Source: Acanthornis magna
Lineage: Eukaryota; Chordata; Aves; Passeriformes; Acanthizidae
Length of the DNA: 64,000 bases
NCBI GenBank assembly: GCA_036785705.1
Contig: JAWUZG010001109.1
Span: forward strand, 1-64,000
Direction: 5' to 3'
The notes beneath the pieces are model-generated. The model saw nothing but the letters and a program-made list of their open reading frames with translations, ran no database searches and had not been told where the DNA came from. Positions 1 through 64,000 of this stretch are shown piece after piece; position 1 is the first letter of the stretch; the number at the start of each line of letters is the position of its first letter. A program made the position numbers and the translations under genes.

Positions 1-1328
1 CAACCACTTTGGAAAGGAAACTTTTGGAATTCAACTAAAGCCAAGGAGACACTGAAATACTCCAGCTCGTTGCAGCTATTTGCTCTCCAAGGCTGGAGCA
101 AGGCTGGTCCAAGCTCAAACTCCCTGAAATGCATCTGTTGTGGACCTTGAGTCACCAGCTGCTGATTTCCACCTAGGCTGACTCAGGCATAGGCAGAGAG
201 GTGAAGGCACTGGGACTGGAGAACTGTCCTTTCTTAACACGCTGCCTTCCTTCCCCAGGGCTTGTGTTGGGAAGCCTGTGCTCAGGGGCGCCTTGGAACA
301 GGATTTTTCCTCTTTAGAACCCCTGCAAATCACCAGCAGTGCCATGGGCTGCATGGGCATACAGAGCAGAAGGATCTCTCCTCAAGTGTGCCCGAAAAGT
401 GTCTGCAGGAGAGCTCCTGGCAGAAGCTGCTGAGTACTCCTGGAGCTTTCTAACTATTTCCAAATAAAACTCACCCTGCAGTCAATGATAGCAGAGATGT
501 GGTCTGTGAGGACTGAATGCCAGAGGAAAAAAGAATTGTTACTCTCTAATCTGTTTAATGCTCAGAGAAGCAAATCCTGTTGTTCCCTCTTAACTGTGTT
601 TTTCCTTCTAAAATACAAACTTGCTGTGGTCAGTTTGATTTCAAGTACTGATGGTTCTATGTCTATTAAGATACAGTAGATACACTAAGAACAAAATATC
701 CATTTACTTTCTTTTCTTTTTTTCTCTCCTAGCAAATGCTCTGTCCCCTTGCTTTAGCTAAATGTTATAGGCCTTAAAATTCCCAGAAAAGAATATATTT
801 ATGGCTCCAAAGTGATTTTAGTGATCTTTTCTGTGCAGGTTTAATTCTGCCACATATTGCAGTCCTCAGTTGTTCCAAACTTAAATATTTCCCCTCTCAC
901 AGGCCTTCTTCTTCTTCTGTTTTTTTCAACCCAGCACTAGAAGAGTCGAACCAGCTCTCTTTTTCATGTGTTTAAATTGTTTGGGCTGAATTGAAGGTAC
1001 TTCTGGGTGGTATGGGGAGATGAGTGATTGGCATGGTGCTTCCACATGGGGTGGATATTGGGCAGCAAGGCAGGGACAGGCTGGGCTGAGAAAACAGAAA
1101 ACAGAAGGGAAGCAGAAACATTCAGAAATGTGAAGCCATTCTCCTGGCCCACACTCCTGCCAGGCTTCCAATTGGCTGTGTCAACACATAGGTGTATGGA
1201 GTCTTTAAAACGACCCAAAGAACACAGAAAGCTGCAAGGGTCTGGGCTCTGCAGTCCCTCTGCACTACGAGGCCGGGCAGAAGGAGCCCTTGATCCCAGA
1301 GGTGCTCCCAGTCTCAGCTCACTGCCAG
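1..1328 (+). repeat. Left arm of a 1.33-kb inverted repeat
   Basis: This block is the reverse complement of 10966-12293. Position 1 pairs with 12293 and position 1321 with 10973, so there is no net length difference over 1,328 bp. The only difference I noticed is C at 1289 against an A-equivalent in the other arm. Identical short ORFs occur in mirrored positions in both arms. The left arm starts at the window edge and may extend further. No gene is recognised in it. The arms may be recent, kept alike by gene conversion, or an assembly artefact. Confidence 0.95.
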
Positions 1329-2230
1329 CCCGCACAGCTCCGAGTGGCTGCCTGGGGACAAGCCCCGCTTCCCCATGTCCATTGGGATGTGCACATCCTG
1401 CTCAGGGCCAGCACTGGCCTGGGCCCAGAGCCATGGCTTTACAGACACACTGTGTGCAGACAAGGCCCTTGGGGACTCGTGGGAGAGTCCCAGGCAGGGA
1501 CAGTGCTGGAGTCAGAGCCTTGTTGGGGATGGGGTCCCTGGGACCCCCTTTTGTGGGGCAGCAGAGCAGAGCAGGACCCAGATGCTCTAAGAGGCCACAG
1601 AGGCTGCAGGTGTGACAGAGTGAGGGTCAGGGCATGGGACAATCCCCTCTGGAGTCTGCTCTGTGGCAGGAGATGGGACTGGTTTGAGGCCTGCAATGCT
1701 GCGAAATGTGGTGGTGTGAATTTGGAAAGTGCCACACCTGAGCAATTCCCCAGGCCTCAGCCTTGTGTGCAGGTGATCAGGAGATCACAGGAGATCCCAA
1801 TTACCCGGCTGATCCCATTGCCCATGAGCCCATTGTTCTGCCCCATATTGGGTTTGGGGCTGGGCTCAGCTCTGGGGTGTCCCTCAGGGAAAGCTCTGGG
1901 AGTGGAGGGGCTCTGGGAGATGGGGGGATCTGGCTCTGGGGGCTGCTGGGAGATGGATTGGGTTGGAGTGGGGATTGTCCCCACAGGGTCCCCCATCTGC
2001 CTTGGGCTCTCTGCCCGAACCCCTTGGCCCCTGAGAGGTGCCTGGGCCCTTCCAGGGGCAATAGCCCTGTGCAGGAAGCTGGACGGATACCGGGCAAGGG
2101 GGCTGGATCTGTACTGCAGGTGGGATGGACTGTGCCAGGGCTGGGCTTGCAGCCAGGGCTGGGGGCTGTGCCAAGCTGGGCTTTGGCCTGGGGGCTGTCA
2201 GGGAGGGGGCAGGGAGGAATACCGGCAGGG

Positions 2231-2237
2231 ATAAAGG
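2231..2237 (+). promoter_or_regulatory. TATA-like box of the small secreted-peptide gene
   Basis: ATAAAGG lies about 58 bp upstream of the ATG at 2289, which leaves room for a short 5' UTR. This is a positional inference; no transcript evidence is available. Confidence 0.4.
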
Positions 2238-2288
2238 TGCTCCTGGCCTGCTGTAGCCTCAGCCAGCACTGCCCAGTGCGAGAGGAAG

Positions 2289-3706
2289 ATGAAGGTGGCT
2301 GTGCTCAGCGTGGCCCTGCTCTTCTCCATCCTGCTGTGCCCCCCGGCACAGGCCAAGGTGAGCCCCCGGTGCTATGGTGTCACCACATCCTTTGCTTTGT
2401 AGCCTCCCATCCCATCCTTTTGGTCTATACAGACATCTCCTCCCCAGGTTCTCCTCTTTGTTCTATCCAGGGCCCCCAAATGTCCCCCTAGTGATCATTC
2501 CCAATGTTTTTCTTTCCATCTCTCCCCTCAGTCTTTTGCCTTTCTCCCTGACCACTGCAGTGCTGTCTCCTGATACAATTCCCTTACTCACCCCCCACTC
2601 CCAAACCGTCTCCGGGTCCCATCGCTTTTGTCCTCATCCGTCCTCTTTCTTCTGTCCCCACCAAGTCCCTCCATTGCACCTCCATGTCCCTACACTGGAA
2701 TTCCTTTCTCCTCCCCTGTACCTTACACCGCACCACTTCCACATCCCCAGCCCCATCCCTTGGACCCTCAATTTACCCCAGTGCACTGTCTTTTGGTCTC
2801 CCCCCTACCCAAAAACAGATCTCCTTGGAGGCCCTGAATTCCCATCCCTTTGCCTCCACCCCCACCCTGCTCCCTGCACCCGCGTCCCCCCACAGCCCCA
2901 CAAGGTCCAATCCAGACCAACCCTTTGTTCTCTTTTCCCAGGCCCTCCTGGAAGGAACTGAAAATGATCTCCGAGAGGTGAGTGCAGTGCTGGGATTGGA
3001 GGGCATCCCCTCTGGGAATGGGGATGGCAGTTCAGTCCCCCCAGCCCGTGCTGGCACCGGGGACATCCCAGTGACCAGCAAGGTCTCCTGGTCTCTCTGC
3101 AGATTGATGTAGACAATGTCGCCATCCTGAAGATGCCTCTGGTAAGTGCCAGGAGTTCTGCTGGCCTCAGACCCTCCCCAAACATGGCCACCACAGTCCA
3201 GGCCATCCCAGTCTGCCCCAGCACAGCCCAGTGCACCCCCACTGACACCCCAGACAACACCCCTGCCCCACACAGTTTTCCCAGGGAAGCCCCTTGCCCA
3301 TGGCCCCCATTGCATTCCCATCCCTGTCACCCCAGCACTGCCCAGGGTGGCCCAGGACACAGCCCCTGCCCCAGCTGTGCCTCTTGGCCAGGACCCCACT
3401 GCTCCTGGGCATGAGCACAGCAGCTCCTGCAGCCCATTGCTCCCTGCAGGCCCCTTCTCCAAGGACCCCCTTGCTCTCCCCTTTCGTCCCAGTCCAGCCC
3501 AGTGCCCCCCAGTGTGTCTCTAATGCTGCCTTTGTCCCCAGCCCCCTGTGGCTGAAAAGCTGTCGGGTCTTTTGCGGCAGAAGCGCCTGGCTGCCTCTCT
3601 GGATGCCCAGGTGAGCAGAGCCTGCAGAGAGGGGTGGGCACAAGGACCCTGTCCTGTCCCACTGCACACATGAAGTCACTTTGTGGGTTCTCTGTTTTAG
3701 GATTGA
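2289..3706 (+). CDS. Small secreted peptide precursor, 72 aa, five exons
   Basis: Exons are 2289-2357, 2942-2977, 3103-3141, 3542-3610 and 3701-3706. All junctions are phase 0 with GT/AG ends, and the joined frame is open to a TGA. Residues 1-22 form a classic signal peptide (MKVAVLSVALLFSILLCPPA, cleavage probably after AQA). The mature part is about 50 residues, with an acidic start, an IDVDNVAILKMPL segment and LSGLLRQKRLAASLDAQD at the C-terminus. RQKR is a possible furin/prohormone-convertase site. Very short phase-0 exons behind a signal exon resemble small matrix or hormone-like genes. The leucine-rich stretch before RQKR is loosely reminiscent of augurin (ECRG4), but I cannot assign a family. 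A TATA-like box lies upstream and AATAAA at 3819. Confidence 0.8.
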
Positions 3707-3818
3707 AAATTTTGGAGACCTCTGTGTCCTGTCCGCCTCCAGGGGCATGAGGAGATGATCATCCCTGGAGGACACCCCTGATCCCCTTGGAGCCGTGGGC
3801 CATTTCCCCTGATTAATC

Positions 3819-3824
3819 AATAAA
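3819..3824 (+). terminator. Poly(A) signal AATAAA
   Basis: AATAAA lies about 113 bp after the stop codon of the small secreted-peptide gene, in a plausible short 3' UTR. Confidence 0.7.
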
Positions 3825-3889
3825 CCCTTTCAGCATAGCTACATTTTATGTCTGTGTGTCTCTGTCCATGCATTTGTCAGTGTGTCTGG

Positions 3890-4130
3890 ATTCGCAGTTC
3901 AAACAGGTGTGGACGTTAAGAAACAAAGCCAAATGAAAGCAAGGCCTCCCTGCGCCTGCCCGTTCCTCCTGCCCTGAGGGCCGCGGGGGCGAGACAGCGT
4001 CCTGAGGGCAGGGCCGGGATCGGGATCGTCCTGAGGGCAGCGCCGGGATGGGGATCGTCCTGAGGGCAGCACTGGGATCGGGATCGTCCTGAGGGCAGCG
4101 CCGGGATCGGGATCGCCCGGCGAGCAGGGC
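3890..4130. repeat. GGGATC-rich minisatellite block, copy 1
   Basis: A unique lead-in beginning ATTCGCAGTTCAAACAGG is followed by units of about 30 bp built on GGGATCGGGATCGTCCTGAG and GGCAGCGCC. The same lead-in and unit recur in direct orientation from 12981. Minus-strand ORFs across it (RSRRCPQDDPDP-type repeats) are products of the tandem unit and are not supported as genes. Confidence 0.85.
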
Positions 4131-4249
4131 TGGCATTGCCCGGGCAGCGCCTGGATGTGCCAGGAAGCTCCTGGATTGTCTGGGCAGTGCCTGGATCCCC
4201 ATGGCAGCTCTGGTTCCCCTGGGCAGCCCTCAGCTCGCTCCCAAACACA

Positions 4250-5820
4250 CCCACTATCCGCTCCTTGGGCATGTGGTGGTTTCCCCAATATGTAGAACTG
4301 GTGAGAAACCTCATAAAGGCATGTGATTGGGAAAAATCGAAATCTCACCCTCTGCCACCGTGGCTCCTTGGACCTTGTGTCCGCAAAAGCAGACAGAAAG
4401 CATTTCTACTGCTCCCCCTTTGGCACCAATCTACTGAGAGAGAGCTGGGAGTTTTCCAGCTCTTGTGTCTCCATTGGGCCATATTCCTGAAGAAGCAGCA
4501 CCCCTTCCTGATGAATAGGGCAAGTTCCGCGGATATTTGTCAGCTCTACTTCCTGCCTTGAAATCTTGAAACTGCTTCTGAATGCTGCTCCCCTCAGCTC
4601 TTGGACACCTACTCACACAGAGCTGGGAAAAAAATCCCCTGGCCACCGCCTCCTAAGGTGAGTTGTGCTGAACTTCAAGGTACAGGGCAAATCTCGATGC
4701 ATCCCTAGAGTTTTAATAAATCTCTCCATGGGTGTGTGCACATATGGGATTCGTGTAGAAAGGAAGGAGCGTGCAAGCAACGTGACTGATGCTTTCCCTC
4801 TCTTTGTTTGTTCCGTATGCGTGGATCCAAAGGCACTCTAGAAAGCCTTGTCTAGGCAGAGCCTTCTCTCCGTGTAGGACAGAGCACGGTGGGTGGGGGC
4901 GGTTGCTGGCAGCGAGGCCCGGACAGCAGGCGACATCAGCTCCACAGCTGCCAGGCCCTGCTAAGGCTTCCTGCCGGCTCCTGGGGAACAGGAAAGCCCT
5001 TCAGCCTTGGCACTGCCCACAGGGGCACTGCTGGCCTGGCAGCACAGCTTCTTGTGCCCAGCAGTTGCAGGAGATGAGAACACAAGCCTTGCCCAGACTG
5101 ACTGGAAGCCACAGCTCTGGGGGCTGCCCATGAAGCTCAGCTCTGGGACCATGCTCTGCCCCAAGCTGCAGGGGATGCAGTGGGAGCCCAGCTGGGCTCT
5201 GCCCTGGGGCCATCCTCCAGCCACAGCTGGAAACAAGGAGCATTTAGTTGCCACCAAGAGCCAAGCCATGGCTGGAGGGCGGCTGCTGCAGCCCGGCGTG
5301 CACTGTTGCGTGCTGGGCTCTGCGGGCTGCTGCTCCCCGGGGGCACAGGGCACTGCACTGCTGTGCCACAGGAGACAGGCAGGCTTCAGCTTCAGCCTAA
5401 CCGAGCTGGGTGGGCGGGCTGGGAAGAGCGCGGAGGGTCAAGGGGATGTACAGAGCCCATCCTGGTGCAAGGACGAGGAAAAAGAGGCTGGGAACCCAGC
5501 AGCGAGGCCAGCTGAGGGCTGGAGAGCAGCTCTGGATGACACTAAAGTCTCGCCTGAGACTGTTCTTCAGCCAAGGACAGCAGGAGTCCCCAAACCTGGG
5601 GCTTGCTCTTCCTGGCAGTGAGGGGCAATCAAGGAAGGCTACGGTGTGATGGAGACTGTCATGAGCTGGAAACTCACTGGGGGAAAACAGGGAGCAGTTG
5701 TGAAGTGAAAGGCCAGTGGGGGAGAGAACTGCTCTGAGAAATGCTGAGAAATAACCTGAGGCAGCTGAAAAATGGCACTTGGGGTCATGGCAGATTGATA
5801 CCATTTCAGAAGGTATTGAA
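4250..5820. other. Non-coding stretch, no gene recognised
   Basis: The stretch holds only unsupported overlapping ORFs. No exon chain, RNA gene or clear mobile element could be identified. Confidence 0.5.
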
Positions 5821-5825
5821 CAAGT

Positions 5826-7240
5826 TTATTTTTTGGGGGGTGTCATGTTCCCCCTTGGAGGTGGACGCTCTGCACACTTGAGCTGCATTGCCAAAATGAG
5901 CGAGCAAGTCTCTGCTGCGGCGTGCACCATTTCTTCTTCTGCTTCTTCCGGCGCGGTGCCCAGGCGCAGCAGAGCCCTGGCGGAGCCCGGAGCAGCATCA
6001 GCATCCACGCTGGAGCTCGGCTGGAAGGAGAGGAAGCAGAAAGCGCCCATCAGCTGAAGGCTCCTGTGGCCCTTGTGCCAAGGGCCTGCAGTGGCCAGGC
6101 CATGCTGGCCGTGCTCAGCGCGGTGCCCAAAGCTCCCCGGCACCGCTGCCTTTGGGAGGAGAGCGGCAGGGCAGGACATGTGCCAGCGCCCGCAGCCAGC
6201 CACGGCAGATGCACCTCCTCGGCAGCTGCCCAGAGCGGGATGCTGCCACGCTCGCTGCCATCTCCCAAACGCCCTTGGCCCAGGCAGGCCAAGAAGATGG
6301 GCACCCACCTCACGCCATCCACCTCCAGCCGAAAAGCTGGTCCCGAACGACGTCCTCTGCCTTCTCCAAGGGCACGTCCCATCCACACCGCAGCTGCTCC
6401 CAAGCACTTCACGATCCTGACCGGACACCACCTAGAATGCTTCCTTTAAAACAAACAAACAAACAAACAAAGAAATGAAAATAGATTACAGACACTGAAA
6501 AGGGAATAGAACAAAGGTAAAATCTTATCTCTCTCAGGGGCTTGAGGAAGGCCCAACCCCAACATGCTAGGGACAAACCCACCCATGGGGGAGGGAAACC
6601 CATGTTTTCTCCCTTCCTTCCCCCCTGCACTGCCTCCCAAAAAGAATGGGAACCCAAAGCCGGCAAGGGGAGGAGAGTAGCCTGAGCCCTTCCGTGCCTG
6701 CAAACCAAAGCAGCCCAAAGGGCGCAAGTTCGGGAGGCCCAGCTCTGCTCCCCCCATGGGGCTTTCTTTGTGGCGGGCTGGCTGCCCCAGCCCCAGCCCA
6801 GGGCACGGTGGGTGCTGGGGGCTGTTGCTAGGGCCAGGGGCCGACTCCCATTTGGGAACCAGCCCAGCCCATGGCCCCAGTGCTGCCAAAAAGCAGCTTG
6901 GCAGCCGACTGAAGAATGAGCTGCACCTGCCCCAGCAAAGGCGGGAGCCTTCGGTGCCCGGCCAGGCTGTGCAGTGCCCAGAGGTGGGAGCATCCTCCTG
7001 GCTGTGGACTCATCTGCAGATTCCCTGGGGAGCCTGGCCCTGAAGCAGGAGCCCAATCGAAGTCCATCATCTTCAGCTTACCGGAGGCCAGGTCGAGGAA
7101 GAGCTTGTCATCCTTGGTGTCGTCCTCGATGTCTCCAGTGGCAGCCCCACCTGGTGCAGCTTCTCCAGGGGCTCCTTCCTCCCTGGGGGTGGGAGAGACC
7201 AGGCTGTCAGTGCTCTGCCCAGGGCCCTAGCTGAAGCCCG
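5826..7240 (-). pseudogene. Decayed PIM-like kinase copy
   Basis: This region parallels the intact kinase immediately upstream on the same strand. Sequence from about 6030 to 6250 (GAGGAAGCAGAAAGCGCCCATCAG and following) matches the intact gene's intron 4 from 7575, and 6660-6840 matches its intron 3 near 8300-8470. At 7200-7060 the minus strand reads DDKLFLDLASGKLKMMDF, resembling the DxxTGExKLIDFG segment of kinase subdomains VI-VII but with DFD in place of DFG. At about 6400-6320 GAAAVWMGRAL resembles the [10 protein letters not shown] segment. No continuous kinase frame can be built, and HRD and the P-loop were not found. The last 64-codon minus ORF (from about 6015 to 5826) is acidic and unrelated to the PIM C-terminus. 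It may instead be a diverged expressed relative. Confidence 0.6.
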
Positions 7241-7386
7241 TGAAGCAGGACAAGCAAAAGCAGCTTGCATGGTGGCCAGCAGTGCTGGGAAGAGCAGCTC
7301 AGCTCCGCACGAGAGCTGCGTGTCCCCATCTCATGGCCCCTGCTCAGTGATATGGGCATGACAAAAAAGGCTGCGTTTCTTGGATT

Positions 7387-7392
7387 TTTATT
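7387..7392 (-). terminator. Poly(A) signal of the PIM-like kinase gene
   Basis: TTTATT on the plus strand is AATAAA on the minus strand. It lies about 75 bp downstream of the kinase stop codon at 7467-7469. Confidence 0.65.
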
Positions 7393-7466
7393 GCCAAGGG
7401 ATTTGTGTGCAGCTGCCACTTACCAGGCTCATGGATCCAACAGGCCATGTGGCTCTCTCCTTTCTC

Positions 7467-9963
7467 CTATGGCAGATGAATATCCTGCATCCAAGGATCA
7501 CAGAACAGGTCTTCCAAGGAAGGCCTGTCCAAGGAGTGCAAGGATAAACACCACCGGATGAGCTCTCGGCACTCTGGGGAGAGAAAGCAGAAAGCGCCGG
7601 TCAGTTGGAGAAGGCTCCTGTCCACTTTGCCCCACTATTGCTGAGCATGCCCAGCCTATGCTGGATATGCTCACAGCTGTGCCTAAACTTCCCCACGGAT
7701 TCTCTGTTTTGGAGGAGAGCGGGATAGCTGGACACCTCCTCAGCAGCTGCCAGAGCGGGATGCTCGTGAGCCCGCTGCTGTCTCCCAGCACTGCTATTCC
7801 CCCCCGTGCCACAGAGATGAGGATGCACCTTGAGAGAGCCGTTGTGGCAGCGAGAGCTGGCCCCAGCTGATGTTGCGGCCCTTGCTGAAAGGGTGCTTCC
7901 CGCAGACCATCTGGTGCAGCAAGATGCCCAAGGACCAGACCGTAGCTGGCTCGCCGTGGTACCACCCAAAGTGGTTCCATTCCGGGGGGCTGTAGGCTGG
8001 TGTTCCTACGGAATACACACGCACTTCATCAGGGCAATGCTGCCTGCTGCCAGAGCCTCGCCCCAGCATCCCTGGGCACGCGGGCACGCCGTGTGACCTG
8101 CTGTCTTCTGGCCAGCCTCTGGGACTCGTGTACAAACTTTGGCTTGTACAAGGAGCCACTGAGCTTGGAAGAGGGCAGCGGAAGCCCTGGGAAGGCCCAG
8201 CCATGGCATGCCAAGGAAAAAGCCACTAAGTGGTGGGAAAAAACCTGCCTTCATCCTCCCTGCCTGCACTGCCCCAAAAAACATCAACAAGCCCAAGCAA
8301 ATGAGGGGAGCAGAGCAGCCCAAGCCCTTCCTCGCCTGCACACCAAACTGGCTGGCGCACAGGTTCTGGCCCCCCTCTCTGCTACCCCCATGGGTGTTTT
8401 TTCAGGCTGTCTGCCTCTGCCCCAGCCTCAGCCCCAGCCCCGGTCCTGGGCGGTGTGGGTGGTGAAGGCTCTCAGCAGGGCTGGAAGCAGCTCCCCCCTT
8501 GCCCCTCACCTCCACTCAAGAGCTACATGGCTAAAGAGTCAAGCCCATGACTGGCAGCAAAAGGGACAATCCCTGGTGCCACACCCAAGTGTGGCCCTCT
8601 GATGTTTGGCCCCGAGGTGCTGGGAGCAGACTCCTGGCTGAGCTCACCTGCAAAGTGGGTGTACGCTTCGTCCTGGAGGTAGGTGCCACAGCCAAAGTCG
8701 ATCAGCTTGGCCTCTCCGGTGCACAGGTCGATGACGATGTTCTCCGGTTTAATGTCCCTGTGCAGGACCCCGCGGCTGCTGCAGTGCCGCACGGCCTCCA
8801 GGACCTGGTGGAACAGCTCCCGCGCCACCTCCTCCGACAGGAAGCCCCGCGCCCGAATGAAGCGGGAGAGGTCCTGACACCGCTCCGGGCGCTCCATCAC
8901 CATCCAGAAGCTGTTGGGGAGCTCAACCCACTCCAACAGCTGGACGATGCCACGGAAGCCTGTGGACACCCTGTGCAGCAGCACGATCTCCAGGGGTGCG
9001 CTGGTGCCGTCGGGCTGTGGGAGGAGCACCATGCCGTCAGTGGGGCTGAGGCCGAGCCGGGGCTCTGCAAGCCCTCAGCCAGCCCGGGATGCTCTGCGTC
9101 CTCCGCTGAGCCCACGCCCGCCCGCCCGCCCGCCCGCCCTCCCTGCCTCCCTCCCTCGCTCCCGGCGTCCTGGCGCCTTCCAGCCTGCCGGGCCCCGGCT
9201 TACCCCCACGGGCCCGGCACGCCCCGCTTTCTCCCGCTGGCCCCGCTCACTCACCAGCTCGCCCCAATGTCGGATCCGGCTCCGGGACACGCTTTTGATG
9301 GCAACCTGCAAGCCAATGCGAGCAGCGGCGTCAACTCACCGCCCGCCCTGCCGTGCCCCACCCAACCTTTCTCCTCCTCCTCCTCCTCCTCCTCCTCCTC
9401 CGCCCGCCGCCCGCCCCGCCACTCACCGGGGCGCCGTCCGCCAGCCGCGTCCCGGAGTAGACACTGCCGAAGCCGCCGTGCCCCAGCAGCGAGCCCAGAT
9501 GGTAGCGCTCCTGCAGGGCCTCCTGCGCCGTCCCTGCGGGCGACACGCGGCTCTCAGCCTTCGGCCCGGGGCCACACACGGCCCCCGACCGCCTGCCAAC
9601 CGCCCCGGGCCGAGCATCCCCCTCCGAACGGGGCACCGGCGGCTCGGGACCGGCGGCCGCGCTGCCGAGCGCCGGAGCTCGGGCCGGGGAAGCAGCAGCC
9701 GAGGCGGAGGGAGCGGCCGCGCCATGTGTGTCCTCCTCGGGCCGCGGGATGAGCCGGGGCCGGGGCCGGGGCTGGGGCCGGAATCGAGGTCTGGACAGGC
9801 GCAGCCAGAAACGGGCGATGCTGCGCCAAGCCCAGCCACTGATGCCCGCCCAGCAGCGCCACAGCCAGGCCAGCGACAGCCGCGCCGAGGCGACAGCGCG
9901 GCTCACCGCCCGGGGGCGGGGACGGGACAGCCCCGCCCGGGGCCGGGGGCGGGCCGGGCGCAT
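7467..9963 (-). CDS. PIM-1-like serine/threonine kinase, 412 aa
   Basis: Minus-strand exons are 9963-9427, 9305-9255, 9014-8648, 8005-7829 and 7573-7467. Together they give 1,239 bp, with every junction in phase. The kinase domain starts near residue 152. The glycine loop is GHGGFGSV (161-168), the catalytic lysine is in VAIK (K183), HRDIKPEN spans 281-288 and DFG is 302-304. The hinge ERPERCQDL carries the two-residue-longer, proline-containing form typical of PIM kinases. The domain ends with [20 protein letters not shown] and WMQDIHLP. All catalytic residues are present, so activity is expected. PIM kinases are constitutively active survival kinases acting on RxRHxS-type sites, which is family knowledge. 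The 150-residue Arg/Pro/Ala-rich N-terminus with a Trp-rich segment ([18 protein letters not shown]) is longer than in PIM1. The ATG at 9963 is the only in-frame ATG before the kinase domain. PIM-like genes are known to be expanded in songbirds. Confidence 0.9.
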
Positions 9964-10420
9964 GGCCCCGCCCGGCAGGGGAGAGGGAGCCCGGGAAAGG
10001 GAGGGGTAAGAGCAAGCGAGGGAACGCGGGGAGGGTGCGGGACACCGGGGGAGGGCGAGGAGGAAAAAGAGCAGGGATCGCCGCGGGTCCGTAGACCCGC
10101 AATATCCTGCCGCCGCTGCTGCTGCTGCTGCCGCTGCTGCTGCTGCTGCTGCCGCCGCCGCCGCCGCCGCCGCCGCTGCCGAACGGCCGGAACTGTTTGT
10201 CCGCGTGTCCGTCCGTCCGTTCCCGGTTTGTCTGTTCCCCGCTGGCCCCCGCGCGCCCCGGGCCAGCACCGACCGCTGCACTCCGGGCCGTGAGCGGAGT
10301 CCCGGAGCATGTCTTCCTCCCGCAGCCACGCCAAAGCCACCGCCACTTTTAGCTTCTTCTTCTCCTTCACTAGAGTCGGGGTGGGCAGCGGCGCCGAGCC
10401 CGGCGCCGTGCCCTCGTCAC
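9240..10420. promoter_or_regulatory. CpG-rich promoter and first-exon region of the PIM-like kinase
   Basis: This stretch is very GC- and CpG-rich. It covers kinase exons 1-2 and the sequence upstream of the ATG, and contains CCGCCC runs and CTC and CCG triplet repeats. It has the features of a CpG-island promoter driving the minus-strand gene. A divergent plus-strand transcript cannot be excluded. Confidence 0.55.
10110..10180. repeat. Mixed GCT/GCC triplet repeat 5' of the kinase
   Basis: About 70 bp of interrupted GCTGCC triplets lie about 150-220 bp upstream of the kinase ATG, most likely in its 5' UTR or promoter. On the minus strand they read as a run of about 24 alanines in the kinase frame, but that frame has no upstream ATG. 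Confidence 0.85.
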
Positions 10421-10965
10421 CAGGGCTCTTGCTGTTTTCTTCTCCGGCTCCAGGTGAAAATCGGAGACTGCCCATAGCATGAAAAGAAAAGAATTCAACC
10501 TGCGCTATGCCTGCCGCACGTTGGGTGCCAGTCCAATAGAGCAGCTCAGCTCTCAGCTGTCTGCCTCCTCCCTGCCAATGCAGCACTTTCACCCTGCAGC
10601 AAAGGCCCTGACAGCAAAGAAGCTGCTGGCTGCTTGCTTTCTCCTGCTGAGCATGATGCCATAGGGGCTGGAATTTCCCTTGGCTCGCCTGTCCTGCCTG
10701 TGTCCCCTGCCAATTCCTGGTGTCCCCTTCGCTGCTGAGCAGCAGGAAAGGCCCTGGCTCTGTGTGAGCACATCCCTGTGTTCCCAACACTGCTTCCACA
10801 ACCCTGTGTTCCCAAAACCACTTCCAGCCCAGATCCCAAACACAGCCCCACAGCAGCCTTGGGGAGAAAAATGGACTCTGCCCCAGGCAGAGCCAGCACA
10901 GGGAGGTCTGGCTTCAAGGGAAATCTCTTCTCACCGTGTCCCTGCAGAGCACTCAGCTGTGTGGA

Positions 10966-12293
10966 CTGGCAGTGAGCTGAGACTGGGAGCACCTCTGGGA
11001 TCAATGGCTCCTTCTGCCCGGCCTCGTAGTGCAGAGGGACTGCAGAGCCCAGACCCTTGCAGCTTCCTGTGTTCTTTGGGTCGTTTTAAAGACTCCATAC
11101 ACCTATGTGTTGACACAGCCAATTGGAAGCCTGGCAGGAGTGTGGGCCAGGAGAATGGCTTCACATTTCTGAATGTTTCTGCTTCCCTTCTGTTTTCTGT
11201 TTTCTCAGCCCAGCCTGTCCCTGCCTTGCTGCCCAATATCCACCCCATGTGGAAGCACCATGCCAATCACTCATCTCCCCATACCACCCAGAAGTACCTT
11301 CAATTCAGCCCAAACAATTTAAACACATGAAAAAGAGAGCTGGTTCGACTCTTCTAGTGCTGGGTTGAAAAAAACAGAAGAAGAAGAAGGCCTGTGAGAG
11401 GGGAAATATTTAAGTTTGGAACAACTGAGGACTGCAATATGTGGCAGAATTAAACCTGCACAGAAAAGATCACTAAAATCACTTTGGAGCCATAAATATA
11501 TTCTTTTCTGGGAATTTTAAGGCCTATAACATTTAGCTAAAGCAAGGGGACAGAGCATTTGCTAGGAGAGAAAAAAAGAAAAGAAAGTAAATGGATATTT
11601 TGTTCTTAGTGTATCTACTGTATCTTAATAGACATAGAACCATCAGTACTTGAAATCAAACTGACCACAGCAAGTTTGTATTTTAGAAGGAAAAACACAG
11701 TTAAGAGGGAACAACAGGATTTGCTTCTCTGAGCATTAAACAGATTAGAGAGTAACAATTCTTTTTTCCTCTGGCATTCAGTCCTCACAGACCACATCTC
11801 TGCTATCATTGACTGCAGGGTGAGTTTTATTTGGAAATAGTTAGAAAGCTCCAGGAGTACTCAGCAGCTTCTGCCAGGAGCTCTCCTGCAGACACTTTTC
11901 GGGCACACTTGAGGAGAGATCCTTCTGCTCTGTATGCCCATGCAGCCCATGGCACTGCTGGTGATTTGCAGGGGTTCTAAAGAGGAAAAATCCTGTTCCA
12001 AGGCGCCCCTGAGCACAGGCTTCCCAACACAAGCCCTGGGGAAGGAAGGCAGCGTGTTAAGAAAGGACAGTTCTCCAGTCCCAGTGCCTTCACCTCTCTG
12101 CCTATGCCTGAGTCAGCCTAGGTGGAAATCAGCAGCTGGTGACTCAAGGTCCACAACAGATGCATTTCAGGGAGTTTGAGCTTGGACCAGCCTTGCTCCA
12201 GCCTTGGAGAGCAAATAGCTGCAACGAGCTGGAGTATTTCAGTGTCTCCTTGGCTTTAGTTGAATTCCAAAAGTTTCCTTTCCAAAGTGGTTG
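10966..12293 (-). repeat. Right arm of the 1.33-kb inverted repeat
   Basis: This is the reverse complement of 1-1328, collinear without net indels. Homology stops abruptly at 10965/10966 on the inner side. The outer side cannot be judged because the partner lies at the window edge. Confidence 0.95.
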
Positions 12294-12980
12294 TCAGTAA
12301 AACACTGAAAACCCTTTCAAGTGTTCCTTTTCCTTGTGGTAGCTTTTGTTTAAGAATACCAGAATTGGTTCATCTCATAGAAGGTATGAACTGCTGAAAT
12401 GCTGTGAATTGCTGGGAAGTCATGACTGAAGCTGGGCTTAGGCGTGATTGTGGTCCGGATCCCCTTGGGGTCAGCTCTGAAGGGATATGAACTGATCCTG
12501 TAATTTTGATTGAAGAGCAGCACTGGCTAAAGGAGTCAGTCTTTCAATGCCTATGAATATTTCCCCTCCCTGCCTGCTGCTTTTCTGGGCAGAGGTGTCC
12601 TTAGAGGTGCTTGAGGCAAAGCGCCCTGGGCAAATTCCTGTGTCCATTGCTGCCTCCCTGCAGGCCCCTGGCAGAAGGTGCTTGTTTCTGATCCCAAGTG
12701 CTTTTCACAGGCCAGGCTCCCTGGGCTTGCATTAGAAGGCGAACTAGGGAGGGTCCCAGCCCCATTGGGATCAATTCCCTGCCATGTGGTCACCCCAAAG
12801 TGGTGGTGCTTAGTCACGGAGGTGTTCATTAAATGGATTTCTAAGTTCTAATGCAGTGTCTTGCTGCCACAGGGAGCCTGAAATGCCAGGAGCTCGGGCT
12901 GTGCCCGCCCGCTGCCAGCCCAGCCCCATGGCGCTGTGCCACGTCCCGGGCAGACAGAGTGCACTGAGGAGAAGTCCTTT
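12294..12980. other. Non-coding stretch, nothing recognised
   Basis: Only short unsupported ORFs are present between the inverted-repeat arm and the second minisatellite copy. Confidence 0.5.
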
Positions 12981-13450
12981 ATTCGCAGTTCAAACAGGTG
13001 TGGACGTTAAGAAACAAAGCCAAATGAAAGCAAGGCCTCCCTGCGCCTGCCCTCTCCTCAGGCTCCTCCGTTCCTCCTGCCCTGAGGGCCGCGGGGGCGA
13101 GACAGCGTCCTGAGGGCAGGGCCGGGATCGGGAGCGTCCTGAGGGCAGGGCCGGGATCGGGATCGCCCTGAGGGCAGCGCCGGGATCGGGATCGTCCTGA
13201 GGGCAGCGCCGGGATCGGGATCGGGATCGGGATCGCCCGAGCAGGGCTGGGATCGGGATCAGGATCGTCCTGAGGGAGGGCCGGGATCGGGATCGTCCTG
13301 TGGGTAGGGCTGGGATCGGGATCGCCCTGAGGGCAGCGCCGGGATCGGGATCGTCCGAGCAGGGCAGGGATCGTGATCGTCCGAGCCCGTCCGGGATCGC
13401 CCGGGCAGCTCTGGATCCTCCGGGCAGCTCTGGATCTGCTGGGAAGCTCC
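12981..13450. repeat. GGGATC-rich minisatellite block, copy 2
   Basis: The block has the same lead-in (ATTCGCAGTTCAAACAGG) and the same approximately 30-bp units as 3890-4130, in direct orientation but with more units. It lies outside the inverted repeat, whereas copy 1 lies inside it. Confidence 0.85.
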
Positions 13451-15890
13451 TGTATTATCAGAAGGAGCACCCATGGCTGCCGACGCAGCCGCAGCAGGAA
13501 GGGCACGGGGCCTTCCACAGGAGCTGGCACAGCCTCCTTGGGACAAGTCCCGGCTGCTGGCCATCCTCAACACAGGGTGTGACACACACAAGGAACATGT
13601 GGGCCAGGGCACCAATGCCGCTCTGACCCCTGGGGCCCGGGGAGCACTGAAATCAGCAGGTGTGGCACAGTCCCTGCCGAAGCAGACCTGCCACTCCCCG
13701 AGCCCTGGCAGTGCCGGTGCCATCTCCTGCCCCAGAGACCTGTGCCCCCGGGGGCTTCTCTGCCAGAGGGCAGCCAAAGCCAACATTGGTGCATTGGTGT
13801 CTGTGCTCCTTCCCGCAGGTGGCTGTTGGCAGGAGCAGCTGGGGCAAGAGGTGGCAACACTTGGTCTCTGTCAGAAGCTCTTCCTTCATGTTGGAATTAT
13901 TTTCTCATTGAAGTGATTTCCTGCAGCACAAAAACATCCTTGCTATGAAGGTGCAGAAAAATCTTGCAATTAATAATCCTAAATTCAGGAAAGCTTTACT
14001 TCCCATTGCTTAACTCAAGTACTTCAAAGTAGTTGCAAACTTCCCAAATTAATTGCTGTGGCCAGAGATCGTAAAAGATTTGCATCCCATCTCAAAGAAG
14101 CAACACATTAGCCGTGATGTCATTCATTGGGAGTCACCTACAAAAAAATAAGCACTAAAGGGAGCCAAAAACAAATAGCCATTTTTTGGTTTACAAATGG
14201 TTTTCTATGAAGGGATAATAATATGATAATTCTATTAAGGAATAAAAGCTGTCAAGGAATGAAAGTCCACTCAGTGTTACAAAAGTACACCGAACAAGTA
14301 CATTGCAAAAAGGCTAATCCTCCCCCTGCTACAGATATCGAATTGGCCAAGACAGTACAGCTCTCCCCTCTTCTTCCCTGCATGAGAATCAGGGCCACTA
14401 ACACTAAGTCCCAGATATTCCTTCTGCCCTCCATAACCAAAGCTGTGCAAAACCACAGATGCTGCCTTCAAACTGAATCAAATTGCAGCCTAGGCCTCTC
14501 ACCTTGCAGACAACTCCTTCCCCAAAACCCCCACCAACACCAACTCCCCAAAGCCCCGCACAGAAGCCCTCAACACCCTGCCAACACCCCCACCTGGCCC
14601 GATCCCTGCGCAGAGCTTTCCCAGCCTCCAGCAGAGCCCCTGGTTCCCTGCACGTGCCGTGGGATGGCACTCGGGAGGATCTGCTCCAAGGCCTTCCCTG
14701 CTACCCAGCTCAGGCTGCCAGGCCTACGGCTCCTGGGTCATCCTTGTGACCCTTCCTGTGCATGGCTGTCTCATTTGCACAGCTCCGCTCAGCTCAGTCT
14801 TCTCCAGTTAAGCAGCATTGCCGGTAAAGGATCGAGAGCAGCGTGGCAAGCTCTTTCTGTAGCCCCCTCTTTGCTCTCGAGAGGGGCAGGTAGAACATTC
14901 CCCAGGAAAGCACCTGGTGCCACCAGCTGCGGGAGGCACCAGTCAGCTCTGGGGAGACCCCCCAGCACTGGTGTATCCTGAGGGAACACCGCGGTGCTTG
15001 ACCTGTAGGTACCCACGCCAGCTTCAAATCAGCTGCCTCAGCTTGCAGGGCCTCTCTTGGCCAGCATCGTGACGTGTGTGCAGGACTGCTGCGAGGTACT
15101 GCTGTGATCCAGGGGGACAGGACTGGCTGTCTCGTGTACACGTAGCAGCCCCTCACACAGCCTGAGTCACCCCGAAAGCAACAAATGCTCACGTGTCAAC
15201 AGAGAGGAGCAAGGAGCACTCAGCTCCTCTCAGGGGATCTCAGCTGGCCTTGCTCAAGAACATGCCCCATTTGAAGGCCTGCTAATGCCCAGCTGCCAGA
15301 AATGCCTGCCTTGTGCTCCCCAGGATGCACAGCAAGAGCCCATGAGCAGCATGTGCTGTCGTCTGCAGGCGCTGCTGCCCTTGAGTGATGCAGCTGATGG
15401 GCTGAGTAGTTGCCTTGGAACCCTGAAAATCAAGAGCCAAACAAGATTCAGATGCTAAAAAGCGGTTACCGTTTCTTGACAGTCCTCCAGGTGCACTCAT
15501 GGTGAAATGCACATGTGAGACAGGGCTTCAGCACTTTCATCAGTTTCTCCAATTAGCACGATTGGCAAGAATTCCAAATTAGAAGCATAGTTAATGAAGT
15601 AATTCCCCCTCTTGGTTCGGAGCCCCACTGAAGCCTCTGCCTTGCTTCTAGCTGCCCATTTTTTGTATCTAAATACATGGGGAAGTGAAATAGCCTTGAT
15701 TGACTGAAGGAGCAAGATTAGACTAGAATTCCCAGAATGTGTTTGCCTGAGAGGGTAGGAGAAGTACTGCAGGTAGCTAAGAAATGATAGAATTACACAA
15801 TCATAGCCTACAGAGCTACGGACTGAGGAAAAATATATAAAAAACAAAAATCTTTTGGCATCAGAGTGTCCCCTCAAAGAGCAGGCAGAG
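13450..15890. other. Non-coding stretch, no gene recognised
   Basis: Several ORFs of 60-250 codons overlap on both strands without an exon chain or a recognisable domain. A TATA-like AAATATATAAAAAAC at about 15830-15845 precedes the next segment. Confidence 0.45.
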
Positions 15891-15897
15891 GGCACAC

Positions 15898-16257
15898 ATG
15901 TGGCCTCTGGGAGAGGCTGGTGGGCAGGAGGGTGGAGCTGCTGGCAGGCAGAGGAACCTTGAGGGGCTGGAGAAGGGCTGGCAGGAAGCTGCTGCAGCTG
16001 AATGTGCAGCAGAAGAGGCAAGTCCTGCAGAAGAGGCAAGTCCTGCAGCTGGGGAGAAGGAGGAGGAGGAGCAGGAGGAGGAGGAGGAAGAAGCCCTTGC
16101 AGCAGTAGAAGCTGGGGAAGAGGCAGCTGTGAAAGCAGGTCCCGCTAGAGGCCAGGCTGAGCGATTTGGAGGGGCCAAAGAGCCCCTGGGGCCAAGGCAG
16201 CTGACAATGTGCAGGCCTGCGGGAGGCACAGCCTTGGCAGCAGCTGGAGGGAGCTGA
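15898..16257 (+). CDS. Glutamate-rich ORF of 119 codons upstream of RhoGAP A, doubtful
   Basis: The ATG lies about 55 bp after a TATA-like sequence, and the frame is open for 119 codons. The middle is very acidic (EEASPAEEASPA, then EEEEQEEEEEEALAAVEAGEE) and contains a tandem 18-bp duplication. It could be a small acidic protein or an upstream exon, or simply low-complexity sequence. The paralogous locus B matches only from about 16150 onward, so most of this ORF has no counterpart there. No family is recognised. Confidence 0.25.
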   Translation: MWPLGEAGGQEGGAAGRQRNLEGLEKGWQEAAAAECAAEEASPAEEASPAAGEKEEEEQEEEEEEALAAVEAGEEAAVKAGPARGQAERFGGAKEPLGPRQLTMCRPAGGTALAAAGGS

Positions 16258-16585
16258 GCCTTGGCCTCGTGTGTGTCCAGCTCGGGGCTGCCGCGTGCAG
16301 AGCCGCCTTTGGCCAGGCCCGACAGGAAGCCCCGCCCCCACTGCCCCACCCCAACTGCCCAGGCCAGGCTCCGTTGGGCTCGGACCGTTGGTCAGTTGGA
16401 CTCAGCGTCCACGAGAGGTGGCAGCAGCAGCCCAGTGCTGTCTGTTGTGCAGATCAAAAGTGCAAGAAAGCGAATTTCTGACCAAGCGGCACCAGCCCAA
16501 CTTTTCAGTCCCGCTTGGAATCCTCGCTGTGAGCGAGAGGCGAACGTCTTTGAGGCGAGACCAGGGTCCTCCTGTGCCAGGCAGG

Positions 16586-17632
16586 ATGGGCCAGGCGAAG
16601 AGCTGCTTCGGCTCCAGGTAGGCTCCCCCAGAGCCCAAAGACACACGGCCACGGCTGCAAGCCACAGCAGAAGGGGCCACCCTTCTCATGGCTGCCACTC
16701 TCTGCTCTGCAGGAAGGTTCTCAGCAGCGACGAGGTTGTGTTGAGCTCAGATGTGGCTCTGAGGCACGGCCCAAAGAGGAGTGAGAGGCGCCTTCTCCTC
16801 CTCCAGGATGAGCTGGTGGTCGCCAAGCTGCAGTAAGAGCCTCAGGGCCCAGCCACCTTTGCCCCACCCCTGTCCCTGGGCCAGGCCACAGCCAGCCTGG
16901 CCTAAGCCCCAGCCTTCCAGCCCCTGGGGGCTCCATGCACCGCTGTGTGTGCCGACATTGGCGGGTGGTGGGGGCAAGGAGGGGACACACCAGGGCTCTG
17001 CCCCGGGGCATGCCAGGGAGGCCACATGCCCCTCACTGCTTTCCTCTGCTCTCTGCAGCCGAGGCACCACCCTGCGCCCACGGCTCCGCCTGGCCCTGGA
17101 CCAGCTGTGGGTGCTGAGCGGCGGCGAGGAGGCAGTGCCGCCCAGAGAACAGCAGCAGCAGGAGGGCAGCCATGAGGATGCCACCTCCATCATCCTCATC
17201 TGGCCCAGGGGCTCCTGCATTGCCACCTTTGGGTGAGTCGTGGAGCCACATGCTGTGGCAGGGCAGGAGAGCTTTCCAGCCGTGGGAAGCAGGAGGCCTT
17301 TGGCAGCCTTGCCATGGCCTCTGGCCTCCGTGCAGAGCGGGAGCAGGGAGTGGCCTGTGTCCCCCCCAGTCAGCTTTGGCTTGCCAAAAGGCAAGGGCAA
17401 AAACCACTGCTCTGGCAGCTCACAGGGAGCCAGGGCTTGGGCAGCACCTTTGTGCCATGCCCAGCACAGGGCATGGTCCTGCCCTTGTGTCCCTGGGCAT
17501 TGGGAGGGGCATGCGGGCGCGCGTGTAGACCCCCAGGGTTTTGGGGAACAGCAGGGCCTGACACTGGTTCTCCTCTCTTCCTGCAGCTCCCAGGCGCTGA
17601 AGGAGCAGTGGATGGGCGCACTGCAGGGGTAA

Positions 17633-17667
<35 letters not shown>

Positions 17668-20600
17668 AGGGGATGCTCCCGCAGCAGCCGCACAGTTCCT
17701 CAGCTGGGGAGAGCTGCCCCTGCGGCTGCGGGCAGCTGTCGGGCACAGCTGCCTGACAAGGCACCACAGGCGGCTGTGGGCTCACCCGGCTCTCTGCCTG
17801 TCTCTTTTGCCACTACACAGGAGCCCCGGAGCCCGAGTGAGCTGCCTGCCAAGCATCAAAGCTGTGGCTGCGGAGCTGAATGGCCGCCATGCAGTGAGTG
17901 TCTCTCTGCTGCGGGCTCTGTGCCCGAGCACTTCTCCGTGCGCCCAGCCCCAGAGGCACGGCTCTCACCTTCTTGCATGGCTTCTCTCTTGCGCAGGGGA
18001 GGACATTGAGCAGCAGGAAGCTGGAGCGGCTGCTCGCAGAGCTGGAAAAGGTGAGAAGAGCTGCCTTTCTGCCCACTGTGGCCTCTGGCTGTGCTGGGTG
18101 CCGGGGAGGCGTGGCTGGCACAGTGGCCTCGTGTGCGGGGAAAGGAAGCAAGGCTCCCTGGTGCCACGGGGCGAGCAGAGGCATGGGGAACCAGCGGCAG
18201 CGCCAGCACGTCCTTGCTGCTGCCAGCGGCAGCACTGCTGCTGTGTGGGGCAGAGAGGCCGCAGGGCAGAAGCTGCCAGCCATGTGCCGTGCTCAGGCTG
18301 CTGGGGCTGGGAGCGGCTGTCCGGGGGCCCTCTGTGCTGCAGGACTGCTCTGCAAGCAAACCTCGATTCTTGCAGGCTGATCCCCAGCAAGCGCCTGCCA
18401 CGGCCCCGTCCGACAACGGAGGGCAACTTGGCCGCTGCCCAGGTGAGTTTGGGGAGGAAAGGCCAGCCTCTGCTCTGGCAGTGAGCTGCACTCGCTTGTC
18501 CCCTGAGTGTGGCTGTGCAGGTGTGGCACCCAAGGGGGGACATTCGCTGCTGCCCGCAGCTTGGAGAAAAGCAGGGCCAGGGCTGGGGCAGCTTATCCCA
18601 GCATCACGCCAGCTCTCAGGAGCCTCCGAGCCGCAGCCACACTTGCAGCTGCCAGCTGGGTGTGCCTGGGGTGCCACATGGCTCTGCACAGCACTCTGGA
18701 CAGGCAGGGCAGGGCAGGGCAGGCTGCAACAGCACTGGCCTGGTGGTCTCCAGTGACAAGCTTTGGTTCCATTTTCCTTTGCAGGAGGAGGGAGCAGCAA
18801 TAGTGGTGCCTGCAGCAGGACAAGGAGGAGGTGGCTGCCATGGCCCTTTGCTCTGCGGCGGGGCCCAGCTGGGGCTGCCCGGGCTCCAGGGCAGGAGGGC
18901 TCCCGCTGCAGCAGGGCGCTCTTTGGTCAGCCCCTGGCAGCCATCTGTGCAGAGGATGGCACTGTGCTGCCCCGGCCCATCCAGGTAAGGCAGCCCGCAC
19001 GGGGGCTGCCCATCCCTGTGTCCGGCTGCTGTGCAGCCAATGTCCCCATGCACAGCCCCCAGCCATGGGCCACAGGGCTCTTCAGCCATGGCTCAGCCTT
19101 CTGCTGCCAGCCCCTTGATGGCAGGAGGCAGGGAGCCCAGGCCGGGGAGGAGCTCTGGCCCTGGCCACTGCTCTTGAACCAGCCCAGCTCCTCACACACG
19201 TCCCTGCCCTCCTGCCTCTCCTGCAGGAGCTGCTGGCTGTCCTGCGCCAGCAAGGGCCCACAACAGAAGGCATCTTCCGCAAAGCGGAGAGCGCCACGGC
19301 AGTTCAGGAGCTGCGGCAGGCCCTGGACCGTGGCCTGCCCGTCGACATGGCAAGCCAGCCGGTTCTGCTGCTGGCCGTCGTCCTAAAGGTGAGCCCTCCT
19401 GCCCTGCAGCTGCAAAGGCTCCTGCCTGGGCTGCCATGGGCTCCAAGGCTCACCAGCAGCCCTTGGCATTGCAGGACTTCCTGAGAAGCATCCCCTCCAA
19501 GCTCCTCGTCACAGACCTTTATGAGGACTGGATGGCAGCGATGCAGATGGCCAGCAGGGAGGACAAGATCTCTATGCTGAAAGTGTAAGCTTTAGTGAGC
19601 AGCAATTACAGCTCAGCAGCAGGCATTGCTCCAAAGCTGGCATTTGCTGGGAAGGGGGTGGTCTCCTTCAAAGGCTGTGTTTTTGGGCACCTCACTCTTG
19701 GCGCCTGGCATTCCCATTTTGGGGCAATGCACAGCGATCCTTCCCTTGCGTGGGCTAGGGGCAAATCAGCAGCTGGGAAGCAACGCTGCATTTCCTTCCT
19801 GCAGGAGCGTGGGAGCCCAACCGCTGGCTGAGAGTGCCGGCAGAGCTGTGCAGCACAGCCACTGGCTGCACCCCTGCCTGGGGCAGGCTCTGGGGACAGC
19901 TGTGGGCAACATGGCCCTGCTGATGAACATTGCCTTCCTCTTCCCTCAGGGTGGCCAAGAAGTTGCCTGCAGCCAACCTGCTCCTCCTCAAGCAGCTGCT
20001 GGCACTGCTGCAAGACATCGACCAGCACACATCCAGCAGCCGAATGAGCTGCAGCAACCTGGCCATCTGCCTGGGGCCAAGCCTGCTGAGCCCACCGCGA
20101 GAGGAGCAGCTGAACTTGGAAGCCATGATGGCCGAGAATGACAAGGTAATGCTGTCCCCAGCAGCCAGCTGCAGCCTGGCCGGCCCACGGCAGCTTGGCT
20201 GCCCAGAGGTGCCTGTGCCTGGCAGCGCCTCTCTGCAGCCAAGGCTGGAGCAAGAGCTGCCTGCAAGAGCTGCCCCTGCAAGAGGCAGCGCCTTGTGTGC
20301 AGAGGCAAGGCTCAGCAGTGATGGCAGGTGCTGCTTGGCACGCTGTCAGGCCCCAGGGCTGAGAGCAAGGCTTTCCTGTGTGCAGGTGAAGGTGCTGGTG
20401 GAGTTTATGATCTTGAATATGGAGGAGATCTTCTGGGAGGAGACTGCTGGCCAGGAAGAGTCACCTGCACCCACAGAGATATGCACAGGTAGGAGCAGGA
20501 AGGGAGGCTTGTCCCAGCCTGGCACTAGGGTTCCCCGCAATCTCTGCATCCAGCAGACAAGAGGCACAGGGCTCGCTTGTGGCTTTTGCTCTGTGTGCTC

Positions 20601-21816
20601 TTGTCTTCCAAGACATTGCTTGGCTGCATTTCGGTGCTTTTTCGTTCTAGAGCTACTCCAGGAGGAGCAAAGTGGCCCTGCAAGGCAAGCAGATGAGGAG
20701 CCCCAGGCACAAAGCTGTTCCCATGAATCGCCATCGCTGCCAGACAGCAAACACGAAGAGAGTGCAGAGGCCACGCTGCTGGAGGCCCAAAAGGCAGAGG
20801 TATGTCAGTGACAGAAACACGGGCACAACACATCCTGGAAAAGCACAAATTGTGTCACCCACCTCTTGATATTTTGCCTTCCTTCTTTCCTGCCTGCCTG
20901 CCTACCTGCCTGCCTGTGTGCCTCTGCACTGACAGTTTGCTTCTGCAGTACTTTAGGCACGTGCCTCCTCAGTGAACAAGATACTTGTAAATGAAAGCAC
21001 AGGGGGTCATGGCCAACTTGAGGGGGCTTGTGCTCAGATGCCAGCTCATGCCAGCTGCCTCCAGTCTCCTTGGGGGCAGCTGTACCATGCGAGTGGGGGC
21101 TGATGCAAAGCAGCATCTGTTCTGTGCAGCTAAGGGAGTGATTTGCAGCTGATACCTTCCTGTTCCAGGCTGTCTCTTGCCACTGCTCACCTCCACAATT
21201 TCTGCTTTAGGCACCTCCAGATTTGCCTCCAAACACCTGTGAGTCCTCCACAGAGTCCCTGGCAAAGGCTGAAGCCCTGACGAGCCCTTCTGAATCAAGC
21301 AGGTAAAAGCAGCTCACAGATGCTCCAAGAAGAAGAGACTTAGCTTGTGACTCCTGGCTATGCCTTGCTAATCCAACCATGCATGGAAAGGCTTGCAGGC
21401 TACCCCCAGGCAGAGGAAAAGAGACAAAAATGAAAGCAAGTTGAGGCCCGGGCAGGAGACGGGGACTACGAGCCAGTGAGGAAGAGGCAGAGGAGAGGCA
21501 GCAGCAGATACAGACAATGGAGGAGGCTGCAGCAGCTCAAGAAGCTCAGGTATGGATGTGCCAGGCTCTGCTGCCTGCCTTTCCCTCCACACTGCCCCAA
21601 GTCAGCCCAATGCGCTGGCAAGGGCCCACGAGGGCTGCTGCTGGTCAGGGCTTGGCAAGAGCTCCATGGCAGCTCTGCAGGTGCTCTGCAGCCCTTGGCT
21701 TCCTCCATGGCCATGTGCTTGTACCTCTGCAGGAGGAGTGCTGTGCGTGGAGCGAAGCTGCTGAGGGAGAGGCTGTGAAGATGGGGCAGCCGGAGTGCCT
21801 CTCCCTCAAATTCTAG
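16586..21816 (+). CDS. RhoGAP gene A (ARHGAP20/TAGAP-like), 16 exons, 583 aa
   Basis: Exons: 16586-16617, 16713-16832, 17059-17232, 17587-17628, 17821-17893, 17997-18050, 18376-18442, 18785-18984, 19227-19388, 19475-19584, 19950-20145, 20386-20488, 20651-20799, 21211-21302, 21456-21549 and 21733-21816. The sum is 1,752 bp and all phases fit. Residues 11-123 form a PH domain ending in LKEQWMGALQ with the conserved Trp. Residues 240-440 form a RhoGAP domain starting at ALFGQPLAAICAEDGTVLPR. The arginine finger lies in TEGIFRKA (R272), followed by VVLKDFLRSIPSKLL and SNLAICLGPSLLSP (N381). The expected role is to stimulate GTP hydrolysis on Rho-family GTPases. Exons 13-16 encode an acidic Gln/Glu-rich tail. 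The exon 15 acceptor at 21455 was chosen because it alone gives an open frame; it needs RNA support. No AATAAA follows the stop before the next cassette. Confidence 0.85.
17633..17668. repeat. (GCT)n in RhoGAP A intron 4
   Basis: About twelve GCT units begin immediately after GTAA of the 5' splice site at 17629. Gene B has a longer tract at the same place. Confidence 0.9.
20146..20385 (+). other. Exitron-like intron 11 of RhoGAP A (240 bp, stop-free)
   Basis: The intron has GTAATG and GTGTGCAG ends but is exactly 240 bp and open in the frame of exon 11. Reading runs unbroken from exon 11 into exon 12. The same length and openness occur in the other seven copies: 22218-22457, 25352-25591, 28478-28717, 30581-30820, 46384-46623, 48417-48656 and 50522-50761. 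Confidence 0.75.
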
Positions 21817-22021
21817 ATCCAGTTACTTATAGTTGCATTTTTGAGATCAGCTTTTCATTCTGGACGCATTTATTTCAAAAGATTGAGCTCCATGGATATT
21901 AAGGTAGGTCTTTGTCTATTTAGAGAGGGAGATGCTGCTTTTTGCCATCTTTCCACACTGTGCTGCACACTCTGTGGGCAACATGGCCCTGCTGATGACC
22001 ATTGTCTTCCTGTTCCCTCAG

Positions 22022-24948
22022 GGTGGCCATGAAGTTGCCTGCAGCCAACCTGCTCCTCCTCAAGCAGCTGCTGGCACTGCTGCAAGACATCGGCCAGCAC
22101 ACATCCAGCAGCCGAATGAGCTGCAGCAACCTGGCCATCTGCCTGGGGCCAAGCCTGCTGAGCCCACCGCGAGAGGAGCAGCTGCACTTGGAGGCCATGC
22201 TGGCCGAGAATGACAAGGTAATGCTGTCCTCAGCAGCCGGCTGCAGCCTGGCCAGCCCACGGCAGCTTGGCTGCCCAGAGGTGCCTGTGCCTGGCAGTGC
22301 CTCTCTGCAGCCAAGGCTGGTGCAGGAGCTGCCTGCAAGAGCTGCCCCTGCAAGAGGCAGTGCCTTGTGTGCAGAGGCAAGGCTCAGCAGTGATGGCAGG
22401 TGCTGCTTGGCACGCTGTCAGGCCCCAGGGCTGAGAGCAAGGCATTCCTGTGTGCAGGTGAAGGTGCTGGTGGATTACATGATGCTGAATTTGGAGGAGA
22501 TCTTCTGGGAGGAGACTGCTGGCTGGGAAGAGTCACCTGCACCCCCAGAGATATGCACAGGTAGGAGCAGGAAGGGAGGCTTGTCCCAGCCCTGCAATGG
22601 AAGTCCCAGCAATCTCTGCATCCAGCAGACAAGTGGCATAGGGCTTCCCTGTGAGTTTAGCTTTCTTTGTTCTTGTCTTCCGAGACATTGCTTGGCTGCA
22701 CGTGCTTTTGCTTTCTAGAGCTGCGCCAGGAAAAGCAAAGTGGCCCTGCAAGCCAAGACAGTGAGGAGCCCCAGGCACAGAGCTGTCCCTGTGCACTCAC
22801 CTGGCTGCCAGATACGCAACAAGAAGAAGACGGCACAGAGCCCACGCTGCTGCAGGCCCAAAAGGCAGAGGTATGTCACCTGCACACACCTGGGCACAAT
22901 GCGTCCTGGACAGGCGGGGACTTCCTCTTGAGTCCAGGGGAGCTGTTGTGCCTCCTGCTGACAGCCCATCTCTGGAGCCTTTCGCATTCCTTGCTTCCTT
23001 CCTTCCTGCTTGCTTTCTTCCTTCCTTCCTGCCTGTCTGCCCCTGCATTGACACATGCAAGTGCAAACTGCTCAGGTTGCTTCTGCAATGCTTTAGGCAG
23101 GAGCCTCAAGATTGGAAAAAAGACTTGCAAATGAAAGCAGCAGCGGCGAGCATAGTCAGTTTGAGGGAGCTTGTGCTCAGGTGCCAGCTCATGCCAGCTG
23201 CCTCCAGTCTCCTTGGGGGCAGCTATACCGTGCAAGTGAGAGGGAGCTGATGCAAAGCAATGTGTTTCTGTGCAGCTAAGGGGTCTATTTGGCAATTGTT
23301 GCTTATTCCTCCAGGCTGTCTCTTGCCACCTCTCACCTCCACAATTTCTGCTTTTGCCATCTCCGGATTTGCCTCCAAGCACCCGCAATTCCTCCACAGA
23401 GTCCCTGGCAAAGGCTGAAGCCCTGACGTGCCCTTCTGAGTCAAGCAGGTAAAATCTGCTCACAGATGCTCCAAGAAGAAGAGACTTAGCTCTTGGCTCC
23501 TGCCTTTCCCTAGCTAATCCAACTTTGCATGTAACAGCTTGCAGGGTACCCCCAGGCAGAAGAGAAGGGAAGGAAATGACAGTGAGAAGAGGCCTGGGTA
23601 GGTGACAGGGACTATGAGCCAGCAAGGAAGAACAGGAAGAGTGGCAGCAGAAGACTCAGACAATGCAGCGCCAGGAAGAGCAAAGTGGCCCTGCAAGCCG
23701 AGCAGACGAGCAGCCCCAGGCAAAAAGATGTCCCCATGCATGTCCCTCACTGCCAGACATCTGCCAAGGAGACGGCGCAGAGACCGTGGTGCTGGAGAGC
23801 CCAAAAGGCAGAGGTATGTCAGCTGCACACCCTGGGCACAATGCGTCCCAGACAAGTGGGCACTTTCTCACGAGGCCAAGAAGCTGCTGTGCCTCCTGCT
23901 AACAGCTCATCTCTTCCTTCCTTCCTGCCTTCATGCCTTCATGCCTTCATGCCTTCCTTCCTTCATGCCTTCATGCCTTCATGCCTTCCTTCATGCCTTC
24001 ATGCCTTCATGCCTTCATGCCTTCCCTGCCCCTACACTGACACATGCTACTGCAAACTGGACGGGTTGCTTCTGTAATGCTTTAGGCTTTAGTTCTTCAT
24101 CAGTGGACAAAAGACGGTCATATTAAAGCAGCAGGGGGGTCATGGCCAACTTAAGGGGGCTTGTGCTCAGATGCCAGCTCATGCCAGCTGCCTGCAGTCT
24201 CCCTGAGGGCAGCTGTACTGTGCGACTGAGAGGGTGCTGATGAAAAGCAGTGTCTACTCTGTGCAGCTAAGAGAGTGATTTTGCAATCCATGCCTTACTC
24301 CTCCAGGCTTTCTCTTGCCACCACTCACCTCCACAATTTCTGCTTTAGGCGCGTCCAGATTTGCCTGCAAGCACCTGCAAGTCCTCCACAGTGTTCCTGG
24401 CAAAGGTCAAAGCCCTGACGAGCCCTTCCGAGTCAAGCAGGTAAAAGCAGCTCACATATGCCCCAACAAGAAGAGACTTAGCTCGTGACTCCTGGCTATG
24501 CCTAGCTAATCCAACCATGCATGGAAAGGCTTGCAGGCTACCCCCAGGCAGAGGAAAAGAGAAGGAAAAGAGCAGAAGAAGAGACCTGGGGAAGAAACAG
24601 AGAATACCAGACAGTAAGGAAGAGGTGGAAGAGAGACAAAAGAAGTCTCAGACAATGCAGGACACTGTGGCAGCTCAAGAAGCTCAGGTATGGATGTGCC
24701 AGGCTCTGCTGCCCACCTTTCCCTCTGCACTGCCCCAAGTCAGCCCAAGGCACTGGCAAGGGCCAGCAAGGGTTGCTGCTGTGCATGGCTTGGCGAGAGC
24801 TCCATGGCAGCTCTGCAGGGGCTCTGCAGCCCTTGGCTTCCTACATGGCCATGTGCTTGTACCTCTGCAGGTCGATTGCTGTGCATGGAGCAAAGTAGAT
24901 AAGGGAGAGGCTGTGAAGATGGGGCAGCCGCACTGCCTCTTTCTCTAG
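22022..24948 (+). pseudogene. RhoGAP 3' cassette A2 (exons 11-16, rearranged)
   Basis: Exon 11 is 22022-22217 and exon 12 is 22458-22560, both open and in the same phase as in gene A. Exon 13 is 22719-22870, 3 bp longer and in frame. Exon 14 has lost its acceptor (CTTTAGGC became CTTTTGCC near 23351). A fused exon 15/13 follows, ending at 23813, then a second exon 14 (24349-24440), a longer exon 15 (24537-24687) and exon 16 (24871-24948, stop TAG). No exons 1-10 precede it, so on its own it lacks the PH domain and the arginine finger. It may serve as an alternative 3' end for gene A or be a decaying duplicate. Confidence 0.75.
23913..24025. repeat. CCTTCATG/CTTC tandem repeat in cassette A2
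   Basis: Repeats of CCTTCATG mixed with CTTC lie in the intron after the fused exon. The same intron carries pure CTTC in A3 and CTTC/CTCC in A5. Confidence 0.9.
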
Positions 24949-25155
24949 TTCGAGTCCCAGCTGATAATAGTTAAGGGTTTTGAGATCACCTCTTCATTCT
25001 GGAGGTCTTTCTTACGAAAGTTGGAGGTCCATAGTTATTGAGGTTGGTGTCTTGGTATTTGAGAGGGAGATGCTGCTTTTGCCCTCTTTCCACACTCTGC
25101 TGCATCTGTGGGAAACCTGGTCCTGGTGATGAACATTGCGTTCCTCTTCCCTCAG

Positions 25156-28100
25156 GGTGGCCATGAAGTTGCCTGCAGCCAACCTGCTCCTCCTCAAGCA
25201 GCTGCTGGCACTGCTGCAAGACGTCGGCCAGCACACATCCAGCAGCCGAATGAGCTGCAGCAGCCTGGCCATCTGCCTGGGGCCAAGCCTGCTGAGCCCA
25301 CCGCGAGAGGAGCAGCTGCACTTGGAGGCCATGATGGCCGAGAATGACAAGGTAATGCTGTCCTCAGCAGCCAGCTGCAGCCTGGACGGCCCACGGCAGC
25401 TTGGCTGCCCAGAGGTGCCTGTGCCTGGCAGCGCCTCTCTGCAGCCAAGGCTGGTGCAGGAGCTGCCTGCAAGAGCTGCCCCTGCAAGAGGCAGTGCCTT
25501 GTGTGCAGAGGCAAGGCTCAGCAGTGATGGCAGGTGCTGCTTGGCACGCTGTCAGGCCCCAGGGCTGAGAGCAAGGCTTTCCTGTGTGCAGGTGAAGGTG
25601 CTGGTGGATTACATGATGCTGAACTTGGAGGAGATCTTCTGGGAGGAGACTGCTGGCCAGGAAGAGTCACCTGCACCTTCAGAGATATGCACAGGTAGGA
25701 GCAGTAAGGGAGATTTGTCTCAGCCTGGCACTGGGGGTCCCTGCAATCTCTGCATCTAGCAGACAAGTGGCATAGGGCTTCCCTGTGAGTTTAGCTTTCT
25801 TTGTTCTTGTCGTCCGATGCATCGCTTGGCTGCATTTTGGTGCTTTTGCTTTGCACAGCTATGCCAGAAAGAGCAAAGTGGCCCTGCAAGTAAAGACAAA
25901 GAGGAGCCCCAGGCACAGAGCTGTCCCCGTTCACTCTCCTTGCTGCCTGATAGGCAACGAAAAGGCAGCACAGATCCCATGCTGCTGCAGGCCCAAAAGG
26001 CAGAGGTATGTCAGCTGCACACACCTGGGCACAATGCATTCTGGACAGGTGGGGACTTCCTCTTCAGTCCAAGGGAGCTGTTGTGCCTCCTGCTGACAGC
26101 CCATCTCTGGAGCCTTTCGCATTCCTTGCTTCCTTCCTTCCTGCTTGCTTTCTTCCTTCCTTCCTGCCTGTCTGCCCCTGCATTGACACATGCAAGTGCA
26201 AACTGCTCAGGTTGCTTCTGCAATGCTTTCGGCAGGTGCCTCATGATTGGAAAAAAGACATGCAAATGAAAGCGGCAGTGGCGAGCATAGTCAGTTTGAG
26301 GGAGCTTGTGCTCAGATGCTAGCTCATGCCAGCTGCCTCCAGTCTCCTTGGGGGCAGCTGTACCGTGCAAGTGAGAGGGGGCTGATGCAAAGCAATGTGT
26401 TTCTGAGCAGCTAAGGGGTCTATTTGGCAATTATTACTTAGTCCTCCAGGCTGTCTCTTACCACAACTCACCTCCACAGTATCTCCTCTAGGCACCTCCA
26501 GGTTTGCCTCCAAGCACCTGCAAGTGCTCCACAGAGTCCCTGGCAAGGGCTGAAGCCCTGATGAGCCCTTCTGAGTCAGGCAGGTAAAAGCAGCTCACAG
26601 ATGCTCCAAGAAGAAGAGACTTAGCTCGTGGTTCCTGCCTTTCCCTAGCTAATCCGACTCTAACAGCTTGCAGGGTACCCCCAGGCAGAAGAGAAGGGAA
26701 GGAAACGACAGTGAGAAGAGGCCTGGGTAGGTGATGGGCACTATGAGCCAGCAAGGAAGAAGAGGAGGAGTGGCAGCAGAAGACTCAGACAATGCAGCGC
26801 CAGGAAGAGCAAAGTGGCCCTGCAAGCCGAGCAGACGAGCAGCCCCAGGCAAAAAGATGTCCCCATGCATGTCCCTCACTGCCAGACGTCCGCCAAGAAG
26901 ACGGCGCAGAGACTGTGGTGTTGGAGAGCCCAAAAGGCAGAGGTATGTCAGCTGCACACCCCTGGACACAATGCATCCCAGACAAGTGGGCACTGTCTCA
27001 CGAGGCCAAGAAGCTGCTGTGCCTCCTGCTGACAGCCCATCTCTTGCTTCCCTCCTTCCTTCCTTCCTTCCTTCCTTCCTTCCTTCCTTCCTTCCTTCCT
27101 TCCTTCCTTCCTTCCTTCCTTCCTTCCTTCCTTCCTTCCTTCCTTCCTTCCTTCATTCCTTCCCTGCCCCCACACTGACACATGCTACTGCCAACTGGAC
27201 AGGTTGATTCTGTAATGCTTTAGGCTTTAGTTCTTCATCAGTGGACAAAAGACGGTCATATTAAAGCAGCACAGGGGATCATGGCCAACTTGAGGGGCTT
27301 TGTGCTCAGATGCCAGCTCATGCCAGCTGCCTGCAGTCTCCTTGGGGGCTGCTGTACTGTGTGCATGGGGGCTGATGCAAAGCAGCGTCTGCTCTGTGCA
27401 GCTAAGGGAGTGATTTGCAGCTGATACCTTCCTGTTCCAGGCTGTCTCTTGCCACTGCTCACCTCCACAATTTCTGCTTTAGGCACATCCAGATTTGCCT
27501 CCAAGCACCCACGCTCCTCCACAGAGTCCCTGGCAAAGGCTGAAGCCCTGACAAGCTCTTCCGAGTCAAGCAGGTAAAAGCAGCTCACAGATGCTCCAAG
27601 AAGAAGAGACTTAGCTTGTGACTCCTGGCTATGCCTTGCTAATCCAACCATGCATGGAAAGGCTTGCAGGCTACCCCCAGGCAGAGGAAAAGAGACAAAA
27701 ATGAAAGCAAGTTGAGGCCTGGGCAGGAGACGGGGACTACGAGCCAGCGAGGAAGAGGCAGAGGAGAGGCAGCAGCAGATACAGACAATGGAGGAGGCTG
27801 CAGCAGCTCAAGAAGCTCAGGTATGGATGTGCCAGGCTCTGCTGCCCGCCTTTCCCTCTGCACTGCCCCAAGTCAGCCCAAGGCTCTGGCCAGGGCTGCT
27901 GCTGGTCAGGGCTTGGCAAGAGCTCCATGGCAGCTCTGCAGGGGCTCTGCAGCCCTTGGCTTCCTCCATGGCCATGTGCTTGTACCTCTGCAGGAGGAGT
28001 GCTGTGCGCGGGACGAAGCTGCCGAGGGAGAGGCTGTGAAGATGGGACAGCCGGAGTGCCTCTCCCTCCAGTTCTGTTTCCAGATGTTTATAGTTATAAT

Positions 28101-28161
28101 TTGTGAGAAAAAGATTTCATTCTGGAGGCCTTTCTTTCCAAAGTTGGAGGTCCATGGATAT
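25156..28161 (+). pseudogene. RhoGAP 3' cassette A3, with lost exon 16 stop codon
   Basis: Exon 11 (25156-25351) and exon 12 (25592-25694) are intact. The exon 13 acceptor changed from GCAGAG to GCACAG at about 25858, which shifts the splice by 2 bp and breaks the frame. Exon 14 is 26492-26583. A fused exon 15/13 ends near 26942. A second exon 14 (27483-27573) is 91 bp instead of 92, a frameshift. Exon 15 is 27727-27820. Exon 16 starts at 27994, but TTCTAG has become TTCTGT, so the frame runs on through the spacer into cassette A4. Confidence 0.75.
27051..27165. repeat. (CTTC)n microsatellite in cassette A3
   Basis: More than 100 bp of nearly pure CTTC. The minus-strand KEGRKEGR-type ORFs here are repeat products. 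Confidence 0.95.
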
Positions 28162-28281
28162 CGAGATAGGTCTATTGCTATTTGCAGAGGGAGGTGCTAC
28201 TTTTTCCCCTTTTTCCCCCACTGTGCTGCGCATGTGGGCAACATGGCCCTGCTGATGACCATTGTCTTCCTCTTCCCTCAG

Positions 28282-30270
28282 GGCAGCCAAGAAGTTGCCT
28301 GCAGCCAACCTGCTCCTCCTCAAGCAGCTGCTGGCACTGCTGCAAGACATCGACCAGCACACATCCAGCAGCCGAATGAGCTGCAGCAACCTGGCCATCT
28401 GCCTGGGGCCAAGCCTGCTGAGCCCACCGCGAGAGGAGCAGCTGCACTTGGAGGCCATGATGGCCGAGAATGACAAGGTAATGCTGTCCCCAGCAGCCAG
28501 CTGCAGCCTGGCCGGCCCACGGCAGCTTGGCTGCCCAGAGGTGCCTGTGCCTGGCAGCGCCTCTCTGCAGCCAAGGCTGGTGCAGGAGCTGCCTGCAAGA
28601 GCTGCCCCTGCAAGAGGCAGCGCCTTGTGTGCAGAGGCAAGGCTCAGCAGTGATGGCAGGTGCTGCTTGGCACGCTGTCAGGCCCCAGCGCTGAGAGCAA
28701 GGCTTCCCTGTGTGCAGGTGAAGGTGCAGGTGGACTTGATGATGCTGAATTTGGATGATATCTTCTGGGAGGAGACTGCTGGCCAGGAAGAGTCACCTGC
28801 ACCCACAGATATACACACAGGTAGGAGCAGGAAGGGAGGCTTGTCCCAGCCTGGCACGGGGTCCCAGAAATCTCCACATCCAGCAGACAAGAGGTGCAGT
28901 GTTCACTTTTGGATTTTTCTTTGTGTATTCTTGTCTTCCAAGACATTGCTTGGCTGCATTTTGGTGCTTTTGCTTTCTAGAGCTGTACCACAGAGACCAA
29001 AGTGGCTCTGCAAGCCAAGACAATGAGGAGCCCCAGGCACAAAGCTCTTCCCATTCATCCCACTCGCTGCCAGATGTCTGCCAAGTAGAAGGCACAGAGC
29101 CCATGCTGCTGCAGGCCCAAAAGGCAGAGGTAGGTCAGCTGCACATACCCAGGCACAAAGAATCCCAGACAGGCGAGCACTTTCTCATGAGGCCAAGGGA
29201 GCTGTTGTGCCTCCTGCTGACAGCCCATCTCTTGAGCCTTTCTCATTCCTTACTTCCTTGCTTGCTTCCTGCCTGCCTTGCAGTCCCTGCACTGACACAT
29301 GCAAGCGCAAACTGCTCAGGTTACTTCTCCAATGCTTTAGGCACGTGGACAAGAGCCTTGCAAATGAAAGTGGGAGGTGGGGAAATGTACACTTGAGGGG
29401 GCTTGTGCTCAGATGCCGGCTCATGCCAGCTGCCTCCAGTCTCCCTGGGGGCAGCTGAACCGTGCGAGTGGGGGCTGATGCAAAGCAGCGTCTGCTCAGT
29501 GCAGCTAAGAGAGTGATTTTGCAGCCAATGCCTTACTTCTCCAGGCTGTTTCTTGCCACCTCTCACCTCCATGATTTCTGCTTTAGGCACCTCCAGATGT
29601 GCCTGCAAGCACCCGCAAGTCCTCCACAGTGTTCCTGGCAAAGGCTGAAGCCCTGACGAGCCCTTCTGAGTCAAGCAGGTAAAAGCAGCTCACATATGCC
29701 CCAACAAGAAGAGACTTAGCGCGTGACTCCTGGCTATGCCTAGCTAATCCAACCATGCATGTAAAGGCCTACAGGTTACGCCCAGGCAGAGGAAAAGAGA
29801 AGGAAAAGACCCCAAGAAGAGGCCTGGTGAAGAGACAGAGAATACCAGACAGTAAGGAAGAGGAGGAAGAGAGACAAAAGAAGTCTCATACAATCAGGAC
29901 ACTGTGGCAGCTCAAGAAGCTCAGGTATGGATGTGCCAGGCTCTGCTGCCCACCTTTCCCTCTGCACTGCCCCAAGTCAGCCCAAGGCGCTGGCATGAGC
30001 CGGCAAGGGCTGCTGCTGTGCAGTGCTTGGCAAGAGCATCGTGGCACTCTGCAGGGCTCTGCAGCCCTTGGCTTCCTACATGGCCATGTGCTTGTGCCTC
30101 TGCAGGAGGAGTGCTGTGCACAGAGCAAAGCGGCCAAGGGAGAGGCTGTGAAGATGGGGCAGCCGCACTGCCTCTCCCTCAAGTTCCAGCTGATTATAGT
30201 TAAAAGTTTTGAGATCACCTCTTCATTCTGGAGGCCTTTCTTACAAAACTTGGAGGTCCAGAGTTACTGA
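28282..30270 (+). pseudogene. RhoGAP 3' cassette A4 (simple exons 11-16)
   Basis: Exons are 28282-28477, 28718-28820, 28981-29129, 29587-29678, 29775-29924 and from 30106. Exons 11-14 are open and phase-compatible with exon 10 of gene A. Exon 15 is the longer form but 150 bp instead of 151, a 1-bp deletion that changes the reading frame of the tail. In the normal exon 16 frame the usual TAG is replaced by CAG, extending the ORF to TGA at 30268-30270. This is the least rearranged of the extra A cassettes. Confidence 0.7.
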
Positions 30271-30384
30271 GGTAGGTGTCTTGGTATTTGAGAGGGAGAT
30301 GTTGCTTTTGCCCTCTTTCCACACTCTGCTGCATCTGTGGGAAACCTGGTCCTGGTGATGAACGTTGCCTTCCTCTTCCCTCAG

Positions 30385-32162
30385 GGCAGCCAAGAAGTTG
30401 CCTGCAGCCAACCTGCTCCTCCTCAAGCAGCTGCTGGCACTGCTGCACGACATCGGCCAGCACACATCCAGCAGCCGAATGAGCTGCAGCAACCTGGCCA
30501 TCTGCCTGGGGCCAAGCCTGCTGAGTCCAGCACAGGAGGAGCAGCTGCACTTGGAGGCCATGATGGCCGAGAATGACAAGGTAATGCTGTCCTCAGTAGC
30601 CGGCTGCAGCCTGGCCAGCCCACGGCAGCTTGGCTGCCCAGAGGTGCCTGTGCCTGGCAGTGCCTCTCTGCAGCCAAGGCTGGTGCAGGAGCTGCCTGCA
30701 AGAGCTACCCCTGCAAGAGGCAGTGCCTTGTGTGCAGAGGCAAGGCTCAGCAGTGATGGCAGGTGCTGCTTGGCACGCTGTCAGGCCCCAGGGCTGAGAG
30801 CAAGGCTTCCCTGTGTGCAGGTGAAGGTGCTGGTGGATTACATGATGCTGAACTTGGAGGACATCTTCTGGGAGGAGACTGCTGGCCAGGAAGAGTCACC
30901 CACACCCACAGAGATATGCACAGGTAGGAGCAGGAAGGGAGGCTTGTCCCAGCCTGGCACTGGTGGTCCCAGCCATCTCCGTATCCAGCAGACAAGTGGC
31001 ATAGGGCTTCCCTGTGAGTTTAGCTTTCTTTGTTCTTGTCTTCCGAGACATTGCTTGGCTGCACATGCTTTTGCTTTGCAGAGCTGCGCCAGGAAAAGCA
31101 AAGTGGCTCTGCAAGCCAAGACAATGAGGAGCCCCAGGCACAGAGCTGTCCCTGTGCACTCACCTGGCTGCCAGATACGCAACAAGAAGAAGATGGCACG
31201 GAGCCCACACTGCTGCAGACCCAAAAGGCAGAGGTATGTCAGCTGCACACACCTGGGCACAATGCGTCCTGGACAGGTGGGGACTTCCTCTTCAGTCCAA
31301 GGGAGCTGTTGTGCCTCCTGCTGACAGCCCATCTCTGGAGCCTTTCACATTCCTTGCTTCCTGCTTGCTTGCTTGCTTCATTCCTTCCTGCCCGCCTGCC
31401 CCTGCATTGACACATGCAAGTGCAAACTGCTCAGGTTGCTTCTGCAATGCTTTAGGCAGGTGCCTCATGATTGGAAAAAGACTTGCAAATGAAAGCAGCA
31501 GCGGCGAGCATAGTCAGTTTGAGGGAGCTTGTGCTCAGGTGCCAGCTCATGCCAGCTGCCTCCAGTCTCCTTGGGGGCAGCTGTACTGTGCGAGTGAGAG
31601 GGAGCTGATGCAAAGCGATGTCTTTTCCGTGCAGCTAAGGGGTCTATTTGGCAATTGTTACTTATTCCTCCGGGCTGTCTCTTGCCACCTCTCACCTCCA
31701 CAATTTCTGCTCTAGGCACCTCCAGATTTGCCTCCAAGCACCTGCAAGTGCTCCACAGAGTCCCTGGCAAAGGCTGAAGCCCTGATGAGCCCTTTTGAGT
31801 CAAGCAGGTAAAAGCAGCTCAGAGATGCTCCAAGAAGAGACTTATCTCATGGCTCCTGCCTTCCCCTAGCTAATCCGACTTTGCATGTAACAGCTTGCAG
31901 GCAGGCAGAAGAGAAGGGAAGGAAACGACAGTGAGAAGAGGCCTGGGTAGGTGACAGGGACTATGAGCCAGCAAGGAAGAAGAGGAGGAGTGGCAGCAGA
32001 AGACTCAGACAATGCAGCGCCAGGAAGAGCAAAGTGGCCCTGCAAGCCGAGCAGACGAGCAGCCCCAGGCAAAAAGATGTCCCCATGCATGTCCCTCACT
32101 GCCAGACATCTGCCAAGAAGACGGCGCAGAGACCGTGGTGCTGGAGAGCCCAAAAGGCAGAG
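30385..32162 (+). pseudogene. RhoGAP 3' cassette A5
   Basis: Exons 11 (30385-30580), 12 (30821-30923), 13 (31082-31233) and 14 (31716-31807) are all open and in phase. A fused exon 15/13 ends at 32162. Instead of a second exon 14/15 there is a CTTC/CTCC repeat, a 47-bp LTR stub and then the terminal exon. Exons 11-13 with their introns form one open frame from exon 11 to about 31324. Confidence 0.7.
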
Positions 32163-32260
32163 GTATGTCAGCTGCACACCCTGGGCACAATGCGTCCCAG
32201 ACAAGTGGGCACTTTCTCACGAGGCCAAGAAGCTGCAATGCCTCCTGCTGACAGCCCATC

Positions 32261-32390
32261 TCTTCCTTCCTTCCTTCCTTCCTTCCTTCCTTCCTTCCTT
32301 CCTTCCTTCCTTCCTTCCTTCCTTCCTCCCTCCCTCCCTCCCTCCCTCCCTCCCTCCCTCCCTCCCTCCCTTCCTCCTTTCCTTCCTTTT
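32261..32390. repeat. (CTTC)n(CTCC)n microsatellite in cassette A5
   Basis: CTTC units turn into CTCC units near 32327. The tract ends exactly at an LTR terminus. Confidence 0.95.
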
Positions 32391-32437
32391 TGTCGTGGGT
32401 TTGACCCTGGCTAAATGCCAGGCACCTACAACATCTG
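32391..32437. mobile_element. 47-bp LTR stub
   Basis: It begins TGTCGTGGGTTTGACCCTGG and matches the LTR start at 57578 for about 47 bp, then the match ends. It is a truncated LTR terminus abutting the microsatellite. Confidence 0.75.
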
Positions 32438-32560
32438 AGGGTGATGGCAGCACTGGGTGGCTAGATGGCCTTGGAGGGTCTGAAGGGACTGGGGGGGCTG
32501 CGGCTGTGGTGGGGCTGAGGGCACACTAGACGTGGCTCAGGATTCCCTTTGCTTTCCAGA

Positions 32561-33179
32561 TCTTCATTTGCTCTCCATTTCCACAAGGGCTGCTTTGTGC
32601 GGGACCAAGCGACCGAGGGAGAGCGTGGGGAAATGGGCCGGCCGGCTTCCCTCTCCATCTTGTCCTACCCATCCATGTATCCAGTTATCTTTCTGCCTGT
32701 AGATTGTTATCTTTCTGTATTCCTCAAGTTCTATTTGTGTATGTATAGAGCTAGATAGCTATTCCAGTATATTTATTGAATTACAGGTTTATGGAAGTTA
32801 AGTGGGTACACTGGTATTTGTATAGATACGTAAAATTTCACTCTGTGTATAGTTATTTTTATACAGATGTCAATATATTTATATACCATAGACTGTTATG
32901 TTCAGACATGTATAAAATCCAATGTACACATTTGTAGATTTGTACATGTTAGTTCCTGCTCTGTGCATATTTAGATGGTTCAAGCAATGTTTGGTTCTCT
33001 ATATACATACTTATACATACATATATGTGCACTATTTTGAAACCTATAATATACTTGATTATGAAATGGATATTTGTGTCTTTCCATATGGTCAGCAGAG
33101 TTGTATCATTCTGTAGCCAGCTTTTACCTAAAATTGATCATTGTACATAAGCAGCGAGTTCATAGCAATCTGTAATAAA
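32561..33179 (+). other. Terminal exon and AT-rich 3' UTR of the RhoGAP A array
   Basis: After TTTCCAG at about 32560, the stretch GTGCGGGACCAAGCGACCGA and following, with GAGGGAGAGC, aligns with RhoGAP exon 16 of the A3 type. The frame continues to a stop at 32756-32758. An AT-rich tail (TATTTATAGATGTGTA-type) follows, with AATAAA at 33174-33179, the first convincing poly(A) signal downstream of gene A. Confidence 0.6.
33174..33179 (+). terminator. Poly(A) signal AATAAA of the RhoGAP A array
   Basis: AATAAA at the end of the AT-rich UTR-like stretch, followed by a T-rich sequence. Confidence 0.65.
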
Positions 33180-33199
33180 CTTTCTTTATTTTTTAAACT

Positions 33200-35370
33200 G
33201 ATGTTGGCTATGGTGCACTTCTCATTTCCATGATTAGTGACCGTGTTGGTGTTTGTCCCTATTTTGTCACTGATCCTTATGCTTGGACGAGTGTGTGACA
33301 GGCTGTGGCACCTAATTCCTCACAGGTCTGTCAATCTAGTGGTAATAGAACTTGTCCTGCCTGTGAAACATTAATCTGAAATAATTTCTCTTTGGAGTTG
33401 TGGTCCATCTCTAGAACTCCCTCACTGGCAGCACCACAGCTGTAGAGGGCAGGGGAGGGGAGGATGGGGGAGGAAAAATTGTGATGAGCCAGTCTGTGCT
33501 GTTGTGTGTTGATCTGCTGTGCACCAGCGAACATTACAGGCAATGCCATGTTCTTATTTAGCATCATGACACGCTGCTGCTTCATTGCAAAACTGCCTCA
33601 GCGGGGAGAAAATCAGCTTCATTATTGTCAGTTTAACTAGATTCGCTGGGAAACACCGACAAGGATTAAAACAGGTTTTCTAACCTCTTCATCCAGAGGG
33701 AATTTTGGATTATGTTTTCTTCATTGTATGCACAACATTTCTGCGTTGTTCTCTATACATCAGAGAGGTATCCAATATTGATGGAAAAATAGAAGGGGAT
33801 TATGGCATTTATTCTCTTTTAACACATATTTGCACTAAGCTTAAAAAGGAAAAGGATTTCTCTTCTTTAGTCATGCAGTGTGGAATAAATAGTGTAGGAA
33901 GAGCCATAAACTCAGCTGCAGGAACAGCTTGTTCTCGGTCTTAATGGGACATGGTTTACAGTAAAGCACCACGATCTTACCGATTCACCTCTTTGGTAAA
34001 ACCAAAATGGTTCATTGTGTAAAACCATCTGGTGATGGAAATAACAAATGTCCCTGGGCTGGGGCAGAAGCCTGTGAGTCAAATGCTTGGGAAAAGAGAC
34101 CTGGCAAACCAAGGCCAAGGTGCAGCAACGCATTTGGTTCAAGGCAAGAAGGAGCTTCTGCTGCCAACACTTGAAGGGATTCCAGGGAAAGGAACAGGCC
34201 AGTGGCAGAGAGGAGGCTCCTGCTGTCCCTGGAAGGTAAGGACTTGCAATACAGATGTGGAGCAGGCACATTCCTGATGGAAAATGAAGCCATTCCTGAG
34301 CCATGAATGTGAGCACTGCTGTTACTGCAGTCACAGTCCAATTACCTGTCCTGCAGTCTCTGCTTGGCTTTTTAAGCTCAAAGCCACTGCAGAAAGCAGA
34401 CCTGATTCAGCACATAAGGTGACAGCGCAGCAACATTCAGTCCCTGTGGCTGGCACTGAGTGTTATTTGTCCCTGTCTCTCCACATTATGTCTCTGAGCT
34501 CCTCTGTGTGTGAGGAATGAGCTTATGCCATTCAACTGGACATGTCATATGGGCCCTCAGGCTTAAATGACGCGAAGGCATAAAAAAGGCATAAATTAAA
34601 GGAGTGGGAGAAAAGAAGTCTATTTTTTCCCAGCTATGAATGCAAAAGTGTTTTTACTTCAGGAGAGAATTTAATATACAAATAGCAAGTGACCCTAAGC
34701 ACAGCTCATTGGAACAGTTCCTTTGTTAGTCTCCATTGAAAGGACTTGGCTGCAGGAAGGATTTTGCATTGTAACTCTCCCCAGATGGGGTGGGGGGGGG
34801 AAAAAAGAGATAAAGTTTTGACTGAGGAAAGAAAAATGCAAAACCTCTTGGTGAACGCACTGGTGTGAGTTCACTACACCTACAGGCCATTAATTCCTTG
34901 GCTAAAACAACATTCACCCATGGGGCAGCATTTTAGTGTTGGTGACAATTCTAACAAAATTGCTGATCCTTCCTATGGCTGCTGCTGACTGCAAAGAATG
35001 AGAAATGTGCAAAATGTGCCAAAGACAGGCAGAGACTGTGAGAAAGAAGCGGCTAGGGGGCTGGACAAGAGGCCAAAAGAAAGTCTTCAGGTCTCTCCTT
35101 TTCATCATTTGCCCTTGTCCCGTTTGACCTGCTTGCTTTGAAGTGGGGAACTCTGATAGCAACCCCAACCAAAATACTGAAGCTATTCGGTCTAATATCT
35201 TTTTCGTCCCTTCAGCCATGAAGGAGAGTGAGGGATGTGGCTTTTACTTGACACATAGGAACAGTTCCCATGGGATGATTCAATTGGAGCCCTTTCTGCA
35301 ACTTGCTGCGCTCGCCTCGGAGGGCTGTGCTGCAAAGCAAAGCAAGAAGGAAGAGTTCCCCGAGAGCAAG
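33200..35370. other. Intergenic stretch, no gene recognised
   Basis: AT-rich and mixed sequence with short ORFs only. No domain, RNA gene or mobile element was recognised before the CpG-rich HSF promoter. Confidence 0.5.
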
Positions 35371-36420
35371 AAAGGCTTTGCCCCTCGCCCCGCCCCGCCG
35401 TGCCCGCAGCGCCCCGGGAGCCGCCCCGGGGCTGTGCCCGCGCTGTGCCGCAGCCGCGGCTTTGTGTCGCTCGTCCCCGCCGAGTCCGGCCCGCGCCGGG
35501 GCCGCGCTGGGCGCGCGCGGGGCCGAGCGCGGCGCCCCCCTCAGGCCGCGCGGCGCCAGCGCAGCCGCGGCCGTTGCGCTGAGGGCGTTGCGGCAACAGT
35601 CGGAGAGCGACCCCGGCATGGAGGAGCCCTCGCTGCCCGCCGGCCTCAGCGCCCGCACCTTCCCCGCCAAGCTGTGGCGCCTGCTCAGCAGCCCCCGCGT
35701 CCGCTCCGTGCGCTGGGACAGCCTGGCCCGGGGGCTGCTCATCGAGCGCTCGCTCTTCGAGCGGGAGCTGCTCAGCCCGCCCGGCGCCCAGGGCCCGGCC
35801 CCGCACACCTTCCGAGCCACGCGCTTCGCCAGCTTCGTGCGCCAGCTCTACCGCTACGGCTTCCGCAAGGTGCCGGGCTGGCTCGGCGCGGCTGTGCCGG
35901 GCGATGCCGGCGCCTGGCTGCACTACAGGCACCCCAGCTTTCGCCGCGACCGCCCCGACCTCCTGCTGCGCGTCAAGCGCCGCAGCAGCGCCAAGAAGCG
36001 GCGGCTGGCGGCCGGGCGGGGCGGCTTCAGGCGCCCGCCCTGCAGCTTCCACCTGCTGCACAGGGAGCGGCCGCTGCCGGCCGGCCCCGCCGGGCAGCCC
36101 CCCAGCGCCGGTGAGACGGGCTGCGAGCTGCGGGCTTTGGCCGAGGCTGGCGCGGGCTTTGGCCGCGGGCACTGCCCGTGCTGGGGCTGCTCAGCGCAGC
36201 TGCCCCGGCTGGCCCAGGGGCTGTCCTTGGGCAAGGCAGCTGTGCCGGCAGGGCCCGGCAGCTGTGCCGCCTGTGCCCCCCGGGCTGCCGGGGGCTGCGG
36301 GACAGTCCCGCCGGGGCTGCGCTCACAGCAGCCTGGTCCGCTCGGCCTGCAGCTGGCCCGGCCCTGCGCCGTGGCTGCTGCTGCTCCTTGCCCGGCCATG
36401 GGCGTGCCTGGGGAGCTCTC
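35370..36420. promoter_or_regulatory. CpG-rich promoter and first exon of the HSF-like gene
   Basis: Dense CG dinucleotides begin about 250 bp upstream of the ATG at 35618 and continue through exon 1 and the start of intron 1. Confidence 0.6.
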
Positions 36421-38284
36421 CGGGAGCGCGTGGGAGTGTCGAGGGCTCGGTCGTGCTCAGGCCCAGCCTGAGGAGGGAGCCTCCTGTCCCTTTGGACAGA
36501 GGAGAAGAGACCTGGCAGTTGGGGTTCTGGCAGTTGCCTCCTGCCAAGGAATTGCAGTGGGACGTTTCTTACTGATGGTTGAATGAAAGGGGAGCACTAA
36601 ACAGACAAGGAATTGGTTGTTGCAAAGCCCCAGAAGATGTCTGATTCTTTCTCTTTCTCACCTTGCTTGGGAGGATCTGAGCTTTTCCCTGATGGAAGTA
36701 TGGTTGCTGCCCAGGGATACATAGCTGAGGAGCAATAGTGACCCGGTCTTCCCTTTGCTTCCTTTCTTGTTCTTTCCTGCTACACAGCTCCCTCATGCCA
36801 GGACCTTGGTGCATCCTCACCTGAGAGTTTAGAGCAGCGTCCAGGCCCTTCCAGGACAAGTCCAGCAGCAGCAGCCTCCAGCTACGCACAGCATGCACCT
36901 GAGGAAGAGGAATTGCCAATATGGCATCCAGATGTGGTCCTGCGGAAACTGAGGGAGATCAGGAGAGCTGTGTCTGAAGGGGATCAGGTAACTCCATTGG
37001 ATGGGAACGAAAGGGGCTGGACTGAGAGCTTTGAATGTTGTTGCATGGCTGAGAAGGAAAGGCTTCTTGAAATTATTTAATTATAATTGAGTTATTTAAT
37101 GATTCTTGGTAAAGCAAGACTTCTAAGAGAAGAGGGAATGAGAAAGTCTCCCCCCTTGGTGAGGATGAGAGGCGTGAGCCTGTGTTGGCCAAGTTTGGGT
37201 GCTCCTTTTCCTGGCAAGAATCCCTAGTGCAGGAGCATCATTCATGGTGATGCTTTGTAGGTTCTAAGAGACTTTGGTTGTTGTGAAATAAGAGAAGAGT
37301 GTTTGGAGAATTGCCACTGAAGGCAAAGTGTCCCGAGCAGGGAGGGGCATGCGAGAGGTGTCTCTGTTCCAGCACACTCTGTGGGCTGTGCCTCTTTTTG
37401 GTTGGAAGCCCAAGGCAGAGCAAGGCCTGGGCTGCAGCTGCTGCTGCTGTGTGAGCCCTGCCGTGCGTGTAGGCTCTCCCAGAGCCGTGTTTGGGGATGT
37501 GCTGCAGCTGCAGCTTTCTTGTCCACTCAGTAGCCTCCAGTCAAGTTTCTATCTGGGAAATCCTCAGCTGGGCCAAGCAGCCAGTCTTGCTCTCTGTGTT
37601 GCAGAGCTCAGGCACCTTGCTCTTGGGCATCTCTGTGGGAGCAGATGCGTGTTCCTATGCAGTCCCTGCAAAGCTGCAGCCTGGATGAGGCTGTTGTGCT
37701 CTTGGCTGTGGAGGGGGGAGCACATTCCTGTTCCAGGAGCTGGCAGGACTTCTTCCTTAGTGCCCACTCCATGTGTTCAGTGTGGCCCCCCCCGTTCAAC
37801 TTGGACAGCTTTTGGACATATTGGAGAAGTTCATCTCCACTGTTGAAGGGCTTTGGGAGCCAGACTTCCTCGGTAGGAACAAGGGATTCAGTGCGTGAGC
37901 CATGGAGTTGTTGAAGCAGGTCTTTTGTGTAATTGGCAAGAAGGGTTTATTTCTTTCTGTTTTTCCTTCAAGGGGAACGTTGGTGTTGCCCCAGAGTCTT
38001 CAGGAGGGGAGCCTGAGAACGAGGCTGCAGCAGAGGGAGCTTTGCCTGGCACTGTGAGCCGTGGGAACGGTTCCCTGGAGCCTGAGGAGCCTGGTAAGGA
38101 GAGAGCCCACCTTGGTTTCGAGAGGTCAGAGATGGCGGCTGTGAGCCTGCCTCTGGCAGGAAGGGAGATCAGAAGAGTTGAGTTCTTGTCTGCAGGCTTG
38201 GTGCTTCCTGATGCCTTGAGTTCCAATGCGGCACTGGCACAAGCTCCCCGAGCCCTGCTCTCCACGCTTCTGCAGAGGCACTGA
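35618..38284 (+). CDS. Heat-shock-factor-type transcription factor, 334 aa
   Basis: Exons are 35618-36110, 36788-36987 and 37973-38284, with phases matching. Exon 1 encodes an HSF DNA-binding domain at about residues 10-130. TFPAKLWRLL and RSVRWDSLARGLLIERSLFE are followed by the recognition-helix signature FASFVRQLYRYGFRKV and then HPSFRRDRPDLLLRVKRRSS. This matches the HSF winged helix, closest in style to the divergent HSFX/HSFY/HSF5 group rather than HSF1-4. Exon 2 ends in a charged helix (WHPDVVLRKLREIRRAVSE), a possible short coiled coil. The tail is acidic and Gly/Pro-rich. I end the gene at the TGA at 38282 because AATAAA follows at 38318. An alternative donor at 38094 (GTAAGG) could splice to the exon at 38731. 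Confidence 0.8.
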
Positions 38285-38317
38285 CGCTGAGTCCTGTGGT
38301 GTGGCAAGAGAGCCGTG

Positions 38318-38323
38318 AATAAA
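38318..38323 (+). terminator. Poly(A) signal AATAAA of the HSF-like gene
   Basis: AATAAA lies 34 bp after the stop codon of the read-through form of HSF exon 3. Confidence 0.6.
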
Positions 38324-38499
38324 CCTGACCTTCTGGGACTTGTGTCACCAGCAGAGATGACCCAATTTGGTTCATAAATCGGCTGACAGCACCTTTCAGC
38401 TTCAACCATTCCAGTGAGGACTGAGGGCTCTCTGTCAGCCCAGACAAAAACAGGACTGAGCTTCTTTGTGCGAGCTGGGAATGTCTGTTTCAAGCTCTC

Positions 38500-41010
38500 A
38501 TTGGTGCCCTTTGCACTGTGAGGGCTGAGACTTTATTGGGCTATTTCAATACTTTAAACGGATTTGAAACCTTGGAAGGATCCCTGTTCTTTAAAGAGCA
38601 GGCTTCAAATTCCCAAGTGAGACTCTGCCTTTCAGGCAATATTGAACAGGCCCTAACGGAAGGACAATTGCTGCCAAAGGGAAACGTGCACAAGGGCCAA
38701 TATTGACTCAGTGCTCCCTTTGCTTCCCAGATACTCGTGACCTGTCAGCCTCTCCGGAAGGGCTGCCTGGCATGGGAGCAGGAGACAGAGGGAGAGCCAG
38801 CGAACATCAGGCAGGTGAAATCTCTCTGTCTGTAGTCACATTTATAGATGTGTATAATTTTTATTTATATGTGTTTATAGTAGTATTTATAGATCTATAT
38901 AGATAAGTTTATATATGTAGTTGTACATTGTTATGTTTTATATGTGTAGTTAGAAATGTGCGTATTTGCATTTAACATGCGTAGTTACATTTATATGTAT
39001 AGAGTTATGTTTATAAATGGGCATAGTTATATTTATACACATAGAGGTACGTGGAGGTTTAGATACGTACATTGGTATTTGTATAGGTATAGGCTATTTT
39101 TTAACCTCTTTCCCTGTTTTGCTCCCTCTCTCGCCTCTTGCTTTTCCCGCTGTGCCCCTCTGTCCCCTCTTCCTGTGCTGGCTCCGAGCTGGCGGCCGGG
39201 CCGGGCGGAGCAGCAGTTCCAGCCCCGGGTGTCCCTGGAGCGCTGGGAGCTGCCGGTGGCCCCAGGCACTGTCCCCTGAGGAGCTGCTGAAGGACGGTAA
39301 GACACAGGGGCTGAGGGGGCTGAGCAGAGGTGACACTGAAGGGACAGAGACCTTGAGGTCCTGGTGGGGCTGAGGGGTGTGGAGGAGCTGAGGGAATGGT
39401 GGGGTCTGAGGGGACAGGGAAGTGGCAGAGTCTGAAGGGGGTGGGGGTGTAAGGGGACGGGGTGAGTCTGAAGGGAATGAGTGGGGTGAGAGGACAGTGG
39501 GGGTCTGAAGGAACTGGGGGAGCTGTGCATTTGCTGAGGGGATGGCGGGGCTGAGGGGATGGAGGGAGCCAGCAGGGAGCACAGAGGGGTCCAGGACTGC
39601 AGCTCTGCCAGGCCTTGGAACCAATTCCAGAGCCTCCACTTTTGCCACAGCTGCCCTGAACGTCCCTGAGAACATCCAGAGAGTGACGGGAGCCATCAGG
39701 GAGAAGCTGAAGGCCACCAGGAACAACAGTGAACAGGGAGCTGCTGCTGCTGCTGCCGCCCAAGAGCCTGGGTGAGGCCCCAGGGCCGGCGAGGCAGGCT
39801 GGGGGTGAGGGTGGCGCGGGCTTTGGCCGCGGGCACTGCCCGGCTGGGCAGGAGCGGGCCCTGCCCGTGCTGGGGCTGCTCAGCGCAGCTGCCCCGGCTG
39901 GCCCAGGGGCTGTCCTTGGGCAAGGCAGCTGTGCCGGCAGGGCCCGGCAGCTGTGCCGCCTGTGCCCCCCGGGCTGCCGGGGGCTGCGGGACAGTCCCGC
40001 CGGGGCTGCGCTCACAGCAGCCTGGCCCGCTCGGCCTGCTTTTGCTTTCTCACCCTCCTGGGAGCCTCGGAGATTTTCTCTTCCCTGACACAAGTGCAGG
40101 TGCTGCCAAGGAAAACGTCCCCATGCTGACTCAGTGTTCCCTTGGCTTCCCAGATGTCCCACCTGCTGTCCCTGTCCAGGAGGGCTGCGCTGCACAGGAG
40201 GAAGAGACCGAGGGAGAGCCTGTGACCATCGGCGGCTGGAATCCCTCCTGATTTAGTTGTGTTTATAGATGTGTAGAATTGTGCTTAGATAGTTACAAGT
40301 ATAGGAGTATTTATATCCATTCTTTGTTATATTTACATATGTCTAGAGCTGTACAGCTTTATAGTTGTATTGTTGGGGTTGTAGGGATTTTTGTTTGGGT
40401 ACATTGAGAGTTGTATATTGATAGATAGGATTCTTATGTATATGTTTATATATTTCTTATTATATGTAATATGTATCATTTCTTATATATTTGCCCTGTA
40501 TATTTTTATGGCTATATATTTCCTTAGTTATATTTAAATACACATGAATTTGTATAGTTTTGAAATTCTATTTTACTTCTAGGCCTAGGGTTACTTAGAG
40601 AGAGATATTGATATTTCTTTATTTGTGTATGGGCTGCTAAGTTGTAGTAATACGTAATAAATGAAACTGTTAGACTTCAACTGATCTTTGCGTATAGTGA
40701 GTGGTTGTAGAGGGTTGCAATAAATTAATTTTTTTAACTGAAGTTTGTATTTGTATATATTTACATAGTATGAGTGTAAAAATAAATTATTTTTTTTAAC
40801 TTCAATTGATATTTGTAGATTTATATATTGGCAATGCGGGTCTAGCAATTTGTAGCAATAAATGTAATTTTTAAACTTCAGTGTATTTGTGTGGGTTTCT
40901 ACATTAGTAACATGCAGTTAATAAAGCAGCAATAAAGGAAATGTTTCAAACGAAATAGGTGTAGATTTGTGCTGTCCAAAGCAATGAGCAGATGGAAATG
41001 TGATGGTGCT
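38500..41010 (+). repeat. Terminal block T1 (small exons, GC-rich intron, AT-rich UTR)
   Basis: The block is collinear with 52570-55335. It contains an exon-16-like exon (38731-38835; frame ending GCLAWEQETEGEPANI and stop TAG), AT-rich sequence, a G-rich TGAGGGGATGG repeat (39300-39560) and an exon at 39651-39771 (ALNVPENIQRVTGAIREKLK, then an Ala run). It also has a GC-rich intron segment that recurs in HSF intron 1, a last exon at 40154-40251 (QEGCAAQEEETEGEPVTI) and AATAAA at 40656-40661. It looks like duplicated 3' ends of the RhoGAP array. The product of the NVPENIQRVTGAIREKL exon is unknown to me. Confidence 0.7.
40656..40661 (+). terminator. Poly(A) signal AATAAA in block T1
   Basis: Located in the AT-rich tail; the equivalent in block T2 is at 54984-54989. 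Confidence 0.5.
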
Positions 41011-42340
41011 GGAGGATTTTGGCCATGAAATTCTCCAGCCATACCCAGCAGATGGCCCAGTCTCAGTCAGGCTGGGCACTGAAACCGCAGATTGGCGATG
41101 GCAGCAGAGCCACACCCTCGGGAAGAACTCGCTGCAAAGGCCTGCTGAGAAAACGGGACTGCACTGAGCAGAGAACTGCAAGCAGGAGCCACCCGGGAGG
41201 AGAAATGCACAGCCCATGGCACTGGGAGTTCTTCAGGAAGCGCTCCAAGTATCCCTCTGAACGTCATCCTGGAGGCCAGAAGCAAGCAGGGATCCTGAGC
41301 CAGCTCCGCTGCCTTGGGCAGCACTTGGGCAAATGATCTGCAGCCAGGGGGAGGTGACAGTGACTGTCACTGCTGCAGGCTAGGGATGAGGGAAGGGCCA
41401 TGGACACAAGGGCTGAAATGGTGCAAAATCCACAGGGATGGTGGAGAACTGGGAAGCAACAAGTTCTCACAAGCGCTGCAATGCTGGAAGCCCTTTTGGT
41501 GAAGTTCCCTGAAGGAACTCCCAGGGCAGTTGATGCTATGGTCAGCAGTAGCAGAAGGCAAAAATGCAGTAACACTAGGAGATGGTCCATAAGATCCACA
41601 GGCAATGGCTTAGAAAAAGATCCAAAGGCACGAGTGGCCTTCTTGGTGTGCGATGCCCAGGCAAGGAGAGATGCTTACAGCAGTAGCCAGGCAGAAGGGA
41701 GCAGCAACTTTGTACCAGGGCAAGCAAATGAAGCACTCTTTAGAAATCAGCAAGCGTTGCAGAACAAGCTCACAGCAAAGAAGCGAACCATGGCTATTTG
41801 AGCAGACTAGATCTTCTAGAATCTTCTAGAGCATGGACAGGAAGTAGGCGTGAAAAGTTGAAGCCCGAGGAAGGCTTAAGAGCCTTCACCGAAAGATGAC
41901 CAGCAGGAGGTTGACGACCACCTCGTGCAGGAACTGCACATGAGCTACAAGGGCTTACATAATGACGTGATTAGAAAATATGCTGCAATATGAAAGGTAT
42001 GAAAGTATAATAGGCAGATGAAGTAAAAAATGTATAAAAGCTAGTAGTGAGTGAAGAATGGAAGAGTGACATTCTGGTGGAGCTATCCCACTCACTCCCA
42101 GCACTGAATGAACAGCATGTGCTCTATAGGCATGAGACTATGGAGTTTTATTTTCTTGCCCAATTCTTGGGCATCATCTGGACAGCTGCCTGTGGGCAAA
42201 TGCAGGGTGGTGGCCTTTTGCTCTTGGCCCTGGTCCAGCCTGGCCAGGCTAATCCTGTTTGCTGTGTGTGAAATGGGCTAGAGAGGGACTTGTTTGTTTC
42301 CAGCTCTCCAGGGCATTGATTTGCACCACAAAACACTGGA
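41010..42340. other. Intergenic stretch before RhoGAP B, no gene recognised
   Basis: A 133-codon plus-strand ORF (41400-41801) shows no recognisable domain. TGTATAAAAGC near 42030 could be a TATA box but lies about 780 bp before the RhoGAP B start. Homology to locus A begins at about 42370. Confidence 0.4.
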
Positions 42341-42812
42341 GGATGAAGGCCTCAACAACAGGCCCTGAGCCCAAGCCGAGCGCTAGAGGAACCTTCCCAC
42401 CAAAGTGCCCCTCTGGAGCCCAAGGCAGCTGACCGCAGGCAGGGCTGCAGGAGGCACAGCCTTGGCAGCAGCTGGAGGGAGCTGAGCCTTGGCCTCGTGT
42501 GTGTCCAGCTCGGGGCTGCCGCGGGCAGAGCCGCCCTTGGCCGGGCCCGGCAGGAAGCCCCACCCCCACTGCCCCACCCCAACTGCCCAGGCCAGGCTCC
42601 GTTGGGCTCGGACCGTTGGTCAGTTGGACTCAGCGTCCACGAGAGGCGGCAGCAGCAGCCCAGTGCTGTCTGTTGTGCGGATCAAAAGGGCGAGAAAGCG
42701 AATTTCTGACCAAGCGGCACCAGCCCAACTTTTCAGTGCCGCTTGGAAGCCTCACTGTGAGCGAGGGCAAGAGTCTTTGAGGCGAGACCAGGGTCCTCCT
42801 GTGCCAGGCAGG

Positions 42813-43856
42813 ATGGGCCAGGCCAAGAGCTGCTTCGGCTCCAGGTAGGCTCCCCCAGAGCCCAAAGACACACGGCCACGGCCGCAGGCCACAGCAGAAG
42901 GGGCCACCCTTCTCATGGCTGCCACTCTCTGCTCTGCAGGAAGGTTCTCAGCAGCGACGAGGCCGTGCTGAGCTCAGACGTGGCTCTGAGCCACGGCCCA
43001 AAGAGGAGTGAGAGGCGCCTTCTCCTCCTCCAGGATGAGCTGGTGGTCGCCAAGCTGCAGTAAGAGCCTCAGGGCCCAGCCACCTTTGCCCCATCCCTGT
43101 CCCTGTGCCAGGCCACAGCCAGCCTGGCCTAAGCCCCAGCCTCCCAGCCCCTGAGGGCTCCATGCACCGCTGTGTGTGCCGACGTTGGCGGGCGGTGGGG
43201 GCAAGGGGGGGACACGCCAGGGCTCTGCCCCGAGGGACGCCAGGGAGGCCACGTGCCCCTCACTGCTTTCCTCTGCTCTCTGCAGCCGAGGCACCACCCT
43301 GCGCCCACGGCTCCGCCTGGCCCTGGACCAGCTGTGGGTGCTGAGCGGCGGCGAGGAGGCAGTGCTGCCCAGAGAAGAGCAGCAGCAGGAGGGCAGCCCT
43401 GAGGATGCCACCTCCATCATCCTCATCTGGCCCAGGGGCTCATGCATTGCCACCTTTGGGTGCGTGGAGCCACGTGCCTTGGCAGGGCAGGAGAGCTTTC
43501 CAGCCGTGGGAAGCAGGAGGCCTTTGGCAGCCTTGCCATGGCCTCTGGCCTCCGTGCAGAGCGGGAGCAGAGAGTGGCCTGTGTCCCCCCCAGTCAGCTT
43601 TGGCTTGCCAAAAGGCAAGGACAAAAGCCAGTGCTCTGGCAGCTCACAGGGAGCCAGGGCTTGGGCAGCACCTTTGTCCCGTGCCCACCACAGGGCTTGG
43701 GCCTGCCCTTGTGTCCCTGGGCATTGGGAGAGGCATGCGGGCGCGCGTGTAGACCCTCAGGGTGCTGGGGAACAGCAGGGCCTGACGCTGGTTCTCCTCT
43801 CTTCCTGCAGCTCCCAGGCGCTGAAGGAGCAGTGGGTGGACGCACTGCAGGGGTAA

Positions 43857-43903
<47 letters not shown>

Positions 43904-46900
43904 AGGGGATGCTCCCGCAGCAGCAGCACAGCTCCTCAGCTGGGGAGAGCTGCCCCTGCGGCTGAGGGCAGCTGTCGGGCACAGCTGCCTGACAAGGCAC
44001 CACAGGCGGCTGTGGGCTCACCCGGCTCTCTGCCTGTCACTTTTGCCACTACACAGGAGCCCCGGAGTCCGAGTGAGCCGCTTGCCGAGCATCAAAGCTG
44101 TGGTCGTGGAGCTGAACGGCTGCTGTGCAGTGAGTGTCTCTCTGCTGTGGGCTCTGTGTCTGAGCACTTCTCCGTGCGCCCAGCCCCAGAGATGCGGCTG
44201 CTCACCTTCTTGCACGGCTTCTCTCTTGCGCAGGGGAGGACATTGAGCGGCTGGAAGCTGGAGCGGCTGCTCACAGAGCTGGAAAAGGTGAGAAGAGCTG
44301 CCTTTCTGCCCACTGTAGCCTCTGGCTGTGCTGGGTGCCGGGGAGGCGTGGCTAGCACAGTGGCCTCGTGTGCGGGGAAGGGAAGCAAGGCTCCCTGGTG
44401 CCACGGGGCGAGCAGAGGCATGGGGAGCCAGCGGCAGCGGCAGCACGTCCTTGCTGCTGCCAGCGGCAGCGCTGCTGCTGTGTGGGGCAGAGAGGCCGCA
44501 GGGCAGAGGCTGCCAGCCGTGTGCCGTGCTCAGGCTGCTGGGGCTGGGGGCGGCTGGCCGGGGGCCCTCTGTGCTGCAGGGCTGCTCTGCAAGCGCACCT
44601 CGATTCTTGCAGGCTGATCCCCAGCAAGCGCCTGCCACGGCCCCATCCGACACCAGAGGACAACTTGGCCACTGCCCAGGTGAGTTTGGGGAGGAAAGGC
44701 CAGCCTCTGCTCTGGCAGTGAGCTGCACTCGCTTGTCCCCTGAGTGTGGCTGTGCAGGTGTGGCACCCACGGGGGGACATCCGCTGCTGCCCACACCTTG
44801 GAGAAAAGCAGGGCCAAGGCTGGGGCAGCTTATCCCAGCACCACACCAGCTCTCAGGAGCCTCCGAGCCGCAGCCGCACTTGCAGGTGCCAGCTGGGTGT
44901 GCCTGGGGTGCCACATGGCTCTGCACAGCGCTCTAGGCAGGCAGGGCAGGGCAGGGCAGGCTGCAACAGCACTGGCCTGGTGGTCTCCAGTGACAAGCTT
45001 TGGTTCCGTTTTCCTTTGCAGCAGGAGGGACCAGCGTTAGTGGTGCCCGCAGCAGGACGAGGAGGAGGTGGCTGCCATGGCCCTTTGCTCTGCGGCGGGG
45101 CCCAGCTGGGGCTGCCCGGGCTCCAGGGCAGGAGGGCTCCGGCTGCAGCAGGGCGCTCTTTGGTCAGCCCCTGGCAGCCATCTGTGCAGAGGATGGCACT
45201 GTGTTGCCCCGGCCCATCCAGGTAAGGCAGCCCACACAGGGGCTGCCCATCCCTGTGTCCGGCTGCTGTGCAGCCAATGTCCCCATGCACGGCCCCCAGC
45301 CATGGGCCACAGGGCTCTTCAGCCGTGGCTCAGCCTTCTGCTGCCAGCCCCTTGATGACAGGAGGCAGGGAGCCCAGGCTGGGGAGGAGCTCTGGCCGTG
45401 GCCACTGCTCTTGGACCAGCCCAGCTCCTCACACACATCCTTGCCCTCCTGCCTCTCCTGCAGGAGCTGCTGGCTGTCCTGCGCCAGCAAGGGCCTGCAA
45501 CAGAAGGCATCTTCCGCAAAGCGGAGAGCACCACGGCAGTTCAGGAGCTGCGGCAGGCCCTGGACCGTGGCCTGCCCGTCGACATGGCAAGCCAGCCGGT
45601 TCTGCTGCTGGCCGTCGTCCTAAAGGTGATCCCTCCCGCCCTGCAGCTGCAAAGGCTCCAGCCTGGGCTGCCATGGGCTCCGAGGCTCACCAGCAGCCCT
45701 TGGCATTGCAGGACTTCCTGAGAAGCATCCCCTCCAAGCTCCTCATCACAGACCTTTATGAGGACTGGATGACAGCGATGCAGATGGCCAGCAGGGAGGA
45801 CAAGATCTCTCAGCTCAAAGTGTAAGCTTTAGTGAGCAGCAGTTACAGCTCTGCAGCAGGCATTGCTCCAAAGCTGGCATTTGCTGGGAAGGGGGTGGTC
45901 TCCTTCAAAGGCTGTGTTTTTGGGCACCTCGCTCTTGGCGCCTGGCATTCCCATTTTGGGGCAATGCACAGCGATCCTTCCCTTGCGTGGGTTCGAGGCA
46001 AATCAGCAGCTGGGAAGTAACGCCGCGCTTCCTTCCTGCAGGAGCGAGGGACCCCCGACCGCTGGCTAAGAGCGCCTGCAGAGCTGTGCAGCACAGCCGC
46101 TGGCTGCACCCCTGCCCGGGGCAAGCTGTGGGGACAGCTGTGGGCAACATGGCCCTGCTGATGAATGTTGTCTTCCTGTTCCCTCAGGGTGGCCAAGAAG
46201 TTGCCAGCCGCCAACCTTCTCCTCCTCAAGCAGCTGCTGGCACTGCTGCAAGACATCGACCAGCACACATCCAGCAGCCGAATGAGCTGCAGCAACCTGG
46301 CCATCTGCCTGGGGCCAAGCCTGCTGAGCCCACCGCAAGAGGAGCAGCTGAACTTGGAAGCCATGATGGCTGAGAATGACAAGGTAATGCTGTCCTCAGC
46401 AGCCGGATGCAGCCTGGCCAGCCCACGGCAGCTTGGCTGCCCAGAGGTGCCTGTGCCTGGCAGTGCCTCTCTGCAGCCAAGGCTGGAGCAGGAGCTGCCT
46501 GCAAGAGCTGCCCCTGCAAGAGGCAGCGCCTTGTGTGCAGAGGCAAGGCTCAGCAGTGATGGCAGGAGCTGCTTGGCACGCTGTCAGGCCCCAGGGCTGA
46601 GAGCAAGGCTTTCCTGTGTGCAGGTGAAGGTGCTGGTGGAGTTTCTGATCTTGAATATGGAGGAGATCTTCTGGGAGGAGACTGCTGGCCAGGAAGAGTC
46701 ACCTGCACCCACAGAGATATGCACAGGTAGGAGCAGGAAGGGAGGCTTGTCCCAGCCCTGCACTGGGGGTCCCTGCAATCTCCACATCCTGCAGTCAAGA
46801 GGCACAGGGCTCGCTTGTGGCTTTTGCTCTGTGTGCTCTTGTCTTCCAAGACATTGCTTGGCTGCATTTTGGTGCTTTTAATTTCTAGAGCTGCGCCAGG

Positions 46901-48019
46901 AGGAGCGAAGTGGCCCTGCAAGGCAGGCAGATGAGGAGCCCCAGGCACAAAGCTGTTGCCATGAATCCCCCTCAGTGCCAGACAGCAAACAAGAAGACAG
47001 CGCAGAGGCCATGCCGCTGGAGGCCCAAAAGGCAGAGGTATTTCAGCGACAGAAACAGAGGCACAACACATCCTAGAAAAGCACAAATTTTGTCACCCAC
47101 CTCTTGAGATTTTGCCTTCCATCTTTCCTGCCTGCCTGCCTGCCTGTGTGCCTCTGCACTGACAGTTTGCTTCTGCAGTGCTTTAGGCACATGCCTCCTC
47201 AGTGGACAAGATACTTGTAAATGAAAGTAGCAGGGGGGTCATGGCCGACTTGAGAGCCCTTGTGCTCCTTGGGGGCAGCTGTACTGTGCGAGTGGGGGCT
47301 GATGCAATGCAGAGTCTGCTCTGTGCAGCTGAGGGAGGGATTTGCAACTGATACCTTACTCTTCCAGGCTGTCTCTTGCCACCACTCACCTCCACAATTT
47401 CTGCTCTAGGCACCTCCAGGTTTGCCTCCAAACACCTGTGAGTCCTCCACAGAGTCCCTGGCAAAGGCTGAAGCCCTGACGAGCCCTTCTGAGTCAAGCA
47501 GGTAAAAGCAGTTCACAGATGCTCCAACAAGAAGAGACTTAGCTCATGACTCCTGGCTATGCCTAGCTAATCTAACCATGCATGTAAAGGCTTGCAGGCT
47601 ACCCCCAGGCAGAGGAAAAGAGACGAAAACGTAAGCAAGTTGAGGCCTGGGCAGGAGACGGGGACTACGAGCCAGCGAGGAAGAGGCAGAGGAGAGGCAG
47701 CAGCGGATACATGCAATGGAGGAGGCTGGGGCAGCTCAAGAAGCTCAGGTATGGATGTGCCAGGCTCTGCTGCCCACCTTTCCCTCCGCACTGCCCCAAG
47801 TCAGCCCAAGGTGCTGGCAAGGGCCCACGAGGGCTGCTGCTGGTCAGGGCTTGGCAAGAACTCCATGGCAGCTCTGCAGGGGCTCTGCAGAGATTCCTTG
47901 GCTTCCTCCATGCCCATGACCTTGTACCTCTGCAGGAGGAGTGCTGTGCGTGGAGCGAAGCTGCTGAGGGAGAGGCTGTGAAGATGGGGCGGCCGGAGTG
48001 CCTCTCCCTCAAATTCTAG
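42813..48019 (+). CDS. RhoGAP gene B (paralogue of gene A), 16 exons, 583 aa
   Basis: Exons: 42813-42844, 42940-43059, 43286-43459, 43811-43852, 44057-44129, 44234-44287, 44613-44679, 45022-45221, 45464-45625, 45712-45821, 46188-46383, 46624-46726, 46889-47037, 47410-47501, 47655-47748 and 47936-48019. Every exon has the same length as in gene A, total 1,752 bp. The PH domain, arginine finger (TEGIFRKA), VVLKDFLRSIPSKLL and SNLAICLGPSLLSP are all kept. Donor sites of exon 3 (GTGCGT) and exon 13 (GTATTT) differ from gene A and are weaker. Exon 5 is the most diverged (VRVSRLPSIKAVVVELNGCC). The 5' flank matches gene A from about 42370. Two further 3' cassettes follow, again without a poly(A) signal in between. 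Confidence 0.85.
43858..43903. repeat. (CTG)n in RhoGAP B intron 4
   Basis: About 15 pure CTG units begin a few bases after the 5' splice site GTAAG at 43853; gene A has about 12 at the same position. Confidence 0.9.
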
Positions 48020-48220
48020 ATCAAATTACATATAGTTGCATTTTTGAGATCAGCTTTTCATTCTGGACGCATTTATTTCAAAAGATTGAGCTCCATGGAT
48101 ATTGAGGTAGGTCTCAATATTTGGAGAGGGAGATGCTGCTTTTCGCCCTCTTTCCACACTCTGCTGCACACTGTGGGCAACATGGCCCTGCTGATGAATG
48201 TCGTCTTCCTCTTCCCTCAG

Positions 48221-50209
48221 GTTGGCCATGATGTTGCCAGCAGCCAAACTGTTCCTCCTCAAGCAGCTGCTGGCACTGCTGCAAGACATTGGCCAGCACA
48301 TATCCAGCAGCCGAATGAGCTGCAGCAACCTGGCCATCTGCCTGGGGCCAAGCCTGCTGAGCCCAGCACAGGAGGAGCAGCTGAACTTGGAGGCCATGAT
48401 GGCCGAGAATGACAAGGTAATGCTGTCCTCAGCAGCCGGCTGCAGCCTGGCCGGCCCACGGCAGCTTGGCTGCCCAGAGGTGCCTGTGCCTGGCAGTGCC
48501 TCTCTGCAGCCAAGGCTGGTGCAGGAGCTGCCTGCAAGAGCTGCCCCTGCAAGAGGCAGCGCCTTGTGTGCAGAGGCAAGGCTCAGCAGTGATGGCAGGT
48601 GCTGCTTGGCACGCTGTCAGGCCCCAGGGCTGAGAGCAAGGCTTTCCTGTGTGCAGGTGAAGGTGCTGGTGGAGTTTCTGATCTTGAATATGGAGGAGAT
48701 GTAGGAGGAGACTACTGGCTGGGAAGAGTCGCCCGCACCCACAGAGATATTCACAGGTAGGAGCAGGAAGGGAGGCTTGTCCCAGCCTGGCACTGGGGAT
48801 CCCAGCAATCTCCACGTCCTGCTGTCAAGAGGTGCAGGGCTCATTTGTGGATTTTTCTTTGTGTATTCTTGTCTTCCAAGACATCGCTTGGCTGCATTTT
48901 GGTGCTTTTAATTTCTAGAGCTGTACCACAGAGACCAAAGTGGCCCTGCAAGCCAAGACAATGAGGAGTCCCAGGCACAAAGCTCTTCCCATGCATCCCA
49001 CTCGCTGCCAGACGTCTGCCAAGAAGAAGGCACAGAGCCCACGCTGCTGCAGGCCCAAAAGGTGGAGGTATGTCAGCTGCACATACCCGGGCACAAAGAA
49101 TCCCAGACAGGCGAGCTCTTTCTCATGAGGCCAAGGGAGCTGTTGTGCCTCCTGCTGACAGCCCATCTCTTGAGCCTTTCTCATTCCTTGCTTCCTTGAT
49201 TGTTTTTTGCCTGCCTTGCAGTCCCTGCACTGACACATGCAAGCGCAAACTGCTCAGGTTACTTCTGCAATGCTTTAGGCATGTGGACAAGAGCCTTGCA
49301 AATGAACGTGGGAGGTGGGGAGATGTGCACATGAGGGAGCTTGTGCTCAGATGCCAGCTCCTGCCAGCTGCGTCCAATCTCCCTGGGGGCAGCTGAACCG
49401 TGCGAGTGGGGACTGATGCAAAGCAGCGTCTGCTCTGTGCAGCTAAGAGAGTGATTTTGCAGCCAATGCCTTATTTCTCCAGGCTGTTTCTTGCCACCTC
49501 TCACCTCCACAATTTCTGCTCTAGGCACCTCCAGATTTGCCTGCAAGCACCTGCAAGTCCTCCACAGAGTAGCAGGTGAAGGCTGAAGCCCTGACAAGCC
49601 CGTCCAAGTCAAGCAGGTAAAAGCAGCTCACAGATGGTCCAACAAGAAGAGACTTAGCTCGTGACTCCTGGCTATGCCTAGCCAATCCAACCATGCATGT
49701 AAAGGCTTGCAGGTTACCCCCATGCAGAGGAAAAGAGAAGAAAAAGTCCAGAAGAAGAGGCCTGGAGAAGAGACAGAGAATACCAGCCAGTAAGGAAGAG
49801 GACGAAAAAACACAACAGAAGTCTCATACAATCAGGACACTGTGGCAGCTCAAGTATTTCAGGTATGGAAGCGCCTGCCTCTGCTGCTCACCTTTCCCTC
49901 TGCACTGCCTCAAGTCAGCCCAAGGCGCTGACAAGGGCCAGCAAGGGCTGCTGCTGGTCAGGGCTTGGCAAGAGCTCCACGGCAGCTCTGCAGGGCTCTG
50001 CAGCCCTTGGCTTCCTCCATGGCCATGTGCTTGTACCTCTGCAGGAGGAGTGCTGTGCACGGAGCAAAGCGGCCAAGGGAGAGGCTGTGAAGATGGGGCA
50101 GCCGAAGTGCCTCCCCCTCAAGTTCCAGCTGATTATAGTTAAAAGTTTTGAGATCACCTCTTCATTCTGGAGGCCTTTCTTACCAAAGTTGGAGGTCCAT
50201 GGATATTGA
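48221..50209 (+). pseudogene. RhoGAP 3' cassette B2, with two nonsense codons
   Basis: Exon 11 (48221-48416) is open. Exon 12 (48657-48756) is 100 bp, because ATCTTCTGGGAG became ATGTAGGAG, giving a premature TAG. Exon 13 is 48919-49067. Exon 14 (49525-49616) contains another TAG (ACAGAGTAGCAG). Exon 15 is 49713-49862, 1 bp shorter than the A2 form. Exon 16 starts at 50045, lacks the usual TAG and runs to TGA at 50207-50209. If spliced to exon 10, translation would end in exon 12, within the RhoGAP domain. Confidence 0.8.
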
Positions 50210-50325
50210 GGTAAGTGTCTTGGTATTTGAGAGGGAGATGCTGCTTTTTGCCCTCTTTCCACACTCTGGTGCATCTGTGGGACCACCTGGTCCTGGTGAT
50301 GAACGTTGCCTTCCTCTTCCCTCAG

Positions 50326-52505
50326 GGTGGCCAAGAAGTTGCCTGCAGCCAACCTGCTCTCCCTCAAGCAGCTGCTGGCACTGCTGCAAGACATCGGCCA
50401 GCACACATCCAGCAGCCGAATGAGCTGCAGCAACCTGGCCATCTGCCTGGGGCCAAGCCTGCTGAGCCCAGCACAGGAGGAGCAGCTGAACTTGGAGGCC
50501 ATGATGGCCGAGAATGACAAGGTAATGCTGTCCTCAGCAGCCGGCTGCAGCCTGGCCGGCCCACGGCAGCTTGGCTGCCCAGAGGTGCCTGTGCCTGGCA
50601 GCGCCTCTCTGCAACCAAGGCTGGTGCAGGAGCTGCCTGCAAGAGCTGCCCCTGCAAGAGGCAGCGCCTTGTGTGCAGAGGCAAGGCTCAGCAGTGATGG
50701 CAGGTGCTGCTTGGCACGCTGTCAGGCCCCAGGGCTGAGAGCAAGGCTTTCCTGTGTGCAGGTGAAGGTGCTGGTGGACTTCATGATTGAGAACTTGGAC
50801 GACATCTTTGCCGAGGAGATGCCTGGCCCAGAGGACACCCCAGCACCCATGGACACATCCACAGGTATGAGCAGGAGCAGAGGCTTGTCCCAACCAGGGA
50901 CTCAGGCTCCCAGAAGTCTCAGTATCAAGAGGACAAGCAGTGCAGTGTAGGGCTTCCCCAAGGTTTTGCATTTTGTGTCCTTGTCTTCCAAGTCACTTTG
51001 CCGCACAGGTTTTGTTTTCTAGAGCTGGGCCAGGAAGAGCAAAGTGGCCCTGCAGACAGAGCAGAGGAGGAGCCGCAGGGAAGAAGTGTGGATGCATCCC
51101 CCTCTGTGCCAGACACCCAGCAGGAAGATGGAGGAGAGGCCACGGTGCTGGAGGCCCCAAGAGCAGAGGTATGGCAGCTGCACAAAGCCTGGCACAACGC
51201 TCAACGCACTGCCCGGACAGGCAGGCAGTCTCTCGAGAGGCCGAGGAGCTGCTGTGCCTCCTGCTGACAGCCCAGCTCTGCAGCCTTGGGCCTTCCTTTC
51301 TCCCCTGCTCCCTCCACAATGACACATGCTAGCAAGAACTGCGCAGGTTGCTTGCCCAATGCTTTAGGCACTGCTTCATCAGCGCACAAAATACTTGCAA
51401 GTTAAAGAGGGAGGGGGGAGCTGTCACCTTCCGAGGCCTTCTGCTCCCACCCCAGCCCATCCCAGCTGCCTCCAGGCTCTTTGGGGGCAGCTGTGCTGTG
51501 CTGCTCAGAGGAGGCTGATGTAAAGCAGCGCATTCTCTGTGGAGCTAAGGGGGCGATTCGCCAATTGCTGCCTTCCTTCTCCAGGCTGTCTCTTACCTCC
51601 TTTCACCTCCACAATTTCGCTTTAGGCACCTCCAGTTTTGTCTCCAAAACCCCAGAGGAGCTCCACAGAGTTGCTGGCAAAGGCCGAAGCCCTGATGAGC
51701 CCTTCTGCGTCAGGAAGGTAAAAGGAGCCCACATTGCTTCCGACAAGAAAGGACTTAGCTTGATGCTCCTGCCTGTGCCTCTCTAATCACACTTTGCTGC
51801 TAAAGCCTTGTAGGCTGCTATGGCTTAGTTTCCCCGAGGCTGCAGGAGCTGGCTGAGAGAAGAAGGCAGGCAGACGACGTCAAGATGGCGAAAGGGAAAA
51901 GTTTATTTACAAGAAGGGTTTTTATACCATTAATATTCTAGCAACTATTGGTCAGAAAAGAAATCCACCTCCTAAAACCATTGGTCACAGCCAAATAACA
52001 CCTGATACCAAACACAGAGATTAAGAAAGTAAAAGAATGCAACTTATCTATGTTCTCCCTGAGAAAGAGCAGAAAGAATTTCAAAACAGTGCAACCACAG
52101 GCTGCTACCTACAGGATGAGAAAAAGAGAAGGAAACGACGGAGAGAAGAGGCCTGGCCAGGAGACACAGAATGCCACCCAGACAGGAAGAGGAGGAAGAC
52201 AGAGCAAGGACAAGTGCAGGAAGCTCCGGCAGGCCAAGAAGCTCAGGTATGGATGTGCCAGGCTCGGCTGCCCACCTTTCTCTCCACACTGCCCCAAGTC
52301 AGCCCAAGGCGCTGGCAAGGGCCGGCAAGGGCTGCTGCTGGTCAGGGCTTGGCAAGAGCTCCATGGCAGCTCTGCAGGGCTCTGCAGCCCTTGGCTTCCT
52401 CCGTGCCCATGTGCTGCACCCCTGCAGGAGGATGGCTCTGCGAGGGATGGAGCGGCCGAGGGAGAGGCTGTGAAGATGGGGCAGCTGGAACCCCTCTCCC
52501 TCTAG
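50326..52505 (+). pseudogene. RhoGAP 3' cassette B3, most diverged, LTR-interrupted
   Basis: Exons are 50326-50521, 50762-50864, 51023-51168 (3 bp shorter, in frame), 51626-51717, an exon 15 ending at 52245 and exon 16 at 52428-52505. Exon 12 reads VKVLVDFMIENLDDIFAEEM, the most divergent version. Exons 11-14 are open and phase-compatible with exon 10 of gene B. A solo LTR sits at the exon 15 acceptor. After it the tail frame is lysine/arginine-rich (RMRKREGNDGEKRPGQET) and not the acidic frame of gene A. It could be a functional alternative 3' end with a basic tail. Confidence 0.65.
51821..52099 (-). mobile_element. Solo LTR, antisense, with 8-bp flanking repeats
   Basis: The element runs TGGCTTAG...ACCACA (TG...CA ends) and is flanked by GGCTGCTA at 51813-51820 and 52100-52107. 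The minus strand carries AATAAA (plus-strand TTTATT at 51902-51907). It is inserted at the acceptor region of cassette B3 exon 15. No internal retroviral sequence is present. Confidence 0.8.
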
Positions 52506-52569
52506 GTCTGTTTCTGTAGATTCATAGTGACATGTACCAAGATGAGGTTTCCATTTGAGAGGCCGCTTT

Positions 52570-55335
52570 TTTAGAGGTGACCTTTGCACTCTGAGTGCTG
52601 AGATTTTATTGGGATATTTCAATATTTTACAGAGATTGGAAAACTTGGAAGGATCCCTGTTCTTTAAAGAGCAGGCCTCCAATTCTCAAGTGAGAATCTG
52701 CCTTTCAGTCCATCTTGTACAATCCCTGATAGAAGGACAATTGCTGCCAAAGGGAAACATGCACAAGTGCCAATATTGACTCAGTGTTTCCCTTTGCGTT
52801 CCAGTTGTCCATCTGATCTACCATTCCAGGAGGGCTGCCCTGCCTGGGAGCAAGAGACAGAGGGAGAGCCTGTGAACATCGGGCAGGTGCAATCCCTCTG
52901 TCTATAGATACGTGAATAGATTCTGTAGTTAATATTTATACATTGATATAGTTGTATTTATGTCTTATATTTATAGATCTGTACTGTTAGATTTATATAT
53001 AGAGAAATCTTTATATTTACATATATGTAGATATATTCATGAATGTGTAGTTAGGTTTATAGATCTGTATAGTATAATTTATAAATGCACATAGTTTTAT
53101 TGATAAATGTGCATAGTTATATTTATGTAGTTATAGGTATATGGGTATTTAGATGTATAGATTTGGTTTTGTATGAGTATAAGCTGCATTTTAACCTCCT
53201 TCCCTGCTTTGCTCCCTCTCTCACCTCTTGCTTTTCCCGCTGTGCCCCTCTGTCCCCTCTTCCTGTGCTGGGTCCGAGCTGGTGGCCGGGCCGGGCGGAG
53301 CAGCAGTTCCAGCCCCGGGTGTCCCTGGAGCGCTGGGAGCTGCCGGTGGCCCCAGGCACTGTCCCCTGAGGAGCTGCTGAAGGACGGTGAGACACAGGGG
53401 CTGAGGGGGCTGAGCAGAGGTGACACTGAAGGGACAGAGACCTTGAGGTTCTGGTGGGGCTGAGGGGTGTGGGGGAGGAAGGGGGGATGATGGCACTGTG
53501 GTTTCTGGGGAGCCAAGGGGGATGGTGGGGGCTTAGAGGACAGGGAAGTGGTACAGACTAAGGGGGGTGGTGGGACGGAGGGAAGTGGGAGCTCTGATTG
53601 GGATGGCAAGAACTGAGGGGTCTGGAGGGAGCTGAGAGGGGTGGCAGGTCTAAGGGGACTGGATGGGGCTGAGGGGGCTGAAGGGCCTGGGGGGGCTGCG
53701 GGTTTGCTGAGGGGATGGCGGGGCTGAGGGGATGGAGGGAGCCAGCAGGGAGCACAGAGGGGTCCAGGACTGCAGCTCTGCCAGGCCTTGGAACCAATTC
53801 CAGAGCCTCCACTTTTGCCACAGCTGCCCTGAACATCCCTGAGAACATCAGAGAGTGAGGAGAGCCATCAGGGAGAAGCTGAAGGCCACCAGCAAGAGCA
53901 GTGACCGGGGAGCTGCTGCTGCTGCCGCCCGAGAGCCTGGGTGAGGTCCCAGGGCCGGCGAGGCAGGCTGGGGGTGAGGGTGGCACGGGCTTTGGCCGCG
54001 GGCACTGCCCGGCTGGGCAGGAGCGGGCCCTGCCCGTGCTGGGGCTGCTCAGCGCAGCTGCCCCGGCTGGCCCAGGGGCTGTCCTTGGGCAAGGCAGCTG
54101 TGCCGGCAGGGCCCGGCAGCTGTGCCGCCTGTGCCCCCCGGGCTGCCGGGGGCTGCGGGACAGTCCCGCCGGGGCTGCACTCACAGCAGCCTGGCCCGCT
54201 CCGCCTGCTTTTGCTTTCTAACCCTCCTGGGGAGCCTCGGAGATTTTCTCTCCCCTGACACAAGTGCAGGTGCTGCCAAGGGAAACGTCCCCATACTGAC
54301 TCCGTGTTCCCTTGGCTTCCCAGATGTCCCACCTGCTGTCCCTGTCCAGGAGGGCTGCGCTGCACAGGAGGAAGTGACCGAGGGAGAGCCTGTGACCATT
54401 CCAGGGCTGGAATCCCTCCTGATTTAGTTCTGTTTATAGATGTGTAGAGGAGCACTTAGATATTTATAAGAATAGGAATAGTTACATATGAAGATTGTTA
54501 TTTGTATAGGTATATTTATATATCTAGCTGTATTTATATCTTTTGTTATATATATCTGTATGTGCATGTATATACATATATATGTAGTTATATGTATATA
54601 TACATTTACCCAGTACTGTTTCTAGATGAATGTTGTTATTTTCCTGTGTTTAGTTGTCTGCATATGTACAAACTTGTATATTTGTATAGGTCTATTGATG
54701 GAGTTATATGGATTTTTATATTAGTACATTGAAATTTATATATTGATATGGATGTTTCTTATGTATATATTTTTATATGTGTAGTTGTATGTAATATGGG
54801 AAACTTAATACATATTTACACTCTATATTCTTTTGGGTATATATGTAGTTATTTCTATTTAAATATCTATGGAGTTGCATATTTCTGTCATTCTAGTTAT
54901 TTAGTTCTAGGCTTAGGGTTATTTAGAGAGGGATACAGATATTTTTATATTTCTATATGGGCTGTACAGTTTTCGTAATATGTAATAAATGAAATTGTTA
55001 AACTTCAGTTGATCTTTGTGTATAGTGAGTGCTTGTAGAGGGTTGCATTATTATTTAATTTCTTCAATGGAAGTTGATGTTTGTGTATATTTCCATAACA
55101 TGATTGTAACAATAAATTAGTTTTTTAAAATTTCATTTTATATTTTTATATTTATATATTGTCAGCATGGGTGTAGCAACTTAGAATAAATTTAATTTTT
55201 AAAGTTCAGTTGATTTTTCTGTATTTGTACATAGTAGTGCAGGTGTCACAATCTGCAAAGAAGGAAACGTTTCAAATGAAGAAGGTGTAGATTTGTGCTG
55301 CCCCAAGCACTGAGCAGATGTAAATGTGATGGTTA
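52570..55335 (+). repeat. Terminal block T2 (copy of T1)
   Basis: Collinear with 38500-41010. The exon-16-like exon is 52805-52907 (frame PFQEGCPAWEQETEGEPVNI, stop TAG). The NVPENI-type exon (53824-53940) has lost bases, so that GAACATCAGAGAGTGA creates a stop. The last exon is 54324-54427 and AATAAA lies at 54984-54989. It forms the 3' end of the RhoGAP B array. Confidence 0.75.
54984..54989 (+). terminator. Poly(A) signal AATAAA of the RhoGAP B array
   Basis: Located in the AT-rich UTR-like tail of block T2, at the same place as 40656-40661 in T1. Confidence 0.55.
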
Positions 55336-55800
55336 TGGACCGTGGTGGCTTCAGCCCCAAAAGCTGTCACCCATCACTGGTGGCTTCAGCCCAAAGTGTC
55401 CCCAGCGCTGGTGGCCCTGTGGTGCCTTCACCCACCCGAGCCCTTCCCAAGAAATCTATCCCTGCCCTGGCACGGACCGGGCCGAGCTCCAATCCCTTCT
55501 ACCCCATCCCAGAATTCCCGGAATTCCAGTGACGAAGCTGAGCCAATCCAGCCAGGAACATTCGGCTTTTTTGGGAATATTTCCCACCATTTTTGGGGTC
55601 TTAGGACATTTTTAGGATCGGGTACCTTTACATCTCTTCCAACCCAATCCATCCCGGAACTCCCTGACAGCACCGGCCCGATCCAGCCGGGAACATCCAC
55701 TTTTTTGGGGGGAATATTTCCCACCATCCTGGGGTTCTTAGGACGTTCTTAGGATCAGAAACCTTTAAGTTCCTCCCACCCCAATCCATCCCAGAATTCC
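55336..55800. other. Non-coding stretch with two imperfect direct copies
   Basis: Two related segments of about 120 bp (CCGGGAACATCCACTTTTTTGG with TTAGGACGTTCTTAGGATC, and a similar one about 120 bp earlier) lie between T2 and the minisatellite. No gene was seen. Confidence 0.5.
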
Positions 55801-55805
55801 TGGAA

Positions 55806-56520
55806 TTCCACCGACAGTTAATAAACTGTTGTGTTAATAAACCACACAATTCCCATATAAACCACCAGTTCCCAAGGAAAACTCTCTAATTCCCAAGGAA
55901 ACTGCCTCATTCCCAAGAGAAATGCTTCATTCCCAAGGGAACTGGATAATTCCCAATGAAACTGCCTCAATCCCAAATTATCTGTCTAATTCCCAAGAAA
56001 AACTGCCTCATTCCCAAGGAAAACTGCCTCATTCCCAAATTATTGGTCTAATTCCCAAGAAAACCACCCAATTCCCAAGGAAACTACACACTATTTGTCT
56101 AATTCACAAAATACCTTCATAATTCCCAAGGAAACCGTTTAATTCCCAAGGGAAATGCCCAATTCCCAAGGAAACCACACAATTCCCAAGGAAACCATAC
56201 AATTCCCATATAAACCACCTAATTCCCAAAGAAAACTCTCTAATTCCCATGGAAACTATTTAATTCCCAAGGGAAATGCCCAATTCCCAAGGAAACCACA
56301 CAATTCCCAAGGGAAGCTCTTTAATTTTCAACGAAATGGTTTAATTCCCAAAGAAAATTCTCTAATTCCCAAGGGAAATGCCTCATTCCCAAGGAAATGG
56401 TTCAATTCCCAAGGAAAACAGCTCATTCCCAAATTATCCACTCAATTCCCAAGGAAAGCACCTCATTCCCAAGTCATCCCCCTCATTCCCAAGGAAACCA
56501 CCTGATTCCCAAGAATTCCT
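55806..56520. repeat. AATTCCCAAGGAAA-type minisatellite
   Basis: Roughly 40 imperfect units of about 17-20 bp (AATTCCCAAGGAAACCAC and variants, some CATTCCCAAG) cover more than 700 bp. Plus-strand ORFs reading NSQGN/IPK repeats are products of the unit. Confidence 0.95.
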
Positions 56521-56670
56521 TCCCTGGGATGACTTTCCCAGTCCCACCACTCAGTCCATGAATCCCCGCCAATTCCCCAAGCAGGGAATTCCTGCTCTAT
56601 ATATCGGAGCATTTCCCAAAGGTTCCGATAAATAGGGAAGTTCTTTTCCCGAAATTCAGGGGCTTGTTAC

Positions 56671-57054
56671 CTGTGAGCTGGAAAACCTGGAGAAGGCCCT
56701 GGAGATTCCTGATTTTCCACTCCAGCACCTCCCGAGGACTGGAAAGCGCTGGATCCGACGGAATTCCCTCTTTTCCGAGCTGCTACAAAAGCCAGCAGGG
56801 AGGAGAGGTCATGAAAATCCCTGGGAAAAACCTCAAGGCTCATGCCAAGCTGGATTTCCCTGGAAAAGCCTGGAATTCCTCCCTCACTGCCTTTTCCAGC
56901 AGCTCCAGTTTATCCTGGAGCCGATCCCGCTGGAGTTGCAATTCCCGGATTTTGGCTTTCAGGAAAACCGACTTCTCTTCCCACTGCTCCTTCTCCTCCT
57001 GCTCCACAGCTTCCTGGTGGGCCCGGAATTCCAGCATTTCCAGGTGGGCCAGCA
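56671..57054 (-). CDS. Two exons of an unidentified coiled-coil protein (partial)
   Basis: Exon 57054-56888 (acceptor TAG, donor GTGAGG) and exon 56782-56671 (acceptor TTTTGTAG, donor GTAAC) join in phase 0 on the minus strand. The first encodes a strongly charged heptad-like helix (LAHLEMLEFRAHQEAVEQEE, then KAKIRELQLQRDRLQDKLEL). The second encodes SSPREVLEWKIRNLQGLLQV. Codon pattern, splice sites and low-complexity-free sequence support real exons. Neighbouring exons were not found: the next minus-strand sequence is the minisatellite, and upstream toward 57.5 kb no clear exon is seen. The family is not recognised. Confidence 0.65.
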
Positions 57055-57059
57055 CTACT

Positions 57060-57577
57060 GGAAAAGCAGGATATGCCTGGAATTCCGGGTGGGGATCCCC
57101 CCCCAAAAAATGGAAAATACATTTAAAAACCCCACTTGGAATGGTTTTTCCAAAGGGTAGAGGGTGGGGAACTGTCCAGGGAGGAGGATTTGGGGAATTT
57201 TAGGGAATCAAAGCCACATTCCCAAGAACTGACCCTTGGAAAAAGCCCTTTTCCCATCCTCCTTCCCATTCCCTTGCTGCTCTCCAAGGGAGGAGGGAGA
57301 TTCCAGCTTTTCTTTCCCAGGATCCATCCCTTGGGAATCTTCCTTCCACAGGGAACACCCAGAGTGACCCTGGGCCCCGAGGATCCGGGGCTGGAAAGAG
57401 AAGGGAGAAATCCCAATTAATCTTCCCATAGATTAGGGGGAGTTTTCCCAAGGAAAATGTGGGACGGGGAAGGATTTTGGGGGATTGATGGAGGGATGAG
57501 AATGGGGGGATATAAGAGTCGGTCAAAGAATCGAGCTCTGTCTCAACATTTCTCATCAGAAACCACAGGTGCAGGAC
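57060..57577. other. Non-coding stretch, probably intron or 5' flank of the coiled-coil gene
   Basis: No exon could be supported here; sequence is rich in TCCC/GGGA. Confidence 0.4.
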
Positions 57578-58760
57578 TGTCGTGGGTTTGACCCTGGCTA
57601 AATGCCAGGCACTTACAACGTCTGCTCTCTCTGCTCTCTCCTGCTGCAGCTATGCAGAGGAGAGGGAAAACTAACACAAAATACTGGACTTACGAGTTGA
57701 GATAGGATCACTGATAAGGAGGACGCAGGAGATACAGAGCAAGGTCATGAAAGCTTAAAGTTGCAAAAAAAGTGATTTATTTAACAGAGTCAGAAGATAA
57801 ATCAGAGATAAAAATAAGCTCTTAAGACACCATTTCTTCACACCCCCCTTCCCTCTTAAGGCACTGCTTCTCAGCTCACCCCCTCCCTCCTTTCCATCTA
57901 ACCAACAACCCCAGGGCAGGGGCAGGGTGTGGGGTTTTTTCTCTTAGGTCAGTTCATCACAATTCTTCTACCACAGACACTGTTTCTCTATTCGCCCCCA
58001 CCCTCCATCCAACCAACAGATCCGGGCTGGGGCAAGATATGTGGCTTTTCTTAATCAGTCCAATGCCACAATTCTTCTGCTACAAACGCTGTTTCTCTAC
58101 TCACCCCTCTCCCTATTAGGCCCATTTCTCAGCTCACCCCCTCCCTCCTTCCTTCTAACCAACAGCTCTGGGGTGGGGGCAGGGTATGGGGGTTTCCTTT
58201 GCTCAGGGTCAGTCCATCAGGGGGAAGAGTCCTCTACTTAGCCATGGGGGTGCCTCCCACGAGAGACAGTCCTCTGCGAACTTCTTTGGCGTGGGTCCAA
58301 TCTCACAAGCAGCATCCCGCCCAAAAAATCTGCTGCTGTCTGAGATCCTTCTGTCCAGGCTGCAGAATTCCAAGCCGAGGCCAGGCTGTTTCCGCCCCGG
58401 GAGCAAGGCCTTTCTCTCTCCTGCAAGGCCTTTGCAACTCTCAGTCTCTGCTGGGACTCCCACTGGATCACAGCTTCCTGCAGGCATCCACCTGCTCCTC
58501 TGGCGTGGGCACCTCCCCACAGGCTGTGGGGGGTTCTCTGCACCCCCTGGACCCCATGGGCTGCAGGGGGACCACCTGCTCCCCCATGGTCTTCACCACA
58601 CCTGGCAGAGGGTTTTCAGCTCCGGCGCCTGGAGCACCTCCTCCCCCATCTTCTCCACTGACCTTGCTGCCTCCATGTTGTTTCCCTCACATATTTTTAC
58701 CTCCTCCTCCTCCTTCCCTGGCTAAAAAGAAGTGCGTGCTCACATTGTTTTGATTTCTTC
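57578..58760 (-). mobile_element. LTR-type sequence, end not defined
   Basis: It starts TGTCGTGGGTTTGACCCTGG, the same terminus as the stub at 32391, and has TTTATT near 57776 (AATAAA on the minus strand). It contains about three diverged internal repeats of a CTCACCCCCTCCCTCC...CCAACA unit. The right boundary near 58760 is a guess. Confidence 0.55.
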
Positions 58761-58959
58761 TTAAATATGTTTTCACAGAGGCGTAACTAACATCTCGAAT
58801 TGGCCCAGGTTTGGCCAGCAGCATGTCCATCATCTTCAGAGCCATCAGAGATTGGCTCTGCTAGACATGGTGGAGAAATTTCCAGAATCTTTACTCAGGA
58901 CATGCAGGAGCCATCTTTGTACCCCACCCTATCCACTGGCAAAAACTGGGCCAAGCAAA

Positions 58960-60000
58960 ACTACCACACTAACCCAAATGAGACTGAGGACAAAGAATGA
59001 ATAACCTTGTCACTGAAGTTCGGCTGATGTCTGTAAGTTGTATCTTGATAGTCAACCAGAATCTTTGTTCACCAGAAACACCTCTAGAGTTTCACCAAGG
59101 GATTAGTCATGAAAATTCTTACGGAAATGTAAAGATCAAAGTAGCCAAAATACTCCATGTAACTAATCGCTGGGTGTGCTCTCAACTAATGTTGGGAGGA
59201 ACGGGATTCCCTTGCAGGGCCCACACTATGGGGTGGCCTGAACTCTCTCAATGGGCTCTGACTCGTAATGGAGCTGGTGAAGGGATAATTAAAGAAAAGT
59301 GTGCTGTGGAACAGAGGAATACATTGATCAGTTTTACAGGATTCACTAGGATTTGCCTTCAGGAGAAACCAAACCCTGTTCTAGTTAGAGGCCACAGTGT
59401 GAAAGGATTTCTGTGCTTGAACATCACTCCCAATGTCAATAGAGCTTGGGGTGCTGGAGCTGCTCAGGGTCAGTGTTACACCACTCTCAGCTGCAGTGCC
59501 ACCATTTTGGGTCCTTTGGCAACAACCACAGGGAAGAGTGGGGGCCAAGGGAACATTTTCCATCCAAAAAGTGCCTTTGATTTCAGAAAGCCAAAGATTC
59601 TGGTTCACCCTGTGCCGCATGTGCATTGCCTTGTCCTATGGAGTTTATGTTAATGAGCTAAATCGATTATTAGGAGAAGTAGCAAATGATACTGCTAAAA
59701 TATTGAATAGCACATCCTGTGAGCTCCAACAAATACAAATGGGGCTCTACAGAACTGCATGGCCTTAGATGATCTGCTTGCTGTCCAGGGAGGAACCTGT
59801 GCTCTTCTAGGACAGGAATGTTGCACTTGTATCAGTGATGGGTTTGAAGTGCAACAGTCAGGAATGCCCTCGATAGAAAGAGCAGTAGAAGAGTGGCAGA
59901 AAGAAAGAAATTCTTCCTGGTGGGATTGGCTCCATGGCTGCCAAATTGGAGGCTGCTGCGAAATGCATTTGTGGCAGTCACTGTAATCATTGCCGTGTGT
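58960..60000 (+). pseudogene. Endogenous retrovirus env remnant
   Basis: Plus-strand frames keep fragments typical of a retroviral envelope. There is a possible surface-subunit stretch in the 58997-59653 ORF, a heptad-rich transmembrane-subunit segment at 59650-59760 and a CX6CC motif at 59798-59824. These fragments lie in different frames; the break near 59760 shifts the frame. Stops and frameshifts make it non-functional. It is followed by UTR- or LTR-like sequence to about 60990. Confidence 0.7.
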
Positions 60001-60990
60001 GCACTTGATGTGTTATGATTCCATGGCAGAGTTGTTGTAACACTTTGTGCTGAGAAATGGAGCACTGAGACTTGTCTGAAAAGAGACACAATCTCATGAA
60101 AAGAGACCCAGTCTCAAGAAAATTGGGGGATTTGATAAAGAACAGAGAATAACAACTGAGTAGGCATGTTTTAAAAGGAATGGACATTATAGCTCTGAGT
60201 AATGAACTTGAACATCACTTTATTGAAGAACAGGAGACAATGCCTTTATGCCTAATACCTAAATCTAAGACTCTGTCATGGAAAGAATTGTTATGAAGGT
60301 TGTAGTTCATCTGTAGGTCAAAGGACCCATTGAAGTACTAAGGCCTGAACAACAGGCCCTGGGCCAAAGCTGACCTCTAGATGAACCTTCAAGCCAAAGG
60401 TTGTATTTGTATCCTCTCATTAATGAAGCGTTATTAGAAATATGATCTATGTATCTGTTCACTCATGAAACCTGTATTTACCTTTCTCTATTTAGAAACT
60501 GGACAAGGCCACATCTGGCCTGGTTTGGGGGTGTATGGTCAAAGTCAACTCCCTTGGTTCCTCCTTGAGCCCTGGCCAGGCTTTGGGTGAAACCAAAGAG
60601 GAGAATGAAACCAGATGTTCCTGCACTAGAAGTGCTGTCAGTTTGTTTATTCAGCTGTCAAAGCTGGGCCCTCTCCCAGCAAGGTTGGAAGCCTCACTTG
60701 TGGGTGGACGCAGCTGCAGGAATTCCCAGTGTCCGGGAGTGGCTCTGCAGTCCTTGGCTGTGACAGCTCCCCCAGCTGATGTGTGGGTGTGGGTGATGGT
60801 AAAGTCTGAGGGTAACTGGTGCTGGATCTTTCTAAATCATTATAGGCAATCTTTAGTAGGAATGACTGGGTGCCTTGCTGAGCTTCTCCTGTTGTGATAA
60901 TTTGCTAATGATCATGTGCTTTGCTGAGCTTCTCCTTTTGGAATTCTTTGCAGTTTTGCATTCTATAAATGACACTGTTCCTTCAGTTGG
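60000..60990. mobile_element. Retroviral 3' flank, probably part of the same ERV
   Basis: No gene is present. TTCTATAAATGACACTG near 60961 and the flanking sequence are compatible with an LTR U3/R junction, but paired LTR ends were not identified. Confidence 0.3.
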
Positions 60991-62280
60991 TGTCTGTGTC
61001 TTTGGTGCTGACCCTGCCCACGGCAAAACAGGGCCCCCTCCTGCCTAAGTGTTCCCTGCGAAGACAAAAACCATCGCCCCAAATGTCCCCCCTTCCTCCT
61101 TGTTCCCCCCAATGTATACACTGAGCCTGATGTCCTATGGTCTGGGATATCCCCGGGGTCAGTTGGGCTCACCTGTCCCCCTGTGTCCCCTCCCAAGCTC
61201 CCGCGCACCCCCAGCCCCTCTCCAGCGTGGCCGGACGAGGGGCAGGAAAGGCCTTGGCTCTGTGCAAGCTGAGCGAGAACAAAACCATCTGTGTGTGCTC
61301 AACGCTGTGCTCAGCACAGCCCCAAAGCACAGCCCCAGAGAAAGGCCTGGGAAGGAAATTCCCTCTGGCCCAGCCCAGAGCAGCAGCCTATGGCCATCCG
61401 CCATCGCCACGGCTCCACAGCTCCTTTGTGACCATGACAATGCCCAGCACAGCACAGCCAAAGTTGTTTGCCATGGACCCAACCTCAGCCAAGTGTCTCC
61501 TGCAGGTTGTGGTGGCATTGGAGAGTGGGAAGGGGCTTTGTGCTGGTTGCCATGGCAACCTCGGTGCCACTGTGGCCCTGTGATGGTTGCCATGGCACCC
61601 GACCCCAGCAGGGTCTCAGTGCAAGTGTCCCTGGCATCAGTCCCTGCCAGGGGTTTCCATGGCAACCGCCATGCCAGGTGACCCAGGGCTGGTGTCCCAG
61701 TGAGGGCTGCCATGTAAACAGTCCCCAGCACTGACCCTTTCTGTGTGGCTGACCTGGCCTTTGGCCCTGGCCCTGGGCTTTGCTGCTGCTCCGCGGCGCC
61801 TGCCCAGCCAGCGCGGCACAGGCCAGGTGGCCATGGCACAAGCCCCCAGCACCGCATCCCCTCTGCCTCTGGGCACTGCCACCAGCCCTGAGCAATGGCT
61901 GCTGCCGTGGGCTCAGCGCAGTGTCCACGGCTACAGCCCCTGGCAATGGCCAGTGCAGGCTGCCATGAGAATCCACCATCACAGCTGGCCCAGGGCAGGG
62001 CTGCAGTGCCCTTGCCAGCAGCCTGTCTGCACAGCAGCACTGCCAGGCCTCTCTGCATTTCCCTTCCCCTCACCCTTGGCTCACTCACACACCTCCCAAC
62101 AATTCACTGCCTGCTTTCAGCTGCGAGGAGTCCAAAGCTTCTCTGTCCTTCAGCAGTTGGTCTAATTCTGCCTTCAGCCAACTCTGGATTTGTGTTTATT
62201 GTAGAACTTCCTGTGTGTCTAAAACATTCCTTGCAGGGTTCTGCCCTGGGGAAGGGGAACCTCCTTGGTGGCAGCATGGA
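60990..62280. other. Non-coding stretch upstream of the MHC class II gene
   Basis: No gene was recognised. It contains the RFX-like palindrome cluster listed separately; many overlapping short ORFs are unsupported. Confidence 0.45.
61468..61666. promoter_or_regulatory. Cluster of RFX/X-box-like palindromes
   Basis: A full palindrome GTTGCCATGGCAAC lies at 61546-61559. Near-matches are GTTGCCATGGCACC (61586-61599), GTTTCCATGGCAAC (61653-61666) and TTTGCCATGGAC (about 61468). GTTGCCATGGCAAC is the known high-affinity site for RFX-family proteins, which also bind MHC class II X boxes. No Y-box was found beside them. Confidence 0.55.
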
Positions 62281-62298
62281 GTAGTAATCTAACTTATT

Positions 62299-62510
62299 TT
62301 ATATATATATGTGTGTGTGTATATATATATATGTATGTGTGTATATATATATAAAAATATAGATATAGATACAGATGTAGATACAGATGTAGATACAGAT
62401 ATAGATATAGATATAGATATAGATATAGATATAGATATAGATATAGATATAGATATAGATATAGATATAGATATAGATGGAGATGTAGAGATAGAGATAG
62501 AGATAGGGAT
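62299..62510. repeat. TA/TG and (GATATA)n microsatellite
   Basis: TATATG dinucleotide runs change into more than 100 bp of AGATAT hexamers. The long minus-strand YLYLYLY and IYIYIY ORFs are repeat products. Confidence 0.95.
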
Positions 62511-62519
62511 AATCCTTCC

Positions 62520-63640
62520 CTAAGGAGCAGAGAGTGCTGACAGAGCACAAGATGCTCTGCTGAGCACGGGATGGCCCCAGGGCTGATGTCAGACAAAGCT
62601 GGGATGGGAGTGCCAAAGAACAGGAGGAGGAGGGGCAGAGTATCATGAAGGAGCGGGTGGGGAGGAGAGATGGAGGAAGGGAAGCGGGAGGAAGAGGCGG
62701 GACAAAGGGGGAGAAGCAGTAAGGGAAGCAGGAAAAGGAGCTGCCGCGTGCGTCCATCGCTCTCTGTGTCCGCAACCCTCGGCCCCGGGAGCATCGCCCC
62801 CCGCATCCCGCAGGTGACCGGGCAGGGGGAGCTCGCCCCAAAGATCTTGGGCGGTGCGTGGGGTTCTTTTTGTGAGGGGGAGATTTTTGGACCTTGCAGG
62901 ACTCCAGCACCGGGCCCCAAATATCTTTGGCTGATCCTGGGAGAGTTAGTTTGTTTGGGATTTTTGGGGGGGTGGGGGAGGGGGCGGATATTTGGATCTT
63001 GCAGGACTCCAAATGCAAGTCGCAAATGCCCCTGGGGGGATATTGGGGAGTCCGCGGCACGCGGGTTTTTGGGGGTCTCAGTGGCGGCTGGCGGGAGAAA
63101 AGGGATGGGGTGGGCTGGGGCCCGGGCAGGGTGGGATGTGGATTGGGGTGTGGGATGAAGTGTGGGGGAGGGGGATGGGTGGGATGGGGCCTGGGATGAG
63201 GCAGCCGAAGGTTGGGGGTGCTGAAGGCGGGGGGACCGCACTCCTTCGGGGCTTGCGGGGTATCAGCCAGCTGTGAGGGAGTTTTGAGGTACCCCTAATC
63301 CTTCGGGGGTGGCACTGGCAGCGGGGGACACGTGTGTCCGGCAGCTCTGGAGCCCAGCTGCGCCCCCCTGGGCCCCAGCGGCGCCGGGAGCGGAATTTGG
63401 GGAGGGGGAGGTGTGGGGCGGGCAGGCCGGGCCCCCCCGCTGGGCGCTGTCCCGTTGGGGCCGAGTGCGGGGGGAGCTGTCCCGCGGGGCCCGGCCCTGC
63501 CCGGGCACGGCTGATGCCGCCCGCCCGCGCTCCGCACTGCTCCGGCCTGGTGCTCGCAGTGCCGCGCGGGGCGGGGCCGCTTTGGGGACCCCCCCAGGGC
63601 AGAGCGCGGCTGCTTTGGGGCTCTGGGCACCTGCCCGGCG
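62520..63640. promoter_or_regulatory. G-rich 5' flank and CpG-rich promoter of the MHC class II beta gene
   Basis: The sequence becomes CpG-rich from about 63340. Two related 100-bp segments (GGACTCCAGCACCGGGCCCC near 62900 and GGACTCCAAATGCAAGTCGC near 63004) form a local duplication. A canonical S-X-Y module was not found by eye. Confidence 0.4.
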
Positions 63641-63646
63641 CTGGGC

Positions 63647-63717
63647 ATGGGCCGTGTGGGGGCAGCTGGGGCCGTCCTGGTGGCACTGGTGGTGCTGGGA
63701 GTGCCCCCGGCCGCGGG
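63647..63717 (+). CDS. MHC class II beta chain, exon 1 (signal peptide), partial gene
   Basis: ATG at 63647 opens a 23-codon exon plus two bases, ending at the donor GTGAGC (63718). It reads MGRVGAAGAVLVALVVLGVP plus PAA and a split Gly. This is the characteristic leader of avian MHC class II B genes: Arg near the start, hydrophobic AVLVAL core and a PPAAG end. The exon length and phase-2 ending fit class II B exon 1. The beta-1 domain exon should lie downstream, but no acceptor with class II sequence is present in the last 283 bp. The product would present peptides to CD4 T cells. I do not give a locus symbol. Confidence 0.8.
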
Positions 63718-64000
63718 GTGAGCGGGGGGCGCGGTGAGAAGGGGGGCGGGGGCTGGGACCCCAAATTGAGCGAAACGGGGATTGGGACCCCCAAAGTGGG
63801 CAGGAGGGACCTGGAAGCCCCAAAACCAATCATGGGAGAGGGGGGTTGGGGATTGAGGGGACGATGACAAAGGGACAGAAGAGCAGGGGAAAAGAGGGGT
63901 CTGGGACCCCCAAAGTGAGCAGGTGGGGGATAGGAGACCGAAATTGAGTTGAGAGGGGTGTGTGGATTGGGAGAAGGATGGGAAAGGGGAGGAGAGAGGA
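63718..64000 (+). other. Start of MHC class II beta intron 1
   Basis: G-rich intronic sequence with repeated GGGACCCCCAAAGTGRGCAG units; no exon follows before the window ends. Confidence 0.6.

Follow-up and report, generated by a model that had tools for sequence, protein, structure and literature searches.

Gene A (16586-33179), a bird TAGAP/ARHGAP20-like gene in the 64 kb of DNA analysed here (the window), consists of single exons 1-10 followed by five 3' cassettes. We consider it quite possible, though short of an even chance, that exon 10 is spliced to more than one of these five in-frame, RhoGAP-completing cassettes. Downstream lies a paralogue, gene B (42.8-55 kb), with the same layout of one front and three cassettes. 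The parts of the two genes are:

16586-16617, 16713-16832, 17059-17232, 17587-17628, 17821-17893, 17997-18050, 18376-18442, 18785-18984, 19227-19388, 19475-19584, + strand: gene A exons 1-10, an open spliced frame with GT/AG borders, matching Pfam RHG20_PH and RhoGAP
19900..21971, + strand: cassette A1, with exon 11 at 19950-20145, exon 12 at 20386-20488, exon 13 at 20651-20799, exon 14 at 21211-21302, exon 15 at 21399-21549 (in-frame TGA on the 13-14-15 path) and exon 16 at 21733-21816
21972..25102, + strand: cassette A2, composite, with exon 11 at 22022-22217, exon 12 at 22458-22560, exon 13 at 22719-22870, exon 14 at 23357-23448 (acceptor lost), a fused exon 15/exon 13 at 23545-23813, a second exon 14 at 24349-24440, exon 15 at 24537-24687 and exon 16 at 24871-24954
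25103..28231, + strand: cassette A3, composite, with exon 11 at 25156-25351, exon 12 at 25592-25694, exon 13 at 25857-26005 (acceptor shifted by 2 nt, giving a frameshift), exon 14 at 26492-26583, a fused exon 15/exon 13 at 26674-26942, a second exon 14 at 27483-27573 (91 bp), exon 15 at 27670-27820 and exon 16 at 27994-28077
28232..30331, + strand: cassette A4, intact, with exon 11 at 28282-28477, exon 12 at 28718-28820, exon 13 at 28981-29129, exon 14 at 29587-29678, exon 15 at 29775-29924 and exon 16 at 30106-30189; every border is AG/GT, and the frame stays open into exon 16
30332..32321, + strand: cassette A5, truncated, with exon 11 at 30385-30580, exon 12 at 30821-30923, exon 13 at 31082-31233, exon 14 at 31716-31807 and a fused exon 15/exon 13 at 31901-32162
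32560..33195, + strand: predicted terminal exon T, a relative of exon 16 with an AT-rich 3' UTR and an AATAAA at 33174, predicted because it resembles exon 16 and the end of Corvus P0123
42813..45821, + strand: gene B exons 1-10, with introns 1-9 95.8% identical to those of A
46138..52505, + strand: cassettes B1 (exon 11 at 46188), B2 (exon 11 at 48221) and B3 (exon 11 at 50326)
52806..54989, + strand: B-side exon 16-type exons at about 52806 and 54325, and an AATAAA at 54984

Gene A belongs to the ARHGAP20/TAGAP family of RhoGAPs, and its GAP activity is predicted. Exons 1-10 encode an ARHGAP20-type PH domain (PF22286 RHG20_PH, 61.3 bits, profile 2-92 of 93) N-terminal to the first half of RhoGAP, and the predicted RhoGAP domain matches PF00620 with 132.4 bits over profile 1-147 of 148. 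The best PDB match of the protein is ARHGAP20 (3msx_B, E 1e-41) and the second is P50-RhoGAP (1tx4, E 9.4e-22); many bird TAGAP/ARHGAP20-like proteins with the same order of PH and RhoGAP are present in databases.

A sequence-only reading of this DNA had proposed that exons 1-10 are present once, that exon 10 ends at 19584 in phase 2 and that it can be joined in frame to any exon 11, and our analysis bears this out. The 5' half alone scores 76 bits on RhoGAP (profile 1-96), and all five exon 10-11-12 joins complete the domain, giving near-full matches of 130.5-134.9 bits over profile 1-147 of 148. The exon 11 starts (19950, 22022, 25156, 28282, and 30385) were also correct and lie 2072, 3134, 3126, and 2103 bp apart. 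Exon 11 is 196 bp long, of equal phase and intact at its AG/GT borders in 5/5 copies of A and 3/3 of B, with an AG acceptor and a GTAATG donor in all five gene A copies; exons 11-12 are intact in every one of the five gene A cassettes.

Beyond exon 12, the cassettes are less uniform. That exons 11-16 occur five times in gene A holds for exons 11 and 12, with five copies each, but not for the remainder, as exon 13 has five copies plus three partial ones that are fused to exon 15, exon 14 has seven copies, exon 15 has four and the three fused ones, and exon 16 has four and, near 32596, a distant relative; A2, A3, and A5 each have exon 13 doubled. Stops and lost splice sites vary from cassette to cassette. 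The A1 protein had been read as stopping at 21816, but on the 13-14-15-16 path the TGA in exon 15 terminates it sooner; this stop lies 105 nt upstream of the last junction when A1 uses its own exon 16, so nonsense-mediated decay would be predicted, as it would for A5 with its fused exon, where the stop lies 228 nt upstream. The tails of A1, A3, and A5 are broken on at least one path, and A2 is open through its second exons 14 and 15. When three paths to the terminal exon were tried per cassette, all five gene A cassettes had one on which the last exon contains the stop.

A decaying tandem duplication, in which only A1, or else a single cassette closer to the terminal exon, is in use while gene conversion preserves the likeness of the remaining relics, is a serious candidate, although we would still put it below an even chance. 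Gene A units align with each other over 2.6-5.9 kb at 84-92% identity, far above chance, and the tandem duplicated unit starts at the end of intron 10 and extends about 155 bp beyond the exon 16 stop. The shared exon 11 phase and the lack of poly(A) signals between cassettes, which had been taken to support design, follow from these borders and are therefore no proof of it; they also fit decay. Decay would also account for the lost acceptors, stops, and frameshift in several cassettes and for the nonsense codon, an in-frame TAG, in exon 12 of B2. In codon models, exons 13 and 14 are without purifying selection (dN/dS, w, of 1.4 and 2.9), exons 12-14 together give a w of 1.21, indistinguishable from 1, and neutrality is not rejected for A2-A5 alone (w 0.70, 2dlnL 0.84). 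Exons 11+12 across all eight copies give a w of 0.45 (2dlnL 11.8 against w=1), which favours choice. Against decay, the exon 12+13 frame is open more often than neutrality would predict: it is open in seven of the eight copies, where neutral simulations keep a mean of 2.0-3.4 (P of seven or more 0.0035-0.05, varying with the ancestor used), and in A2-A5 it is open in 4/4 (P 0.029). Furthermore, all three length changes within exons 11-13 are of 3 bp, A4 is intact to its own stop, and the lack of an AATAAA near A1 means that RNA likely continues through all cassettes. The proposal of one transcription unit choosing between C-terminal halves thus survives in part: exons 11-12 can be joined, A4 is open and the open frames exceed the neutral expectation, but several tails are broken and selection on A2-A5 is not significant.

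The poly(A) landscape was largely as first described, with no AATAAA between A1 and A2 and the first convincing one at 33174; in fact there is none on the + strand from 14241 to 33174, nor on the B side from 40931 to 54984. Since 8.6 AATAAA motifs are expected by chance in 64 kb on both strands, absence over these lengths is not unusual. We looked for a poly(A) signal behind each of the alternative 3' ends and found only the weaker ATTAAA motifs at 24122 and 27260, both outside exons. In Corvus P0123, exons 11-13 and 15 are followed by segments matching 36787-36960 and 37976-38092, after which comes a terminal exon; we considered these segments as exons 17-18, forming the true 3' end of gene A, and dropped them. 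An ORF for an HSF DNA-binding domain lies at 35279-36583, on the same strand as gene A, which makes a separate downstream HSF-like gene likelier and P0123 then a read-through model.

The most conserved element of the cassettes is the block that begins each of them, exon 11 together with the intron that follows it:

20146..20385, + strand: intron 11 of A1, a 240-bp tract with copies at 22218, 25352, 28478, 30581, 46384, 48417, and 50522

Intron 11 is 95.8-99.2% identical in 8/8 copies, with 16 variable sites and no indels, and exon 11 is also near-identical in all eight; divergence begins at exon 12, where exon 12/intron 12 identity drops to 66-75% in the most distant copy. Corvid gene models have a like pattern of conserved exon 11/intron 11 against diverging downstream parts. 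This sameness is likely due to gene conversion. Conversion from one working copy could hold exon 11 open in unused copies, and, because near-identical exon 11 copies would give near-identical catalytic domains, the benefit of a choice is not evident. An Rfam search of the window at gathering scores returned no match, and fold z-scores of 0.13 and -0.85 for intron 11 gave no sign of a structured RNA. We also considered intron 11 as coding sequence, as all copies are 240 nt long and Corvus models P0084 and P0121 continue through it, with P0015 terminating at its 3' end. The central part of the intron, however, matches corvids in a different frame, which argues against a conserved peptide.

Based on these observations, we propose the following model for cassette choice. 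Nascent RNA would span all five cassettes as far as the poly(A) signal at 33174, and exon 10 would pair with one of the five near-identical exon 11 acceptors. The chosen cassette would then be spliced onward to the terminal exon at 32560, and gene conversion would keep the joining exon of each cassette usable. The products would agree in the PH part and in the first half of RhoGAP but vary in the last RhoGAP helix (exon 12), with the greatest difference in the tail (exons 13-14). In favour of choice, Corvus annotations are spliced variably at this place, from exon 11 to 13 (P0029, P0032) and from exon 10 to 13 (P0044, P0068). In its full form, the model would have one promoter yield a RhoGAP family by splice choice among five catalytic-domain halves, with conversion keeping exon 11/intron 11 interchangeable, selection keeping exon 12 in frame and the tails diversifying; this fuller claim we regard as rather unlikely.

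Several cassettes might instead enter one mRNA, or be skipped at random, so that transcripts are mostly non-productive. Exon 16 copies have no AATAAA nearby, a GT donor is retained at every exon 14 and exon 15 copy checked, and exon 14 ends in phase 2, so that an in-frame join to the next exon 11 is possible. However, A1 already terminates in exon 15, and, although 7 of the 185 proteins examined contain repeats, two exon 11-12 blocks are present in P0030 alone, where they flank an exon 9-10 block, as in read-through between gene copies. We find serial inclusion improbable.

It is more improbable still that the downstream cassettes are separate small genes starting just 5' of exon 11. Five corvid models (P0121, P0123, P0124, P0126, and P0127) begin 'MDAAFLFPRGAKKLPAA' at the cassette exon 11, without exon 10, so annotation does not always attach cassettes to the 5' half; 26 of the 185 proteins match the 3' half only, a count inflated by the use of a 3'-half query; and the nearest ATG preceding exon 11 shares its frame in B1 and B2. 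In A1-A5 and B3, however, that ATG is out of frame, the folding of half a RhoGAP domain is unlikely, and the corvid models in question are automatic predictions. False tandem copies, a known hazard as arrays of similar units are easily misassembled, are scarcely credible here given that divergence between units outside exon 11/intron 11 reaches 30 percent or more, that the units vary in length and lesions, and that paralogue B repeats the design.

In gene B, the exon 15 of B3 is split by an insertion. Copy pairs match across the two genes (A1-B1 and A4-B2), and so the array likely predates the A/B split. Cassette types shared between species were considered, as exon 12 of C. kubaryi P0121 seemed B3-like (21/34 residues, against 14-17 for A1-A5 and B1, with B2 left out of the comparison), and were dropped because the exon 12+13 tree did not resolve them: there, B3 groups with all corvids, with support of 40.

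Among known systems, Drosophila lola and mod(mdg4) splice common 5' exons to one of many 3' ends. Gene A likewise has common 5' exons ahead of several 3' ends, but it lacks an internal AATAAA and its copies are closely related paralogues, not a set of diverse modules. Closer to home, Columba guinea P0001 and P0002 repeat the opposite half, with five exon 9-10 blocks each and no exon 11-12 block; hence partial-gene repeats recur in the bird TAGAP/ARHGAP20-like family, with another part affected. In human, according to one survey, C-terminal swaps make up 77/236 tandem duplicated exon substitutions counted, and over 90% of annotated tandem-exon events date to bony fish or before (PMC9741552). 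Its examples, such as the tropomyosin TPM1 3' exons, resemble gene A in having homologous tandem 3' coding exons for alternative C-termini. In gene A, known from its sequence, the repeated unit comprises as many as six exons, covers part of a catalytic domain and is present five times. With Dscam-type mutually exclusive exon arrays (PMC6071210), gene A would have in common that a single transcription unit holds a series of interchangeable units. Unlike in those arrays, its units are multi-exon and no docking/selector pairing was found: intron 10 paired neither with A1 intron 11 nor with the five A tracts preceding exon 11 beyond the level of shuffles, and nine duplex energies fell within shuffles (P 0.06-0.89), in a crude test on whole sequences by which a short site could be overlooked. 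Searches of an open-access library for this family in birds listed no title or abstract opening that deals with this array. A choice of C-terminus by splicing is plausible for gene A.

Whatever splicing does, concerted evolution limited to one exon-intron block has a clean candidate in this locus. If the choice is real, a multi-exon array in two neighbouring paralogues, with near-identity confined to the joining exon and its intron, would make such a system observable while it is being built. It would show which copies are used and what makes the choice exclusive, as well as the way in which gene conversion divides a constant joining part from tails that diverge.

The arrangement of gene A (16586-33179), one 5' half followed by tandem 3' cassettes, is real and unusual. 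When the window was compared with itself, a block starting at about 16.2 kb recurred near 42.4 kb, at the paralogue gene B, with 94.6% identity over 4.9 kb, and sets of tandem units lay downstream of both blocks. The ten joined exons of gene A form a single open frame with GT/AG borders that ends at 19584 in phase 2, and the protein carries ARHGAP20-type PH and RhoGAP domains, its closest solved relative by sequence being ARHGAP20 (3msx). A protein search gave 207 matches with E <= 0.001 among 7995 scored candidates; among the best 120 of these, which were listed, the nearest are bird TAGAP-like or ARHGAP20-like proteins and the passerines are Corvus, to which a 3'-half query adds Aphelocoma, Hirundo, Zosterops and Pipra. 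The cassettes, A1-A5 and B1-B3, are placed as follows:

19950: exon 11 of A1, gene A
20146-20385: intron 11 of A1, with seven further copies
22022: exon 11 of A2, gene A
25156: exon 11 of A3, gene A
28282: exon 11 of A4, gene A
30385: exon 11 of A5, gene A
46188: exon 11 of B1, gene B
48221: exon 11 of B2, gene B
50326: exon 11 of B3, gene B

All eight copies of exon 11 are 196 bp long and in one phase, with AG and GTAATG intact, and exon 12 is open in 7/8, B2 having a TAG. Exon 11 spacing in gene A is 2072, 3134, 3126 and 2103 bp, and the 3' halves of A1-A5 are unequal. A4 has all borders intact and is open as far as the stop in its own exon 16. A1 has a stop within exon 15 (13-14-15 path); A2 has lost its first exon 14 acceptor and is open via its second exons 14-16; the exon 13 acceptor of A3 is shifted, giving a frameshift; and A5, the truncated last unit, has no complete exon 15 or 16. 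Exon 15 is fused to a second exon 13 in A2, A3 and A5 (near 23668, 26797 and 32017) and, since the junction is identical, this was probably a single event spread by later duplication. Exon 15 of B3 holds an insertion of ~290 bp (about 51819-52105), with an apparent flanking duplication of 8-9 bp by eye.

Homology between units begins within the final 50 bp of intron 10 and extends ~155 bp beyond the exon 16 stop; each copy therefore keeps the acceptor phase of exon 11 but carries neither exons 1-10 nor the poly(A) signal. On the + strand, the next AATAAA after 14241 is at 33174 and the next after 40931 is at 54984; ATTAAA, a weaker signal, is present at 24122 and 27260. The sequence-only reading had cited the equal phase and the lack of AATAAA before 33174 in favour of C-terminal choice. 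Both stand as facts, but duplication itself predicts them. They do leave all five A cassettes within one predicted transcription unit.

The 5' half of gene A alone covers RhoGAP positions 1-96 (76 bits); with exons 11 and 12 of any of the five cassettes added, the match extends over 1-147 (130.5-134.9 bits). Predicted transcripts were read for every cassette, with exon 10 joined to its exons 11-12, 11-13 or 11-14 and these in turn to the predicted terminal exon (32560); 5/5 cassettes have one or more paths whose stop falls in the last exon. For A3 this is the exon 11-12 path only, the exon 11-14 path of A2 relies on the exon with the lost acceptor, and A4 is also open via exon 15 into the terminal exon.

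Whether the copies have been kept as coding sequence bears on the rival explanation, decay with a single used cassette, which we consider possible and rank a close second. For coding, 7/8 copies keep an open frame through exons 12+13, against a mean of 2.0-3.4/8 under neutral simulation along the measured tree, P for seven or more being 0.0035, 0.011, 0.013 and 0.05 for four ancestor choices that are stand-ins, with A3 exon 13 read from its old acceptor; A2-A5 are open in 4/4 (P 0.029). Furthermore, w (codon-model dN/dS; 2dlnL, the gain over w = 1) is 0.42 for exon 11 (2dlnL 6.6), 0.45 for exon 12 (5.6) and 0.45 for the two jointly (11.8). Against coding, w is 0.70 (0.84) when only A2-A5 are taken, neither exon 13 (1.44; 2.0) nor exons 12-14 jointly (1.21; 1.3) depart significantly from 1, and the pairwise value for exon 12+13 is 0.80. 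Exon 14 gives w 2.86 (8.1), or 5.18 (13.6) without B2, a significant likelihood gain; positive or diversifying selection on this tail is possible, and is a lead rather than a result because the exon has only 30 codons.

Intron 11 is 240 bp in 8/8 copies, 95.8-99.2% identical with 16 variable sites and no indels, and copies of exon 11 are 91.8-98.5% identical; immediately after this, B3 is only 70-75% identical in exon 12, and 66-72% in intron 12. The tree of intron 11, in which all branches are short, conflicts with that of exon 12 to intron 13, both without support values. Two Corvus proteins, P0084 from C. moneduloides and P0121 from C. kubaryi, agree with each other at 78/80 residues of translated intron 11, 63/65 of exon 11 and only 20/34 of exon 12; with A1 of the window they share 45/80 in intron 11 and 50-51/65 in exon 11. 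As constraint alone predicts likeness between lineages too, gene conversion inside each genome seems the better reading. Intron 11 had no Rfam match and its folding was not unusual. The A1 copy is free of stops when read in the frame of the exons, and both Corvus models read through intron 11 at equal length. A conserved peptide is unlikely, as the middle of the intron matches corvids in a different frame.

Introns 1-9 of genes A and B are 95.8% identical (1880/1962 sites), and exons 1-10 give dN 0.043 and dS 0.060. In trees without support values, A1 pairs with B1 (exon 12 99.0%, intron 12 92.0%) and A4 with B2 (intron 12 91.9%, exon 13 94.6%), whereas A1 is less like A4 (exon 13 77.2%); thus an array likely predates the separation of the two genes. 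A third type comprises A2, A3 and A5, and B3 stands alone as a fourth. B2 has a mosaic structure, with an exon 12 nearer A1/B1 (91-92%) than A4 (81%). Between genes A and B lies an ORF with an HSF-type DNA-binding domain (35279-38093 region, + strand), with two likely extra exons (about 36789-36988 and 37974-38093) matching Corvus protein P0123. A 186-bp block lies between and beyond the genes (36165-36350, 39854-40039 and 54023-54208; 97.8-98.9% identity to the first copy). Elsewhere, an inverted repeat (1-1346 and 10950-12293) has 1.35 kb arms, 99.6% identical and 9.6 kb apart, and a protein kinase domain (8526-9074, - strand; Pfam Pkinase 7e-26) resembles the PIM-like kinases, which are expanded in songbirds.

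Among 185 collected proteins, 148 have both halves, 10 the 5' half only, one neither, and 26 the 3' half only, a count inflated by the 3'-half query; seven contain repeats. Two of these seven, Columba guinea P0001 and P0002, have five exon 9-10 blocks and zero exon 11-12 blocks. In database annotations, five corvid models start at a cassette exon 11, and four Corvus models leave out exon 12, two of them together with exon 11. As annotated, these show that partial-gene repeats and variable exon 10-13 models recur in the TAGAP/ARHGAP20-like family; they are not a demonstration of array choice. In B1 (46165) and B2 (48198) the last ATG upstream of exon 11 shares the reading frame of that exon, as in the corvid models starting at a cassette; in A1-A5 and B3 it does not.

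We tentatively place first, at somewhat short of even odds, the reading in which gene A chooses between C-termini. Tandem-exon choice at C-termini is already known in vertebrates (PMC9741552). In gene A the units are multi-exon, the catalytic half is shared, and only the joining exon, with the intron that follows it, stays near-identical. If C-terminal choice is true, gene A would therefore be a further variant of tandem-exon choice.
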